A DNA stretch of 64,000 nucleotides from Prostheceraeus crozeri (Eukaryota > Platyhelminthes > Polycladida > Euryleptidae): positions 248,001 through 312,000 of the forward strand of contig CAJQUW010005758.1 of the NCBI GenBank assembly GCA_907163375.1. Reading direction: 5' to 3'. The position numbers and the translations under genes are program-made. Below the pieces are notes generated by a model. That model saw only the letters and a list, made by a program, of their open reading frames with translations, was not told the DNA's origin and made no database searches. Below, one piece after another: positions 1-64,000 of this stretch. How positions within the stretch are numbered: position 1 is the stretch's first letter; every line of letters starts with the position of its first letter.

Positions 1-171
1 GTACGTCTGGCTAAACTGCAAATACAACAAGTGTTATACAATATACAATCAGGATTGCATATTGTTAATGGCGAACAGCGTGTTTTATCAAACAGACATG
101 CACAATCAGAATATCATAATCCTAACGAAGGACAGGCTTTCGGTAATCTATTTACCTACACAAACATTTAA
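1..171 (+). CDS. Partial C-terminal coding exon, unknown protein
   Basis: An open + frame of 56 codons runs from the window edge to a TAA at 169-171, with an AATAAA-type signal about 30 bases later (near 202). It reads RLAKLQIQQVLYNIQSG and ends NLFTYTNI. The amphipathic KLQIQQVLYNIQ segment resembles the short BESS-type tail seen in MADF-BESS DNA-binding proteins, which in PIF/Harbinger transposons can accompany the transposase. That link is only suggested by the neighbouring Harbinger exons. It could equally be the last exon of an unrelated host gene. The 5' part lies outside the window. Confidence 0.35.
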   Translation, partial: VRLAKLQIQQVLYNIQSGLHIVNGEQRVLSNRHAQSEYHNPNEGQAFGNLFTYTNI

Positions 172-392
172 TTGATATTGCTGACTTGTGTTCTGTTGAA
201 TAAAAATATTGCCCTCAATGTTTTCTTTTAGTAAAATTTTCAAATGTTTTCTATTTTCAAATACACGTACATCGTCTTTTAATTATGATTTAAACTTGAA
301 TTATAGTGAAGAGCATTTCAATTATTCTTTATATATATAATGAATACAAATTACCTCACAGAGACGGATAAATATGATTAGGCCCAACTTAC

Positions 393-1350
393 TTTTATGT
401 AGCCTTCCAATGCTTTGCTGATGGCTCCTGCGGTTTCTATAACTATTTCTCCAACTAACTGATTCGATATCCGAAAAAGATATGACAAACTTCTGAATGT
501 TTCGCCTGTAATAAAAAATATAAAGTAGGTCCTATATTTAGATATCAGCATGGTGATTATACTACTTAAAACTTTTGTGTTATATAACAATCATGTACTG
601 TACGTTGCGTAGTTAATGCAATAGTGTTAATTTATGAAATATACAATACATTTAACATTTTAAAATATTTTAACATTTCTAAATATCTATTTGAAAAGTT
701 GAAAAGTTTCTTATCGTTTCTCATGATTAAGAGACTGTGCGCCGTATGCACAGTCGTCACTCAAGATGAAAGTCGAGATAAAATAAATCTAAACAGAAAA
801 TTATTTTCTTAATTTCGTCGTATTTTAGGAAGATAATTTACTTATCAAAAATGAATGAAGTAGGTATATATTTTGATATTCTGTATTACTCAGATTTAAA
901 AGTACATTTTATGCTATAAAATGTATACGTATACCTGTAATTCATATTCGATATAGCCTACCAAAAATTATCGAGAATAATTAACCTGCTCAAGAAATAA
1001 ATTGACTTGCTCTTACCTGTTGCCATAAAACGTAGAGTGACGGCTAGACGATCATGAGTAGGTACTGCCATTCTAAAGTTGGTATCCTTCTTTATGATCA
1101 TTGGTGCCACTAAATTATGCAGCTCGTCAAATGTTTCGGCATCCATCCGCATGAAATTTCGATACCGAGCACGATCACTTGCTCTAATCTCACTTATCAA
1201 GCAGTTGTAGGCTCCAAAATCTGTTCTCTTCTTCAACCAATCATGAGTCCAAACCTCCCGATCTTTCCTTCTTCTTCTCTTGCGAATAGTAATCGTTGAA
1301 ATTAAAGCATTTACACAGACCGCCGCAGCTGCACTCTCATACGAATCCAT
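393..1350 (-). CDS. PIF/Harbinger (HARBI1-like) transposase, two 5' exons
   Basis: Exon 1 runs from an ATG at 1350 to 1017 and exon 2 from 505 to 393. The donor ACAG|GTAAGA and acceptor TTATTACAG|GCGAAA split a Gly codon and restore one frame across a 511 bp intron. Exon 1 carries the conserved Harbinger N-terminal block (WLKKRTDFGAYNCL, YRNFMRMDAETFDEL, RLAVTLRFMATG). Exon 2 continues with ETFRSLSYLFRIS and ends at another good donor (GTAAGT). The catalytic DDE exons should follow but are not in 1-392, so they lie beyond the window or are lost. Upstream of Met1350 the frame stays open for 41 codons without looking conserved. Transposon-derived; a domesticated HARBI1-like gene cannot be excluded. 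Confidence 0.8.
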
Positions 1351-1473
1351 TTCAATCGTATTTTTGAAAATGGGCGGGATGCGGAAGCTGAATGAGATAT
1401 TATTCAGCATCGCTTGCAACAAAACGATAAGCAACGCAGTGTGTGCAGTTTCACGCCATTTGTATCCGGGCAA

Positions 1474-2489
1474 TCGCTTACGACAAAGATTTGAGTGGAA
1501 TCAGTGTGTGCATGTCAGTTGCTTACGATGAAGCGACCTCAATTGGAAGCGAGTTGCTTGTCGGAAGGAAATCGCTCCAGTGTGTATCAGGCTTTATGTC
1601 TACCGGCAAGGGAAAGACGATATTGCGACTATGATTGGAAGTTAGTGCGCTATCAGATAAATCAATGGGAACGACGCATCAACAAGTGTGTGTGTCGTGT
1701 GTGTAATGGAGCGAAGCAGCTGCTCCGCGCGCGAGCCAAACTTCATATGAGCGTTTATGATCTGACATTGAGACTTGAAAAATGACTAAGTTGTGCATTA
1801 TAATCAGGGCAAGATGAATGTAAAGTAATGATATTACTTTTCTGTAATATACATATTGGTAGCTAAATGTTTTATTGCCCTGCGTGGAAGGCACGGAGAA
1901 TACGCCACTGGCCAAGTTCATCAAAGAAATATTTGGTTTATGGGAAATTATCGTACATTTTGAAAAATCCTGTGGGAATGGTATTTCCCATCGGAATCCC
2001 GTGGGAATGGGATTTCCCAATGGAATTCCGTGGGAACGGGACGAAGGAATCTCGTGCCACGGCAAGCCTGAGTAATCCACGATCTGTCCAAACATGCATC
2101 ATTTACATAGTGGGGTACAACTATGTAAATGGGGGTTGCGACAATATCTGCAACGGCTTGACGTCGCTCCGGTAGTGCTGTATCATATGCAGGTTCTTGC
2201 TTCGGTGTGTTGATCATACTCGTATATCGTTTTCTGCGGAAATTTTTACATCAATTTACTCCTCTAGTCATTGGAAATACTACTGTGTGATTCATTTTTT
2301 GGAATAATTCATCTCTGAGGCTCTATCCTTCAATATTTCTTGCCAATCTATCCTGGAATCAGTGACATTGCGTGAGTTATATTCCACACTCTTGGTTGGC
2401 GCGGTGACAACTTGGCTGCGTAATATCTACGTCGTGCACGTGATTTCCGAAATTCCGGATTATTGATATCGTGATCATCGCTGTCGGCA
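1474..2489. other. Non-coding stretch with small repeats
   Basis: No convincing gene is seen. It holds a short minisatellite (1969-2041) and a 10 bp-arm hairpin at 2101-2130 (ATTTACATAG, 10-base loop, CTATGTAAAT). Open frames here overlap each other on both strands and show no family motif. Confidence 0.6.
1969..2041. repeat. Minisatellite, about 2.5 copies of a 30 bp unit
   Basis: The unit begins CCGTGGGAATGG and includes GGATTTCCCA. Copies differ by a few bases. It creates glycine/proline-rich open frames on both strands that should not be read as genes. Confidence 0.7.
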
Positions 2490-2499
2490 GCTGTTACGG

Positions 2500-2561
2500 T
2501 GGCCTAGTAGTTGCATAGGTCATCCAGTGCTGAGGTGCATTTCACGTGCTGGTTCGAGTCC
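2500..2561 (+). promoter_or_regulatory. tRNA-like A box and B box at the LINE 5' end
   Basis: TGGCCTAGTAGTTGCATAGG at 2500-2519 fits an RNA polymerase III A box, and GGTTCGAGTCC at 2551-2561 is a perfect B box. Their spacing is that of a tRNA gene. The T-arm stem pairs only partly (3 of 5), so this is not a functional tRNA but a tRNA-derived head, about 40 bases upstream of LINE ORF1. It could belong to a SINE-like sequence that happens to lie there. Confidence 0.7.
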
Positions 2562-2602
2562 CGGCTATTGGCTAACTTTTCTTTTTGATATTCCTTATAG
2601 CC

Positions 2603-3283
2603 ATGCCTCGAGAGAAAAAATCCGATTCTGTAAATGACTGCACATTTAATTTAAACGACATACGATCTCTAATTCAATCATCAGAATCTAAGGTTATATC
2701 TGCCTTGAAATCTGAAATAAAGGATCTGAAAGACACAATTGGCACTCTTACCAAACGTGTTGAAATCCTGGAAGAATCGTATGGTAATATAAAATCCGAG
2801 TTTCGAAATTTTCCCGCCCATCTATCTGAGACCATTATTCAGGAATGTGAACAGCGTCGGAGAAGGGAATTGAATTTAATCATCAGTGGCTTGGACGAAA
2901 CTACGACCGGGTCGCCTGATGAACGATGTTCTTACGATATGAAGAAAATTGATGAAATAATCACTGAATTGGATTTGAATGCTGAGGTTGAAGTGCTTGA
3001 AACCCGTAGAATCGGCAGACCTAACTCGAATTTGAGCGGTCGGCGCCTTCTACTGGTGAAAGTGAAATCCATTGATGAGAAGTATAAATTGATCAAGAAA
3101 TCTAATGTTTTGCGAAACTCTCTTATGTTCAAGTCAGTTTATATAAACCAGGACCTCACTCCTCTGCAACAGCAATCTAGAAAAGAACTGAGTATTGAAC
3201 TCAAGAGTCGGCGGGCGAATGGCAAGGACGTGGTAATTTACAGGAACTCAGTGATTCCAAGATCCCAAAGGAATTTTCATTAA
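2603..3283 (+). CDS. LINE ORF1 protein (coiled coil, nucleic-acid binding)
   Basis: 226 residues from ATG 2603 (the first ATG of the frame). A heptad-like coiled coil covers about residues 20-70 (LKSEIKDLKDTIGTLTKRVE). It is followed by RRRELNLIISGLDE and the basic segments RRIGRP, RRLLLVKVKS and QQQSRKELSIELKSRR, the layout of ORF1 proteins that form trimers and coat LINE RNA in this clade. No zinc knuckle is visible. The frame is intact and ends 16 bases before ORF2, so ORF2 is probably reached by re-initiation. Role inferred from position and layout. Confidence 0.8.
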   Translation: MPREKKSDSVNDCTFNLNDIRSLIQSSESKVISALKSEIKDLKDTIGTLTKRVEILEESYGNIKSEFRNFPAHLSETIIQECEQRRRRELNLIISGLDETTTGSPDERCSYDMKKIDEIITELDLNAEVEVLETRRIGRPNSNLSGRRLLLVKVKSIDEKYKLIKKSNVLRNSLMFKSVYINQDLTPLQQQSRKELSIELKSRRANGKDVVIYRNSVIPRSQRNFH

Positions 3284-3299
3284 ATTTTTACCCAGCAAA

Positions 3300-5789
3300 A
3301 TGCCCTCAATTCTCCTTATTAATGCTCAATCCTTACTTCCTAAATTCGATGAATTGTGTGTTATGACTTCCATTTTGAAACCTACCATCGCTATCATATG
3401 TGAGTCTTGGTTATCTCCTTTGATTTCGAATGACTGGATTTCGTTACCTGGATTTCACTCACCCTTCAGAAATGATCGTTGCGACGGACGTAAAGGAGGA
3501 GGCGTTATTACCTACGTAATTAACACAATTTCGTGCCAAGTTTTTCAAACTGAATCATCCTGTTCATTTTCCGTTGAGGATGTCTGGTTATATCTTTCAA
3601 ATCAGAAAATTTTGTTGATATCGATCTACATTCCTCCCAATCTATTGGTATCTCAATATAATGAATTACATAATTATTTGACAAGTAATATCGAATTGTT
3701 CTTAGATACCAATGAAGCAAAAGTTGTCATTGCAGGTGATTTGAATAGATTTCCGTCTACTAACTTACAGCAACTATTTGATTTGGATGGAACAGTGAAC
3801 GAGCCTACTCGTGGAGATGCAATCCTTGACCAAATTCTCATGGATAAGTGTCTCATTCCATTGTATCATGATGCTCAAGTTGGTCCCGGAATTGGTTATT
3901 CTGATCATAGATCTGTTTACATTCAGACAAAGGACGGAATTTCCTCGAATACTACTCTCAGGAAAGTCTATGATTTTCGGTCGAGCAATATTGTGAAATT
4001 TTGCAATGTGATAGAATCATATCCTTGGCAGACTTTCTACCGTTCTGACCTTTCTATTGATGAAAAGTGTGACTGGTTTTACTCAGTCATTTATGATTCG
4101 CTGAATTCCATTCCTTTTTCACTAATTCCCTTCAGTGAACATGACAAACCCTGGATCTCTCCTGTGATAAAGGATCTAATAAATAAGAGATACCAAGCTT
4201 TCAGGGCAGGTGATTATGGTTTGTATGACCATTTCAAATCTAAAGTCAAGGAGGAGATTGAGAAGTCGAAAAGGAAATGGGCTTATCAAACAAAAAACAA
4301 GAAAGGAGGTTTATGGAAAATCGCCAGCAACTATCTGAGTAGCAGGAAAACTTCGTCGTTGAGTTCGCTGATTCGATCTTACCCTTCGTATGAAGATGCT
4401 GCTGATGCAATGAGCGGGGCTTTCTCTGAGTCATGGTCGGCCGCACCAAACTGGGACTGTATCTCATCGGAAATACGTGAGAGCTCTTTGCCTGAGTCTT
4501 CTACAGATTGGTCACCTGATGTTTCAATCCAAACAGTCCGCCATTTCCTTGAATGCCTTAAAGACTGTGAAGCTACAGGTAGTGATAATTTGCCGCCTAG
4601 ATTATTGCGTTGTGCAAGTGACTGCCTTGCAGGCCCACTTACCCACCTCATTGCCTTATCCATAGAATCATGTACCATACCTGCGCGATGGAAGCATGCC
4701 AACATAACCCCTGTTCCTAAAAGAAGAACAGGATCGCTTAACGTACGCCTCGACTTAAGACCTATTTCTGTTCTGCCGACATTTTCTAAGATCCTCGAGA
4801 GATGTGTGCTAGGCAGCATTAAAGATGTTTTGGTGGAATCGTATGGGCAATCTCAATTTGGCTTTCGACCAAATTGCTCCACTGTTCATGCACATGTATT
4901 TTTGCAAGAATTCATCACGCAGCAGCTAGAATCGGACGATAATTCGGCTGTTTTACTTACGTCGTTTGACATGAGGAAAGCCTTCGATTCTTTACAACAC
5001 GAATCCCTTCTCAAGTCGCTCCAACGGTCAAATCTCCCACCCCGTTTCATCGCATGGTGCGCAAACTTTTTACAGAATCGTACCCAATGTGTCCGCCTTG
5101 ATAATGGTTGTGTAAGCTCGACTAAAAGGATTACATCGGGCGTCCCACAAGGCTCCGTGTTGTCCCCGTATATTTTCTGCCTTCACGTCAGCTCATTGTT
5201 ACCTCACGCTTCATTTGCTAAGATTATTAAATATGCCGATGATGTCATGACTGTTCTCCCATTATCCAAAGACAAGACCGCGAGTGTTGACCATATAATC
5301 AATGATGAAATTATACATATCAGTGAGTGGTGTACCAGGAATGGGTTACTTTTGAATTCTGATGAAACTAAAGTTATTGCCTTCAGGAAACAGTCTGTCT
5401 ATATTAGCTGTTCGTATCCCTTAGAACCATCTGTAAAAATTCTTGGTGTTATTTATGAACCCTCAATGTCATGGGATGCACATGTGACATATATTTGTAA
5501 GAAAGCGTCTATGAATATTTTTGTACTCAGACGACTGAAAATATTTTTAACAAAACGCGACTTGATTACTTTATATCAGGCATTCATTGTTAGTATCCTT
5601 GAATATTGTAATCCAATTTTCGTAGGCAGAACTAAGCAGAACTGCGAAAAAATCGAAAAGATCCAACGGCAGTGTCATCGCATTATTTGTGGAAAAGAAT
5701 GCAAGGACGAATGTTTACCTTTGCTATCTTTGCGCCGGCAGAATCAGGCACTTAAGTTTTTTCATCGTATGGAACATCCTTCCGATTAA
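3300..5789 (+). CDS. LINE ORF2: AP-type endonuclease and reverse transcriptase
   Basis: 829 residues. The N-terminal endonuclease/phosphatase domain (about 1-210) shows NAQSLLPKFDEL, ESWLS, GGGVITYV, AGDLNRFP and the SDHRSV signature. The reverse transcriptase (about 430-720) shows FDMRKAFDSL (motif A), SGVPQGSVLSPY and KYADDVMTV (motif C, catalytic DD). Together these nick target DNA and prime cDNA synthesis there. The TAA at 5787-5789 looks premature: the same frame stays open for 40 more codons to 5912 and reads into a C-terminal region resembling that of the LINE at 25985-27193. The copy is therefore nearly intact with one late nonsense change. Confidence 0.93.
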   Translation: MPSILLINAQSLLPKFDELCVMTSILKPTIAIICESWLSPLISNDWISLPGFHSPFRNDRCDGRKGGGVITYVINTISCQVFQTESSCSFSVEDVWLYLSNQKILLISIYIPPNLLVSQYNELHNYLTSNIELFLDTNEAKVVIAGDLNRFPSTNLQQLFDLDGTVNEPTRGDAILDQILMDKCLIPLYHDAQVGPGIGYSDHRSVYIQTKDGISSNTTLRKVYDFRSSNIVKFCNVIESYPWQTFYRSDLSIDEKCDWFYSVIYDSLNSIPFSLIPFSEHDKPWISPVIKDLINKRYQAFRAGDYGLYDHFKSKVKEEIEKSKRKWAYQTKNKKGGLWKIASNYLSSRKTSSLSSLIRSYPSYEDAADAMSGAFSESWSAAPNWDCISSEIRESSLPESSTDWSPDVSIQTVRHFLECLKDCEATGSDNLPPRLLRCASDCLAGPLTHLIALSIESCTIPARWKHANITPVPKRRTGSLNVRLDLRPISVLPTFSKILERCVLGSIKDVLVESYGQSQFGFRPNCSTVHAHVFLQEFITQQLESDDNSAVLLTSFDMRKAFDSLQHESLLKSLQRSNLPPRFIAWCANFLQNRTQCVRLDNGCVSSTKRITSGVPQGSVLSPYIFCLHVSSLLPHASFAKIIKYADDVMTVLPLSKDKTASVDHIINDEIIHISEWCTRNGLLLNSDETKVIAFRKQSVYISCSYPLEPSVKILGVIYEPSMSWDAHVTYICKKASMNIFVLRRLKIFLTKRDLITLYQAFIVSILEYCNPIFVGRTKQNCEKIEKIQRQCHRIICGKECKDECLPLLSLRRQNQALKFFHRMEHPSD

Positions 5790-6057
5790 CTCCATGAACT
5801 ATTTCCCAAACGGCTCCCTTTCTCTAGAAAACTTTGTGTTCCACTTATGAAGACTAAACGTAGACATGCTTCTTTCATCCCCAGCTGTATAAGTCTTTCA
5901 AACTCTGTATAAGCGCTGCCTACTCGATCGTGTTCGGTGTACATGTGTATTTTTAGTGACTGATGCTACTTACCTGTAACTTGAAATTATTCGCAACCTG
6001 TGACTTGTAAAGATGTGATTTCCATTATGAAATAAAAACGTTTATTATTATTATTAT

Positions 6058-6603
6058 TATGATAGTGTGGTCCCTAAAATTCCTGTGGTCCCGACATCTA
6101 AAACACACATTTATCCAAACTAAGTCTATATTTCTTCAACTACAAGACATACCACTCCGAGAGGTGCAAAAGAGCGTTGTAAAAGGCCTCATCATGAATC
6201 TTACCGAAGCGTTGGCGCCACATGAATTCGTCAAGGTGACCGGGCAGCATTGTTGAGTGAACACCTAGCATTCCCTTGAATTTTCGCTTGGCATTGCGCC
6301 ACATGTTCTCGATGTTGTTGGTGTGAGCACCGGTATCGGGATCAACAAAATTCTGACTATGATTGACAGTCACGTGTCATCATTTGATTGAAAGTCATTT
6401 GCGGTAGCCTCGTCAACACGTAGGGAGGCGGCGTCAGTCAACTTCATGGTCGGCGAAAAAGTGGCTGCTCGCCACGCGTGCGACATTCAGCACACCGGGT
6501 GCGTTGCCATGGCAATGATGACGATGATGACTAAGTGCAAGAGAGGTTACACGTTTACTACGAACCCTGTAATGTCGGCAGTATGAGGGACCACACTATC
6601 ATA
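6058..6603 (-). mobile_element. Merlin/IS1595-like element, internally deleted
   Basis: Inverted repeats TATGATAGTGTGGTCCCT (from 6058) and its complement (ending 6603) enclose about 545 bp. Inside, a - strand fragment at 6140-6373 reads VNHSQNFVDPDTGAHTNNIE, the C-terminal end of an ISXO2/IS1595-type DDE transposase with the last catalytic Glu in NIENMW. The first two catalytic positions are missing. This is a non-autonomous remnant of a Merlin-type transposon. Its left end coincides with the tail of the LINE, so the true target duplication is obscured. Confidence 0.75.
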
Positions 6604-6813
6604 GTTGTACCCATAGTGGAACTTACAATAGTGGATGTTAGTGACCCATCTCCTGTTGTAATCTTATTCTCTCGGTTGTCGTTAGGGGCCATTCGTAAAT
6701 CACGTGATGGTAAAGTGCTCAATGATGTTCTCATCGAACCCCTTCCCATTAATCAAGTGATGAATCTATTATATATAATAATCTATAATCAGATGAATCC
6801 ATGAACAATGTAT

Positions 6814-7440
6814 GGTACTTATGGGTTATCTCCCCCCCCCCACGTTTTTAAATTTGTCTAAAATCCGCAAAAATGAATCAATCGTTGCAAAACTTCAGAG
6901 ACACGTATTTGAGTGTATTTTCTACCAACATGCAGAATTTTACGCAAATCGGACAAGTGCTTTTTGAATTAGAGACGATGACGTGAAGTGTAGTGATGTC
7001 AGCAGCTTGATCTGACTTCGCCTGACCTCATCGTCTCAAAAGATAGCACTAGGTCAACAAAGTCATGTCGCGACAACTCTAGAAGTGATGATGACCCAGA
7101 CCACATCCTTTACACTAATATCCTTAACTGAAGAAAGGTGTGGTGGGGAAGTGGTCGTGGGAAGATTTCAAATAGCAATGGATGAGACGGAAAGAGAACA
7201 ATGCGCACACAAGTAACAATAATGCGTCAAACAGACAAAGTCAGATCAAGCTGCTGACATCGTTACACTTCACGTCATCGTCTATAATTCAAAAAGTAAT
7301 TGTCAGATTTGCATGATTATTTTTTTTGAATGTGGGTAGAAAATATACTCAAATACGTGTCTCTGAAGTTTTGCGACGATTGATTCATTTTTACGGATTT
7401 TAGACAAATTTGAAAACATGGGGGATAACCCATAAGTACC
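6814..7440. mobile_element. Foldback MITE, copy 1 (GGTACTTATGGG family)
   Basis: 627 bp whose two ends are long inverted repeats starting GGTACTTATGGGTTATC. It is flanked by a perfect 8 bp direct repeat CAATGTAT (6806-6813 and 7441-7448). No coding capacity. The 8 bp duplication fits hAT, P or Merlin-type transposases, but the terminal sequence is not the usual hAT CAGNG, so the superfamily is open. Related copies lie at 57186-57809 and, decayed, at 61130-61700. Confidence 0.9.
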
Positions 7441-7499
7441 CAATGTATATCTCAGCCGTATGCTAGAGACACTTCATGATGTTCCAAAATAGCTTCTCA

Positions 7500-8220
7500 A
7501 TTATGGTATTACTTCTGCTATAATGGAAGAAATTATCTTGAAATCGTTCAAATTTGGTAAATCCCCTGATCACCATGGACTCTGTACTGAACGCTTATTT
7601 ACGCACGTGACCTGATCTTACTCGAAGTGATGCTTCTAACTGGTCATTATTCAGCCTCCTTAAAAGTGAATATGTACCGGCATACACCAATATTGAAGGT
7701 CGATAATAAAAGTCGCTTCCAATCAACAACAAATTTCCATGGAATCGCCGTAGCACCTCTAGAGAATAAAATTGAAGGAGTAATATTTAGTGTGTCATAA
7801 CGAATTGATGTCAAAGTACCTACTTAATATAGTCACTTATCTTATACAAATTGCACCTCTTTCGTGATTGCATTACTATTAGATGCATCGAAGGTATTTG
7901 ACAAGCTACTTCAGTCATTGTGGAATCTATTGGAACGCCTATATTTATTTGACGTACAACAAAGGTGCAAAGTTGATGAAGTTAAAATGTACTACAACTA
8001 CTCAAAAGGAGTGAAAAGGAAAAAGATATCATCATGTACGAAGTTAAATAGATGCCTTTATCAAATCAATGCGCCTCTCACAAATGGGATGTAGGATTTC
8101 AACCAGTTTTTATGGGTTTTTTCGCTGACGATCTAACCCTTCGCTCCCCGACAATAGACGGGATTTCGGATATGTTAGCAACCATCAAACGTTACGCAGA
8201 CCTGCATTAAATATCATATA
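7500..8220 (+). pseudogene. Decayed LINE reverse transcriptase
   Basis: Scattered pieces in shifting frames match a reverse transcriptase in order: FKFGKSPDHHGLCTERL (fingers), ALLLDASKVFDK (motif A, near 7864) and FADDLTLRSPTIDG (motif C, near 8121). Many stops and frame changes separate them. This is an old relic with no functional frame. It is a different lineage from the LINE at 2.5-6.1 kb, judging by the FADD box. Confidence 0.65.
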
Positions 8221-11200
8221 TATTTCACAGTGCAATAATCTCTTTGATTATTGCTTCCGTAATAAAGTTAATGCTTTCCAAAGAGTGCATAAAATTCAAG
8301 GAATGCAATAATCAGTCTATCCTCTAAATCTGTGAAGGTGATCTGCCATGATATGAAAAATGTCGCAGAGCAATATTTTTTATTTTGCCCTTCTGGGAGT
8401 GCAGGGACAAATTTTCATAGAAATATTCGTATAATCACATTGGTTATTGGACATTTGCCATAGATTTAGAACAGCGGTTCTCAAGGGGGGCGTTGGGTAC
8501 GAAGGGGCGGTAAGGGGGTATTTTGCTTATTACGAGTATTGTTACATCTTGACCTGTCCATGCACATTACAATATACACTGTACATGTACATCTTCAGAG
8601 TAAGCGCTCTGAAGCCGCCAATGCCAAATTAGGGGGAGTTCAGCTTGATTGCTTCTGCAAAGTCACGTGACTACATTGCACATTACTTCGCACCGCGATA
8701 TGATTTTTCCCATGGACAAAAACGCGGCAGACTTTGACATTCGTAGATACATTGCTTCGTCTAAGGTCGAACGACCGAAAGTTGAAAGAGTAGATACTTT
8801 TTTGGTAGATGGTCTGCTGTGAAATGGAGGAGAAATTAACTTTCTTTGGAGTGTTGTGAAGTCTTGTTTAACTTGTTTCCACTGCCCGGTTGTAGAAGGC
8901 TCATTCAGCATCCGTGCTTGACGTTAGAAATCTTTTACTCAACTGATGATCAGTTATCACCTTTTGGTCAAGAAGCTTTCTAGGGAATGAACCAAAGCGT
9001 TTTAGGCGTTCCATTGAAGACGCTGGTCAACTCAAAACTACTAAAAAATGTTGCAGTATAGCAAAATTTTGATGAATTCACGTGATTCTTCCAAGCGAAG
9101 ATCCGTTGTTTTGGCTGGAGAGAACGTCAAAGAAAAGAAAAGGAAGAACATGAAAAATCATTAAATGTCCTAATTGAAAGGAGAAAATTGACGATGTTTG
9201 AACTACTGAATACCTTCATGTTCAGGTTAAGAGGGACAACGATGCGAGCTGCAGAGTGACTACAAGCGGTCTGATCTAGGTGACCCAAGCGATCTGCACG
9301 AATGACTCTTCCAACCATGTGAAAGGTAGACGTGTGTGCAAATGGCAAAGCGTACAAAAAATTTCATTTCATTTCACCTTTCAAATAGAAAGTTGTTCCA
9401 GCATTGATGTAAATCATCTTGGATTTTGCATGTACAAACTAGATGACATACTTAGGGATGTTTAAAATCGAGACTTGATGGTGAGCTGTGTGCATGCTTT
9501 AAATGTTCAATGTATAGCGTCACGGCCGGCATTTTCTTGAATTTCTCAAGTTTTATTTAGCAATCCATCAACACATCCAATTGAACTAAGTTGTCATCGC
9601 TATTTTTTAAAACGAGAAAAATACATTTACTCACCTTCTTGGACGAAAAGTTCTCAAATTCATCGAAATTTTAGAGTAATTCAGTCAGATAAGCTTACAG
9701 CACATCTTGTGCAATTGTGTTACCACTGTCAGGGCTCCAAGTCTTCCGGGATTTCCCGGATTTTCTGCGTTTTGTGGTTTCACGAGATTCAGCAAATGTC
9801 TCCCTCCCGACGCTATATAATAAATATCTACAATGTACAGATTCTTTCTTGTTAGCGTGCGATATTGCGTATAAAATTTCGTTTCCTTGCATGTCATAGA
9901 ACCTTATTTGAGCCAGTGAAAGACGGCTATCAGTCACAAAACATTATAAAATATTAATTATTGTTTTGCTGTTTGACATGCTTGCTAAATTAAATAACTG
10001 AAACACAATTTAGATGAAACTCTTTGCATAGGAAAGAGTGTTTTTTATATCCTTGAGCAGATAATTGCACGAAGGTGTGTGGATATTTAACCATAAATCA
10101 AAGAAAAACACTTTTTGCGGCGAAAGCAAAGAGCAATCCCTCTTTATTAATTGGTCGATCTCCATTCGAGTTAGAAGTATGGACATGGACGGTACTTCGG
10201 CGTTCATTTTTATACTTTTTACCTATGATTGGAAATGATATCATTTTATTTTTTTTATAATGAAAATATACCATTATTTAGTGAAATATACGCAGGTCTA
10301 CACCGTAAATAGATCTAGTCATGCGAATCGATACACATTGCTGTCATGCTACTTTTACTGCTCTTAGCAATGAAATTAAAATTAGATTGCATGCAGCATC
10401 GATAGGTTCCAAATAATGGAAGACCGAAGAAAGCAATTTAGTCATACAAAGCTTCTTGTATATCAAAACGAAGGTAGGGCCTTTGGCCCATACATTAGAC
10501 ATCGCAAATTAGACACACGAATTACAAATCTGTCTACAATATACAGTTGGTTAGGTCAACAGTTATCTAAAGTACGAAAAAAAGGCTTCGCGTTATATTC
10601 GTGTGAGTCACATCTGCTTCTTAGCTCACCTGCAGTCCTGCATTGTTTAACAATCTGTGTGATAAACAGACTGACAAACAATAGCCTGTTGCTTTTTGAT
10701 TTTATCACTGCCGATCTTTGCTTTTAATTCAATAGAGATAGACCTGATAATAAAGGAGACTTTGCTCTTTGCTTTCGTCGTAGATATTTCTGTTATCTCT
10801 CATCGTTTTGTCAGCTGTGATAGACACCTGACATCGAAACCTGCTGAACCTCCTGCCAGCGCTACGATATTGTATTTACGAAAAATGAATGTGATTTATG
10901 CAGTTCATCTTGCGAAGAGACTTCATACTTGCATCTGTCCTATTCTGAACGCCTAATTAAGCTTGCAATGAAGATAGATAAAAATATAACATAAGATGTA
11001 AGTGAATTTGAAATTGACAGACTTACTGGGTGCATGAATAGCGAATACCCTTCAAATTTCATTCCTTGCTCCTTTACTCATTTTTCGTAATGCTATTTTT
11101 CCGGGATTACCTTTTCATTCAACTTCGAACCTTGACCACTGCATCAATCCGAATCCACATCAGTTTTTATCTTGGATGTCTCAGCTTGCCTAATCGCTTA

Positions 11201-11688
11201 GTTTATGTCGTTCAATCACAGTTCACTTTATAATTATTTGTAGGCGTAGGGATGTCTTTCTATCACTATTTAGCCACAACGTCATACGCGTCACACATTT
11301 TTTCTTCACTGATATTTTCCGGCCTCGGAAAATAGCTTGTGTCTCATGCGTGCATGTATAGGAATACGTTCACATGATGAATAATTTCATTGCAGCCATA
11401 TTTGTACCACAGGGTCAAATAAATCGAAAGTAGCTGACTCGAATTAGTGATCTTTATTGGTCTCACAAGTAAAAGATTGAAATAAAAGGGCTTCGGCTTC
11501 CTGTGCCTTCTATAGTCGAATGGGCAAATGGCTTTTTTACCACACTTGTGATATGCATCGCCTGATTCGCAGACTGGTCAATTAAGAAGTTATATTTGTA
11601 ATTTTATCGTGGTCCTGAGCGATCTTTTTAATATCATCATTATGCATAATGTGTCGACTTGTAATAACGCGTGTATCTTAATTTTCAG
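8221..11688. other. Upstream/intronic DNA, no gene recognised
   Basis: About 3.5 kb with only short, unconvincing frames. Near 8470 the string CAGCGGTTCTCAAG looks like one end of a hAT-type MITE, but no partner was found. Near 9728 CAGGGCTCCAAG is another possible single hAT end. The missing 5' exon(s) of the phosphatase gene could lie here or further left; no start exon could be singled out. Confidence 0.5.
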
Positions 11689-11914
11689 GACAATTCAAAC
11701 TTGTTTGCAGAGTTGAAGAGGTTCAAGAAAGATAAATTAAAGTCTACAGATATAAATGTTGTCCATGCTGATGGATCAATCACTGTCGAAAGATTAGATG
11801 GTTCTATTTGTCAAAATAGCGATGAAAAAAACGCAATCTATCAAAAGTATGGTTATATCCCCAACTTCTCACCAGATCTTGGGATTGGTAAAGTTTATGA
11901 TTTTTTGATGTTCG
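11689..11914 (+). CDS. DUSP19: DUSP19-like phosphatase, upstream coding exon
   Basis: The exon is bounded by acceptor TTAATTTTCAG|GAC and donor TTCG|GTAAGT. It encodes SNLFAELKRFKKDKLKS, then YGYIPNFSPDLGIGKVYDFL and ends MF plus the first base of a Gly codon. That is the order of the short N-terminal region and first catalytic-domain strand of DUSP19-type dual-specificity phosphatases. It contains no initiator Met, so at least one upstream exon is required. The next exon is 44.7 kb away at 56583. Host gene, not transposon-derived. Assignment rests on sequence pattern and exon phase; another small atypical DUSP is the main alternative. Confidence 0.85.
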
Positions 11915-12557
11915 GTAAGTGATTCCAATGAAATATTGAGCTTTAAGCTGATATAGATATCATACTACTTGTTATACTTAATGCTACTTTGTTGTGCTGC
12001 CCCCTCCAAGTTAAATATATCCATGCCGAAAGGAGGGGCAATTCGACCCCTGCCACTTTTATGCTGTGACACCTTTTCAAACAGCATCTATGGTAACTTT
12101 TCACGAAACTCATGCATTTTCAAAATGAATACAGTATTTCATAAATGTTAATTAGCTCATATATAGCTTACAGTGCATCCACCATAATTGAACGAACTGT
12201 CCGTGTTATTTGAAAGACGAGACGCGAATGCCTTCAATACATAGATTGTGAATGCAACTGTACCGCTTTTGAAATGCACTGATAAAAATGCTAAGAGCTG
12301 CAATATCATCTCGGAAATATGAATACATATGTGAATCAAATATCTTGATTCACTCAAATCCAAATAGCAAGCATGGATAGCAAGAACATTTTTGAACTCG
12401 GCGTATTTCGTCTAATTCTAATGACATTCAAAGTCTGTCAACCAAAACATCTAAAAATAATGTATTTTATTTGTGACTTCATCCCTGATAAAGAACGAGT
12501 GAACTTGTGCCAGTGTCAATAACCAAAGCCAAAGGTACGAAGGTACGAAATATATGG

Positions 12558-13244
12558 CAGGGTTCCCGCGGCCCTTGAAAACCCTTCAATTTTTATGAAG
12601 TCATCAATTTAAATATTTTATATGTTAAAATATTGAAAAGGTCTACATATCATGTAACACAAAGCACATGATTTTGAAAATGAATATGAATAGATCTATT
12701 AATTAAGCTAGCTGCTTTAATCGTTTTAGTCACTTGATCGTTTTCAGATGATGTTTGCAACATTAAAGGTCGGTTGTACGCGTATTGTTATTGATGTTAA
12801 TTTCTGGCTTGTAGAACATTTAGATTTATGAAAATTGAATATGCTGATGATATCTCAACGGCAGAGAAATTTTCATTTACATTGTTGAAGTAACTAATGT
12901 CATTGTGAAGACAGTGAACACAAACATTGAAAACGAGACTGTAAAGTTTGTTTTGCCCCTAATTGTCCCACATGTTACCTGTTGCCGTCAAGTCGGTTAC
13001 GACGTCTAACCAGTATGACACATCTGTCGCAGCGGCTATTGGCTGCCTCATAGATCTTTAACTGAATGTTCAAGTATTTAACATATATTTCAATTGATTT
13101 TCTGCTCATTTTGAAATTTAGAAATTATCTATTTAATCATTTCAACACTTATAAGAAATCTCAAATTTACGTGACTCTTTAAAATCATTGATTTTGCCCT
13201 TGAAAAACCTTGAATTATCTGTTCGGAAAGCCCCGGGAACCCTG
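12558..13244. mobile_element. hAT-type non-autonomous element
   Basis: The ends CAGGGTTCCCGCGG and its near-complement CCCCGGGAACCCTG carry the CAGGG start typical of hAT elements and are followed inside by matching CTTGAAAA.CCTT blocks. Flanks ATATATGG and ATATGGCC share ATATGG, an imperfect 8 bp duplication. No coding frame. Confidence 0.65.
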
Positions 13245-14185
13245 ATATGGCCTCCGGGGTTGCTAAATGAATGAGGAGAATAATTTGGACAATTAATCAA
13301 TGTAGAAGATAAACATAATGACGAATTCCACACAGGGTAGCAACACCAACTCACAGTTGCATATTACACTTTCAATTAAGATGGAATTGGTCCATAGACC
13401 ATATCATAAGAAACAAACGCACCTCAATCCAAATTTCCATTTCGCAAAGTTTTGAAACAATTCTTTTATATGCTTAGCGACACAACAGAGCTTTTCCGTA
13501 GATCCCCAGCTCTACAGATTATTTACATTGTACTATTTCGGCATCTAAGAATCAATGAAATTTTCAGTGTGATATTTTTTCATGTAATAAACTGAGATCA
13601 TTAGAAGACCAGAGAGATATCTACACTAAACTATGCGTTATGCAGATACTAAGGTAGCGTTATTTTAAGTATATATATAAATATTTATATACATTATACA
13701 TATATAAAATATATTATACCTATATGTATATTTAAATACGACTGAAAAGCAATACTTTTAATTTTTTGTACTGTTCTTTCCTCGTAAAGGCGTCTTTTTT
13801 TCGATGCACAATTCATAAGACGATGTAATTCCTTCTGTGTATGTATAATTGCGCATGTAATGTCACTAATTTTATTGAAGAACAGTTTTGTAATACTAGT
13901 AGAGCGAATACAGTTTGCTCGATACGCAGTTAACACAGATATAGCAATAATCGTATCCATTGTGGCAGAATTCATGTGGAGTTGCGGTGCTATTGCTGAT
14001 TATCACCAGCATTTCCATAGCAAGGTTACTAAAGTCATGAAGATTGCGTGTAGCAGCAGACTTCAAGAAGATATTTTTGTAAATGATTGCTTCTTATTCG
14101 ATTCCGCTGATGAAAGTAGCGTTGTGTGTTTTCAGTGATGCTAAGTGTGTTGAGTGAATATCATTAATTATCTAGAACTGTTTTT
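13245..14185. other. Intronic DNA without a recognised gene
   Basis: AT-rich, with a TATATA-rich patch at about 13670-13735. Open frames on both strands overlap one another and show no family motif. Confidence 0.5.
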
Positions 14186-14191
14186 ACTGTT

Positions 14192-15374
14192 ATGTTTACT
14201 ATGAAATATCGTACTGCCGCCATGAGAGCCCTTTTTTACAGTGCTCGCAGAGTTTGTTCTACTGACGAGAATTACCAGGCTGCCGTCATCAGTATCAAGA
14301 ATATTTTTATCAAAAACGGCTTTCCAGAGCACATGATAGAACGAGTAAAATTACATGCAGATTCGATACCTGTGCAAAGACCAGCGAATGATGATGAAAA
14401 AATTGGTAAATTCGAGCCAAAAAATCAGTATATCGCCAACAAAGAAAAAGAGATTAAAAAACCGCAGAAAAGATATCAACAAAGCTTTACCTGATGATGT
14501 TCATATCCGGCCTATTCTTAAAACCCTCAAAACTTCTCAATCTATAGCATTTACCAAGGAATCTGCGAGCAGTTTTTTGGATGTCCAATTACACTTCGAC
14601 GATGGCAATATAACGACATCGATTTATAGAAAACCAAGCTTTACGGGACTGTATGATAATTATCAATCGTTTGGTCCAATTCGATATAAAGTGAATCTTG
14701 TTAAGACCTTAACGAAAAGGGCGTATGATATCTGTTCGTCCCAACATCTCCAGAAAGAACTGGAATTTTTGAAACGGACTCTACAGCGAAATGGTTACCC
14801 GGAGTGGTTTATCAATCGAAATATGAAGCCGCCATCTCCAAGACTTCCAACCGCAGAAAAGAAGCCGCTCTTCTTCAACATATGCTACCTTGGACAAATC
14901 AGTGAGACAATCTCCAAGAAGATATGTCAGAGAATTCGAAATTCATACCCTGTCCTCAAACCAATTCCAATTTTCAGGACGAATAATCTCGCACCTGCAG
15001 CTGTGAAGGACACAATTCCACCTAGCCGAAAACCGAAAATTATATACGAGTTTCTCTGTCCTTGCGGAGCAAGGTACATCGGCAAAACTACAAGGTGTCT
15101 CGATATTCGTCGTACTGAGCACATTCCCAGATGGGTGCAGAATTCAAACTCCAGACCGAAATCGACCAAGGCTGTCCAATCTGCAGTAACACGACACTTG
15201 ACCGAGTGTGATAGGAAGACCGACATTTTATCACAAGCTGAGCAAGGATTCAAAGTGGTGAGGAGCCTCAAAACGAAGTTTCAACTTTCGGTGGCTGAAA
15301 GTGTCACCATCAAAGAGCAACAGCCGATATTGTGTGCGCAGAAAGACCGACTTCATGTCTTAAAACTGACTTAA
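14192..15374 (+). pseudogene. Penelope-like element: RT C-terminus and GIY-YIG endonuclease
   Basis: Two overlapping frames. The second (to 15374) carries the C-terminal part of a Penelope-type reverse transcriptase (SFLDVQLHFDDGNITTSIYR, KPSFTGLYDNYQS, LEFLKRTLQRNGYPEWFI). It then has a GIY-YIG nuclease in the form IIYEFLCPCGARYIGKTTR...RRTEH with a Cys-x-Cys pair, as in endonuclease-bearing Penelope elements. The first frame (14192-14494) repeats a related thumb segment (SARRVCSTDENYQ...NGFPEHMI). A 3' RT piece therefore precedes a more 5' RT piece, an order that fits two partial copies in tandem. The RT catalytic core is absent, so the element is truncated. Confidence 0.85.
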
Positions 15375-16264
15375 AATTTGTTTCTGTATCATTATTTATT
15401 GGTAATGTTGTTTAATGCTACCTATTGCTTCATTTCAGTAGTGAGTGTACATAGCTTTTCTATGATTTCTGACATGTTAGAATGTACTAGTAACTGACGT
15501 CATCATTCTTGTGTCTTGCGTAGTTTTAACTTTACTCACTAGCTCCTGTTATTATCTCCTGTCAACGTTTTAGCATTTTATCTTGTTGTAGTTCACTTGA
15601 GAGAACAAGCGTGGCCATGAACCAGCAAACAGTGTTTTGGTTTTTTAAATTTACTTCTCAATTTTTCAATAATAATGATAAAATACCTCAACATTTGAAA
15701 TCGAACTTAGTATATAAATAAAACTGTGAGCATGTGACAAATGCTACGTTGGTAGTTCTATCCGCCATTTTCAAACCCACATGAACATTTAAAAGGATAT
15801 CCTAAGTCTACGGATATAAGCCTCCATGAGCATCCCCCAACCAAAGATTCATTCAACGTCATCGCTGTTACAGATCACCCAAGCATCTATGAAACTATTG
15901 TTATTAAATTGATTGAATCAGATAAATTATTGAATGAAAAAATGAGTTCCAATCCTTTGCTTCTCGATTTGTAAGCTACTGTCTGCGTCTTGCGAGTGAC
16001 GAATTTACTTTGAATCAGTGACGCATGTATTGTTTTATTGACTTTGCACTTTATGCAGATGACTTGATTTTGGATCTTTTACAAGTTCCTATCTATTTGT
16101 GACTTAACCATTTTACTGAACGTTGTTGATCAATGTATTTAAGTGGTTCCATTCCTGCCCTGGTGTTACATCTGAGGAAGTCTTTGAAAGCATGTTGTGT
16201 GAATTATTGTTTTCTTTTTTCGATATATTGGGGACCAACAAATCATATACGAGTATACATATAT
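15375..16264. other. Penelope 3' flank and intronic DNA
   Basis: No gene seen. An AATAAA at about 15718 may be the Penelope 3' end. The sequence passes into a (TA)n run at 16265. Confidence 0.5.
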
Positions 16265-16266
16265 TG

Positions 16267-16334
<68 letters not shown>
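16265..16334. repeat. (TA)n microsatellite
   Basis: About 70 bp of alternating TA, the landing site of the mariner element that begins at 16335. Similar runs at 21401-21430, 23230-23250, 23388-23412 and 63836-63860 also adjoin or lie near TA-targeting elements. Confidence 0.95.
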
Positions 16335-16338
<4 letters not shown>

Positions 16339-17742
16339 GTGCTAAAAAAGTAACGCAAAATTTAATTGTTAAAAGTTTTATTCAATTCATAGATCATAAT
16401 GAGAAGTGAGAACGTAGAAGACGATCAAAGAAGATGTTCAAAGTGTCCTCCGTCATTTAGAACACACTTCGCCATTGTCTCGCACAGACCTGCACACTTT
16501 TCTGCAAAGAGGCACATCAATGGTCTGCAACTGTTCAGAAATAAGCAACCGCAGCTGGTCGAGAGAAGTTGGGTTGTGGGAGTAGACTCTATCTTTTAAA
16601 ACACCCCACAAGAAAAACTCTGCTGGTGTCAAATCGGACGACCTGGCTGGCCACTCGATTGGTCCCCTCCTACCAATCCACCTTCCGGGAAATTTTTCAT
16701 CAAGGAAAGCTCGCACAGTGCTTGCGAAATGCGGGGGAGCACCGTCCTGCTGAAACATAACGTCATCGTCGTAGTTTGCTAAGCGAGGGATCAAAAAATG
16801 TTTAAGCATGTAAAGGTTAGACTGTCCGGTAACACTGCCATCAAAGAAATAGGGACCGATTATTCCAACAGAAGAAATACCACACCATACAGTCACTCCA
16901 GGCATATTGACGTCTTTTTCGATAATGTGATGCAGGTTGGTGTCATTCCAATAAATGCAGTTGTGCCGATTCAAATGACCATTTAATTTAAAGGTGGCCT
17001 CGTCTAACCAGATGATGTTATCAATACTTGCAGGATTTGCTCTGAACATTTCTTCAAAATTCTCACAACTTTGCATTCGCCTGTCTGGATCATCCTCATT
17101 GATGGCATGAAATAATCGAGGAATGTACGGTTTATATCCTAATTCTTTCAAGGTATTGAACACAGTCACGTGAGATACATTGTATTCTGAAGTATTGGAT
17201 ATTTGACGTGCAATACGATGTGTTGACGTTGGAGTATTCGGTTCAATTTCTTGCAACACAACTCTTTGAAACTCTTGAAATTTGCATAAAGATGGCCGAC
17301 CAGAACGACCCTCATCAGCAACAGACCCGCTTTCTTCAAACTTGTGAATGAGTCTAATTATTGTTGAAACATGGGGAGGGCTCTCACCAGCCTGTCTTGC
17401 AACTTCAGATGCATTACATCCAGATGAATAATAATTTTTCACCAGATTTATTCTCTCTTTAATTGTGAAACGTCGAGCCATTAACGTAGAGCTATAGTTA
17501 ATACGCAAAGCTGATTGACTGAACACGAGGAGTGACATTAGTAGATGAGTACAATTCAATGCTGGACAATCAATTTTGAAACTATGGTAGCGACTCGTGA
17601 AGTGGACGATTCTAAACATAAATGTGCTGCAAGTCTGGTAGTTTTGCAATATTTCTATGGTAGCTAGCTTTCTATGGTATCAGTTCCATTCAGTTGTTTG
17701 CTGACTATGATGAAAATTTTGCGTTACTTTTTTAACACCCGG
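16335..17742 (-). mobile_element. Complete mariner-like element
   Basis: 1408 bp between TA dinucleotides (16333-34 and 17743-44). Inverted ends share GTAACGCAAAATTT (start CAGAGTGCTAAAAAAG, other end CCGGGTGTTAAAAAAG read inward). It contains one intact transposase gene and nothing else. Confidence 0.92.
16453..17481 (-). CDS. Mariner-type transposase, intact (DD41E by count)
   Basis: 342 residues from ATG 17481 (MARRFTIKERINLV); the frame continues upstream but the conserved helix-turn-helix begins here. Two N-terminal HTH motifs precede a GRSGRPS linker. The catalytic positions are WLDEATF (Asp 1), FQQDGAPPHF (Asp 2) and SSDLTPAEFFLWG (third position). From the second Asp to the Glu of TPAEFF there are 41 residues. 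The SPDLTPxDFF type of transposase normally has Asp at that place, so this copy shows D41E spacing with Glu. No stop or shift. It should cut and paste its own ends if the Glu is tolerated. Confidence 0.92.
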   Translation of the reverse strand: MARRFTIKERINLVKNYYSSGCNASEVARQAGESPPHVSTIIRLIHKFEESGSVADEGRSGRPSLCKFQEFQRVVLQEIEPNTPTSTHRIARQISNTSEYNVSHVTVFNTLKELGYKPYIPRLFHAINEDDPDRRMQSCENFEEMFRANPASIDNIIWLDEATFKLNGHLNRHNCIYWNDTNLHHIIEKDVNMPGVTVWCGISSVGIIGPYFFDGSVTGQSNLYMLKHFLIPRLANYDDDVMFQQDGAPPHFASTVRAFLDEKFPGRWIGRRGPIEWPARSSDLTPAEFFLWGVLKDRVYSHNPTSLDQLRLLISEQLQTIDVPLCRKVCRSVRDNGEVCSK

Positions 17743-17767
17743 TACATACCGTATTATCGCGCTTTTA

Positions 17768-19064
17768 CAGGTTTTTCCATTTCTTAATGCACATCTGCCA
17801 TTGATTAGCGGCAATTTGCATTCATCAACGGCATTTGTCATTCTATTGCGTCATTTCTCATTGATAAGCGTCAGTTCATTGTTGCATAGATATCTGTCAC
17901 GTCTATATCGAGATTTTGCAATAAATAACGGCATTTTGCATTTGATAGTAGATGATATCAGAAAATGAACGGAGAACGCCGAACAAGGAGAACAATTTCT
18001 CAAGTAGACAAGCAGCGAATTGTTGATGCATATCTCGATCCTAATAGAGATTACATTGACGTAGCCACCAGTCTGGGAATACGTCGTGGTACTGCGTGGT
18101 CCATCGTTCGACGTTACAAACAAAATGGCACGGTAATTGCTCAACGTCGTGGAGGTCAGAGACCTCTACTCGTAGATTCCGAGATAAGAGAATGCATCAT
18201 TAGGATCGTTGAAGAAACTCCGCCATTTACACTCGAGCAAATTAATGCAGAGCTTCGTCACAGTCTTCCACAAAAGCAGCACATTTCAATCAGTACTTTG
18301 CATCGTACATTGGATGCTCAATTCATTACTTTAAAGAAGATGGAAAATGTAGCTGAACGCAATCGACCAGATGTCAAGCAAAGTAGAAGAGAACACGCAC
18401 AATGGTTGTTCGCAGATGGAGATGCCCAAGAGCTGATTTTCCTAGACGAAGCGGGCTACGCATTCAGTGTGTGGAAGGCGGGAGTCAAAAGGAATCTGGA
18501 GGAAGTACGTGATCACATGCTTCTACAGCCGCATCAAATGCGCTTAGCAACATTGGCGCAGATATCAGAGCAAAATCTGTCGTGTATAACACTTGATATC
18601 TGCCAGGCTTCATGGAGGAAAGTACGCCAACTGATACCTCGGTGTTTGCTTCTTGAGGACATACTGGACAACCATGCTTGAAAATTGTGCACCTTTTTGT
18701 ACAATATACATTCAATTCATGTGGATACTTTCGTGTTTTCTGTGAGATGAAATGCGCTGATTAAAGTCCTCTCAACAAACTGATAAGTCATCTTTTATGA
18801 AGATGACAAGTTTTATTAACACCATCAAATGTTACAGGATTGATATTTTCTAAAGGGAAAGATTCGCACATTTGATTCTAAACATTCTTCATGACAATGT
18901 GCCGCTAATCAATGAAAAATGCCGCTAAAGAATGACATATCTTAATTGACTACAAATTGCCGCTAATGAATGAGAAATTTCAACAACTGCATGGGAAATG
19001 CCGTTGATGAATGCAAATTGCCGTTAATTAAGTGCAGATGTGCATTAGCAAATGGAAAAACCTG
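17768..19064 (+). mobile_element. IS630/Tc1-like element nested in the pogo left end
   Basis: CAGGTTTTTCCATTTC... and its complement end at 19064 (GGAAAAACCTG), flanked by TA on both sides. The long terminal regions contain many copies of a short block of the form TGCCGNTAATNAATG in both arms (about 17800-17960 and 18900-19035), probably transposase binding sites. Carries a truncated transposase. Confidence 0.88.
17965..18681 (+). pseudogene. Truncated IS630/Tc1-type transposase
   Basis: 238 residues. N-terminal HTH (SQVDKQRIVDAYLDP, ATSLGIRRGTAWSIVRRY), then a GGQRP linker and the first catalytic block IFLDEAGYAF. After this the frame runs about 70 residues and stops (DNHA). The second Asp and the final Asp/Glu with its SPDLNP-type context are missing, so the protein lacks the catalytic triad. 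The loss looks like an internal deletion, since both terminal repeats remain. Confidence 0.85.
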
Positions 19065-19596
19065 TAGATACATGTGCTTATAAGCGAAAAAAGCTTGTTT
19101 TCACTGTGATGTAGATGTGCATTTTGTTCGCATATAAGCACATGTGCTAATATCCGGATATAGGCACACCCTAGTCAATGCGATTTTTCGTCTCTCTTTG
19201 TAGCCCACATGATTAAGAGAACTTCAGGTGCATCAATATAATGAACATTAGCTAATTATTATGCGCGAAACATGTATTTTCATTTCACATGTTGAACTCT
19301 GATTCCTGTTCCATCAGCTTACAAATGAGGTTGAAAATCTCCGTCAATGCTAATGCGCAGCTGTTCTTATTGAGTTGCATAAGCTGACCTCCTTTGACAG
19401 CATAACTTTCACAAGTCAAGGCGCTACTGCTACAAGGGATGGGCTCCGCTCCTTAGATACCAATAACTTTCTTCGCTAATTAAAAGCAGCGTCTTGCTAG
19501 CAACTATTCGGAGTGGTAGTGACTCTGTGCCAATGGCAATTCTCCTATCAATAAAGTTGCTTGCGATCATATTTCAGTCTGAAAGTTTGGTGCGAG

Positions 19597-20968
19597 ATGA
19601 GTAGACGCAGGTCATACACGATTTCATTTAAAAACGAAGTACTGGCCACTTTGGAGAACAATTGTGGGAATGTCTCAGCCACAGCAAAAGTACATAATGT
19701 CAACCGAAGGCAAGTACAAGATTGGAGGGACAAGACAAGTGAACTCAAGGCATGCAGCAGTCAAAGTCATCATGATTTTATCAGTCGTAAACGAAGGCGG
19801 CTGCCTTACAAATTGAAAGCTGTTTACCCTGAGCTTGAATCAGAAATGGTTGAATACATCAAACATCTTCGAAACCAAGGGATGGCTGTTCATGCCAATG
19901 CAATCCGTTCTGAAGCGAAGAGACGATTCCCAATGACCTATCCGACAAAGGACCCGTCCAAATTTCGGGCATCATATGGCTGGTTGAAGCGGTTTATGAG
20001 ACGAAACAATCTTGTAGAGCGACGTGTTACATCTGTCGGACAAAAGGTCCCCGAAAATGCCCAAGAATTAGCACGCAATTGGTTGAAGGACATAAAAGAA
20101 ATTCGCGAGAAATGTCATATTGTGGGTAACATGGATGAACCCCCGATGTGGTTTGATTTACCAAGCAACACTTCCATCGATTTCAAAGAAGACAATTCGA
20201 AGTCGCACCACCGGCAAAGAAAAGCTGCGGTACACGGTTGTGTTGACTGTGCTATCTACTGGACACAAATTGCCACCGATGATTATATTCCGAGGACTGA
20301 AAAAGCCTCCACGTGGCAATTTTGGTGATGTTGTTGTCTCAGCATCAAAAGGTGGCTGCATGACAAACGAGTTCATGAAGAGTGAGTATCTTCATAAAGT
20401 GTGGAAAGCACGCCCAGGATCGATCTTCAAGCCATCATGTGTGCTTACACTGGACACAGCGCGATGTCATACGCACGAAGATGTGAAAGCAGCATTCGAA
20501 AAGGAGAAAACGCGTTTGGCTTATATTCCAGGAGGAATGACGCCTTTGTTACAACCATTGGATAGTCATTTGAATAAACCATTCAAGGATGCCATGCGAA
20601 AAAGGTGGGAAGAATGGCTCTTGAACGGTGACCGAGAATATGCACGAACCGGCAAGCGCAAAGGTGCGAGTTACGAGATGGTAGCACAATGGGTTTCAGA
20701 GGCATGGCGTGAAATGTCCTGCGACATCATAAAGCGCTCATTCATTGAAACAGGTATCCAGGATTGTGATGGCGATGAAGTTCTTCACTCAAAGTTGCAA
20801 TCTCTTCTTGCTGGAACAGACCCCAGTGAAGTGGACGATGACGTGGAGGACAGTGAAGCATCTGACTTGGAGAACTATACAGGTGAATCCGACAGCGACA
20901 ATGAAAAGAGTGGTGAAGAAAGTAGTGACAATGATAGTGATATTGACTGTGAAATCATTGACAAATAG
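19597..20968 (+). pseudogene. Pogo/Tigger-like transposase with one frameshift
   Basis: Starts MSRRRSYTISFKNEVL, a Psq-type HTH, followed by a CENP-B-type HTH (SYGWLKRFMRRNNL). The DDE domain shows VGNMDEPPMWFD (first Asp), VLTLDTARCHTHED (second) and LLQPLDSHLNKPFKD (third). The frame changes by one base near 20250: the first frame stops at 20328 and the second, open from 20120, continues to 20968. The tail is very acidic (DVEDSEASD, SGEESSDNDSDID), as in many pogo/jerky-type proteins. Apart from the shift it is complete, so loss of function is probably recent. Confidence 0.88.
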
Positions 20969-21398
20969 GTTTGCTAAGTAAAGTTCTGTTTTCATCAGCA
21001 TTTTCGAAACGTTCCGTTAGATTAGATTGCCATCTTGTTTGTGTGACTCAATAGACAACTGCTTCACCCTCTTATATTTCGCTTTATGTTACAATTATTG
21101 CGGTAACATACCATAAGCAACAATGTTGGGCTATTTGATCAAAGAACACGTTCAAAATTAGCTTATAAATTATTATGCAACTAATGGACTATTTCTTGTA
21201 AATTATTACATTAAAGGAAATGAAACGCTAAGATAAACATGAATCAATAGCGCTACTTTTAGGTCATACGTTACCTTAGTGGCTGTATGTACTCGAGTCA
21301 TTGCGATGAATGTTGCAATTAGTAAAAAACACAGCGATTTCCCACTGATGCATTTTTTTCCTCCTTATAAGCACATGTGCTTAAAAGCGCGATAATAC

Positions 21399-21430
<32 letters not shown>

Positions 21431-21433
<3 letters not shown>

Positions 21434-23229
21434 GGTGTAACAAAAATTTCTCCCCAGTGAAGGAACACATTGAGCAACAGTTAATTTGAAATTTTGTTTC
21501 ATGATAAAAGGACCCAGTGCTCCGACTAACCTAACTCGACTCTCCTTTGTATTTACTATCTGCACATTAGCTACAATCTTTTTTGAGCGTTGTTCCTTTT
21601 TATAATTGCAAATCAATATGTATGTTGATTCATGCACCCATTGTTTTTTTCAAAAAAAACGCCATTTTAATTGATTGTGTAGCAGGCGCATTAAGACCTT
21701 CCGTTTGAGCACGTTTGATGGACGCATTGACGGATCAAGCCATCTGTATCATCTCCTCAGTCACATTAAATTTCTGAGTAAGTGATGGCTACACTTTTAT
21801 TTGTAACAAAAGTTCATCCCCATGAGGACAAATTTTTGTTACAGTCACCTTCAATGTTTTTCTCCAACACTACAGCTCATAGGGAGACCGTGATGACAAG
21901 ACAGCTGCAGTACCGAGTGCTATCGTGATTCTCATTGGCCGATTAACGCTTCAAATTTCATTGGTTGTCGCAATGTACTGCTTCTTCATGACTATTCATT
22001 TCATCTCCCAGTGTCAGTGAAGATGGTGAAAGCACGTGAACACAAACGCTCACAGATTCAAGGCTTGCATTCAGCAGGACATTCCATCTCACACATTGCT
22101 AACATCCTCAAATGTGACCGAAAGACTGTTCGGAAGTGGATGAAGTCAGAGTCAGGACAAGTGAAGGACGCAAGAAGGAGTGGTAGACTAACGAAAATGT
22201 CTCCAAACATCAAGGACAAAGTGCGTCGTGAGTTCAAAGACAGAGTCAGCCCAGGACTTCGGCGCATTTCGCGAAGCTTGAATCTCTCTCTTGGCTACCT
22301 GGAACGTGGAAAGACTATTTCTCACATGACTCTTTCTCGTCATTTGAGGAAGACCAAGTGGGGTAAAGTTGCTTACAAGCAGCCAACGAAGCCTCTTCTC
22401 TCAGCCAAAAATGTCAATGACCGAGTTCAATTCAGTCAAAGGATGGTCGATGAGGGATACACGGATGAAGCGGCCCAGGGTAAACTGTTGAGGTCACACA
22501 TACTGTTTACCGATGAAAGTCCCATAGAATTGCATCCAAAAGTTAATGCTCAAAACAGAAGAATAAGGACGAGTGATCCGTCGTCAATCAAGCCAGAAAT
22601 GCGGCCCAAGTTCCCCCTGAAAATCATGGTGGCCGGAGGAATATGCAGATACGGCAAGACAGATCTGTACATCGTACCAAGTCATGGAACTGTGAACGGA
22701 CAGCACTATCGTGAAAATATTCTCCCTCTGTATACTGACATTATCAAAGATAGACGCATATTTCCTTGTTCGGATAGCGGTGTACTGATGCAAGACGGAG
22801 CAACTTGTCATACGGCTCGTGCGACTCTCAGTCAAATTGATGACAGTGACGTCAAGGTCTGGAGGGATTGGCCTGGTAATTCACCGGACCTAAACCCCGT
22901 GGAACACATCTGGGCCAGATTACAGGACTCCGTTTTTAAACAGCCTCGCCCAAAAAACCGTGATGAGCTGATTTTGCGGGTCAAAGAAGAATGGGAGTCA
23001 ATTACACAGACCGAAGTTTGGCACTTGTGTGACTCGTTCCGAACGCGAATTTTGCAATGTTTGGAAAATGAGGGTAAGCACACGAACTATTAAGAAAATT
23101 GTTGTCCTTTTGTTATAAAACTGATGCTCAATGTATTAGAACTCATGTTTGCATAGTGAATTGTTTTTCGGTTGGCTAATTTTTGGCATGTAGGAGAACT
23201 TCATGGGGAGAAATTATTGTTACACCCTG
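21431..23229 (+). mobile_element. Complete Tc1-like element (DD35E)
   Basis: 1799 bp between TA dinucleotides in (TA)n. Terminal repeats CAGGGTGTAACAAAAATTTC (left) and GAAATTATTGTTACACCCTG (right) are almost perfect inverted copies. One intact transposase gene occupies the middle. Confidence 0.95.
22011..23093 (+). CDS. Tc1-like transposase, intact
   Basis: 360 residues from ATG 22011; ATG 22023 (MVKAREHKRSQIQGLHSAG) is an alternative start nearer the conserved HTH. Paired-like DNA-binding region (HSISHIANILKCDRKTVRKW), linker RRSGRLTK, catalytic ILFTDESPIEL, LMQDGATCHTAR and WPGNSPDLNPVEHIW, with 35 residues between the second Asp and the Glu. C-terminus ENEGKHTNY matches the usual Tc1 ending. 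No stop or shift, and ends intact: a candidate for an active copy. Confidence 0.95.
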   Translation: MSVKMVKAREHKRSQIQGLHSAGHSISHIANILKCDRKTVRKWMKSESGQVKDARRSGRLTKMSPNIKDKVRREFKDRVSPGLRRISRSLNLSLGYLERGKTISHMTLSRHLRKTKWGKVAYKQPTKPLLSAKNVNDRVQFSQRMVDEGYTDEAAQGKLLRSHILFTDESPIELHPKVNAQNRRIRTSDPSSIKPEMRPKFPLKIMVAGGICRYGKTDLYIVPSHGTVNGQHYRENILPLYTDIIKDRRIFPCSDSGVLMQDGATCHTARATLSQIDDSDVKVWRDWPGNSPDLNPVEHIWARLQDSVFKQPRPKNRDELILRVKEEWESITQTEVWHLCDSFRTRILQCLENEGKHTNY

Positions 23230-23252
23230 TATATATATATATATATATAATG

Positions 23253-23326
23253 AAAAGTTTGAAAAAGACCTTCTTTCGTAACTAAAAGTACTTATAGTTA
23301 CGAAAGAAGGTCTTTTTCAAACTTTT
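23253..23326. repeat. Perfect 32 bp-arm hairpin
   Basis: AAAAGTTTGAAAAAGACCTT... at 23253-23284 is followed after a 10-base loop by its exact complement at 23295-23326. The 74-base unit sits between (TA)n and (ATT)n-like sequence. It has the size and shape of a microRNA-type precursor or a minimal foldback MITE. Nothing else supports either reading. Confidence 0.9.
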
Positions 23327-23840
23327 TATTATTAATAGGCTCTATACGCAGGATATTGAGCACTCTAAAAATAACATCAATTTTGATATATATATATATA
23401 TATATATATATAGTAAATGAAGGGACTTTACTATTGGTGCATAGTGCTCAATACTGAAAGAGCTAAGTAAATAGTGAAATCAGAACAATACTTATTGTAT
23501 GTAGCTCGGAGTTTCACGGACTGTAATAAGATTGCAACCGATCATCAGACATCAATAAATATAATAAACTATATACAGTACTGTGCAAAAAGATTGCCCC
23601 ACCCTAAATTTTATGAGATATTCGGCGAATTATGACTTTAAGTAACGATAAGGTATCACATATTGGTATAACTATTTCGAAAACTTATCTTAGTGTTATC
23701 CTATCGTACTGACTATTGTAAATGCTTATTAGAATGCATATTTCAGCTGATTTCCTTTATGCTGTTGGTAAAATGCAAAACCATGTATACATTTATCAAT
23801 TAACAATTCATAGAAACAAACTTAATTCACATGAGATAGT

Positions 23841-24863
23841 TCAGTAAGTCAACGGTCCACCTTTCGCCTTGATGCATTCTGCTACTCTTCGAGGCATCGA
23901 TTCTATAAGTTTTTTGCAAATATCAGTCATTTCATTGGTTCGCATCAAGATGTCCAGGCATTGCTTGATGATGTCTTGCTTCGTCTTCACTTCATGTTTA
24001 TTAATTTTTTGCTTCAAGATGAACCATAAGTTCTCTATAACGTTCAGGTCCGGGCTGTTCCCCGGCCATTCCAAAAGCCGCACTCTATTCAAAGTCAAGA
24101 ACTCTTTACACACTTTGGCGGTATGGCAAGGTGCCAAGTCTTGCTGAAGGATCCACGCCTCACCTTCCCACCAATCATGCGCCTGCGGTAACACTCTGCT
24201 TTCCAGAACTCGGAGGTACTGCTCTTTATTCATTGATCCATCTACGACATGGAAGCGCCCTGTACCTCGTATTGACATGCAACCCCATATCATTAGCTTT
24301 AAAGGATGACGAAATCGAGCAGCGAAGTGATCTGCTTTTGGAATCTCACCAACCGTGCGTCTCACGAAGCGAGTCTGAAGTGGTTGGATCTCTATGCATG
24401 TTTCATCGGTAAACATGACTTTTGACCAGTCATCAATATCCCAATGCCTGTGATCTTTCGCCCATCGAAGTCTTTTTTCTCGCATTGCTGGCGTCAATAC
24501 TGGACTATTAATTGGCCGATAAGCTGGCCGTCCTGCCTCCAAGAGTCTTCTCCGAACGGTAGAGGAGTCAAGTTGCACACCATAATCAGTCGCAAGCTCT
24601 TCAGCCAATTCTCTGGATGATGCTCTAGGAGCGGCTTTTGATAACTTTACAATCGTTCGGTCCTCACGCTCTGAGGTAACCCTAGGGCGGCCGCTATTGT
24701 GATAATCAGCTTCCGTGTTACCTCTTTCCTCAAATCTTTGAATGATACGATCCACAGTGCGACGATCTTTTCCCACTGCAGCTGCAATTTCCCGATGAGA
24801 CATCGAACCAGATTGATAAAGGCCAATAATTTGACCGCGAGTAAAATCGCTGGAGGTTGCCAT
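23841..24863 (-). CDS. Tc1-like transposase, intact
   Basis: 340 residues from ATG 24863 (MATSSDFTRGQIIGLYQSG). Open sequence upstream is not conserved. HTH SMSHREIAAAVGKDRRTVD, GRPR linker, catalytic VMFTDETCIEI, LQQDLAPCHTAK and WPGNSPDLNVIENLW, with 34 residues between second Asp and Glu (classic DD34E). Ends AKGGPLTY, the usual Tc1 C-terminus. Both terminal repeats are present, so the copy looks competent. Confidence 0.95.
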   Translation of the reverse strand: MATSSDFTRGQIIGLYQSGSMSHREIAAAVGKDRRTVDRIIQRFEERGNTEADYHNSGRPRVTSEREDRTIVKLSKAAPRASSRELAEELATDYGVQLDSSTVRRRLLEAGRPAYRPINSPVLTPAMREKRLRWAKDHRHWDIDDWSKVMFTDETCIEIQPLQTRFVRRTVGEIPKADHFAARFRHPLKLMIWGCMSIRGTGRFHVVDGSMNKEQYLRVLESRVLPQAHDWWEGEAWILQQDLAPCHTAKVCKEFLTLNRVRLLEWPGNSPDLNVIENLWFILKQKINKHEVKTKQDIIKQCLDILMRTNEMTDICKKLIESMPRRVAECIKAKGGPLTY

Positions 24864-24948
24864 TATCAGCGCACAGTGAAAACAAATGTCATTGATAAGA
24901 CGATGCAAGATAGAAATCAGTATACCCACGCGTGTTGAATGCAGCATT

Positions 24949-25122
24949 GATGACAACTGTTGTCTCGATTCCCGCAATGATTGGCTGCTGCCTTGATTCA
25001 ACCAAACATGACGCATTATCGCAAAGCAGTTAAAATGATGACGACTGTTGTCTCGATTTCCGCAATGATTGGCCGCTGACTTGATTCAACCAAACATGAC
25101 GCATTATCGCAAAGCAGCTAGA
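24949..25122. repeat. 87 bp tandem duplication inside the Tc1 5' region
   Basis: Two head-to-tail copies containing CTGTTGTCTCGATT and CAACCAAACATGACGCATTA with a few differences. Upstream of the transposase start on its strand, so it may lie in the promoter or transposase-binding region. Confidence 0.85.
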
Positions 25123-25384
25123 TGCTGAGTAAACGTGTCGAACAACATAATAAATGTTTGTCTTTTCCTTCAGGCCTACTCCTCTCTATCTGGTAGATTT
25201 CATAACTGTTAGTGTCACAAGCCATATGCAACGCATGCAAAGGACTGTAACTGAATGAGGAAATGATGAATTTGATAAGTAGAGCCATTGATTTTGATCA
25301 AATATCACTATAATTACCTATACATGAAAAAGAGCTGTTTTCATAGAATACTTGTGGGTGGGGCAATCTTTCTGCACAGTACTG

Positions 25385-25846
25385 TATATATGTATCAAAA
25401 TAACGATTGAAATCAAAATGAATAAAAATAAATAATACAGTTTTGACCCGAAAGAAAAGTCAGCAATTATTGCCGACCGGTTTCGCCTGGTCTAGGACAG
25501 GCTACTCATGGGAATGAATTTATTGGAAAGCAAAATACAAAATTGGAAGCATAGACTTCCAAATCAAAACTTAATGACATAAACCTTGCGATTTTTGCTG
25601 GACGTGTCATAGTTCAGGTGGTTGAGGTCTGGTTCAATGTTGGTTTCAGCATAGAAATAAAAATGGATTCCTTGCGCTCTCTTTCTATGCGGGAAGAATT
25701 CGGCCCAAGCTGAAAGAATGGAGCAGCCTCAAATTTTAACGGTAGATATTAGCACATGCAGCAATGTGTTTAGTCACTCCTAAAGTCATGTAATTGGCAT
25801 TATCCATCTGTTGTCTATGAATAGTCAGCCGATTACGGAACATATA
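25385..25846. other. Spacer between Tc1 elements
   Basis: No gene seen. A block at 25440-25510 with GCCGACCGGTTTCGCC and CTACTCATGGGAATG has the look of Penelope-type terminal sequence but is too short to assign. Confidence 0.4.
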
Positions 25847-25984
25847 CAGACCCGTGCAGAAGTCTAAAGATTCACAATTTTCAGAATACTATCTGTTCTT
25901 CTGAGGTGTACTAACATTTTTGATGAGTCTTGCAATCGATGAGATATCTATACAACTTTGTAATGGAACGATAATTAATGTCAC

Positions 25985-27193
25985 ATAATAATAATGATAA
26001 TAATAATATGCGTTTATTTCTCTTTTGAATGAAAATCGGAAGATGCTTGAAGACATACATAGAAAATTGGTAAGATAGTTCAACAATCCAATAAGAAATA
26101 ATACAAGTATAGAAGTAAATCAGCGGCGCAGATGAGAATTATACAGTTTACAGGCACAGATGACAAAAGTTTTGCTACGTCGAGTTGATCGTACATCAGG
26201 TAGTATGAAGCGACCAGACTGAGAAACACAAGGCAACAGATCATGAAGAATGTGATCATCTTTCATAATATTCTTCAGAAATTTCTCGGTCAAAAATCCC
26301 CGGCGACTCATCAAAGTGGCAAAGCAGCCTTCTTCACATTGAGCACCACAGATCATCCTGTGAAACCGACGTTGTACACGCTCCAGTCTCAATGAGTCTG
26401 TATTAGACATGCATACAAAGAGTGGACAGCAGTATTCAAGTATAGAACGCACGTAAGCGCAATACACTTGTTGTAAGTCACGAACAGATAGGCACGGTTT
26501 CAGGATACGAATAGCATACAAGCGCTGTGAACCAATCCGGATGATATTATTGACGTGATCGGACCATGTGCATTTGGAGTTGAAAGTAACTCCAAGAATT
26601 TTGAGAGTTGTGACCAATGGAATCTCTTCTGTTAAGTTGACATTTTCCTTAAAGTTTCGCTTGCGGATCAGTAAAGCTTTGCATTTGTTCATATTTATGG
26701 ATAAATCCATCTCTCTAGACCAACGGAGGATATTTTCATGTTCCAGTTTGATGTGATCATTGGCAGTAGACGAATATATCGGAAAACATAGTGTAGTATC
26801 ATCTGCATACTTGACTATTTGGCAGTGATCGCTCAGCGAAGAAAAGGTTGCGGTTGTGGCAGCGAGGAGGAAGGGACCGAGAATTGAACCCTGAGGTATT
26901 CCAGAGGACACCTTTACTTCACTACTTTTAGCTGTACCAAATGAGACGTACTGCGTTCTATCAGTCAGATAACTTGCAATCCATTTTACAATTCTTTCGG
27001 GAAAGTCACAAGACATAAGTCGGTTCATTATCAAATCTGTTCTTAACTTGTCAAAAGCCTTGGTGTAGTCATATGAAATTACCAATGCCCCTTGTGTACT
27101 CAGACAAGATACGACTACCTTAATCAATTTGAATAAGAATTCAGGTCGTGCAGAAATCTTTGCGCTTTTGAATTGTATCATTTCAAATGACAA
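25985..27193 (-). pseudogene. 5'-truncated CR1/L2-like LINE
   Basis: The - strand frame 27193-26120 encodes the second half of a reverse transcriptase: SYDYTKAFDKLRTD (motif A), SSGIPQGSILGPF, KYADDTTLCF (motif C) and the thumb (LKILGVTFNSKCTWSDHV, YVRSILEYCCPLFVC). It ends after SRRGFLTEKFLKN... at 26120. A 3' UTR and an (ATT)n tail reach about 25985. The endonuclease and ORF1 are missing, as expected of 5'-truncated target-primed copies. The retained frame is uninterrupted, so the insertion is young relative to its host Tc1. Confidence 0.9.
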
Positions 27194-27286
27194 TTAACTT
27201 GCTATAACCAAACTTAAATGCATTCTATGGTAATCATCGATAAAAACAAGACTGTAAATCATATCATCAGTTCATATTTGCCAATC

Positions 27287-28276
27287 ATGCCCAGAATTTC
27301 ACTAGATAAGAGAGAATTGGTGGTCCTACTATCACGAAAAGGCAAATCACAAAATGAAATAGGTTCGCTACTTCGGATTAGTGGCCGGTCAGTTCAATAT
27401 ATTTTGAAAAAATCAAAAATGCATGGTAGCATTGATGACCGTCATCGATCGGGCAGACCTCGCATCTTGTCGAAGAGAATGGAGCGTCGGATGATAATAA
27501 CTTCAAAGATGAACCCTGATTTGACAGCCAACCTTCTGAAAAACAAACTTTTTGTTGACAATTCAGTATCTGTTGAGACAGTGAAACGTACCCTACGACG
27601 GTACGGGTTATTTGGACGGATTGCCGTCAGAAAACCTCTTTTGTCTAAAAAGAACATCAAGTCTCGTTCAGAGTGGTGTCGACGTCTTTCTTGGGATTAT
27701 GATAGATGGAGCACAGTCATTTTTTCTGATGAGTGCAAGCTTGAGTTGATTCCAAACCGACGTTTCTACGTTCGCCGAAGTATCGGCAACAGATTAAAGG
27801 CCAAATATATCCGCCCATCAGTGAAATTCTCTCCCTCTCTTATGATATGGGGAGCCATTCGAGTCGACGGTGCTCGTGTTTTGGTGAGATGTGCCAACAA
27901 TGTCGATTCGCGCGAATATCAAAGGGTGCTTGACGTTGTATTACCACATATTTATGCTCCGTCGAACATACTTCAGCAAGATGGTGCTCCAGCCCATGCA
28001 TCTGCGTCTACTAAGAAATATTTTCAAGATAACAATGTCCGAGTGCTGCAGCCATAGCCTGCCCAAAGTCCAGATCTTTCTGTTATTGAGAACGTGTGGC
28101 GAATTTTGGAAGAAAATGTTTTTAGAAGAAATCCTACAACTATCGAGTCATTATGGGAGATGGCTGTTGAGGAGTGGAACAACATTCCAAGAGAACAAAT
28201 TCGTTTCTTGCATAATTCAATCCCGAGAAGGTTGAAAGCTGTTCTTGCCGCAAAAGGTGGTCATACGAAATGCTGA
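27287..28276 (+). pseudogene. Tc1-like transposase with one in-frame TAG
   Basis: Reads from MPRISLDKRELVVLLSRKG through HTH SQNEIGSLLRISGRSVQYIL, GRPR linker, VIFSDECKLEL (first Asp) and ILQQDGAPAHAS (second Asp). A TAG at 28055-28057 follows, then PAQSPDLSVIENVW (Glu) and AKGGHTKC in the same frame. In relatives the stop position is Trp, so a single TGG to TAG change explains it. Spacing between second Asp and Glu is 35 counting the stop. The copy is dead by one base. Confidence 0.92.
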
Positions 28277-28599
28277 CTTAGTGCACGTACGCTTCACATT
28301 ATGGTTATTATATAAGAATATAATCTTATAAGATAAATTCGTTTTATTCCTTTCAAATGTAATATAATTAAAGGCACAAAGACTTTTGCACGACTGAAAT
28401 TGTAGTATACCTGAAATGATCAATCATATATCTATGAATCATTCCACTTTGACTACGTAAACAAAAGTATTAAAAGAAAGTCTACAAGAGCTATCCATTT
28501 GACCTCTTTTCTAATGAATAAATTTGATTTGATAAGCTTTTGAAGATAATGATAACATTTAAGGTCACTAGCGCAAGAACTTCTGCACGGGTCTGTACA

Positions 28600-29190
28600 T
28601 ATATATAGTCAAATAAAAGAAGAAATAGAGATGGTCAATAATAATGTATATAAATTGATTGATGAAAACGGAAAAATAAGTATAAAATGAGTATTGTATA
28701 AAGTTTTATAAGCCTAAGTTGTATGTAATTCAATATTATGATGAAAATATATTGGTAATCCCTAATCCACGTGGTACAAAATGCGGTAAATTGCCAATTT
28801 ATGTTCTGGTAATAAGCATTTGGATAATTTATTTAGGTTGGTGCAATAGCCAAAAGCATCTTATTGATCCAACTAGGTTGGTGCAATTGCCACTTTGCAG
28901 CATCAAATGTACTCCTAGTAAGGAAGTATCAAGGCCGGTAGTACAGTATGAATGGCAGTATGAAGATGCGTTATGTGTATAGACTATGACACGCTCACTT
29001 TCCGATCACTACAGCAGGAAGTTTTAGGCCGACAGTAGCTGCAGCACGTTGGTGTCTTTTGTCATCAGGTTTTAAGCCAGCGCGATTGATGCGTGCTGGC
29101 AGTGCTGAGTAATCGTTTAACTCATAGACGAGTCATGCTATTCGCACTGTATTGTTCACACGGTGATCGAAGTCACTCACTTAAGTGTTT
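28600..29190. other. Intergenic DNA with mariner-end-like repeats
   Basis: No gene. TTAGGTTGGTGCAATAGCC (near 28836) and ACTAGGTTGGTGCAATTGCC (near 28871) are direct copies of a sequence like the classic mariner terminal repeat, 35 bp apart and in the same orientation, so not a normal element. Confidence 0.5.
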
Positions 29191-29193
29191 AAT

Positions 29194-29833
29194 ATGCCTC
29201 GTTGTGTCCCCGGTTGCTCCAGCAATTATAAAACCGCACATGGATCAAACTTCAACGTCTCAACTTTTCAATTTTCACCAGATCCTGCACTACGACAACG
29301 TTGGATTAAATACATTATTGCACCAAACGCGAAAACCTCGGGTTCACCAACAATATGTCAGTCTGCATCTATTTGATGCATTATCCGTCACTCACGACTC
29401 TTAACAACTAAGGAGTCGGATGGGTGAAAAGAAAGAGTCAGAAAAAAATCCAAAATCCAAACCTGTCGCTGTCCCAACAGTTCTTCTCAGCTACCCTCGC
29501 TCATAACAGCCTCAACCATCTGCTCCTCAACGGCGATGTCCAGAAGAACGTAAACGATCTAATATTGTGAGCTTTAATACTTCGACTATTCAAGAATTTG
29601 AAAGTAATGATAAACTCGACGAAATGTTCGATTTTTCTTCGTTTCGTTTACCAACAGAAGCAGATGATAGTTTCTTGAGCAATTGCACTTATTCTACACC
29701 TTCAACTGAGGAAACTCATCATTTCTGCAAATTGATATTCAGTACTCCTGTGCCTTCTCCTCAGATCGGTAGATTAATTCTAACAATATTCTACCAAAGT
29801 ACACCGAAATTAAGTTACACAAGAAAGAACTAG
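29194..29833 (+). pseudogene. THAP-domain protein, broken
   Basis: Begins MPRCVPGCSSNYKT...STFQFSPDPALRQRWIKYI, the first half of a THAP zinc finger (Cys-x3-Cys after MP, conserved Pro, Trp). The second half, expected to bring the Cys-x2-His pair, appears only in another frame, so a shift near 29340 breaks the domain and the first frame stops at 29376. Further fragments (VAVPTVLLSYPRS; FDFSSFRLPTEADDSF) resemble the linker that follows THAP domains. THAP domains occur in P-element transposases and host regulators; no transposase core follows here. Confidence 0.65.
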
Positions 29834-29929
29834 AAGATGAAGAAATGACAAAATCTTTCAGAACAGAACTGATAAAAACCGAAATCAATAAAAACGAAGA
29901 ATATATATATATACATTGATTTTTGATCG

Positions 29930-30442
29930 TGGCCAACTTCTTTTTCTGAAACAGTACATCAAACTGTATTGCCCCACCAATTTTACGGATAGTTGGGGTT
30001 GCCTGAGCGGTGGCACAAGATGACACACTCCAAGGAGTGTATTTGGTCGGTTGAGGTGAGTGGCACACGCGATTGTCACAAGTGGTGCGGCTATCTTGAT
30101 ATCCGCGCCACATTGAAATCACTTTGTCGATTTTCTTAGTTATTATCGTGAATTTCGGTGAAATGATGAGTGGCACATGCTTTAGACGAGTCATTTCATA
30201 CGTTCGTGTGGTTGAAAATTCATAAATAAGTGATGGAAGATTTTTTGTGTTATTGGTGTGGATAAATTCACATCCGTACCCCTCGAACTTTTTCAACGAT
30301 TTCTCTTAATCTGCTGCATTATTTTGGAAAAATGAAGTGGTGGCAAAAGCTGACACACTCTAGAGTTCTGTGTAAATGTTGTTTCGAGTCACATTCGATT
30401 TTCGATGTGGTGCGGATATTGGTACGGCTAACTTCACACGAT
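29930..30442. repeat. Degenerate relic related to the 54 kb foldback
   Basis: Repeated GTGGCACA, TGACACACTC and GTGGTGCGG blocks, ending ACGGCTAACTTCACACG, resemble parts of the large palindromic element at 53711-56315. No clear terminal pair or target duplication remains. Confidence 0.4.
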
Positions 30443-30653
30443 AATTAATCTGATTTCGAAAGTTGTCTCTTGGACCTTTCCAAGAGCTTATTACTTGACT
30501 GTTCTGTATGCACCAATCAATCCATTCTTCCCCGTAGTCGTTACGCTCACCTGTCAGTCTGTAGGGTTCTATTAAGTCAAATACTGTTACATTCATGCTT
30601 CTTTACATTCGCATTGAGATCACCCATAACAATCATAATTTCTCCGCTTCTGC
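30443..30653 (-). pseudogene. RTE-like LINE endonuclease, C-terminal piece
   Basis: Shifting - strand frames read SGEIMIVMGDLNANV (the GDxNA metal-binding block of AP-type endonucleases), ERNDYGEEWIDWC and RNQINYRV, in the order seen in RTE-type LINEs. The protein continues upstream exactly across the hAT insertion at 52382-52638 and 53558-53735. Many frame changes: an old relic. Confidence 0.75.
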
Positions 30654-31476
30654 ATACAAGCCAGAGATGTAACCGGTCCGGAATATTCCAGACCGGACCG
30701 GCGTCCGGCAGTGGACCGACGACCGGCATTGGACCGGCGACCGGATCTTTCGATGAATATATAGAGTTAAACATTGTTGCCTATAACTTGATACCGCATA
30801 AGATTACAAGCGAATAGGCCTATCGTGAGGTCAGTTATGGAGGCTGTAGGCCGAAACCTGATGTGCGAGCCTACTAGGCTATCAGCTCATAGAGTAGACT
30901 AAGCATAAGATTGATGTATAGCTGTAGGTAGGCATTAATATAATGTACAGGCCTACGATGCACTATATTTAGGCCTTTATATATAGGCCCATCTTGTACC
31001 AGATAGGTCCTTTATAGTAGGCTAAACCTGCCTGCAGGCCTCCCAAAAAAAACCTATAAAACCTATAAAAACCTATAAAAACCTATTTTTTAAAAAATAA
31101 CCTATAAAACCTATATAAACCTATTTTTTCGGACTTCTTATGATTTTTAACTAAGATGATCACATTTCTTATGCTATTTTACATATCACGTAAGTTTTCT
31201 TGATTATCGATAAGGAAAGCAATTTTTAATACTATCTGGTTTCAGATTGTGTGTTATTCGTCTTTTGAAGGTCGGTGATTGATTTTGTTCCTCGTGTGCC
31301 CAATGATCAGCAGTTATTACTCTTGAATCATTTTCGATTGGTTCAGTCTGGTTGTTGAACTGTTCGTACTGTTTACTTGTTCCATTTTATAATTTGTTAT
31401 TGAATTGAACATACATGTACATGTTTTTATAATTGTGGAAAACCTGAACTTAAAATAGTTAATAAAATGACTGTTT

Positions 31477-31640
31477 ATGGACTTCAGGCAAAATTTATGG
31501 AGTTGGGAGACCCGGTTGCCTACAATTAAGATGTTTTACACTAGATGTTTAATGTATAACTCAATTTTAACTGTTGCCCTTTGTCATTCGGAAGTGAAAT
31601 TATTATCTATAGTTAATAACTTCGCTCCTGATGAAGAAGG
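31477..31640 (+). pseudogene. Possible 5' coding piece of the hAT gene
   Basis: A + strand frame (TRCLMYNSILTVALCHSEVK, then LLSIVNNFAPDEEG) lies between a possible acceptor (GGACTTCAG) and a donor GGTAAG at about 31639. It sits where the hAT transposase N-terminal half would be, but no motif proves this. Confidence 0.35.
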
Positions 31641-31849
31641 TAAGCTGCACTCTTTGTATTTTGACTTTGGAATCATCAAAATATTATGAAAGGAAAACAT
31701 AACGCTGAATTAGAATATCATTTGAAACTAGTTTAATCTCCCAACTCTATTGGGCTGCTTTCAAGTCTGTGCGAGCCCCAAAAAATACCCTAATGATTTT
31801 GCGTGGACATGTTTAAAAGTTTTGAATTTTTTCATAAGTTGGCTTAAAG

Positions 31850-33420
31850 CAGCGGTTCTTAAACTATGGGTCGCGACCCAAACGTGGGTCGCGAGGAAGC
31901 TAGAAGTGGGTCGCGAGCATCTTCCTAGAATTATAGCCTTCATACTGGTACTACATGTAGGCGTACTTCGCTCTCTCCTGTCAACTCAAAACGTTACCGG
32001 TACTCAAAGACCTTGCTTGATCATGAGGAAACAGACATTCAAAGCCAGCTTATCAATGCTGTCTCTGGTGGTCTAGCTCATGCGGCATGCCTGATGGCTC
32101 AGTTACCTCGCTCACGAGTCGACAGCGAGGGAGAGAAAAATGATCTTATTGGAAGAGGAAGACAATAGAACTCGAAGAGGGATGAACCCAATTTTGCGTC
32201 GCATTTGGGTCGAATTGGGGTTAATGATCATTTCCAAGCATAGCCAAAAATGATCCAAGCATAGCCAAAACTTTTCTGGCATCAATCAGATTTCCCCAAG
32301 CGAGCCAAACTTACGCTATCCAAGCATAGAACTAATTAGAAATCAAGTTTCAGAGCTCTACGACACAAAACGCCAGAGATAGACGGCGTTAAACGCCTAA
32401 GCATGGCCAAAAATGATCCAAGCATAGCCATAATTTTTCTGATATCAATCAGATTTCCCAAGCTAGCCAAACTTACGCTATCCAAGCATACTAATTAGAA
32501 ATCAAGTTTCAGAGCTCTACGACACAAAACGAGTTCGATCTTTTTTAGATGGCGTGAAACGCCTTCGGTTGTCGAAGACATGCAGACAATATTTAGGTCG
32601 ATCCAAGTAAGCAGACAGAACATTTCCTTATCTGTTTGGAAGCTCCCCATGTCAGATATTTGACACATTAATGCACAGCAAAACTAGCTGGTCTCGCGCG
32701 AGCGCTTTCGACGACCGTCGGCCACCATAATCATGCGCATTTCCTTGTTCCAATATATTTCTCAATCAAGTCATATCTAAATTTAATGGATGATTAACGC
32801 TTTTTATTCAAGGGAGCCAGTAATCTAGGCCTTTTATTTTCCAAACACTTGTAAAACAACACTTGTGCTTCTTTATGTGCTTTAATCAACAACGATCTTA
32901 ATCCATTTTTGGCCATGCTTAGGCGTTTAACGCCGTCTATCTCTGGCGTTTTGTGTCGTAGAGTTCTGAAACTTGATTTCTAATTAGTTCTATGCTTGGA
33001 TAGCGTAAGTTTGGCTCGCTTGGGAAATCTGATTGATGGCAGAAAAGTTTTGGCTATGCTTGGATCATTTTTGGCTTTGCTTGGAAATGATCATTAACCC
33101 GAATTGGCTGAGCGTGACTAAACTAGCGTAACTGCTAAAAATAGCTGCTACTAAGAGCAATGATAGACGGCGTTGTCAGTTGGCTGCGATCGCCTTAAGC
33201 ATCAATACGTCTTGTTGTATATGACGGTCTGCTTCGGCTATGTTTTTTCCTCGCATCGTGCAAACTTGACTTGCTGTTGTGCAAACCAGTATAGGCCAAT
33301 AGCATATATATATACATGTAGGTCTATATAATCAAGAAATTTAGAATAATTATCACTTGGGTCGCGAAGATTTCACTATATGGTAAATGGGTCGCACCTG
33401 AAAAAGTTTAAGAACCACTG
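31850..33420. mobile_element. Non-autonomous hAT element nested in the larger hAT
   Basis: Ends CAGCGGTTCTTAAACTATGG and its counterpart AAGTTTAAGAACCACTG are flanked by a perfect 8 bp duplication GCTTAAAG (31842-31849 and 33421-33428). The GGGTCGCGACCC motif repeats near both ends. No transposase. It is itself split by a foldback element at 32219-33099. Confidence 0.93.
32219..33099. mobile_element. Foldback element with about 190 bp inverted arms
   Basis: 881 bp, flanked by a perfect 8 bp duplication CGAATTGG (32211-32218 and 33100-33107). The arms start GGTTAATGATCATTTCCAAG and are near-identical inverted copies. A second, direct copy of part of the left arm follows at about 32390-32540 (ATCCAAGCATAGCCA, CTACGACACAAAACG), so the left side holds one and a half arms. 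No coding frame. Confidence 0.92.
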
Positions 33421-33451
33421 GCTTAAAGCTATATAAAATCCTTTCACTAAA

Positions 33452-33968
33452 GGTCTTGTTGTTATTGGATTCTGTACCATCCACACTGTGCACAATGCAT
33501 TCAGAGCAGCTGTTCAAAAGTATGGACTGGAATGTGAGGAACTTGCTATTGATCTGTACTATTTCTTCAAAATATCGTCTTGTCGATGAGAAGATTTTGA
33601 TCAAGTTCAAGTGGACTTAGATTTAGATGAAAATGGTTTCATTAGATACGCGCAATCAAGGTGGTTGACGTTGTTGGACGCCCTTATCAAAATTCGGGAC
33701 AAATTGACTGCACTAAAGAAGTACTTTTTGGAAGTGGTTCCATCCTCAAAAGGCGGAGTCCTGTCGACAGCAAGGTATAAGCGTATTTGTCAGAAACTAA
33801 GAAATGAAAAATTGCTTGTTCTACTCCATTTTCTCATTTGTGTGAAACCGCTTTTTGATAAATATCTCATCGTCTGTCAAACAGAAGGCCCCTTGATACA
33901 TTATCTATATCCTTCTATGTGTGATTTGATAAAGTCTGTCTTGTTCCGCTTTCAAAACCAGAGTTATG
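33452..33968 (+). pseudogene. hAT transposase, middle part, left of the Polinton
   Basis: Reads KGLVVIGFCTIHTVHNAFRA, YYFFKISSCR, an in-frame TGA at 33587-33589, then DENGFIRYAQSRWLTLLDAL, matching the catalytic RNase-H-like region of this hAT family (CxxH...HNAF; SRWLTL). The TGA replaces a position likely to be Arg (CGA), a CpG-type transition. At 33969 the frame is cut by the Polinton; the next codons resume at 50108 in the same phase, so the empty site can be recognised exactly. Confidence 0.8.
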
Positions 33969-33974
33969 TAAAAG
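33969..33974. repeat. Polinton target-site duplication (left copy)
   Basis: TAAAAG, repeated at 50108-50113. A 6 bp duplication is the rule for Polintons. Confidence 0.93.
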
Positions 33975-34480
33975 AGTAGTATATAGTGTGACATCCGGCG
34001 CGACGCTTCGCTTCGCTTCGCTTGCGCCGGATGTCACACTTTTGCGGGTTTTTTCAAAAATCAAAAAATCAAAATTTCAAAAATTTAGGTAGACTTCAAA
34101 TTTCACGTGGCCGAAGGCCGAAGGGGCGAAAATTTAGGTAGTGACAAATTTTCAAAAAAATCAAAATTTCAAAAATTTAGCCGGTCTCAAATTTTTCAAA
34201 ATCTCAAAATTTGAGAATTACAATTTTCACCCTTAAAATCATGACCGTTCCAGGACACCGAAAATCATAAAAGTTAAGAATCTCAAAATTTGAGAATTAC
34301 AATTTTCTCGCTTAAATCATGACCGTTCCAGGACACCGAAAATCATAAAAGTTGAGAATTTCAAATTCATGAATTTTATCCATCTTTCAGGTTTTCAAAA
34401 TATATCATGTGACTAAAAATATTTCTTTAAAAATGGAAGAAACAAAAGTGGAAGAAACCGCAAGAATATATCCTTCGTTT
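33975..34480. repeat. Polinton left terminal inverted repeat
   Basis: About 506 bp matching 49613-50107 inverted. Near the outer end is a 16-17 bp palindrome (GTGTGACATCCGGCGC ... GCGCCGGATGTCACAC) whose loop is a CTTCG pentamer run. Inside, a block with ATGACCGTTCCAGGACACCG is present twice in tandem. Similarity to the right end, with a deletion, continues to about 34560 because the repeat includes the start of a gene (next entry). Confidence 0.93.
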
Positions 34481-34560
34481 TCTCAATTAAAAACAAGTGA
34501 AATGGTTCTCAATTATTATTAAGATTAGAGCATTATGATAAATTAAGAAGACGCAATTAT
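34434..34560 (+). pseudogene. Truncated left-end copy of the right-end membrane-protein gene
   Basis: Starts with the same TTTAAAAATGGAAGAAACAA context and first codons (MEETKVEETARIYPS) as the gene at 48979-49674, then after a deletion and frame change matches its SQLLLRLEHY region. It decays before the membrane segments. It shows that the inverted repeats once reached into this gene at both ends. Confidence 0.8.
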
Positions 34561-35283
34561 TACTTAGACATTCTTCGTTTTGTATTCCCAACATTATTTA
34601 AAGTACAAATTGTGTGAACTAGAAGATCATTGTAACTCATAAACTCAAAATTATTCAATGAACCCGTACACTGGCTGATAATTGAAGAGAGAGAAACATC
34701 TAGCAGCTTTCCCCTAAAATTATCGTGCTATCTCTTGTCATTTCAATTTACTCATCGGTAAACTTTTGGCATTTCAACTTACGCGTGCGTAAAGTTTTGA
34801 CATTTCAATTTACCCCTACGTAAATTATTTTCAGAATCTGTTTTCAAAATCTATTTTCAAAGTCTGTTTTCAAATTCAGTTTTAGAAATCGATTTGCAAA
34901 ATTCATTTAGCGTTTGCCAAACACATACGGGTAGTAAAGTACTTCCCATTGTGAAGACATGAATAGATTAAGCACATAAGAGTGCATTGACAATAAATGC
35001 AAATGACAATAAAATTCTTCTTGTGAACTCAGAACGCATAAACGCCGATATGCGGGTTAGTTGGCAATTTTAAACAATCATTTTAACGATGAAACATATT
35101 TTACAAATGAAGTTCATGAAGAAAATGGAAATATATAAAACAATATAGATTAGAATAATTATAATATAATCATTTCAAAATCGAATAAGTAGTAAGGAAA
35201 GACATCATTATGGAACAGTTTTAAATCAATACCCCCTCCCTTCTGTCTTCTAGGGGTCCCTTAAGAAATTTTTTTATTATAAA
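34561..35283. other. Polinton left non-coding region with hairpins
   Basis: No gene. At 34735-34825 three tandem units each carry a short palindrome (TTTACTCATCGGTAAA, TTACGCGTGCGTAA, TTTACCCCTACGTAAA) separated by CATTTCAA. A TTTTCAAA(A/G)TCTG-type repeat follows. This could be a regulatory or replication region upstream of the protease gene. Confidence 0.6.
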
Positions 35284-35739
35284 ATGAGCAACATAAAGGA
35301 GTTTTTTAAATTATATGGAACGCAAACCACGACAAATTTCGACCAAAAGAAAATCGCAAATGAATTAGGAATAAAGAATTTTCATGTTCTACTGAGAGGC
35401 GAATTACAATTCCTAAAAAATAGACCAACAGGAACCTTCAGTTCCCGGAACAAAGTTCAAACTGTAAATTTCATAACAAATCTTCATACGTCAGATGAAA
35501 AAGGTGTACATTGGTCAGCAGGACAAAGAAATATAAACTGTTCTAATTATTATTTTGACTCATACGGACTTCCACCTACGAATGAAGTAAGAGAAATACT
35601 TGGCAATGGAATTTATAATACGTTTCAAATTCAAAAACCGGGAACTACTTATTGTGGTCAATTATGTCTTTATGTTTTATTGAAATTACAGGAAGGAGTA
35701 CCATTTCTAGATATTATGTTTGAATTGAACGAAACGTAG
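35284..35739 (+). CDS. Adenain-like cysteine protease (maturation protease)
   Basis: 151 residues, intact. Catalytic residues sit in the adenain order: His76 (GVHWSA), Asp92 (YYFDSYGLPP), Gln117 (oxyanion hole) and Cys124 (TTYCGQLCLYVL), with the usual seven-residue step from Gln to Cys. In Polintons and adenoviruses this enzyme trims capsid and core proteins during virion maturation. It is one of only two + strand genes and converges with the integrase (35-base gap). The start follows ATTATAAAATG, the shared start motif of this element. The frame is clean, unlike the polymerase or capsid genes. Confidence 0.9.
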   Translation: MSNIKEFFKLYGTQTTTNFDQKKIANELGIKNFHVLLRGELQFLKNRPTGTFSSRNKVQTVNFITNLHTSDEKGVHWSAGQRNINCSNYYFDSYGLPPTNEVREILGNGIYNTFQIQKPGTTYCGQLCLYVLLKLQEGVPFLDIMFELNET

Positions 35740-35773
35740 GTTCTATGGCTACGCCTAATGAAAATAATGATAA

Positions 35774-36712
35774 TTAAAAATCAGTTCGTTGTAATTCATT
35801 TTGATAAAATCGGCCTCTGATATTTTCATCATCTAAATCTTTGATTTCGTAAGTAAACGGATAAGTTTGATTTATTTTGCAAACTTCAAATATTTCTTTA
35901 GTCCAATAGCCAACGAAGCCTTTTTCAAATTTATTCTTATATTTAAATATTCTAACTCTATCTCCAATTTTAAATTTCGGCTTAAGTTTCTGCAAATTCG
36001 GATTACTCTCATTCGAATAATTATTCTCGAATATTTTTTTTCTTATGAAATCAGGGTCGTCAGAAGCATTCTTTGGAGTTTCTTCAATACCAGAATGAAC
36101 TTTATTATTGTACTCTTCTACAACTCCTGGTAATATCTTCAACCATTTCTGATTTCTTTGCTCAGTAAATTTCTTGAATAATTTATTTTTTAACGTCCGA
36201 TTGAATCTTTCTATCACTACGGCCTTCCCTGCATTTTCAGTTGAATAAACAGTTTCAAATAGTGGCTGAACGTTTCGGTTATAAAATTCCGACCCTTTAT
36301 CAACAAACAATTTTTTTGGCTTTCTCTTACTTTCTTTAAAGATTTCTTCAAACGCATATTTAACTGAAAGACCACTTTTATTTTTTAAAGGCTTTACCCA
36401 AGCGTATCGTGTATATAAATCTATAACGGTCAATGCGTATTTGTAGTCCCTTTCATTCGGCATATGAATAAGATCAGCACTCCAAATATCATCTTTATTA
36501 AATACTTTTACTTTCAATAAATATTTAGGCTTTCTGTATTCCCTATGAATTTCGGACGCGTAGGTTCGAGCGTTGTTCTCAGACAGCTTTGCTGTCGTTT
36601 CATTTAAACCCTGGCCGAATAATATTTTAGCTTGTAAAGCTTTCTTAACAAACATTCTTTCAATTTTTTCTCTAAAGGAAGGATTTTGAATACTATCTAA
36701 TTCTTGAATCAT
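35774..36712 (-). CDS. Polinton integrase (RVE family) in frame with a PLA2-like region
   Basis: From the first Met (36712) 312 residues; the same frame is open without a stop from 36901. The catalytic core shows Asp80 (IWSADLIHM), Asp138 (LFVDKGSEF) and Glu168 (VVIERFNRTLK). The 29 residues between the second Asp and the Glu are fewer than the usual 35, so a small deletion is possible. A C-terminal chromodomain-like segment follows (KFKIGDRVRIFKYKN ... GYWTKEIFEV). It would join excised element DNA to host DNA. Residues 1-36 belong to the PLA2-like domain, so the two activities share one frame. Confidence 0.9.
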   Translation of the reverse strand: MIQELDSIQNPSFREKIERMFVKKALQAKILFGQGLNETTAKLSENNARTYASEIHREYRKPKYLLKVKVFNKDDIWSADLIHMPNERDYKYALTVIDLYTRYAWVKPLKNKSGLSVKYAFEEIFKESKRKPKKLFVDKGSEFYNRNVQPLFETVYSTENAGKAVVIERFNRTLKNKLFKKFTEQRNQKWLKILPGVVEEYNNKVHSGIEETPKNASDDPDFIRKKIFENNYSNESNPNLQKLKPKFKIGDRVRIFKYKNKFEKGFVGYWTKEIFEVCKINQTYPFTYEIKDLDDENIRGRFYQNELQRTDF

Positions 36713-37064
36713 CTTCTTATCAGCTACATGTCGAGAACTTAGGTCATGATTTCGATAAGCTAAATCATGCCTGTAAGCTGCGGCATCTACTCTATTTATC
36801 GGTTCTTCACCTGGTTTCGGATTATTATTCTCATCTAGTCTTATATCTAATCGAGTTCCTGGACCGGTATATGAATGACCAGGAAGATGTTTTTCTTTCG
36901 ACTATTTACTCCAAATAAAGCCAGGAAAGTTTTCTAATGTTTTTTTGTATGTCACCTCCAATATGCTGACAATTTGAGTTTTTATTTTTGTTTAATAGAT
37001 AATTTAATAAATCTAAATTAGCAATTTTTAATTTAATTAAATGTTCGGAATTTGTAGAATTCAT
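36605..37064 (-). pseudogene. Phospholipase-A2-like domain, frame broken
   Basis: The - strand frame 36901-36605 reads GHSYTGPGTRLDIRLD and RVDAAAYRHDLAYRNHD: a calcium-loop YxGPGTxLD and a catalytic HDxAY, the pattern of parvovirus VP1-type PLA2 domains used by capsids to breach membranes. A gene start with the element's motif (TTTTAAAATG, ATG 37064) lies upstream. The frame from it must change within a 7-base A run (36940-36946), and an in-frame TAG at 36902-36904 follows. The C-terminal end of the domain continues without a break into the integrase. Confidence 0.75.
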
Positions 37065-37147
37065 TTTAAAAGATAAAATAAATGTTTTACCTAATAGAAC
37101 CAAAGGTTCTGAGGCTTTAGCCGATCGGACCAAAGGTCCTGAGGTTA
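37065..37147. repeat. GC-rich palindromes between two Polinton genes
   Basis: At 37102-37145 in AT-rich surroundings: GGCTTTAGCC, CCGATCGG and GGACCAAAGGTCC. Related sequence is at 39840-39892. Confidence 0.75.
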
Positions 37148-37630
37148 TTACCGAATCATACTAGGACTTAGATATATTCCAGAACCATCTTTAGTTTCTT
37201 TAATTTCAATTAAATCATCAACATTGTGGAGAATATTTTTAAGAACTCGTTTTCCTTCATCAACTAATTTTAATTTACTAATAAAATTATCTACTACTCC
37301 TTCACCCCTAGCAACTTTCTCTAACTCTCTGTTATGACGTTTTTGTTCTTCTAATGCTGCCTTCTCTGATTTATTTTTATTTACTGCTTGGACAATACCA
37401 GCTGTCCCACCTGCAACACTTCCTGCAGCTGCTATGCCTCCTATTATTAGTGGAATTAATGGGAGAATCCCGCCATTCTTTTCTTCTTGTAATTGAATAT
37501 TCTCTATCATTGGTTTACTTATGTAATACTTTTTTTTGTTAATCGTAATAGTTTTAGGGGTATTTTTGTCAACAATATTACGTATTTTTAATTCAACAGT
37601 TTTATTATTATTACTTTTCGCTTGCGACAT
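37148..37630 (-). CDS. Small virion-type protein with a Gly/Ala-rich hydrophobic segment
   Basis: 160 residues from ATG 37630 (context TTAAAAATG), intact. Residues about 54-85 (GGILPLIPLIIGGIAAAG then SVAGGTAGIV) form a hydrophobic, possibly membrane-active helix, followed by a basic, charged helix (KSEKAALEEQKRHNRELE). This layout resembles the adenovirus pX/core-type small proteins reported from adintoviruses. A core or minor virion role is inferred, not proven. It lies between the PLA2/integrase block and the capsid gene. Confidence 0.6.
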   Translation of the reverse strand: MSQAKSNNNKTVELKIRNIVDKNTPKTITINKKKYYISKPMIENIQLQEEKNGGILPLIPLIIGGIAAAGSVAGGTAGIVQAVNKNKSEKAALEEQKRHNRELEKVARGEGVVDNFISKLKLVDEGKRVLKNILHNVDDLIEIKETKDGSGIYLSPSMIR

Positions 37631-37777
37631 TTTTAATAAAAAAATTTTAAGTTATCAAAAATTTTAATCTATTCTAGTTATGAAAAAATTTTAAGTTATC
37701 AAAAATTTTTAATCTATTCTAGTTATCAAAATTTTAAGTTATGAAAAAAAATTAATTAATCGACAAAGTCTTGGGCT

Positions 37778-39111
37778 TTAACCTATCCTAGCCATCTTTC
37801 CATTAAGAATTTCAATTGAATATTTTACATCTTCTAGCAATAAACCATAAGCCATCAATGAAGTTGTGGAATCTTTCTTTTCAATATTAATTGTTACATC
37901 ACAACCAGTCTTGATAATATCTTCAGATTGTGCACTTAAATCGAAACAGAAAACAGGATATAAATGTCTCCAATCTCCAGGAGTTAATTGTGGTTCAACT
38001 CCAAATTCTATACAAAGATTTCGATAAGAATCATATCCTTCCATAAATTGATTATTGGTATCATCGAATCTTAATGGATCAATTGGATATCGGGTTTGAT
38101 TTAATGAAACTTGTAAACTTCGAATTGTATTAATATGGAAGAGATTATTGTTCTTATCAAAACTTGGAGAATTATTTCTTTGAAAAGTTAGTAGTAAATA
38201 TCTTGGTGTATTCGCAGTTCTAGTAAAATGCCAGTTAAATCTTTGTTCGGAAAAAGTTACTGAACTAGCAGTTCTCTTTAGAAAATTTACTGGAATTGGT
38301 TTGTTAGTATTTAATCTTTTTGCAATAGCTGTTTCAATCTCTAAACTAGGAGTAATATGCTTAATCCACCATTCAAGTCTATCAATTTTTAAATATGCTT
38401 TTTTCCAGTTTTACCAAAAAAGATTAATTCATTATTTACAGTGCGATGAATTATTAATTTGAACTTTAATTGATATGATATTTTATCATAATCTAAATAT
38501 CCGAATAATGGAGACAATGACCAATTTACTGTTTGCTTACTTTTCTTGTTAAACTCACGTCTTTCTTTATATGCATCATTATTTGTTTTATTTAAATGTT
38601 TTGCAATATTTTCTACATCTTTCGCAATTCCTGCTGCATCTGTTCCAGCGTGAGTTAAATCATCAACAATTATACCATCATTTGTATCAGGAAACCAACC
38701 TTCGATTTCATACTTTTTATTATTTTCACCAATTGTTACAAATCTAAGCATTGTATCAATTACACCTGGAGAATCACTTATTGTTTCTATATTTTGAGTT
38801 GCAACATCTAAACGCATTTGTGTAAATAATCTTGGAAAGAAATTATTCTCTAGTGCAATATTATCGGTATCTGGTAATGGTGTTGTAAAATTGGCATCAC
38901 TATATAAAGAATATTCACAGTGTAAAAATGAATCAGGTAGATATAAATAACTTTGTTGATTATCAACTTCAAAAATTAAATCTCCTCCAGTATTTACTCT
39001 ACTGGAAGATCCGGAATTCATAGCAATTCTTATATAGTCATTCTTTTTTTGATTATAACTGACGAACGGAGGATCGTCTAATCTAAATTTATTTTCGATA
39101 AGCGAAGACAT
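37778..39111 (-). pseudogene. Major capsid protein (double jelly-roll), one frameshift
   Basis: ATG 39111 (TATAAAAATG) opens 240 residues ending at 38389. The conserved continuation is in another frame from about 38400 down to 37778. The change falls in a 6-base A run (38399-38404 on the + strand), so total length would be near 445 residues. Sequence features such as YLYLPDSFLHCEYSL, LFTQMRLDVATQ, and a C-terminal half rich in beta-strand patterns match Polinton/adintovirus hexon-like capsids that build the icosahedral shell. The single homopolymer break may be a true mutation, a sequencing error or, less likely, programmed slippage. Confidence 0.85.
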
Positions 39112-39218
39112 TTTTATAAAAAATAATTTGACTTTTTTGTTTTTCTCAGAGACAGAAAAAATGTTTACTAAAATATAATTTTAGAATTTTACCAAAAAAA
39201 ATTTTCTAAAACATAATT

Positions 39219-39785
39219 TTAGAATTTTGCTAGACCAGCTCCGCTACAGCTTTGCTGGTTAGACCGAAGGTTGCTATTAATACCATTGCCTCTTATTTCT
39301 TCAATTGAACGTTTTATGGCTACGCCTGATTTCTTCTTATGTTTACTATCAGACGGAGCTCCGCTCCTCAAGGTTTCCCCAACAACTATGTTAGCAATTT
39401 TGTTTTTTGTTTCCTCTGAAAGTTTTTTTAAATTTTTTAGTTCTTCAGAATCATTCCTAAGTTTACGAATAGCTTCTAGTTGTTTTAATTCGTTTTGAGA
39501 CTTGACAGCATTTGATATTGCACTAGCTGTACTACCTATAGCAGCTGCTCCTTTTGCAGCAGATGTAATCAAATCTTTATTATTTTTAATTAAGTTAACG
39601 ATACTTCCAATACCATAAAATATACCGGCTCCTTCTTTTTGGACGGCACCTGCGGTGCCTAGGAACTTTTGTGTTCCGACTGTTTCTACACTGTCATAAT
39701 GGTAAACAGATTTCATAGATGGTTCATGAGAAATTTTTTGATTTGAAGCAAAATGTTTAAGATTGTGTTTATAAATTATAGGCAT
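39219..39785 (-). CDS. Minor virion-type protein with amphipathic segment
   Basis: 188 residues from ATG 39785 (CTTAAAAAATG), intact. A Gly/Ala-rich stretch about residues 45-95 (AGIFYGIGSIVNLIKN, ITSAAKGAAAIGSTAS) could insert into membranes; a basic tail follows (SKHKKKSGVAIKRS) and the end is SGAGLAKF. The layout is like adenovirus pVI-type cement/lytic proteins. Its protease site, if any, was not identified. Part of the coding sequence is GC-rich palindromic insert (about 39232-39272 and 39351-39376). Function inferred from layout and neighbours. Confidence 0.5.
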   Translation of the reverse strand: MPIIYKHNLKHFASNQKISHEPSMKSVYHYDSVETVGTQKFLGTAGAVQKEGAGIFYGIGSIVNLIKNNKDLITSAAKGAAAIGSTASAISNAVKSQNELKQLEAIRKLRNDSEELKNLKKLSEETKNKIANIVVGETLRSGAPSDSKHKKKSGVAIKRSIEEIRGNGINSNLRSNQQSCSGAGLAKF

Positions 39786-39889
39786 TTTTTAAGATTAAAT
39801 TTGACATTTGGGAAAAAATATTTACGATTGGTTAGTAACCTGAGGACCTTTGGTCCGATCGGCTAAAGCCTCGAGGACCTTTGGTCCTT

Positions 39890-40777
39890 TTAAGATTTAC
39901 GTTTGTGAATGGACAACAACTTCGAGATAACTTTATTAATTGACTGTTGAACTTTATCTATTGCGTCAAGCAGCGTGTGATGTACTTTAATTTCTTTTCT
40001 ATTAACTTGCATTTTCTGCTGATTAATCTTCAATGCCGTTTTAAGAGCATTTAACTTAATTTTAAGAACATCTAATTGTCTTTTAACAGCATCTAACTGT
40101 TCTTTATTTTCTTTACAGTTTTCTTGTAAATTTTTCTTTAATTCATTTTCTAAATTGAGTTTAAGAGTTTTCATTTTATCAACTCTTTGATTAAGTGAGT
40201 TTACTTCATTTATTATTCTATTCATCTTTTTCATTTGTTGAGTAATTTTAGAACTCAATTCATCAACACTTTTTTGGAATGTAGTTTGTAACTGCTTTAA
40301 ATTTTTTTTAATTCTTTCAGGTAGTTTTTCTATTTCATCTTCTAATTGTTCTTTCAATAGTTGTATCTGATGTTTATTCTTAATGACTGCAGATTTTAAA
40401 TTTATAGAAAGTAATATTAAAATTTTTGATTGTTCTGAAATCTTTTTAAAAAGTTTTGCTATATCTGCTTCTAGCTCTCTATCCTTTTTATCAAGTTTTA
40501 ATAATTTTTCGTTTAATGATTTGTCATTAAGTTTTAGCAACTTTAATTCATTCATCAGTGGAACCAAAACATCGTTTATATATTTTTCTTTTAAGTCATT
40601 GATATGTGTATCAACATATTGTTTATTTGTTAACTCTGTATTTTGTTGCGGAAGAATAGAAAGATGCAATGGACCAGATAAAACGTCTCCAGTTTTCATA
40701 ATATAATTTTCTATTTCTATTTCTAATTCACGATTATTCGGGATATATGCACCTCCACCAACATTTGGTAACATCAT
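39890..40777 (-). CDS. Fibre-like coiled-coil protein
   Basis: 295 residues from ATG 40777 (GTTAAAAAATG), intact. Near the N-terminus KTGDVLSGPLHLSILPQQNT followed by TNKQYVDTHI has the form of the short repeat that anchors phage-type tail fibres. The remaining 240 residues are almost continuous heptad repeats rich in Lys, Leu and Gln (several coiled coils). No C-terminal knob is evident. A virion spike or fibre role is likely but unproven; a purely structural rod is the alternative. It diverges from the clamp-like gene, with a 48-base AT-only gap. Confidence 0.6.
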   Translation of the reverse strand: MMLPNVGGGAYIPNNRELEIEIENYIMKTGDVLSGPLHLSILPQQNTELTNKQYVDTHINDLKEKYINDVLVPLMNELKLLKLNDKSLNEKLLKLDKKDRELEADIAKLFKKISEQSKILILLSINLKSAVIKNKHQIQLLKEQLEDEIEKLPERIKKNLKQLQTTFQKSVDELSSKITQQMKKMNRIINEVNSLNQRVDKMKTLKLNLENELKKNLQENCKENKEQLDAVKRQLDVLKIKLNALKTALKINQQKMQVNRKEIKVHHTLLDAIDKVQQSINKVISKLLSIHKRKS

Positions 40778-40825
40778 TTTTTAACAATAAAAAAAATAAA
40801 ATTTTTTCTAATAAAAATAAAAAAA

Positions 40826-42148
40826 ATGGAAAAACCAAATTTAAAAAAATTATATTCGTCCGCATCATCCTGTTCTTCTTATTCGACGAGATCAACGGGA
40901 TTTGAAAATAAATGTTTTGATAATAATAATAATAATCCATGTATAGATGTTAATATTTTATTTCAATTACAAGCCGAAATATTTAGAGAACAGACTAAAG
41001 GTTTACCTTCTATAGAAACTAATTATTGTTTATTTCCAGGTGATCCATTTATAAAATTTATGGAGATTGTAAGTAAATATAATGATGTAGCTTATGTTGA
41101 ATTAAATGAAAATATGGTTATAATAGGTCATAATAACGTTTATGGTTTTATTAGAGCAGTGTTACCAATTAGTAATACTGAATGGATAGAAAATAAAATT
41201 ATTAATTATATCAATATTAAAGAATTAGTCAAAAAATTAAAATCTTTTTCGAAAGAAAAAATTAGATTATTTGTTGACGATCAAAATCAATATAACATTC
41301 ACATAGAGAGTAAAAAACATAATGAAGAATTATTATGTCAAGTTTATTATAGAGACACAATTTATAAACAAGAAACATTAGAAATGCCGCAAAGATATGA
41401 TGATGATACTTATATAGGATTATATTCAAACTTAAATATTAATTTGTTAAAATCTTATATAAATGGTTTAGCTCAACAAGAGAAAATTTATATGTGGACA
41501 ACACCTTATACTATTAACAATGTCCATAATCATAATCATAATAAACGAACTGAAGGTTCTAGGGCTTTGCCCGATCTTAAAGAATCTTATGATAATAATG
41601 ATGATAATAATATAGATGATGATAATATAGATGATGATTCTGAAACATCTGAAAATGGTGTAAATGGTAAAAAAGATTATAAAAATATTAGTAACTATAA
41701 AAATTTATCTAAATTTCATTTTCTTACAATTGAAAATAATAATGATGGTATAGTTGAAGATACTGTTAGACAACTATGTGTCGGGTCTACAAAATTTAAA
41801 TTAGGATTTACATCTAATCAATTTAAAATTTTATCATCTTTAATAAAAACTAAAAGTGATTCAGATTATGGTGGTGTTATTAAATTTTCCAAAAGAGATC
41901 AAAGACCAATATTTTTCTCTATTATATTATTATCAGATAAAAAATGTAATTTAGAGTTAGATATTCCAATAAGAGAATGGTATCCTATCAGGGAAAGGCA
42001 TCCTATACCAAAAAGTGTAATTGATGATGTTGAAGAATCAATTTATGATGATGATGAAGAATCAATTGATGATGATGATGAAGAATCAATAGTTAGTGAA
42101 AATAAATTTAAATTATCTTTTGATAAAACATTATATGATGAAACTTAA
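40826..42148 (+). CDS. Possible sliding-clamp-like protein (unproven)
   Basis: 440 residues from ATG 40826 (AATAAAAAAAATG). Two similar halves with alternating beta patterns (VAYVELNENMVIIGHNNVYG, then KIRLFVDDQNQYNIHIES; later FKLGFTSNQFKILSSLIK) are separated by an Asn/Asp-rich linker (NNDDNNIDDDNIDDD). The C-terminus is acidic. The pattern recalls PCNA-type clamps, which would serve the polymerase encoded next to it, but no diagnostic motif proves this. A GC-rich palindrome (GGGCTTTGCCC, about 41563-41573) is inserted in frame and encodes part of EGSRALPD. Intact frame. Confidence 0.4.
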   Translation: MEKPNLKKLYSSASSCSSYSTRSTGFENKCFDNNNNNPCIDVNILFQLQAEIFREQTKGLPSIETNYCLFPGDPFIKFMEIVSKYNDVAYVELNENMVIIGHNNVYGFIRAVLPISNTEWIENKIINYINIKELVKKLKSFSKEKIRLFVDDQNQYNIHIESKKHNEELLCQVYYRDTIYKQETLEMPQRYDDDTYIGLYSNLNINLLKSYINGLAQQEKIYMWTTPYTINNVHNHNHNKRTEGSRALPDLKESYDNNDDNNIDDDNIDDDSETSENGVNGKKDYKNISNYKNLSKFHFLTIENNNDGIVEDTVRQLCVGSTKFKLGFTSNQFKILSSLIKTKSDSDYGGVIKFSKRDQRPIFFSIILLSDKKCNLELDIPIREWYPIRERHPIPKSVIDDVEESIYDDDEESIDDDDEESIVSENKFKLSFDKTLYDET

Positions 42149-42322
42149 TAGAAAATACCAAAATATTCGATCAATATATTTTCATATGTAATAAGTTTTT
42201 AGATGTAATAAGTTTTTAGATGTAATAAGTTTTAGATGTAATAAGTTTTTAGATGTAATAAATTTTTAGATGTTATAAAATTTTTAGATGTAATAAATTT
42301 TTCAGATGTAATAAAAAAATTA
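42149..42322. repeat. Tandem repeat in a convergent Polinton intergenic region
   Basis: About eight copies of a 16-19 bp unit TTTTTAGATGTAATAAG between the converging clamp-like and polymerase genes. Could serve as a bidirectional 3'-end signal; contains several AATAA-like strings on both strands. Confidence 0.85.
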
Positions 42323-45300
42323 TTATTCCCACGTGTCATCATCATCACTTAAATTACTCTCACAGATGATTGTTTGAAATATTTCAGCTTGAATATCTTC
42401 TCCGTTATAAGGTAACATAATTTCATTTTCATCAGGTGCTTGACGTTTAAGAATATTTATTTGACCAGAAAATTTTTTTTCCTCAGTATTATTATTTTTA
42501 TCAGGAATACTAATTCCAGTTTCTAAAGATCTTTTCCATGGTTTATTAACTGTAGTCGATAATGTTTTCCCCGAATATAATTTTAGAAAATCTTCTACTT
42601 TTACTTTATCTTGTGAATATCCTTTGAATGTTTTCTTTTCACTAAGTCTCCCTTGCTCATCTACAGTAATACAGTATTTTACTTTAGGTGCAATAAACAT
42701 TGCAAAAATAATTCCACCATTTCCATAATCATTTTTCCCTTGACACAATTCTCCTCCAACATATCCAGCAGCGTCTAATTTATTAAAGAGCTCATTGGAA
42801 ATATATATTGAATCAGTATCTGTATAATGAATGTATTTTTCTTTGAAACCATTAATTTCTAAAATAAAATTATTCATGATTCTTCTAGAGTGAGAAAGAA
42901 TGAAAGAACCTAAGTGTGATGGCATGAATGACGTCTTCCCATCTTTTACAATATTAGTTTTGAGAAATTCATCATCTTCCATTTCTACTTTCGCTAAATA
43001 TTGTTCATCATTTAATTTTTCATAATCTTTTACTTCTTGAGTGAAATTTTTTCTCAATGTATTCTCATTCCATAAATGATATTTAGTGGTTATATCTTTT
43101 TGCACAGTTTTGCCATATAGCGAATTCATCAATAATTTAATTAACTCATCACCTACAGTATTTCCTTCTGTTTTATATCTTTTTCTCAAATTAAAAAGTT
43201 TTTCAATATAATTTCGAAATGGTGAAACTTGATAATTTTTTTCATAAATTATACCATCAGTGATATGTAAGATTTTTCCCCCACATCTAACAATTTCTTG
43301 TATGTCTATAGAAGTTAATACATCATAACATATACCATTTCTAAACCTGATTACTTTTACATGAGAATTATTATTTTGATTTTTAACTTATTTTTATTTT
43401 TTTGATCTTTTATAGGAACTGGTTGGAAAAACATATCATTCGGATATTGAAACACAACAGAGAATATTCCAGTTTTAGGTCTAAATGTTTGTGTATTAAA
43501 TTTATATACTATTTCCCGCTCTTCTTCTTGACGAAATTTTCTAGCTGATTCAGCTTTAGGGTATTCTGAATTTTCATCATACATAGCTGATGGATATAAA
43601 GATGTTGCATCAAAAGCCATTAGAAATTCATTTTTTTGTTCAAGTAGTTGATTTGAAATTTTCTTACAAATTTCAGTTTTATCTCATAAATCTCGATACT
43701 GTTTCATTAAATCTATTAAATTACTTCCAGGGGACAAAGCCCCACCAGCGTAGCGACCAAGGGACAAAGTCCCCCCAGCGCAGCGACCAGGTAAATACTG
43801 TTTTAATATTGGTAACAAGATGCTACAAAATGGCGATATGTATTTTCTTATGTTTGCTGAAACTCTTCCACCTTTAACAGATTTTCTAATATAATTTCTA
43901 GCCCATAAATCTATATGAGAATGAACATTTATATTGTCATTTTGTACGCTTTTCATCCAACCGTTAAATGTTAAAGCAGAGGATGTTAAATTAGTAGTTA
44001 TATCTTCACCAACTAAATCTCGCATAACATTATTATATTTGTAGATACAAAAAGCTAAAGAAAGAATATCGTTAACTAAATATGGTCTCCATTCATTTTC
44101 TTTTTCTTTATAATTTTCATGTGTTATGTCTCCAATTTCATAATTTAATTTACACACATTCGTAGGAATTTTAAAATTCTCACACCATTTAGAAAGACTT
44201 GTTTTTACATGTTGATAACTACATTTCATTATAATAGTTTGAAGTGCTAATTTACCTGACGGTGAATCTATTTTCATATTGTTTTTAAATCTAAAAGATT
44301 TTTGAATGTATCTACTAACACATTCAGTTGTATAAGGATTTTGTAATGAAGCAGTCAATATTCCTCTTGAAGTTTTAAGAGGCGGTTTAGATAATTTAAA
44401 ATTAGCTTTTATCGGAAAATAGGAATCAAAACCTGATGAATTGTGAGCTATTAAAGTTACTCTCGGATAATTAAATTTTCCAAGAGTTTTAAAAAATTGA
44501 TGGATCGGACATACGTCCTCTGGGTTTCCCCCGATCGGACATTCATCATCCTCAGTTCTCGTAAATATTTTCACACAATTTTGAAGTTTATTAAATTCTA
44601 ATTCAGTTAAATTATTATACTCATTAATCTGTTTTTTAAGTTTTTTAATTTCATCTTCATCTTTTGATCGTTTAATTTTAATCATATCACTTAACAAACG
44701 TGTTTCTAATTATTTCAATCTTTGTTTCGGTAAACAACATATAAATTTATTAAAATTAATAGCTCCTACAGCGTAAGGAATAGGATGAGCTGTTGAACAG
44801 TTAGGATCGGGAAAAGTTTCGAGATCCCAAATATATGTTGAACCATAGTCAATTTTTTTCTTTGTTATGATTTTATATGGACGCGTTGTTAGATTTTCAT
44901 CAGTAACTGTTTTATATATGGGTTTGAAATTATTTTCAATTTCTCTAATAGCTTTTAATTTATGAGATTTATTAATTAAACAATAGTGACCAATTGTTGA
45001 ACTTGCGTGAAAATAATTGTAATAAACATAATTATGAAACGTTTCAATTCCTCTAGGATTTAAATGACGATTGGCAGGACTATAATATTGAACGCATTCT
45101 CCAAAATATTTATTGAATTGAGAAAATTTGCAGTTTGACATTACTCCTGTTCTAGATGTGGCTTTCTCTTTATATGAAAAATTATTAAACATTTCTTTCA
45201 TCATTTCTCCTTGTTCTTCATTAAAACCTCGTAAAACATTATAACATTTAATAAAACAAAAATCTTCAGAAGGAATATACAATATTCACCGAAATATTCT

Positions 45301-45872
45301 TTGATTCTATATTTCATATTAATCCCTGCCCCTCTATGCGATCTTTGTACTAACTTCATTCCAAAATTTTCATATTTAATATTACCTGTAAAAATCCATT
45401 CGTTAGCATCGGATTTCTCATCCAGATTCGAAAACCATGTTTCAAATGATTTTTTATTATAGAAGGTTACGTAAAAATTTTGAATTATATTTTCCTGATC
45501 TTTAACAACTTTTCCAAGTAAATTAATAATTTTACCATTTGCTAAAAGTTTCCGCATATCATTTACTACATTAATAAAAGATACATTTTCATATTTAATT
45601 TCATTTGGATTAAATAAATTACATAAATCATCACCAAGCTCATCCTTAATTCTATCATCAAAAAAGATATCAGTAATAGGAGTTTCTAATATTTCTTTTG
45701 TTCCACTTTTCTGTTTTTTAATATTACGTCTAATACTACGCCTACTACGTTTCTGTTTTTTAATACGTTTACTACGTTTACTATGTTTAATTTGCGCATC
45801 AAACTCAGCAGTTTGTTTCTTGATTAATTCATCAATCCTAGACGTTTGTCCGAGAGACATTTCACGATTCAT
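42323..45872 (-). pseudogene. Protein-primed family B DNA polymerase, several breaks
   Basis: About 1180 codons from ATG 45872. In order: basic N-terminal region (RSKRIKKQKRSRRSIRR), exonuclease blocks YIWDLETFPD, AHNSSGFDSYF and YLVNDILSLA, then polymerase motif A (AFDATSLYPSAM), motif B (LLMNSLYGKT) and motif C (YTDTDSIYI). This is the replicative enzyme of Polintons, primed by a terminal protein. Breaks: a frameshift near 45285, in-frame TAA at 44710-44712, in-frame TGA at 43684-43686 and a frameshift near 43380-43400 in an A-rich run. GC-rich palindromic inserts at 43727-43791 and 44501-44548 add stretches such as CAGGTLSLGRYAGGALSPG. Not functional as sequenced. Confidence 0.92.
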
Positions 45873-45964
45873 ATTTTTTAAAAGAAAAAATGAATTTTTA
45901 CATAGAACCTCGGTTCCGTTTTTACATATACACAGGAATATGTAATTGATGTAATGTTTCTAAT

Positions 45965-46192
45965 TCATGTATTGTTATACGCCAAAAATACTCGGAAACT
46001 TCTTAAACAAAGTGGAAAGTCTTTTGTTTTAACACACGGTTTAATACCATGTTTTGTTTTATAATCTGTAACGAGCGCTACGTATTTATGATGATAATAA
46101 AATCTAACTTCTTTCTTCGAATTTACAGGATTTGTAGGATGACGATAATCTTTTAAAACTGGTACATGCTCTATCTTGTAAGCATTCAACAT
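45965..46192 (-). CDS. Small Polinton protein, unknown
   Basis: 75 residues (MLNAYKIEHVPVLKDY ... VRFYYHHKYVALVTDYKTK). Not recognised. Its start has the element's A-tract (TTAAAAAAAAATATG), which supports a real gene. The last 15 residues may be out of frame with the original end. Confidence 0.5.
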   Translation of the reverse strand: MLNAYKIEHVPVLKDYRHPTNPVNSKKEVRFYYHHKYVALVTDYKTKHGIKPCVKTKDFPLCLRSFRVFLAYNNT

Positions 46193-46273
46193 ATTTTTTT
46201 TTAATTTTTACTAACAAAAAATTTATAAGAAAAAATTATTCGATCACTCCGCGAAAATATTTTCTATCGACTT

Positions 46274-47040
46274 TCAGTCAGAGAACAATTGTTCGATAAC
46301 TCTATCATGAATTTTTTTATCAATATTAATTGTGATAAATCCATAATCTTTTGACCAAGCATTGTTACACGATTGTTTAAATTCATCTTTATTTCTTACA
46401 CATAAATCTCTTAACAAATCACTTAAGTTTCTTGCATTTATTTCAAATAGTATAAATATATTTGCATTCTTTCTAATAACACTTCCGTCTAATGAATACA
46501 TACTTTGTGTTAAATAAAAAACACTACAGTTATTATGTCTACCTCTTGTGAAATAATTTCTCTGAACTGACTGATTTCTATCATTAACACAATCATCAAA
46601 AATTACACAATGTTTCATTGTTTTATCTAGTTTACTAGGATCTTGCATATTACCACTATCATCTATGAATTGTATCTTTATATGCTTATTTTTATTGGTT
46701 TCCACTAACTGATTATTTTTTGCTGCTTCTTCACACCACGAACTTATTTCTTCTTCATCTTCAGATTTTTCATATTCTTTGAATAATGAAGCAATTGCTG
46801 TTTTTTTAAGATTATTTTCAAATCCATATTTTAAAAATTGATAGACGGGTTGTTCTGCCGTTGTTGTATAAATTATAAGATTGTTATAATCCAAAAAATT
46901 TGGAGTAGTTAAAATTTTAAATAATAGATATGTTTTTCCACATCCTGATCTTCCACAAATAACTGACAAAACTTTATTAGATAAATTTGGATGATGATTA
47001 AATTTAAGTTTTTTTTATTAAATGGAGGTAGTTCACTCAT
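46274..47040 (-). CDS. Packaging ATPase (A32/FtsK-HerA type), N-terminal frame break
   Basis: The frame to 46274 holds Walker A GRSGCGKT, Walker B HCVIFDD, a sensor-like FYLTQSMYSL and an arginine-rich RNYFTRGRHNN segment, the pattern of viral genome-packaging ATPases of Polintons, Mavirus and large DNA viruses. The natural start is ATG 47040 (ATTAAAAAATG, MSELPPF), about 24 codons upstream, but an 8-base A run (47009-47016) lies between and puts it out of frame with the Walker region. Everything from Walker A onward is open. Works with the capsid proteins to fill virions. Confidence 0.88.
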
Positions 47041-47123
47041 TTTTTAATAAAAAAAATTATTTTTATTTTATTTTTATTTTTAAAGAAGAAGAAAATTAAA
47101 CTTCTCTAGCTTCGCGTAGGAGT

Positions 47124-47913
47124 TTATATCTCCCGAACCAAAAGATCTATCATAATCTCTTCACCTCCAAAATTTATTTCTTGTCCTTTTTCATCAGTGA
47201 TTCTAATGTTAATGTTGTTAATAGTTTTTCTTGTAATAGGGAAATATATTAATGTTTGTGGAAATACATTTAATCTATAACCAATGGGTACAGTAAAAGC
47301 TGGAAAACTGAATATTAAATTTGACAATTTACCATTTATATATCCTCCTTCAATAATGTCACAATGTACAACAATTGAATTTATTTCAGTTATTTTTGGA
47401 ATCTTCTCACCTAAATGATAACCTTGACTATAGGTTTGTTTATTAAATCCTAATAGCTTTGACAATGATCTATCATGATTAAAATCAACTTGATGATTTT
47501 CGTCTAAAGTAAGAGAAAATTTATTGACTGCCGGTTCAACTGCAAAATGTAATTGTTTCTTATCTTTAGATGGTATACCTAAATGTCTCTTAATTTCATT
47601 TGATATTGATTCAACTTCGTAAGAACCAGGAAGAAAAGTTAATATTTTCCATGTTTTGCCTTTATCAGTAGAATATCTAAATTGATCATTCACATCTTTT
47701 ATAACATTTTGAATAGTGTTAAATGTAGAGAAACTAGTCAATGCAATTTGATAATTTTTATTTTGTTCCAAATGTAGAATGGGTTCTAAATTACAAGTGT
47801 GTGATGAAGTAGTTGTTATAATTTTTAACGTCGTACTAAATTTTTATGAACCCAAAATCTCTGTCAAGTTTTCTAAATGATTATTAATTTTGTCTAAATC
47901 TGCTGAACACATT
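47124..47913 (-). CDS. Penton-like minor capsid protein, start region disturbed
   Basis: The open frame gives 215 residues from codon 47771 (TTG, not a true start): NYQIALTSFSTFNTIQNV, FRYSTDKGKTWKI, LPGSYEVESISNEI, VDFNHDRSLSKLLGF, HCDIIEGGYINGKLSN, YRLNVFPQTLIYFPI. This is the single-jelly-roll penton homologue of Polintons that fills the capsid vertices. The frame is open up to a TAA near 47843 with no ATG. The nearest start with the element's motif is ATG 47913 (CTAAAAAATG), in another frame. So the 5' end is broken, or 47913 begins a separate short peptide. Confidence 0.8.
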
Positions 47914-47934
47914 TTTTAGTTAAAATTTTGAATA

Positions 47935-48029
47935 AATATTATAGATAAAAATCGTAGATAAAAATCATAGATAAAAATCATAGATAAAAATCATAGATAA
48001 AAATCATAAATAAAAATCATAGATAAAAA
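47935..48029. repeat. Tandem ATAGATAAAAATC repeat
   Basis: About six units of ATAGATAAAAATC(A/G)T between two Polinton genes. Simple repeat; possible 3'-end region of the gene at 48030-48857. Confidence 0.85.
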
Positions 48030-48857
48030 TTAGAAACAACATATTTCAGCTACACTTTTATAATCCTCTTCATTTAGAATCTTCTTTTCTAACAGTCTTT
48101 TCAATATAGCATGAATTTCATTGAAACTAGAATTATGTCCTTCTTTTATTGCAGATATTAAAATATTTAATCTATTTAGTAATTCTTGTGGATCATCTGG
48201 TAAAAATATGGTTGTTTCTATTTTCTGTTTTTCAGATAAACCTTTTCCTACTTTAACTCCCGTTGATAATAAATTTTCTAATTGTTTATAACGTCTAAGA
48301 GATTTTACTGCACCAACTCTATCTAACATAGCTTTATATTTTATGAGATCTTCTACAGCATAATTATTTAAATCTGCTCCTCTTAAAAGATTAACAAAAT
48401 TTCTATCTAAATTAAAAGGAGATTTATCTGGTGAAAAAATTAAACCTCGAAAAGGTTGTGGAAATATTTCTTTTTGTCCGAGATAAAATCTAGGTATTGT
48501 TTTTCCATCTATAAATGAAATAGAATGTTCAAATTGCATAGATTTTGGTAATTTCTTATTAATGTTTGATTCTAGTAATCCATAGTCATCTAATATAGTT
48601 TTGTGCTCTGGATCTGTTATATCAATTTGTTTATCATTATTTGTAAGTTCTTCTTCAAGAGTTTTAAATGGTTTCATAGTTTTTTCAAAATCAGTTTTTA
48701 CTTGCTCGGTTTGCTGCATTTTTTCAAACATATCAGATTGAATACCAGCTTTTATCATTCTATGTTGAAGATGATTTTCTTTCATAATATTTCTTTGTTT
48801 TATTAACTCTTCTAATTGTTTTATTCTTTTAAAATTATCAGCTCTAATTTTATCCAT
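48030..48857 (-). CDS. Conserved Polinton-type protein of unknown function
   Basis: 275 residues from ATG 48857 (TTTTAAAAATG), intact. N-terminal half is helical and charged (RIKQLEELIKQRNIMKENH), the middle has FIDGKTIPRFYLGQKEIFP, and the C-terminal domain has FLPDDPQELLNRLNILISA then FNEIHAILKRLLEKKILN. A similar C-terminal layout (short helical domain ending in a Leu-rich helix) recurs in Polinton-like elements of many animals. A structural or core role is possible because it sits among capsid genes. Confidence 0.5.
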   Translation of the reverse strand: MDKIRADNFKRIKQLEELIKQRNIMKENHLQHRMIKAGIQSDMFEKMQQTEQVKTDFEKTMKPFKTLEEELTNNDKQIDITDPEHKTILDDYGLLESNINKKLPKSMQFEHSISFIDGKTIPRFYLGQKEIFPQPFRGLIFSPDKSPFNLDRNFVNLLRGADLNNYAVEDLIKYKAMLDRVGAVKSLRRYKQLENLLSTGVKVGKGLSEKQKIETTIFLPDDPQELLNRLNILISAIKEGHNSSFNEIHAILKRLLEKKILNEEDYKSVAEICCF

Positions 48858-48978
48858 TTTTAAAATATAATATTTGAATTTTGTGGTAACATTGGAATAC
48901 AGCAAAAACATTTTACTGAACAAATTATTTTTTTATTGCTTTGTTGTCTGGCATCTTTTCGTTTAAAGTTTTCTCGTT

Positions 48979-49674
48979 TTAAGTTTTGTTTAATAAAGTT
49001 TTGCTTAAATTTTCGCTGAAAGTTTTTAGCTCTTCTAAAAAAAATTTGTCATTTTCTTCATTAGAAATTTTACCATCACTAGAAATTTTGCCATCCTTTT
49101 TATTTTTATCATCAACTTTTTCGGACTGTAATTGAAAGGTTTGATTTACTTCATTAGCTATTTGATCAAATTTTTCAATCTCATCTAACGTAATAACATT
49201 ATCATCACATACTCTTTGAAAGTAGTAATGTAGTTTATCATAGACTTTTTTAATATGTAAATGCTTAGTTTTTAATGATTTTCGTTTCTTAGTTATTAAA
49301 GATTTATCTAACATTGTAACAAGTGAAGTTGCAAAAACACCCGTACCTGTTAAAGCTGTAGCAACAACAGGAATTACTAAAACACCTGAAGATATAACAA
49401 TTGTCAAAGCACCTAAACTTATTGTTAAGAATATGCCAATTCCTTGTGTTACATTCTTAACTTTGCTCCATCTCTTTCTTAATTTTTTATAATGCTCTAA
49501 TCTTAATAATAATTGAGATTCCTTATCTTTCATATAACGTACTCTATCTTTGTGCTTTTCTTTATTCATTTTTTCAATGTCCATTAAAGTAGAACTACGT
49601 TCATATGATAACGAAGGATATATTCTTGCGGTTTCTTCCATTTCTGAAGTTCCTTCCACTTTTGTTTCTTCCAT
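48979..49674 (-). CDS. Predicted membrane protein overlapping the right inverted repeat
   Basis: 231 residues from ATG 49674 (TCTTTAAAAATG). A basic N-terminal helix (SQLLLRLEHYKKLRKRW) precedes a long hydrophobic stretch (GIGIFLTISLGALTIVISSG, VLVIPVVATALTGTGVFATS) that would span a membrane about twice. The C-terminal half is charged and helical. The first codons lie inside the terminal repeat, and a truncated copy is at the other end. Function unknown; position next to virion genes and the membrane segments suggest an envelope or inner-membrane component, which is inference. Intact frame. Confidence 0.6.
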   Translation of the reverse strand: MEETKVEGTSEMEETARIYPSLSYERSSTLMDIEKMNKEKHKDRVRYMKDKESQLLLRLEHYKKLRKRWSKVKNVTQGIGIFLTISLGALTIVISSGVLVIPVVATALTGTGVFATSLVTMLDKSLITKKRKSLKTKHLHIKKVYDKLHYYFQRVCDDNVITLDEIEKFDQIANEVNQTFQLQSEKVDDKNKKDGKISSDGKISNEENDKFFLEELKTFSENLSKTLLNKT

Positions 49675-50107
49675 TTTTAAAGAAATATTTTTAGTCACAT
49701 GTTATATTTTAAAAACCTGAAAGATAGATAAAATTCATGAATTTGAAATTCTCAACTTTTATGATTTTCGGTGTCCTGGAACGGTCATGATTTAAGCGAG
49801 AAAATTGTAATTCTCAAATTTTGAGATTCTTAACTTTTATGATTTTTCGGTGTCCTGGAACGGTCATGATTTTAAGGGTGAAAATTGTAATTCTCAAATT
49901 TTGAGATTTTGAAAAATTTGAAAAATTGGGTATTTTTAAAAACGCTTAAATTTTCGGCCTTCGGCCACGTGAAATTTGAAGTCTACCTAAATTTTTGAAA
50001 TTTTTGAAATTTTGATTTTTTGAAAAAACCCGCAAAAGTGTGACATCCGGCGCAAGCGAAGCGAAGCAAAGCGAAGCGTCGCGCCGGATGTCACACTATA
50101 TACTACT
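49613..50107. repeat. Polinton right terminal inverted repeat
   Basis: About 495 bp, inverted match to 33975-34480. It carries the same subterminal palindrome around GGCGCAAGCGAAGCG...CGCGCC, with CGAAG pentamers one of which is changed (AGCAAAGCG). Its inner end includes the first codons of the membrane-protein gene. Confidence 0.93.
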
Positions 50108-50113
50108 TAAAAG
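50108..50113. repeat. Polinton target-site duplication (right copy)
   Basis: TAAAAG, identical to 33969-33974. Confidence 0.93.
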
Positions 50114-51174
50114 AAAACTCAAAGAAGTTGAAATCAATCGATGTGTCACAGAATCATTTGGCTAATGAAGATATTGAAATCGGACATGCAGTCAGAGACG
50201 CGATTGAGAAGGTCGAATCGAAGTCGAAGGATGAAGTCATGAAACAGATACTGTCGTTCTACCAAACTGCATCGCAGTACTTGATCGATAGACTTCCACA
50301 TGATAACAAAATACTTCGAGCCCTCCGCGTACTACATCCAAAAGAACAATCCAACAAGAAAGGATGCCGCTATATCAAAATCATAGCAGAAGCGATGCCT
50401 TTTTTCAAAGATGACGACATCGTGAAAATCATCGACGAATGGAAATTGTACGGTGAAGAAAAAGTTAAGTCAGACATTCATGAAATCCGCATTGATGAAT
50501 TCTGGTCTCAGATACTAGAACATGAATTAGTAAGTGGAAGAAAGAAATACCCGAATCTTTCCCGTGTCGTAAAAGCAGCTCTCACATTGGCTCACAGCAA
50601 TGCCGACTCAGAAAGGGGACTTTCAGTTAATAAATGATTGCTTGGTACGGATAGAACAGCGCTTTCTGCAAAATCTGTAATCGGAATAAGAGCATGTAAA
50701 GACACTGTCCGATCATTTGATGGCATTACAAACGTTCCCATCACAAAAGACCTTATCAGCGTGGCGAGGGCATCTTCGAAGGTGTATCAACAGGAATTAG
50801 AGGAAGAAAGGAAAAAGGCGGAAAAACTTAAACAGGAAAAGAAAGAACGCGAAGAAAAAGAAATTCAAGCAGAGAAGGAACACAATGAAAAAATAGAAAA
50901 AATGGACGCGCAAACATGTCTTATTGCGAAAGACGAAGAAAACATTAACGTTGAAACGTCGAAAGCCAATCTTCTATTAAAGGATGCACAAACCCGTCTC
51001 GATGAAAGCATAAAAAAGAATGATATGGATGGCATCAGTATAGCATCAGATCTTTTGCGATTGGCAAAAGAAAAAATCGAAACATCCGCAAAGAAGCAAC
51101 TTGAATTACAGAATAAAAAGCGGCAGCTCATGACAACTTACCACGAAATGACAATAAAGAAAAAAAGACTGTAA
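50108..51174 (+). pseudogene. hAT transposase, C-terminal part, right of the Polinton
   Basis: Continues the frame interrupted at 33969. It reads AMPFFKDDDIVKIIDEWKLY, AALTLAHSNADSERGLSVNK (the hAT C-terminal dimerisation block), an in-frame TGA at 50635-50637, then TDRTALSAKSVIGIRACKD and a long Lys/Glu coiled coil (EEERKKAEKLKQEKKERE) to 51174. The TGA sits where a basic residue is expected (CGA to TGA). The long coiled-coil tail after the hAT block is unusual. Confidence 0.82.
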
Positions 51175-52373
51175 TAACGAACTTAACTCTGTTGATGAGA
51201 GATAGTTGACTGTAGTGATAGCAATTTGCTTGTCCTCATTTTTTGTATAGATGATTTAACTAGTGTCACATTTTCAGTTGTTGAACTTTCTAACTTTTTA
51301 GTGGAAAGATTGGACATTTTTACAAGTGTTTGTTTTGAAGTTTTCTGTTCGGTAAAGCTGTAAGTAAATTTTGTACAAAACTTTACAATTCACGAAGTAT
51401 TTTTCTTAATTTCCAAAGACTGCTTTCTCTAATAACCGTGAAGTTTGTAATTTTTTAATAGAGTTGTTTTTTTATAATGAAAGTCAATATTTTATAGCTC
51501 CCTACATGTACAAGATATTCATAAAGTTAAATAGCACTTGAACGTATTAATGCATGTATTGGATGATAGTCGTTGACTTCAATTTTCAACGTATTTTACT
51601 TTGTCATTTACGTAATTTATCTACTTCTCATAATAAACCTACTTATTAATTGCAATCGAATTTACGTGAACGATCATATTAGTTTCGTTGGAGTTTCACA
51701 TGTAATTGAACAAGATTGATGACATGATAAATTTAATTTCAATTAAACAATAATATGCATATACATAATAAGATTATGAAAACCTATAAAAGCCTGTATA
51801 TTTTTTTGGGACCTATAATTTTAGCCTATATTCTCACTAAAATTCGTTGGGAGGCCTGCTGCCTGTTATATGCTTAGCAGGCCCTAGCTACATGTTAGAA
51901 TGTTACAATTCCTAGCCTAGGCTAGGAACACTTAATTTGATTTTGTCTAGAGCTAGGTTTATGCAGCATCATCTATTGAACGTACCTTTGTAACATTTTA
52001 CGACAACAAGCTAGAGATTTAGAAGGACACGACGGTGGCGGTACTGTGCATGATTTTGTTTTACATAGACGTATGGCAAAATGTAGTCTAAGCTTAGTTA
52101 TCAGATTAAAATCCTTCAGTTCCCCATACGCTACACCTAATCGAAAGAGACATAGGTGATTACATTTTTATATGTTAATTTTTCACAACAATTAAAAGTT
52201 CTAGAATTTCATTGTCAGTGCTAAAATTAACAATTTACTGATTGACATGATGGATTCAACATGAAGGACACTTCCTCACATCATACCGGATAAAATTATG
52301 CCGATGTGACCGTCTCTGCCGGTATTGGCCGGTCTGATTTTTCAGACCGGACCGGCGACCGGTTACATCTCTG
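51175..52373. other. hAT 3' untranslated and subterminal region
   Basis: No gene. Contains AATAAA near 51633 and subterminal repeats (AAAACCTATAAAAGCC near 51780, GGGAGGCCTGC near 51848) that mirror the left end. Confidence 0.7.
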
Positions 52374-52381
52374 ATACAAGC

Positions 52382-52638
52382 GTAGAATTGTAGACTGCGT
52401 GCAGTGTCAGTGTCGAATAGAATTTTTCCAAATCTTCTGTTCGCTGCCTGAAGTGGGTGGGTTTTTGTAAACTTGAGCGAGAACTATATTAATTGCTGAG
52501 CTCTGACGTTTCACCAAAATCACGCAGTCATAAATTGTGACGTAATCAGTTAACAAATTCGCTTTAACATTTTACATGATGACACCAATCCAACCTTACC
52601 TGCGTGTTGACTTTCTTCACCCGAATATACTGCATAGC
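52382..52638 (-). pseudogene. RTE-like LINE endonuclease, middle piece
   Basis: Reads SNGYAVYSGEESQHAGKVG, then IVLAQVYKNPPTSG and TEDLEKFYSTLTL, the middle strands of an AP-type endonuclease. At 52382 it is cut by the hAT and continues at 30653. At 52638 it is cut by the Penelope fragment and continues upstream at 53558. Several frame changes. Confidence 0.7.
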
Positions 52639-52652
52639 CATTTGACTGCAAA

Positions 52653-53543
52653 TTTGTTCAAATATAGTACTTCCAGTTGGGAGACTCATAATATGGGATT
52701 TTTCCGGATAAAACACCAACTGTGGTCAAATCTTTTATTTGCAGACGTTTCGGTGGCAGACTGCACACCTTGTTCACTGCGATAAGCCGATGAAATGAAA
52801 TAAAATGACAAGAGGAATGTTGACTAAAACTCATCTATCATAGATAAAATACTGTAGAAGAAAATAGACTTACAGATATGTTACTTACATATATAAAAGA
52901 AGGTAATACTTAGACATTGCAAAATTGTTCGGAGTACTTCAAAATCTGTTTGACGAAGGTTAAACCGGTGGAGCCTGATAAGAGCAACGTTATATACAAA
53001 ATTGGGTGTCATGATTGTAGCAAGTTCTACATTGAAGAAAGTGGGCGAAAGTTGAGCACTCGAATAAAGGAGCATCAGCGAAGTACAAGAGATATCAGTA
53101 ATTCATCAGCCGTGTCAGAACATTCGCATACATCGAGTCACCGTCCAAACTTTGAGGCTTCAATCGTCTCCAGGGAAAGTAATTGGTATAAAAGGAAATT
53201 GAAAGAATCTATGTATATATATGCTAACAAAGAAAGTATCTACAATCGCGATAATAGCATTGGTGTCCATGACATTTGGAAACCGTTGATTTTGAAGTAC
53301 TCCGAACAATTTTGCAATGTCTAAGTATTACCTTCTTTTATATATGTAAGTAACATATCTGTAAGTCTATTTTCTTCTACAGTATTTTATCTATGATAGA
53401 TGAGTTTTAGTCAACATTCCTCTTGTCATTTTATTTCATTTCATCGGCTTATCGCAGTGAACAAGGTGTGCAGTCTGCCACCGAAACGTCTGCAAATAAA
53501 AGATTTGACCACAGTTGGTGTTTTATCCGGAAAAATCCCATAT
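52653..53543. mobile_element. Penelope-type fragment: GIY-YIG gene between inverted arms
   Basis: Arms of about 255 bp, one starting ATATGGGATTTTTCCGG at 52691 and its complement ending at 53543, surround an endonuclease frame. A 14 bp direct repeat CATTTGACTGCAAA (52639-52652 and 53544-53557) flanks the insert. No reverse transcriptase is present. Terminal inverted duplication of this sort is known for Penelope-like elements. Confidence 0.8.
52917..53324 (+). CDS. GIY-YIG endonuclease domain (Penelope type)
   Basis: 135 residues, uninterrupted. NVIYKIGCHDCSKFYIEESG and KLSTRIKEHQRS give the GIY-YIG core with the Cys-x2-Cys insert, Arg and EH motif of Penelope endonucleases; the C-terminal half (SHTSSHRPNFEASIVSRESN) follows the usual order. 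Canonical YIG-x-T appears as YIEES, so the second Gly of the signature is changed and activity is doubtful. The start ATG lies within the left inverted arm and the last codons lie in the right arm. Confidence 0.8.
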   Translation: MQNCSEYFKICLTKVKPVEPDKSNVIYKIGCHDCSKFYIEESGRKLSTRIKEHQRSTRDISNSSAVSEHSHTSSHRPNFEASIVSRESNWYKRKLKESMYIYANKESIYNRDNSIGVHDIWKPLILKYSEQFCNV

Positions 53544-53557
53544 CATTTGACTGCAAA

Positions 53558-53735
53558 CTTCCTGTTTTTGCCATCTTACTTCTGGAATTCCTAGTTTCTT
53601 GACATTCATCCTCTTCATTTCATGTTTTATGTAGTCAAGTTTGCCTACAGTAGTGAAGTCATATCTACAGACATTCATGAGAGTAGGATGATGAAATGTA
53701 GCAGGAATAAACGTGTGTGAAGTTAGCACCGCCAC
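53558..53735 (-). pseudogene. RTE-like LINE endonuclease, N-terminal piece
   Basis: TTVGKLDYIKHEMKRMNVKK and LGIPEVRWQKQE match the first strands of an AP-type endonuclease (catalytic Glu in EVRW). It is the 5'-most part of the LINE whose other pieces are at 52382-52638 and 30443-30653. Confidence 0.72.
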
Positions 53736-56315
53736 TCAGCACCGCCATCTTGAAAATGGAATGTGCCACTCAAATAAAACTAACAGATCGATGCATTTGG
53801 TGTGTGCCAGCATGTGCCACCCATTATTTTTAAAGAATTCCTCCTAGTTTAGGAAAAATCGCTGCTCGAAAGTTCGACATGGCGGTGATGTGAAGTTAGC
53901 ACCGCCACAAATTTTTTTTTCCAAAATACACAATCAAAACATACGAAACACGCACAACAGATAGAAGGGCATCAAAAACATTGTGCCAGCAAGTTTCAGC
54001 ACCTAAATCTCCGTACTTGCTGAGAAATTAGTCCCCGAAACCACAAAATGGCGGTGATGTGAAGTTAGCACCGCCACAAAATTTTTTTTTCCAAAATACA
54101 CAATTAAAACATACGAAACACGCACAACAGATAGAAGACCACCAAAAACATTGTGCCAGCAAGTTTCAGCACCTAAATCCCCGTACTTGTTGAGAAATTA
54201 GTCCCTGAAACCACACAATGGCGGTGATGTGAAGTTAGCACCGCCACGAAAATTTTTTTCCAAAATACACAATCAAAACATACGAAACACGCGCAACAGA
54301 TAGAAGACCATCAAAAACATTGTGCCAGCAAGTTTCAGCACCTAAATCCCCGTACTTGCTGAGAAATTAGTCCCCGAAACCACAAAATGGCGGTGATGTG
54401 AAGTTAGCACCGCCACTGAAGTCTTTTTTTAAAATACGCAAATAAAACACGCGAGACAAGTACAACTGAGAGATGACCATCAAAAACATTGTGCCAGCAG
54501 GTTTCTTCTCCTAAGACGCCGTACTTGCGGAGAAATTAGCCCCCGAAAGCTCAATGCGCTGGCGGTGATGTGAAGTTGGCACCGCCATCTTGAAAAATAC
54601 ATGTGCCAGTCAAACCAACGATCAGCATCGATCTAGATGGAGTGTGCCAGCATGTGCCACTCATTTATTTCACGAAAATCCCAACAGATCCGGTGGAAAA
54701 CCAACCCGAAAGCTCAATGGCGGTGATGTGAAGTTGGCACCGCCATCTTGAAAAATACATGTGTCAGTCAAACCAACGGTCAGAATCGATCTAGACGGAG
54801 TGTGCCAGCATGTTCCACTCGTTTATTTCAAGAAAATCCCAACAGATCCGGTGGAAAGCCAACCTGAAAGCTCAATGGCGGTGATGTGAAGTTGGCACCG
54901 CCATCTTGAAAAATGCATGTGCCAGATTGATGTATATTTTGGAAAAAAATTTTAGTGGCGGTGCTAACTTCACATCACCGCCATGTCGAACTTTCGAGCA
55001 GTGATTTCTCCTAAACTAAGCGGAATTCTTTAAAAAAAATGGGTGGCACATGCTGGCACACTCCGTCTAGATCGATTCTGATCGTTGGTTTGACTCACAC
55101 ATGTATTTTTCAAGATGGCGGTGCCAACTTCACATCACCGCCATTGAGCTTTCGGGTTGGTTTTCCACCGGATCTGGTGGGATTTTCGTGAAATAAATGA
55201 GTGGCACATGCTGGCACACTCCATCTAGATCGATTTTGATCGTTGGTTTGACTGGCACATGCATTTTTCAAGATGGCGATGCCAACTTCACATCAACGCC
55301 ATCGCATTGAGCTTTCGGGGGCTGATTTCTCCGCAAGTACGGCGTCTTAGGAGAAGAAACCTGCTGGCACAATGTTTTTGATGGTCATCTCTCAGTTGTA
55401 CTTGTCTCGCGTATTTTATTTGCTGTATTTTAAAAAAAGACTTCAGTGGCGGTGCTAACTTCACATCACCGCCATTTTGTGGTTTCGGGGACTAATTTCT
55501 CAGCAAGTACGGGGATTTAGGTGCTGAAACTTGCTGGCACAATGTTTTTGATGGTCTTCTATCTGTTGTGCGTGTTTCGTATGTTTTGATTGTGTATTTT
55601 GGAAAAAAAATTTCGTGGCGGTGCTAACTTCACATCACCGCCATGTCGAACTTTCGAGCAGCGATTTTTCCTAAACTAGGAGGAATTCTTTCAAAATAGT
55701 GAGTGGCACATGCTGGCACACTGCATCTAGATCGATTCTGATCGTTGGTTTGACTGGCACATGTATTTTTCAAGATGGCGGTGCCAACTTCACATCAACG
55801 CCAGCGCATTGAGCTTTCGGGGGCTGATTTCTCCGCAAGTACGGCGTCTTAGGAGAAGAAACCTGCTGGCACAATGTTTTTGATGGTCATCTCTCAGTTG
55901 TACTTGTCTCGCGTGTTTTATTTGCTGTATTTTAAAAAAAGACTTCAGTGGCGGTGCTAACTTCACATCACCGCCATTTTGTGGTTTCGGGGACTAATTT
56001 CTCAGCAAGTACGGGGATTTAGGTGCTGAAACTTGCTGGCACAATGTTTTTGATGGTCTTCTATCTGTTGCGCGTGTTTCGTATGTTTTGATTGTGTATT
56101 TTGGAAAAAAAATTTTCGTGGCGGTGCTAACTTCACATCACCGCCATGTCGAACTTTCAACCAGCGATTTCTCCTAAACTAGGAGGAATTCTTTAAAAAT
56201 AATGGGTGGCACATGCTGGGACACACCAAATGCATCGATCTGTTAGTTTTATTTGAGTGGCACATTCCATTTTCAAGATGGCGGTGCTGAGTGGCGGTGC
56301 TAACTTCACACACGT
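53711..56315. mobile_element. 2.6 kb palindromic foldback, Mutator-like
   Basis: Two inverted arms of about 1.25 kb, starting ACGTGTGTGAAGTTAGCACC and ending in its complement, flanked by a perfect 9 bp duplication CAGGAATAA (53702-53710 and 56316-56324). A 9 bp duplication is typical of Mutator-like elements. Each arm is built of about seven units of roughly 168 bp that begin GGCGGTGATGTGAAGTT and contain a 7 bp-stem hairpin (GGCGGTG...CACCGCC). No transposase frame. Confidence 0.9.
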
Positions 56316-56324
56316 CAGGAATAA

Positions 56325-56582
56325 GGTCACATAAATAGTCAAACTACATTGTTTTTAGAAATTCAACCGTAGTTAAATTGAGCTTCCTCAGACACTTTTA
56401 TTTTCTTTCTGCTTATAAATTATGAATGATAATTATGAATAAAACAGTAGGGCCTAACACCTTAGTGCAATATCATAATATTATTATATCATGATGATTT
56501 TTGTCAGTGAATATTGAGATTAATTCGATTTTTGGTGGTGCATTCCATGTATCTTAAATTAAATTATCTTTTGAACTTTCAG
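56325..56582. other. Intron 3' end of the DUSP19-like gene
   Basis: No element recognised. AT-rich, ending in a pyrimidine-rich acceptor (ATCTTTTGAACTTTCAG). Confidence 0.6.
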
Positions 56583-56977
56583 GATCTCAAGACGTTGCAG
56601 CTGACAAAGATCTACTTAATAGTATGGGTATCACTCATGTGATTAATCTGGTAAACGCTTCTGTTCCTGATTTTTATCCCCAAGATTTTCAATATCTATC
56701 GCTCGATGTGAGGGATGATTTACAAGAAGACATCTTACTGTTCACTGAAGTTTGTAGCAATTTCATCCTTCGCTCTAAATCCTCCAGTGGCTCATGTTTT
56801 GTTCATTGCAACGCTGGAAGATCCCGGTCCGCCAGTATTATTTTAGCATTTTGCATTGAAAACAGCAACATGACGTACAATGATGCATACCAATTTGTAT
56901 CATCAAGTCGATCAATATGTCCTAATACCACTTTCAAACAACAACTAAGGAATTTGGCGATGAAAGTTAAAAGTTGA
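56583..56977 (+). CDS. DUSP19: DUSP19-like phosphatase, terminal catalytic exon
   Basis: 131 complete codons after the split Gly, ending TGA at 56975-56977. SQDVAADKDLLNSMGITHVI follows directly from the exon at 11689-11914. YLSLDVRDD supplies the general-acid Asp loop, and FVHCNAGRSRSASII the catalytic HCx5R loop (Cys nucleophile, Arg). SICPNTTFKQQLRNL closes the domain as in DUSP19-type enzymes. It would dephosphorylate phospho-Ser/Thr/Tyr, in DUSP19 on JNK-pathway kinases, in the cytosol. A poly(A) signal AATAAA occurs at about 57017. All catalytic residues are present, so the host gene looks functional despite the 44.7 kb intron. Confidence 0.93.
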
Positions 56978-57185
56978 TAGATTTTAAAGGATGTTGACAT
57001 AATCTTATTTCTGTTAATAAATGTCTCATATTGATGTATTCAAACAGGCTTTGTGAAATGTGGGTCTGCGCTCGGAAATTCAACTTAATGACATTCAGTA
57101 TTATGTCCGATGACAAAAGGATTTTTCTGTTAAAGCTAACATCTTTGCTTCATTCTTTGAATTGAAATGATATTTTACAATGTGA

Positions 57186-57809
57186 GGTACTTATGGGTCA
57201 TCTCCCCCCTTCGTCTTTAAATTTGTCTAAAATCCGTAGAAATGAACCAATCGTCAGAAATTTTTAAACACACGTAAGTGAGGGTACTCTCCAGCCACAT
57301 ACCAAATTTTAAGCAAATCGGAGAAGCACTTTTTGAATTAGGAGCGATAACTTGAAGTGCAACGATGTCAGCAGCTTGATCTGATTTGTCAGTGACTTCA
57401 TCGTTTGAGCAGAAAGCACTTGAGGTCAACAAAGTCATTTCCCGACAACTCGTGAAGCGATGATGACCAGACCACATCCCTTACATTAATATGCTTCTTA
57501 AAAAGGCGTGGCTAAGTAGTGACCGTGGGAAAATTTAAGTGGCACTGGATGAGACGAAGAAGGAGAGAGAACAACGCACACGCGGCGAGTAGCGATTATG
57601 CGTCGAACAAACGAAGTCAGATCAAGCTGTTGGCATCGCTACACTTCACGTTATCATCTCTAATGCAAAAATGTCTGATCCGCATAAAATTTTGTATGTG
57701 GGTAGAAAATATACTTCTGTATGTCTACCTGAAGTTTGCTGAAGATCGATTCATTTTCGCAGATTTTAGACAAATCTGAAAACCTGGGGGGAGATAACCC
57801 ATAGGTACC
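57186..57809. mobile_element. Foldback MITE, copy 2 (GGTACTTATGGG family)
   Basis: 624 bp with the same terminal and internal inverted structure as 6814-7440. Perfect 8 bp duplication CAATGTGA (57178-57185 and 57810-57817). Lies just after the phosphatase gene. Confidence 0.9.
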
Positions 57810-58113
57810 CAATGTGAATCGCATTGAATTTGTAATTTGCTTTTACAGTATGTATTAATTGTTATCTCTATAAGATACACAAGAAGGGGAGAAAGAGAAG
57901 AAGAATGGACATAGATGCTTATATTGTGTAAGTATTCCTTTAAGAAGGGTGATTTGTTGATGTGGAGTGGTGCCAGTGTACTGCGTGTGCGTCTGTCGAG
58001 TGTTTGTTCTGATTGGTGAACTGTTGGAGAGATTGACTTTTGTTGTTTTGTCTGTGCGATAGGTAAGTACCGACGTGGCGATTGTGCGTTTGTTTAAGTA
58101 CCTAAGTTCAAGG

Positions 58114-58153
58114 ACAACTATAAATAGATATGGCCATATCTATTTATAGTTGT
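58114..58153. repeat. 40 bp perfect palindrome
   Basis: ACAACTATAAATAGATATGG followed at once by its complement, with no loop. Includes TATAAATA on both strands. Function unknown. Confidence 0.9.
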
Positions 58154-58289
58154 GCTTGCTAAGTTGCTTTGTTGTCGCGTTGGATGGCTGTATGAGTGGA
58201 GGTGAAGTGTACTTCCCTGTCGTAAAAATTGTGGGTTTTTGTTGTCTGTGAGGCACTGACTATTGAGTGAGGAGATGGAGGGGATGATG

Positions 58290-58700
58290 TTGACATTTTG
58301 CTTTCTTTAAAAGCTGTTTTGCATGTAGTGTGAGGTGTTCAACAGGACGTGTGTTAGGTCGTGTAACCCGTGCATCCCGTGTCGATTCTAAGCGCTTTGT
58401 TCCGTGTTACTCGTAGCTTGTCGATGTTTGTTTGTGAGATGATTGTTGACCAGACTGTGGATGTGTATTCCAAGAGGGGACGTGTGATGGCCTTGTAGGT
58501 GGCCACGATGGTCTCTTGCTATTGTGCCCAATTGGTGGAAGTGAGGCATGAGAGAATGTTGAGTGTTTCTTGCTTCTTCGCAAATGTTGTTGACGTATGT
58601 TGTGCATGTATCTTGTGTGTCCAGACCAGTATTCGGTTGTTGTTGAGTGTTGTAAGTGGAGTGTTCTCAATTGATCTTCCTCTGCATCGCTATCGTGAGC
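58290..58700 (-). pseudogene. Decayed LINE reverse transcriptase, C-terminal region
   Basis: Around 58380-58500 the - strand reads TYKAITRPLLEYTSTVWSTI then NIDKLRVTRNKALRIDTGC, the thumb/connection region of Jockey/I-type LINEs. Upstream pieces (near 58600-58690) match in another frame. No catalytic core. Confidence 0.7.
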
Positions 58701-59751
58701 CATGGGCGGAAGAAGATAGGCACAGAACAAACAATTACTAAAGTCTGAGTGCAGATCTGCATTCATAACAGCAGCACTCAGTTTTCCTACTATTTTCTTA
58801 TCACATTCATTTTTTCTGGATTTTGAAAGATATTAGTTCCGTAATTTGTCCTGTAATTCTATATGTTTATTTTTGATTTCTTTTATAGCCCAATGGCGAT
58901 TGTTCTCACGATATGCGATTTTCGATTTGCTCATAAAATAGTTTGTTCTATAATTGTATTTCACTGTTACTGATAACTCACGGAACTTTTCTGTCAACAT
59001 CAGGACAAAGGGATTTTAAGTTGATCAAGAGATGAAAGTGAAAAGACGATGTGTGTAGATTTGTACGGGCGTTCGTAATTTTGGAGCGCTAGTTAATTGA
59101 CTTGTCTTTCTTGAAATTGTTTATGAACAACAGTGTTCGTGTAGACCTGTGCCTAAATTATGTACATGAGTGTACATGTACGGATCAAGTTTGACGCAGA
59201 ATTTTTAGATGCACGGATGAGAAATTTCCACACATGCACGGGGTCCCACTAATTCTGCCTATTGGATTAGCTCCTTGAAAATGTGAATTTCCGCCGAGAT
59301 CCCGTTTCCCCATCCTCATCCGTGTAGATGCCATTTCTTCTGACAACAGCTTGCTTGATCAATTTTTCAATAAATACCATTTTCTCCATAATTCACAATT
59401 TTCAATGACTTCCATGTGCAAACATTTTACATTCTACGGCTGGGTTTCTAATGATACTATCAAACTTAAAATATTTGGATTATATGTTGTGTGGTTCAAA
59501 GCTTTATTTTTAACAGAAGCAATGTCAAAGGGGTTAGACCACAATTTTTGCGCATTTTTCACATTTTTGCAAAGTCAAGAGAAGAAATTCAAAAATGCCT
59601 TCAATTCATGACAGTAAAGATAGACCTACAGCTGCCAATTTTATATACTATTAATATACCTATTCATATAACCTTATTATTCATAAAATGTTATGTTATG
59701 AACCTATACACATACAGATTACTAGTTATAACCCTAGGTTTTCATTTACAG
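58701..59751. other. No gene recognised
   Basis: About 1 kb without motif-bearing frames. TGTACATGTACG-type sequence near 59165 is simple repeat. Confidence 0.5.
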
Positions 59752-59898
59752 TCGACCGGTAATGCCAACTTTCCGACCCAATACAACATTTCTATCATTG
59801 GCTCCGACAAAGAGGACAGAGAGTTTATATGGCGAGAGCCTATGCTCATTTACAAACTGAGTAGAAGTGATGGTCGAAATGAAATGGAATTTCTTTAA
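59752..59898 (+). CDS. Possible terminal exon of an unknown host gene
   Basis: After a good acceptor (GGTTTTCATTTACAG) an open frame in phase 0 encodes NANFPTQYNISIIGSDKE then DREFIWREPMLIYKLS and ends with TAA at 59896-59898; AATAAA follows near 60064. Not recognised. Composition is protein-like but no upstream exon was found. Confidence 0.35.
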   Translation, partial: STGNANFPTQYNISIIGSDKEDREFIWREPMLIYKLSRSDGRNEMEFL

Positions 59899-61129
59899 AC
59901 GTAATAATGTTATTTCTTCATCATAGTATCGTATGTGTAGTACCACATTTCTCTATCTAAGATCTCTTGGTTATATTCTCGCTTCAATTCTCTTAATGTA
60001 TATTAGCACATCTCAAAAGTTTGACATTTTTGTCAATGCATGCTCACATTGCTCTGCTTTTATAATAAATTGTTTAGTAGTCGAAATTAATTGGCAATGA
60101 ATCATTTAATTATCATCGATTACTTGACATTCCCCTTTTTCATTTTTATTATGTCTCACCAAAATGTCCTCTCTTAGCGACAATAAGTACATGTAGTTGA
60201 CTGGTTAAGCAAACTGTTCTTTCTGACTGTCGTGTCAAACACTAGCGAACTCCTCACTGTGCTTCCTATCAACTAAACTTTCCGGTACACGGAGAAAGAA
60301 TAAATTTTCATTCTTAGGAGTTTGTCCAAACCACCATTGAATTTCGTTGCGAGCGCTAACTTTCGTCATTATGTAACATATTTATCAATATCATGTGCCG
60401 GTCAAATAGGTTGCCATGACAGCTTAATTGGATTCACTCTTGCAAAAAATTGACAAGTGACCTAGAGTAATATTGGTAGTTTCTCTACATTTCGTAGTGA
60501 TTCAATGGGATCTTCGCGTCTTCAATCATGTTGGATATGAATTAGGGCCAAGTACTCGAGGGTCGGAAGAACACAGAATTTTCTCAAACACTATTTCAAA
60601 ATGAAGGTATGTCATGTAACAGTTGTTAGTGGCATACAATAAAATTATGTTGTTCATTTAGTCAATTGTATAAATTAGCTATTACTATGATAGTTCCTGA
60701 ATATAAAGCAGTATGATTGCAAATCATGCGACAATTATTCTAAATTCAAAATGTAAGTCGTACGGAATCCAAGTATTCAAATTTTCACAAAAGTACCGGT
60801 AACCATGCATTATACATGTTCGGTATTCATTTAGTTCATTGATGAAATAAATGCCGCGTCGGTATATTTAGGGTTGCATTTTGAATGATGATTAGACTTA
60901 AAGACAAATAATATTGCTTTGATTATTGTCCATTAATCAGTCTTTCAAACAATAATGATGAATTTCATGATAAAGCTAAACTGCATATTTTGCGAGATTG
61001 CGTTAAAAGTGGGCTTATAAGAAAAATGGTGCTCATGGGACTGAATCAAGCGTCACAAAACTTCAGTTGCATTTAGTTGAGGATACTTTTAACCGACATG
61101 CAATACAAATACGCTAATCGGGCTAGTAA
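59899..61129. other. No gene recognised
   Basis: AT-rich DNA with no motif-bearing frame on either strand. Confidence 0.5.
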
Positions 61130-61700
61130 GCCTACTTTTTTAATCAGACGATAATTTGAAGTGTGGTGATGTCATCAGCGTGATCTGATTTAACTGTCGG
61201 ACGCATTTTTATTAAACTCGTGTATGCATTGTTGTCTTACCGTCTTCTTCCCATTAGCTGCCATTTTAAATTTCGCGAATCCTAATGCTACCACACCTTT
61301 GTTGAATATATCAGTGCAAGGGATGTGGTCTTGGTCATTATCACTTCACGAGTTGTCGGCGTAATTGTCGCGAAATGAATATATCGACCTCTATCTGTTC
61401 ATAATGCGTCGAACGCACGAAATCAGATCAAGCTGCTGACATCACTGAACTTGAAGTAATAGTATCTAATTCAAAGAGTGCTTTAATATGCAATAATATG
61501 ATATAATATTTGATACATATGGTTATTATCACAAACGTTTGTCAAATTTTCGTTTTTTGTGTGCTTTTGGCGTCGTACCCAACATGGATGGAACCATCGA
61601 CGTTAAATGGTGTAAGTAAGTAAGTGGGTAGAAATTATCTTCAACTGCATGTATATGAACAATGTGTGTGGGGAGAGAGCCCATAAGTTCCGAAATAATC
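61130..61700. mobile_element. Decayed third copy of the GGTACTTATGGG MITE, inverted
   Basis: Internal blocks such as GAAGTGTGGTGATGTCA, AAGGGATGTGGTCTTGGTCA and GATCAAGCTGCTGACATC, and a right end GGGGAGAGAGCCCATAAGTT, match the family. The terminal bases and duplication are lost, and the right arm holds unrelated sequence. Confidence 0.7.
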
Positions 61701-63413
61701 AACCTTGGCAGCTCATTTGAATTGTTTTTATGCTCCAAATCAACGAAAACCAAAAAGCTACCATGGCAGCCATCTAATACGGATAAAAGCGATTGTCAAT
61801 ATTGAATCTCATCATACACAATGCAGTTATAAGTCATGTGAAAAAATGAATTTCGAAAATTCCTTCAGTTCATGATTCGGGCATTTTTCTCGAATGAGAT
61901 CAGATTGAGTTAATATCATTCACTATCGCAGTTCAGTACACCTTACCTTTGGCACAAGAAACATCAAGTGAAAGTGGTCAGGAGTATGATGCAGTTACAT
62001 GCTATCTCGCTGCCTCTACAGTTGCAATGCTGATTCAGGCAACTAAAAACCCTCTTTATCGATGAGACCATATGTTTATCATACCAAGTGCACACCACAT
62101 TGAGATGGCCTTTTCAAAGCGGTCGGAAAACTCGTCACGCAGTCTGGCGGGTCTGAAGTGTCAAATGAATTTGTATTCCTTCCTAGATCAATCCTTGGAT
62201 TCCACTACTGTTAAGGAATCCATGATCAGTCAGAGGAATTTGAAGTGGTTTCGTTGTCAGCAAATGCAAGGGTATGCGTCTGATGCTGCCTTTGAGTTTA
62301 GAAATACTTCATTTTCCACCACTCCTGGCTATTTACAATGAAAAAGGAGAAGCGCCTCATATATAGCAAGACGAACTTTCTTCGGGTCCGAAGACTTCAG
62401 AAAAGTTATTGAAGATTTCAATATCATCAAAATGTGTCTGGATGATCTTGAGAAATTCGTTAGTATCATAATGGATAGCTCGGCGCACCAGCTCAATTTT
62501 GGATGACATTATATTGACAATTCACACGTCTCATGAATTTGAAAGAGCAAAGCAACAAGGACCAACGACATTGATCTGTTCACCCAGTCAAAGACACCCA
62601 TCATTCGCTTTTTTTCGTTACCAACCATGTAGCTGTTGATTCATTATTAACACAATCTGGTGAGTGTATTAGCACTGGTCCGGTGACCCTTGCTCAAAAT
62701 TACAGTTAGACCTCATTTTCCGGATTCTTTTGGATGGCCCGCTGGACTAACGAACAAATTCTGAAACTTAAGACCGGTCACTTGTAGATTCTCAAAGTAC
62801 CAACTATCTATTCCACATCTTAAGCTTCCTTACTCGAGATTGAAGGATCAAACGACTGTCAGCTCCTGGTCTATTGTTCATTTGAGCGTTAACTGATGTT
62901 CTGACATGTATTTCTTCGATTATCGATATATTCAAGAAGCACAACTACTTCTTTTAAATGAATTGAACTATAATAAATTGATTAATGATTTTTGATAAAT
63001 TGAAATTGAATGCGGTTTATAAGTCCTATACATACAAGAGGCATTTTTCGAGTTTGTACAAATAATGTGAAAGATAGGACATTGATGAAAGAAAGATGAA
63101 ATTTCGATTTTGTTTCGATGTGAATTCAGCGACAATTGCCTCCGAGTTACTGATCCACGTTATTTCAAGTAGCAGCCCTTCAGACAACTATCGAATCAAC
63201 TCGTATTATTTGAGCAGCATCAGAAACTGACATGTATTTTCTGAGATTTTTTATCGCATTACTCTATTTGCTTGACCGCAACGAAAACAGGGTTCGTCCT
63301 TTTGTAAAGAATAGAACTACATGTTCTCGTGTTTATTTCGTTCTATACATTCGTTGTTCACGCCATTCTTTTATGTTCCTTTGAATTTCAGTAATTGTTA
63401 ACTTTACATGTAA
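61701..63413. other. No gene recognised; possible transposon relic
   Basis: Stop-rich frames at 61930-62520 may be an old relic but no family could be named. CAGTTAGACCTCATTTTCCG at about 62701 resembles a Tigger/pogo terminal repeat without a partner. Confidence 0.4.
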
Positions 63414-63612
63414 ATGAAATCGAAGCATAGACAACAAAATTGGAGCCGAGAGAAAGGAAACAATAGTTTTAGGGAGCAAGAACGTGGCAGGAAATCTAAT
63501 GATCAACAGCCGAAGTCGAAAAAAGGAGTCGTGGAACCAAGTGTTGCCTCCTATTACCAACGATGTGTGGCAGTCTTGAGGGAGGATGCCTTTGATAGCG
63601 CATCAGACAAAA
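63414..63612 (+). CDS. Possible first coding exon of a host gene (NOP9-like?)
   Basis: From ATG 63414: a very basic Gln/Lys/Arg-rich N-terminus (MKSKHRQQNWSREKGNNSFR) then VEPSVASYYQRCVAVLREDA, ending at a donor-like AAAA|GTGAGC. A basic tail followed by a helix of this form occurs at the start of the nucleolar protein NOP9. One short segment is weak proof. The rest would lie beyond the window. Confidence 0.35.
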
Positions 63613-64000
63613 GTGAGCCCAAAATTATGTCATATGTAACTAGTACTACATTCGCTTATTGAAAGAACACCATAACAGCTACGTGTCAAGGTAGCTCTAC
63701 TGAGCCACACAAGGAAATGACATGTGGGCATTAAACAAGCATTAAATAGAGGACTAGTAATAATTTTGAAATCGACGAGAGAATCCTGTACTAGCTCAAA
63801 GTCCTCATTCAAATATGCACATGACCATTTAGCTATATATATATATATATATATATATACGTAAATAATACTACAAAAAGAAAAAACAACTTTTATCAGC
63901 TGCTGATCATACGCCACGTTAGTTATGGGTTTTCTCGAAGAAAAAATGTACTCCATTGTTCAAACCGTTTTTCCTGACACATGTGAATTAACTATCAACT

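What the first reader, a model, noticed from the sequence alone, without database searches (positions are those of the whole stretch)
33975..50107. A near-complete Polinton/adintovirus-type element with exact ends
Termini AG...CT, a perfect 6 bp duplication (TAAAAG) and about 0.5 kb inverted repeats define the element to the base. It carries a full set of replication, packaging and virion genes. The ends, duplication and motifs are seen in the sequence; the Polinton identity follows from that family's known gene set. Assembly into virions is inference.
Basis: partly seen in the sequence, partly recalled or inferred. Interest (0 to 1): 0.9.

Follow-up and report, generated by a model that had tools for sequence, protein, structure and literature searches.

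The report
Mass-amplified virus-like Polinton element
This stretch is one dead copy of a Polinton, a virus-like jumping element, whose relatives sit in over a thousand places of the same genome and still show selection on their capsid genes, which suggests that they spread by making particles rather than only by jumping.

Summary

(1) The 2.05-Gb genome holds 2,210 exact copies of the 24-base terminus, about 1,500 loci by extrapolation; 16 of 20 sampled pairs have perfect 6-bp duplications. (2) Capsid, penton, ATPase, protease and integrase copies show dN/dS 0.11-0.22, and shared changes are more often silent than private ones (pooled p=1.5e-11); polymerase pieces show no such contrast. (3) The integrase is fused behind a parvovirus-type phospholipase A2; 106 aligned relatives keep both active sites almost without exception and a nearly invariant glycine at the flexible junction. 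Searched papers mention PLA2 genes, not this fusion.

The parts
33969..33974 (.). left target-site duplication TAAAAG
   Evidence: matches
33975..34467 (+). left terminal inverted repeat; contains a terminal hairpin (16-bp stem, arms 33986-34001 and 34024-34039, loop of GCTTC-type pentamers)
35254..35739 (+). candidate adenain-type cysteine protease (ordered His, Asp, Gln, Cys motifs read by eye; these residues are invariant in the window and 9 of 11 stop-free copies aligned; one copy has Ser for the Gly beside Cys)
   Evidence: no relevant profile or PDB match
35774..36901 (-). PLA2-integrase fusion: PLA2-like domain (PF08398) then RVE integrase (PF00665) and C-terminal strands; GxG at residues 96-98 in the flexible linker
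36906..37160 (-). open piece whose second half matches the N-terminus of the closest PLA2-integrase relative (P0001): frame broken in this copy
   Evidence: E=1.4e-05 in a search of 120 proteins
37148..37651 (-). small hydrophobic protein, weak adenovirus pX-like match below the cut-off
   Evidence: PF05829 E=0.009, 16.3 bits against cut-off 25
37778..38410 (-). major capsid protein, second part (double jelly roll)
   Evidence: PF21738 E=3.6e-13; found in 15 of 15 copies fetched for it, dN/dS 0.20
38389..39180 (-). major capsid protein, first part, in another frame in this copy
   Evidence: dN/dS 0.19; 7 of 15 copies have one frame of 455-472 aa in this piece
39219..39788 (-). small virion-like protein of unknown family
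   Evidence: no reliable match
39890..40780 (-). coiled-coil protein with a fibre-like motif near the N-terminus (motif read by eye)
   Evidence: weak matches only
40823..42148 (+). 441-aa protein without relatives found; first 240 codons dN/dS 0.094, Asp-rich second half 0.54
42323..45285 (-). DNA polymerase B in broken pieces (42323-43387, 43357-43683, 43684-44709, 44710-45285)
   Evidence: (PF03175 in the first three)
45201..45959 (-). probable N-terminal part of PolB, in another frame
   Evidence: by position and motif; DNA hit in 19 of 20 copies
45965..46207 (-). 80-aa protein of unknown function, dN/dS 0.25
46274..47014 (-). A32/FtsK-type packaging ATPase
   Evidence: PF04665 above cut-off; in 20 of 20 sampled copies, intact in 14, dN/dS 0.108 over 17 sequences
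47124..47843 (-). penton (single jelly roll)
48030..48932 (-). protein of unknown function, dN/dS 0.36; intact in 9 of 17 copies
48979..49701 (-). protein with a hydrophobic stretch, dN/dS 0.25; intact in 12 of 19 copies
49640..50107 (-). right terminal inverted repeat with the same terminal hairpin
50108..50113 (.). right target-site duplication TAAAAG
33590..51174 (+). hAT transposase locus interrupted by the element: left piece 33590-33974, right pieces to 51174
   Evidence: (PF05699 E=0.0038, 17.4 bits, below the cut-off 21.4)

Best explanation
A decayed Polinton (virus-like self-synthesising element) that its integrase placed, with a 6-bp staggered cut, into a hAT transposase gene. It is one of a very large family in this genome. 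Most likely the family multiplies by a virus-like cycle: an element is transcribed; PolB copies the linear DNA from its ends by protein priming, which also makes the two TIRs of one element alike; the ATPase packs DNA into a shell of double-jelly-roll capsid and penton protein; and the PLA2-integrase inserts the DNA elsewhere, in the same or another cell. Shown: ends, duplications, gene identities, copy number, selection, the fusion. Inferred: protein priming, particles, reinfection, a role of PLA2 in crossing membranes.
For: Ends and duplication; hAT frame restored in the empty site; Pfam matches; penton fold; integrase model nearest to a MELD-virus integrase among viral models and to foamy-virus integrase in the PDB. 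2,210 exact 24-nt termini, control 0; 31 adjacent +/- pairs within 60 kb in the first 100 places, median 17.2 kb; 16 of 20 sampled pairs with perfect 6-bp duplications. dN/dS: ATPase 0.108 (17 sequences), PLA2-INT 0.145 (6), protease 0.187 (8), MCP 0.192 and 0.203 (14 each), penton 0.219 (22). Shared N/S 174/246 against private 426/257, p=1.5e-11; stop changes 3 shared, 30 private. TIR identity median 94.8% within an element, 82.2% between elements.
Against: PolB pieces show no contrast between shared and private changes and dN/dS 0.33-0.61. The contrast is also not significant for the second capsid part, PLA2-INT (p=0.088), protease and the two right-hand ORFs taken alone, and private changes (N/S 1.66) lie below the neutral expectation of about 3, so they are not purely post-insertion drift. 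The protease frame is intact in only 5 of 15 copies. No relative was found in five scans of the viral contigs. No transcript or particle evidence. Pooled counts treat changes as independent although copies are related, and copies were picked by exact termini, which favours young ones.
Confidence: 0.85

Rival explanations
1. A transposon that multiplies only inside the cell; capsid genes are kept as passengers and no particles form.
For: No relative in five viral-contig scans; many sampled copies are broken.
Against: MCP, penton and protease have dN/dS close to that of the integrase, and the first part of MCP and the penton each show the shared/private contrast on their own (p=1.2e-4 and 1.2e-3; the second part of MCP does not, p=0.18).
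Confidence: 0.12
2. The high copy number is an artefact: duplicated haplotypes, segmental copies or assembly errors.
For: One sampled pair (L037/L038) is an inverted duplication that includes 300 nt of flank; the assembly has 14,165 contigs.
Against: All 20 sampled pairs have different flanking hexamers and 16 have perfect duplications; a segmental copy would repeat flank and hexamer. Read depth was not available.
Confidence: 0.04
3. The conserved GxG at the PLA2-integrase junction is only the cap of the last PLA2 helix, not a processing site.
For: It follows directly on the helix 76-95; the residue at P4 is mostly Lys, unlike the adenain consensus as recalled (Met, Ile or Leu): 3 of 57 fit, and Leu stands there in 6 of 106 aligned proteins (five commonest residues shown); G98 varies (84 of 106).
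Against: G96 is kept in 104 of 106 while the stretch after G98 varies from 0 to 73 residues, and residues 96-105 are the only segment under pLDDT 50 between the domains.
Confidence: 0.5

Closest known systems
Vertebrate Mavericks (Barreat and Katzourakis, PMC8097293; abstract and passages seen)
   Same: Integrase, PolB, capsid genes, TIRs, 6-bp duplications, purifying selection on core genes
   Different: Copy numbers there: median 8, highest named 287 (axolotl, all defective), at most 38 intact in one genome; the terms PLA2 and phospholipase do not occur in the text searched
Sf Mavericks of Spodoptera frugiperda (PMC5803895; passages seen)
   Same: Insect Mavericks with a parvovirus-like PLA2 protein, integrase with a C-terminal chromo domain, adenain-like protease, and PolB with a weak endonuclease VII match, as the divergent PolB of locus L058 has
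   Different: There PLA2 is a separate ORF called CAP and no PY-type capsid was found; here PLA2 is fused to the integrase and a double-jelly-roll MCP is present
Polintons with PLA2-like lipases (PMC4642659; one passage seen)
   Same: PLA2 related to that of parvovirus capsids, proposed to act in entry
   Different: The passage seen reports no fusion to integrase
Adintoviruses and MELD viruses (PMC11071296; passages seen)
   Same: Integrase model nearest to a MELD virus integrase; penton resembles MELD and adintovirus models among others; coiled-coil surface and membrane-active virion proteins are described there as classes
   Different: The defining OTU-like PolB N-terminus and hexon similarity were not shown here
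Mavirus (virophage)
   Same: Penton fold, best PDB match; RVE integrase model similar
   Different: Found in a genome that is probably an animal's (inferred from flanking transposons); PLA2-integrase fusion. Mavirus gene content was not compared further

Membership tests
Polinton/Maverick | 5'-AG...CT-3' ends with 6-bp target duplication | tested here: met
   16 of 20 sister pairs
Polinton/Maverick | terminal inverted repeats and size of 15-20 kb | tested here: met
   16,133 bp, TIR 492 nt at 89%; adjacent end pairs median 17.2 kb, range 13.3-42.7 kb
Polinton/Maverick | RVE integrase with DDE residues | tested here: met
   PF00665; the three acidic residues kept in 106, 106 and 104 of 106 relatives
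[quoted passage not shown]
   PF03175 in three pieces, one of them below the cut-off alone; protein priming itself is not testable here
Polinton/Maverick | A32/FtsK-type packaging ATPase | tested here: met
   PF04665, 24.8 bits against cut-off 22.8
Polinton/Maverick | double-jelly-roll major capsid protein | tested here: met
   PF21738, 49.8 bits against cut-off 27
Polinton/Maverick | single-jelly-roll penton | tested here: met
Polinton/Maverick | adenovirus-type cysteine protease | tested here: inconclusive
   motif order and invariance only; no relevant profile or PDB match
Adintovirus (definition in PMC11071296) | OTU-like domain at the PolB N-terminus | tested here: inconclusive
   no OTU match in Pfam for 44710-45285 and 45201-45959
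Adintovirus (definition in PMC11071296) | hexon recognised by BLASTp against adintovirus hexons | not tested
   no such set at hand
Adintovirus (definition in PMC11071296) | integrase with C-terminal chromodomain | tested here: inconclusive
   strands 315-372 in the model, no chromodomain match in Pfam

The most novel reading that the evidence does not exclude
In this Polinton lineage one polypeptide joins entry and integration: the integrase is made as a PLA2-integrase precursor, carried in the particle, and separated by the element's own protease at the conserved glycine motif, so that the membrane-opening enzyme and the DNA-inserting enzyme arrive together. With it the family became one of the largest Maverick amplifications known in an animal.
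Probability: 0.3. Interest if true: 0.78.

Novelty: new variant of a known kind. Interest (0 to 1): 0.57.

Why it matters
Whether Polintons are viruses or transposons has stayed open because no particle has been seen (PMC8097293, abstract). A genome with more than two thousand exact termini of one family makes this testable within one host, probably an animal: copies picked without regard to gene similarity already show selection on capsid and penton, and the host would be a good place to look for particles. The fusion of a phospholipase with an integrase in one frame, with both active sites kept in nearly all of 106 aligned relatives, is an unusual gene architecture that would predict that integrase travels in the particle.

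Tried and rejected
A supposed 6-residue deletion in this copy's integrase (D-x29-E) was rejected: close relatives share the spacing. The 441-aa ORF was suspected by eye to be a sliding clamp; no support, dropped. Strict adenain consensus (recalled) at the PLA2-integrase junction: 3 of 57 have Met, Ile or Leu at P4, so cleavage stays a hypothesis. Relatives in IMG/VR: none in five scans. PolB intactness over the genome could not be counted because the genome search did not complete. The host was not identified. One search found the 37148 ORF in 3 of 15 copies, but those pieces mostly do not reach it, so nothing follows. Rfam: no match at gathering scores in the window. Literature searches for a PLA2-integrase fusion; for hairpins at Polinton ends: (listing only); for copy numbers: (listing only). 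The 2021 adintovirus paper is not held.

Rows dropped: of the 31 adjacent end pairs, the sampled 20 are the first 20 in contig order after leaving out four of 20-43 kb. Capsid pieces were fetched for 15 of these 20 copies, the 441-aa ORF for 6. Copies with a frame-shifting indel were left out of the dN/dS values but kept. One search's ATPase value (0.03) was set aside because that sample was chosen by protein similarity; one search is used. One search's penton set holds 7 such copies among 22; one search's does not. In one search, 2 of 20 within-element and 25 of 60 between-element TIR comparisons were dropped for alignments of 300 nt or less or none. Of 11 stop-free protease copies, 9 were aligned.
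Full report
OBSERVATION. The window carries AG at 33975 and CT at 50107, flanked by TAAAAG on both sides. The ends are inverted repeats: 492 nt at 89% identity, inner arms up to 100% complementary. G+C is 0.34-0.44 in 2-kb steps of the flanks and 0.24-0.31 inside. With the element and one duplication left out, a 302-aa open frame crosses the junction; its right part is the frame that matches the hAT dimerisation family weakly (PF05699, E=0.0038, below the cut-off). So the element sits inside one hAT transposase gene.

THIS COPY IS DEAD. Capsid and polymerase frames are broken, as is the first part of the PLA2-integrase, whose N-terminus lies in the neighbouring frame 36906-37160. In sister copies the capsid frame is open over 455-472 aa in 7 of 15, and PLA2-integrase is free of stops and frame shifts in 5 of 7 that cover at least 70% of it. 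Intact by the same measure: ATPase 14 of 20, penton 18 of 22, protease 5 of 15. Open frames of more than 700 aa reaching the end of the piece occur in 4 of 20 pieces beside the ATPase; one of these (L058) is a divergent PolB with an endonuclease VII match on the other strand, beside an ATPase 98.4% identical to the window's, which points to exchange of modules; the other three were not scanned against Pfam and are taken as PolB from their DNA match.

COPY NUMBER. The genome of the window has 2,048,925,868 bases in 14,165 contigs. A search with the ATPase scored the best 150 of 15,735 first-look candidates; all 150 are 98-100% identical in amino acids and 148 have no internal stop (a capped list of the most similar). 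The exact 24-nt terminus occurs 2,210 times, the control 0 times, which means at least 1,105 loci if each has two. In the first 100 places listed there are 31 adjacent plus/minus pairs within 60 kb, median 17,245 bp, two of them over 30 kb. Extrapolated, that is about 690 elements with two exact ends and about 1,500 loci with at least one, or roughly 0.6-1.3% of the genome; the places are in contig order, not random. Of 20 sampled pairs, 16 have perfect duplications, two differ by one base, one (L037/L038) is an inverted duplication with its flank, and one has none; all 20 hexamers differ. For comparison, vertebrate Mavericks have a median of 8 copies, and the highest number named is 287, all defective (PMC8097293, passages). 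Protist genomes with more are known from recall.

SELECTION. Among copies picked by their ends, without regard to gene similarity, dN/dS (Nei-Gojobori, ratio of means over all pairs) is 0.108 for ATPase (17 sequences), 0.145 for PLA2-integrase (6), 0.187 for protease (8), 0.192 and 0.203 for the two capsid parts (14 each); penton gives 0.219 (22, of which 7 were chosen by ATPase similarity). PLA2 alone gives 0.164 and the integrase part alone 0.151. After insertion a copy should drift, so changes found in one copy only should be closer to neutral than shared ones: shared N/S is 174/246, private 426/257 (odds ratio 0.43, p=1.5e-11), with 3 shared and 30 private stop changes. By gene the contrast is significant for the first capsid part, ATPase and penton, and not for the second capsid part, PLA2-integrase, protease, the two right-hand ORFs and the PolB pieces. 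Private N/S (1.66) is below the neutral expectation of about 3, so private changes are not all post-insertion drift. PolB dN/dS is 0.33-0.61. Private changes amount to about 0.3-0.6% per site and copy in ATPase, first capsid part and penton (arithmetic); with an insect-like rate of about 3e-9 per generation (recalled) that is on the order of one to two million generations or less, very rough.

ENDS. All 42 ends examined (20 pairs and the window; the two ends of L037/L038 are not independent) carry a perfect hairpin 11 nt from the tip, with a stem of 16-18 bp and a loop of GCTTC-type pentamers of 13-52 nt. The first arm was part of the search pattern, the second was not. In the window the end folds with z = -5.35 against shuffles. 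TIRs are more alike within an element (median 94.8%, 18 elements, L037/L038 among them) than between elements (82.2%, 35 comparisons), as expected if one end is copied from the other during replication; the window's own pair is at 89%.

PLA2-INTEGRASE. A search with this frame gave 2,506 proteins at E<=0.001; of the 120 listed, 97 carry both Pfam domains (my count). In 106 of these 120 that have letters at both active sites in the alignment, the PLA2 His and Asp are kept in 106 and 105 and the integrase acidic residues in 106, 106 and 104. At the junction Lys92 is kept in 104, Gly96 in 104 and Gly98 in 84, and the stretch after it varies from 0 to 73 residues. The model (mean pLDDT 88.8, pTM 0.65) puts residues 96-105 in the only segment under pLDDT 50 between the domains. 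The integrase part resembles a MELD-virus integrase and foamy-virus integrase; the PLA2 part resembles an entomopoxvirus PLA2-like protein. In Sf Mavericks PLA2 is a separate ORF (PMC5803895, passages), and PLA2-type lipases of Polintons were proposed to act in entry (PMC4642659, passage). I found no report of the fusion in the listings and passages, but the main adintovirus paper is not held.

READING. The family most likely propagates by a virus-like cycle, as argued for vertebrate Mavericks from selection (PMC8097293, passages). What is shown is integration with 6-bp duplications, gene content, very high copy number and selection on virion genes. Particles, protein priming, reinfection and precursor cleavage are inferred.

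Noticed in passing
window 33986-34039 and the mirrored end near 50038-50096: Perfect 16-bp hairpin 11 nt from each tip with a pentamer-repeat loop of varying length; 42 of 42 ends examined have it.
   Followed up: partly
L058:1226-4000 (-): One of 20 sampled copies has a divergent PolB with an endonuclease VII match on the opposite strand beside a near-identical ATPase: module exchange.
   Followed up: partly
L037/L038: An element pair whose two ends, flank included, are inverted copies of each other over 1,025 nt at 99.8%: palindromic duplication or assembly fold-back.
   Followed up: partly
window 40823-42148: 441-aa ORF with no relatives in the protein search but with a strongly constrained first half.
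   Followed up: partly
L093:228-1601 (-): One of six copies has a different 458-aa frame on the other strand where that ORF is expected.
   Followed up: no
window 37111-37160 and 39823-39886: Intergenic inverted repeats of about 50 nt, 90% complementary; role unknown.
   Followed up: no
window 39890-40780: Coiled-coil protein whose N-terminus, by eye, resembles a repeat motif of phage tail fibres (recalled); weak tail-protein matches only.
   Followed up: no
window 47124-47843: A 99% identical penton (P0121) comes from a JGI contig of 1,112 bp: host DNA or particles in some sample.
   Followed up: no
L025, L036, L024 protease frames: A short extra stretch near the protease Asp motif occurs in some copies and not in others.
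   Followed up: no
window 2576-28057: The flank holds other transposons: reverse transcriptases, mariner/Tc1-like and pogo/Tc5-like transposases.
   Followed up: no
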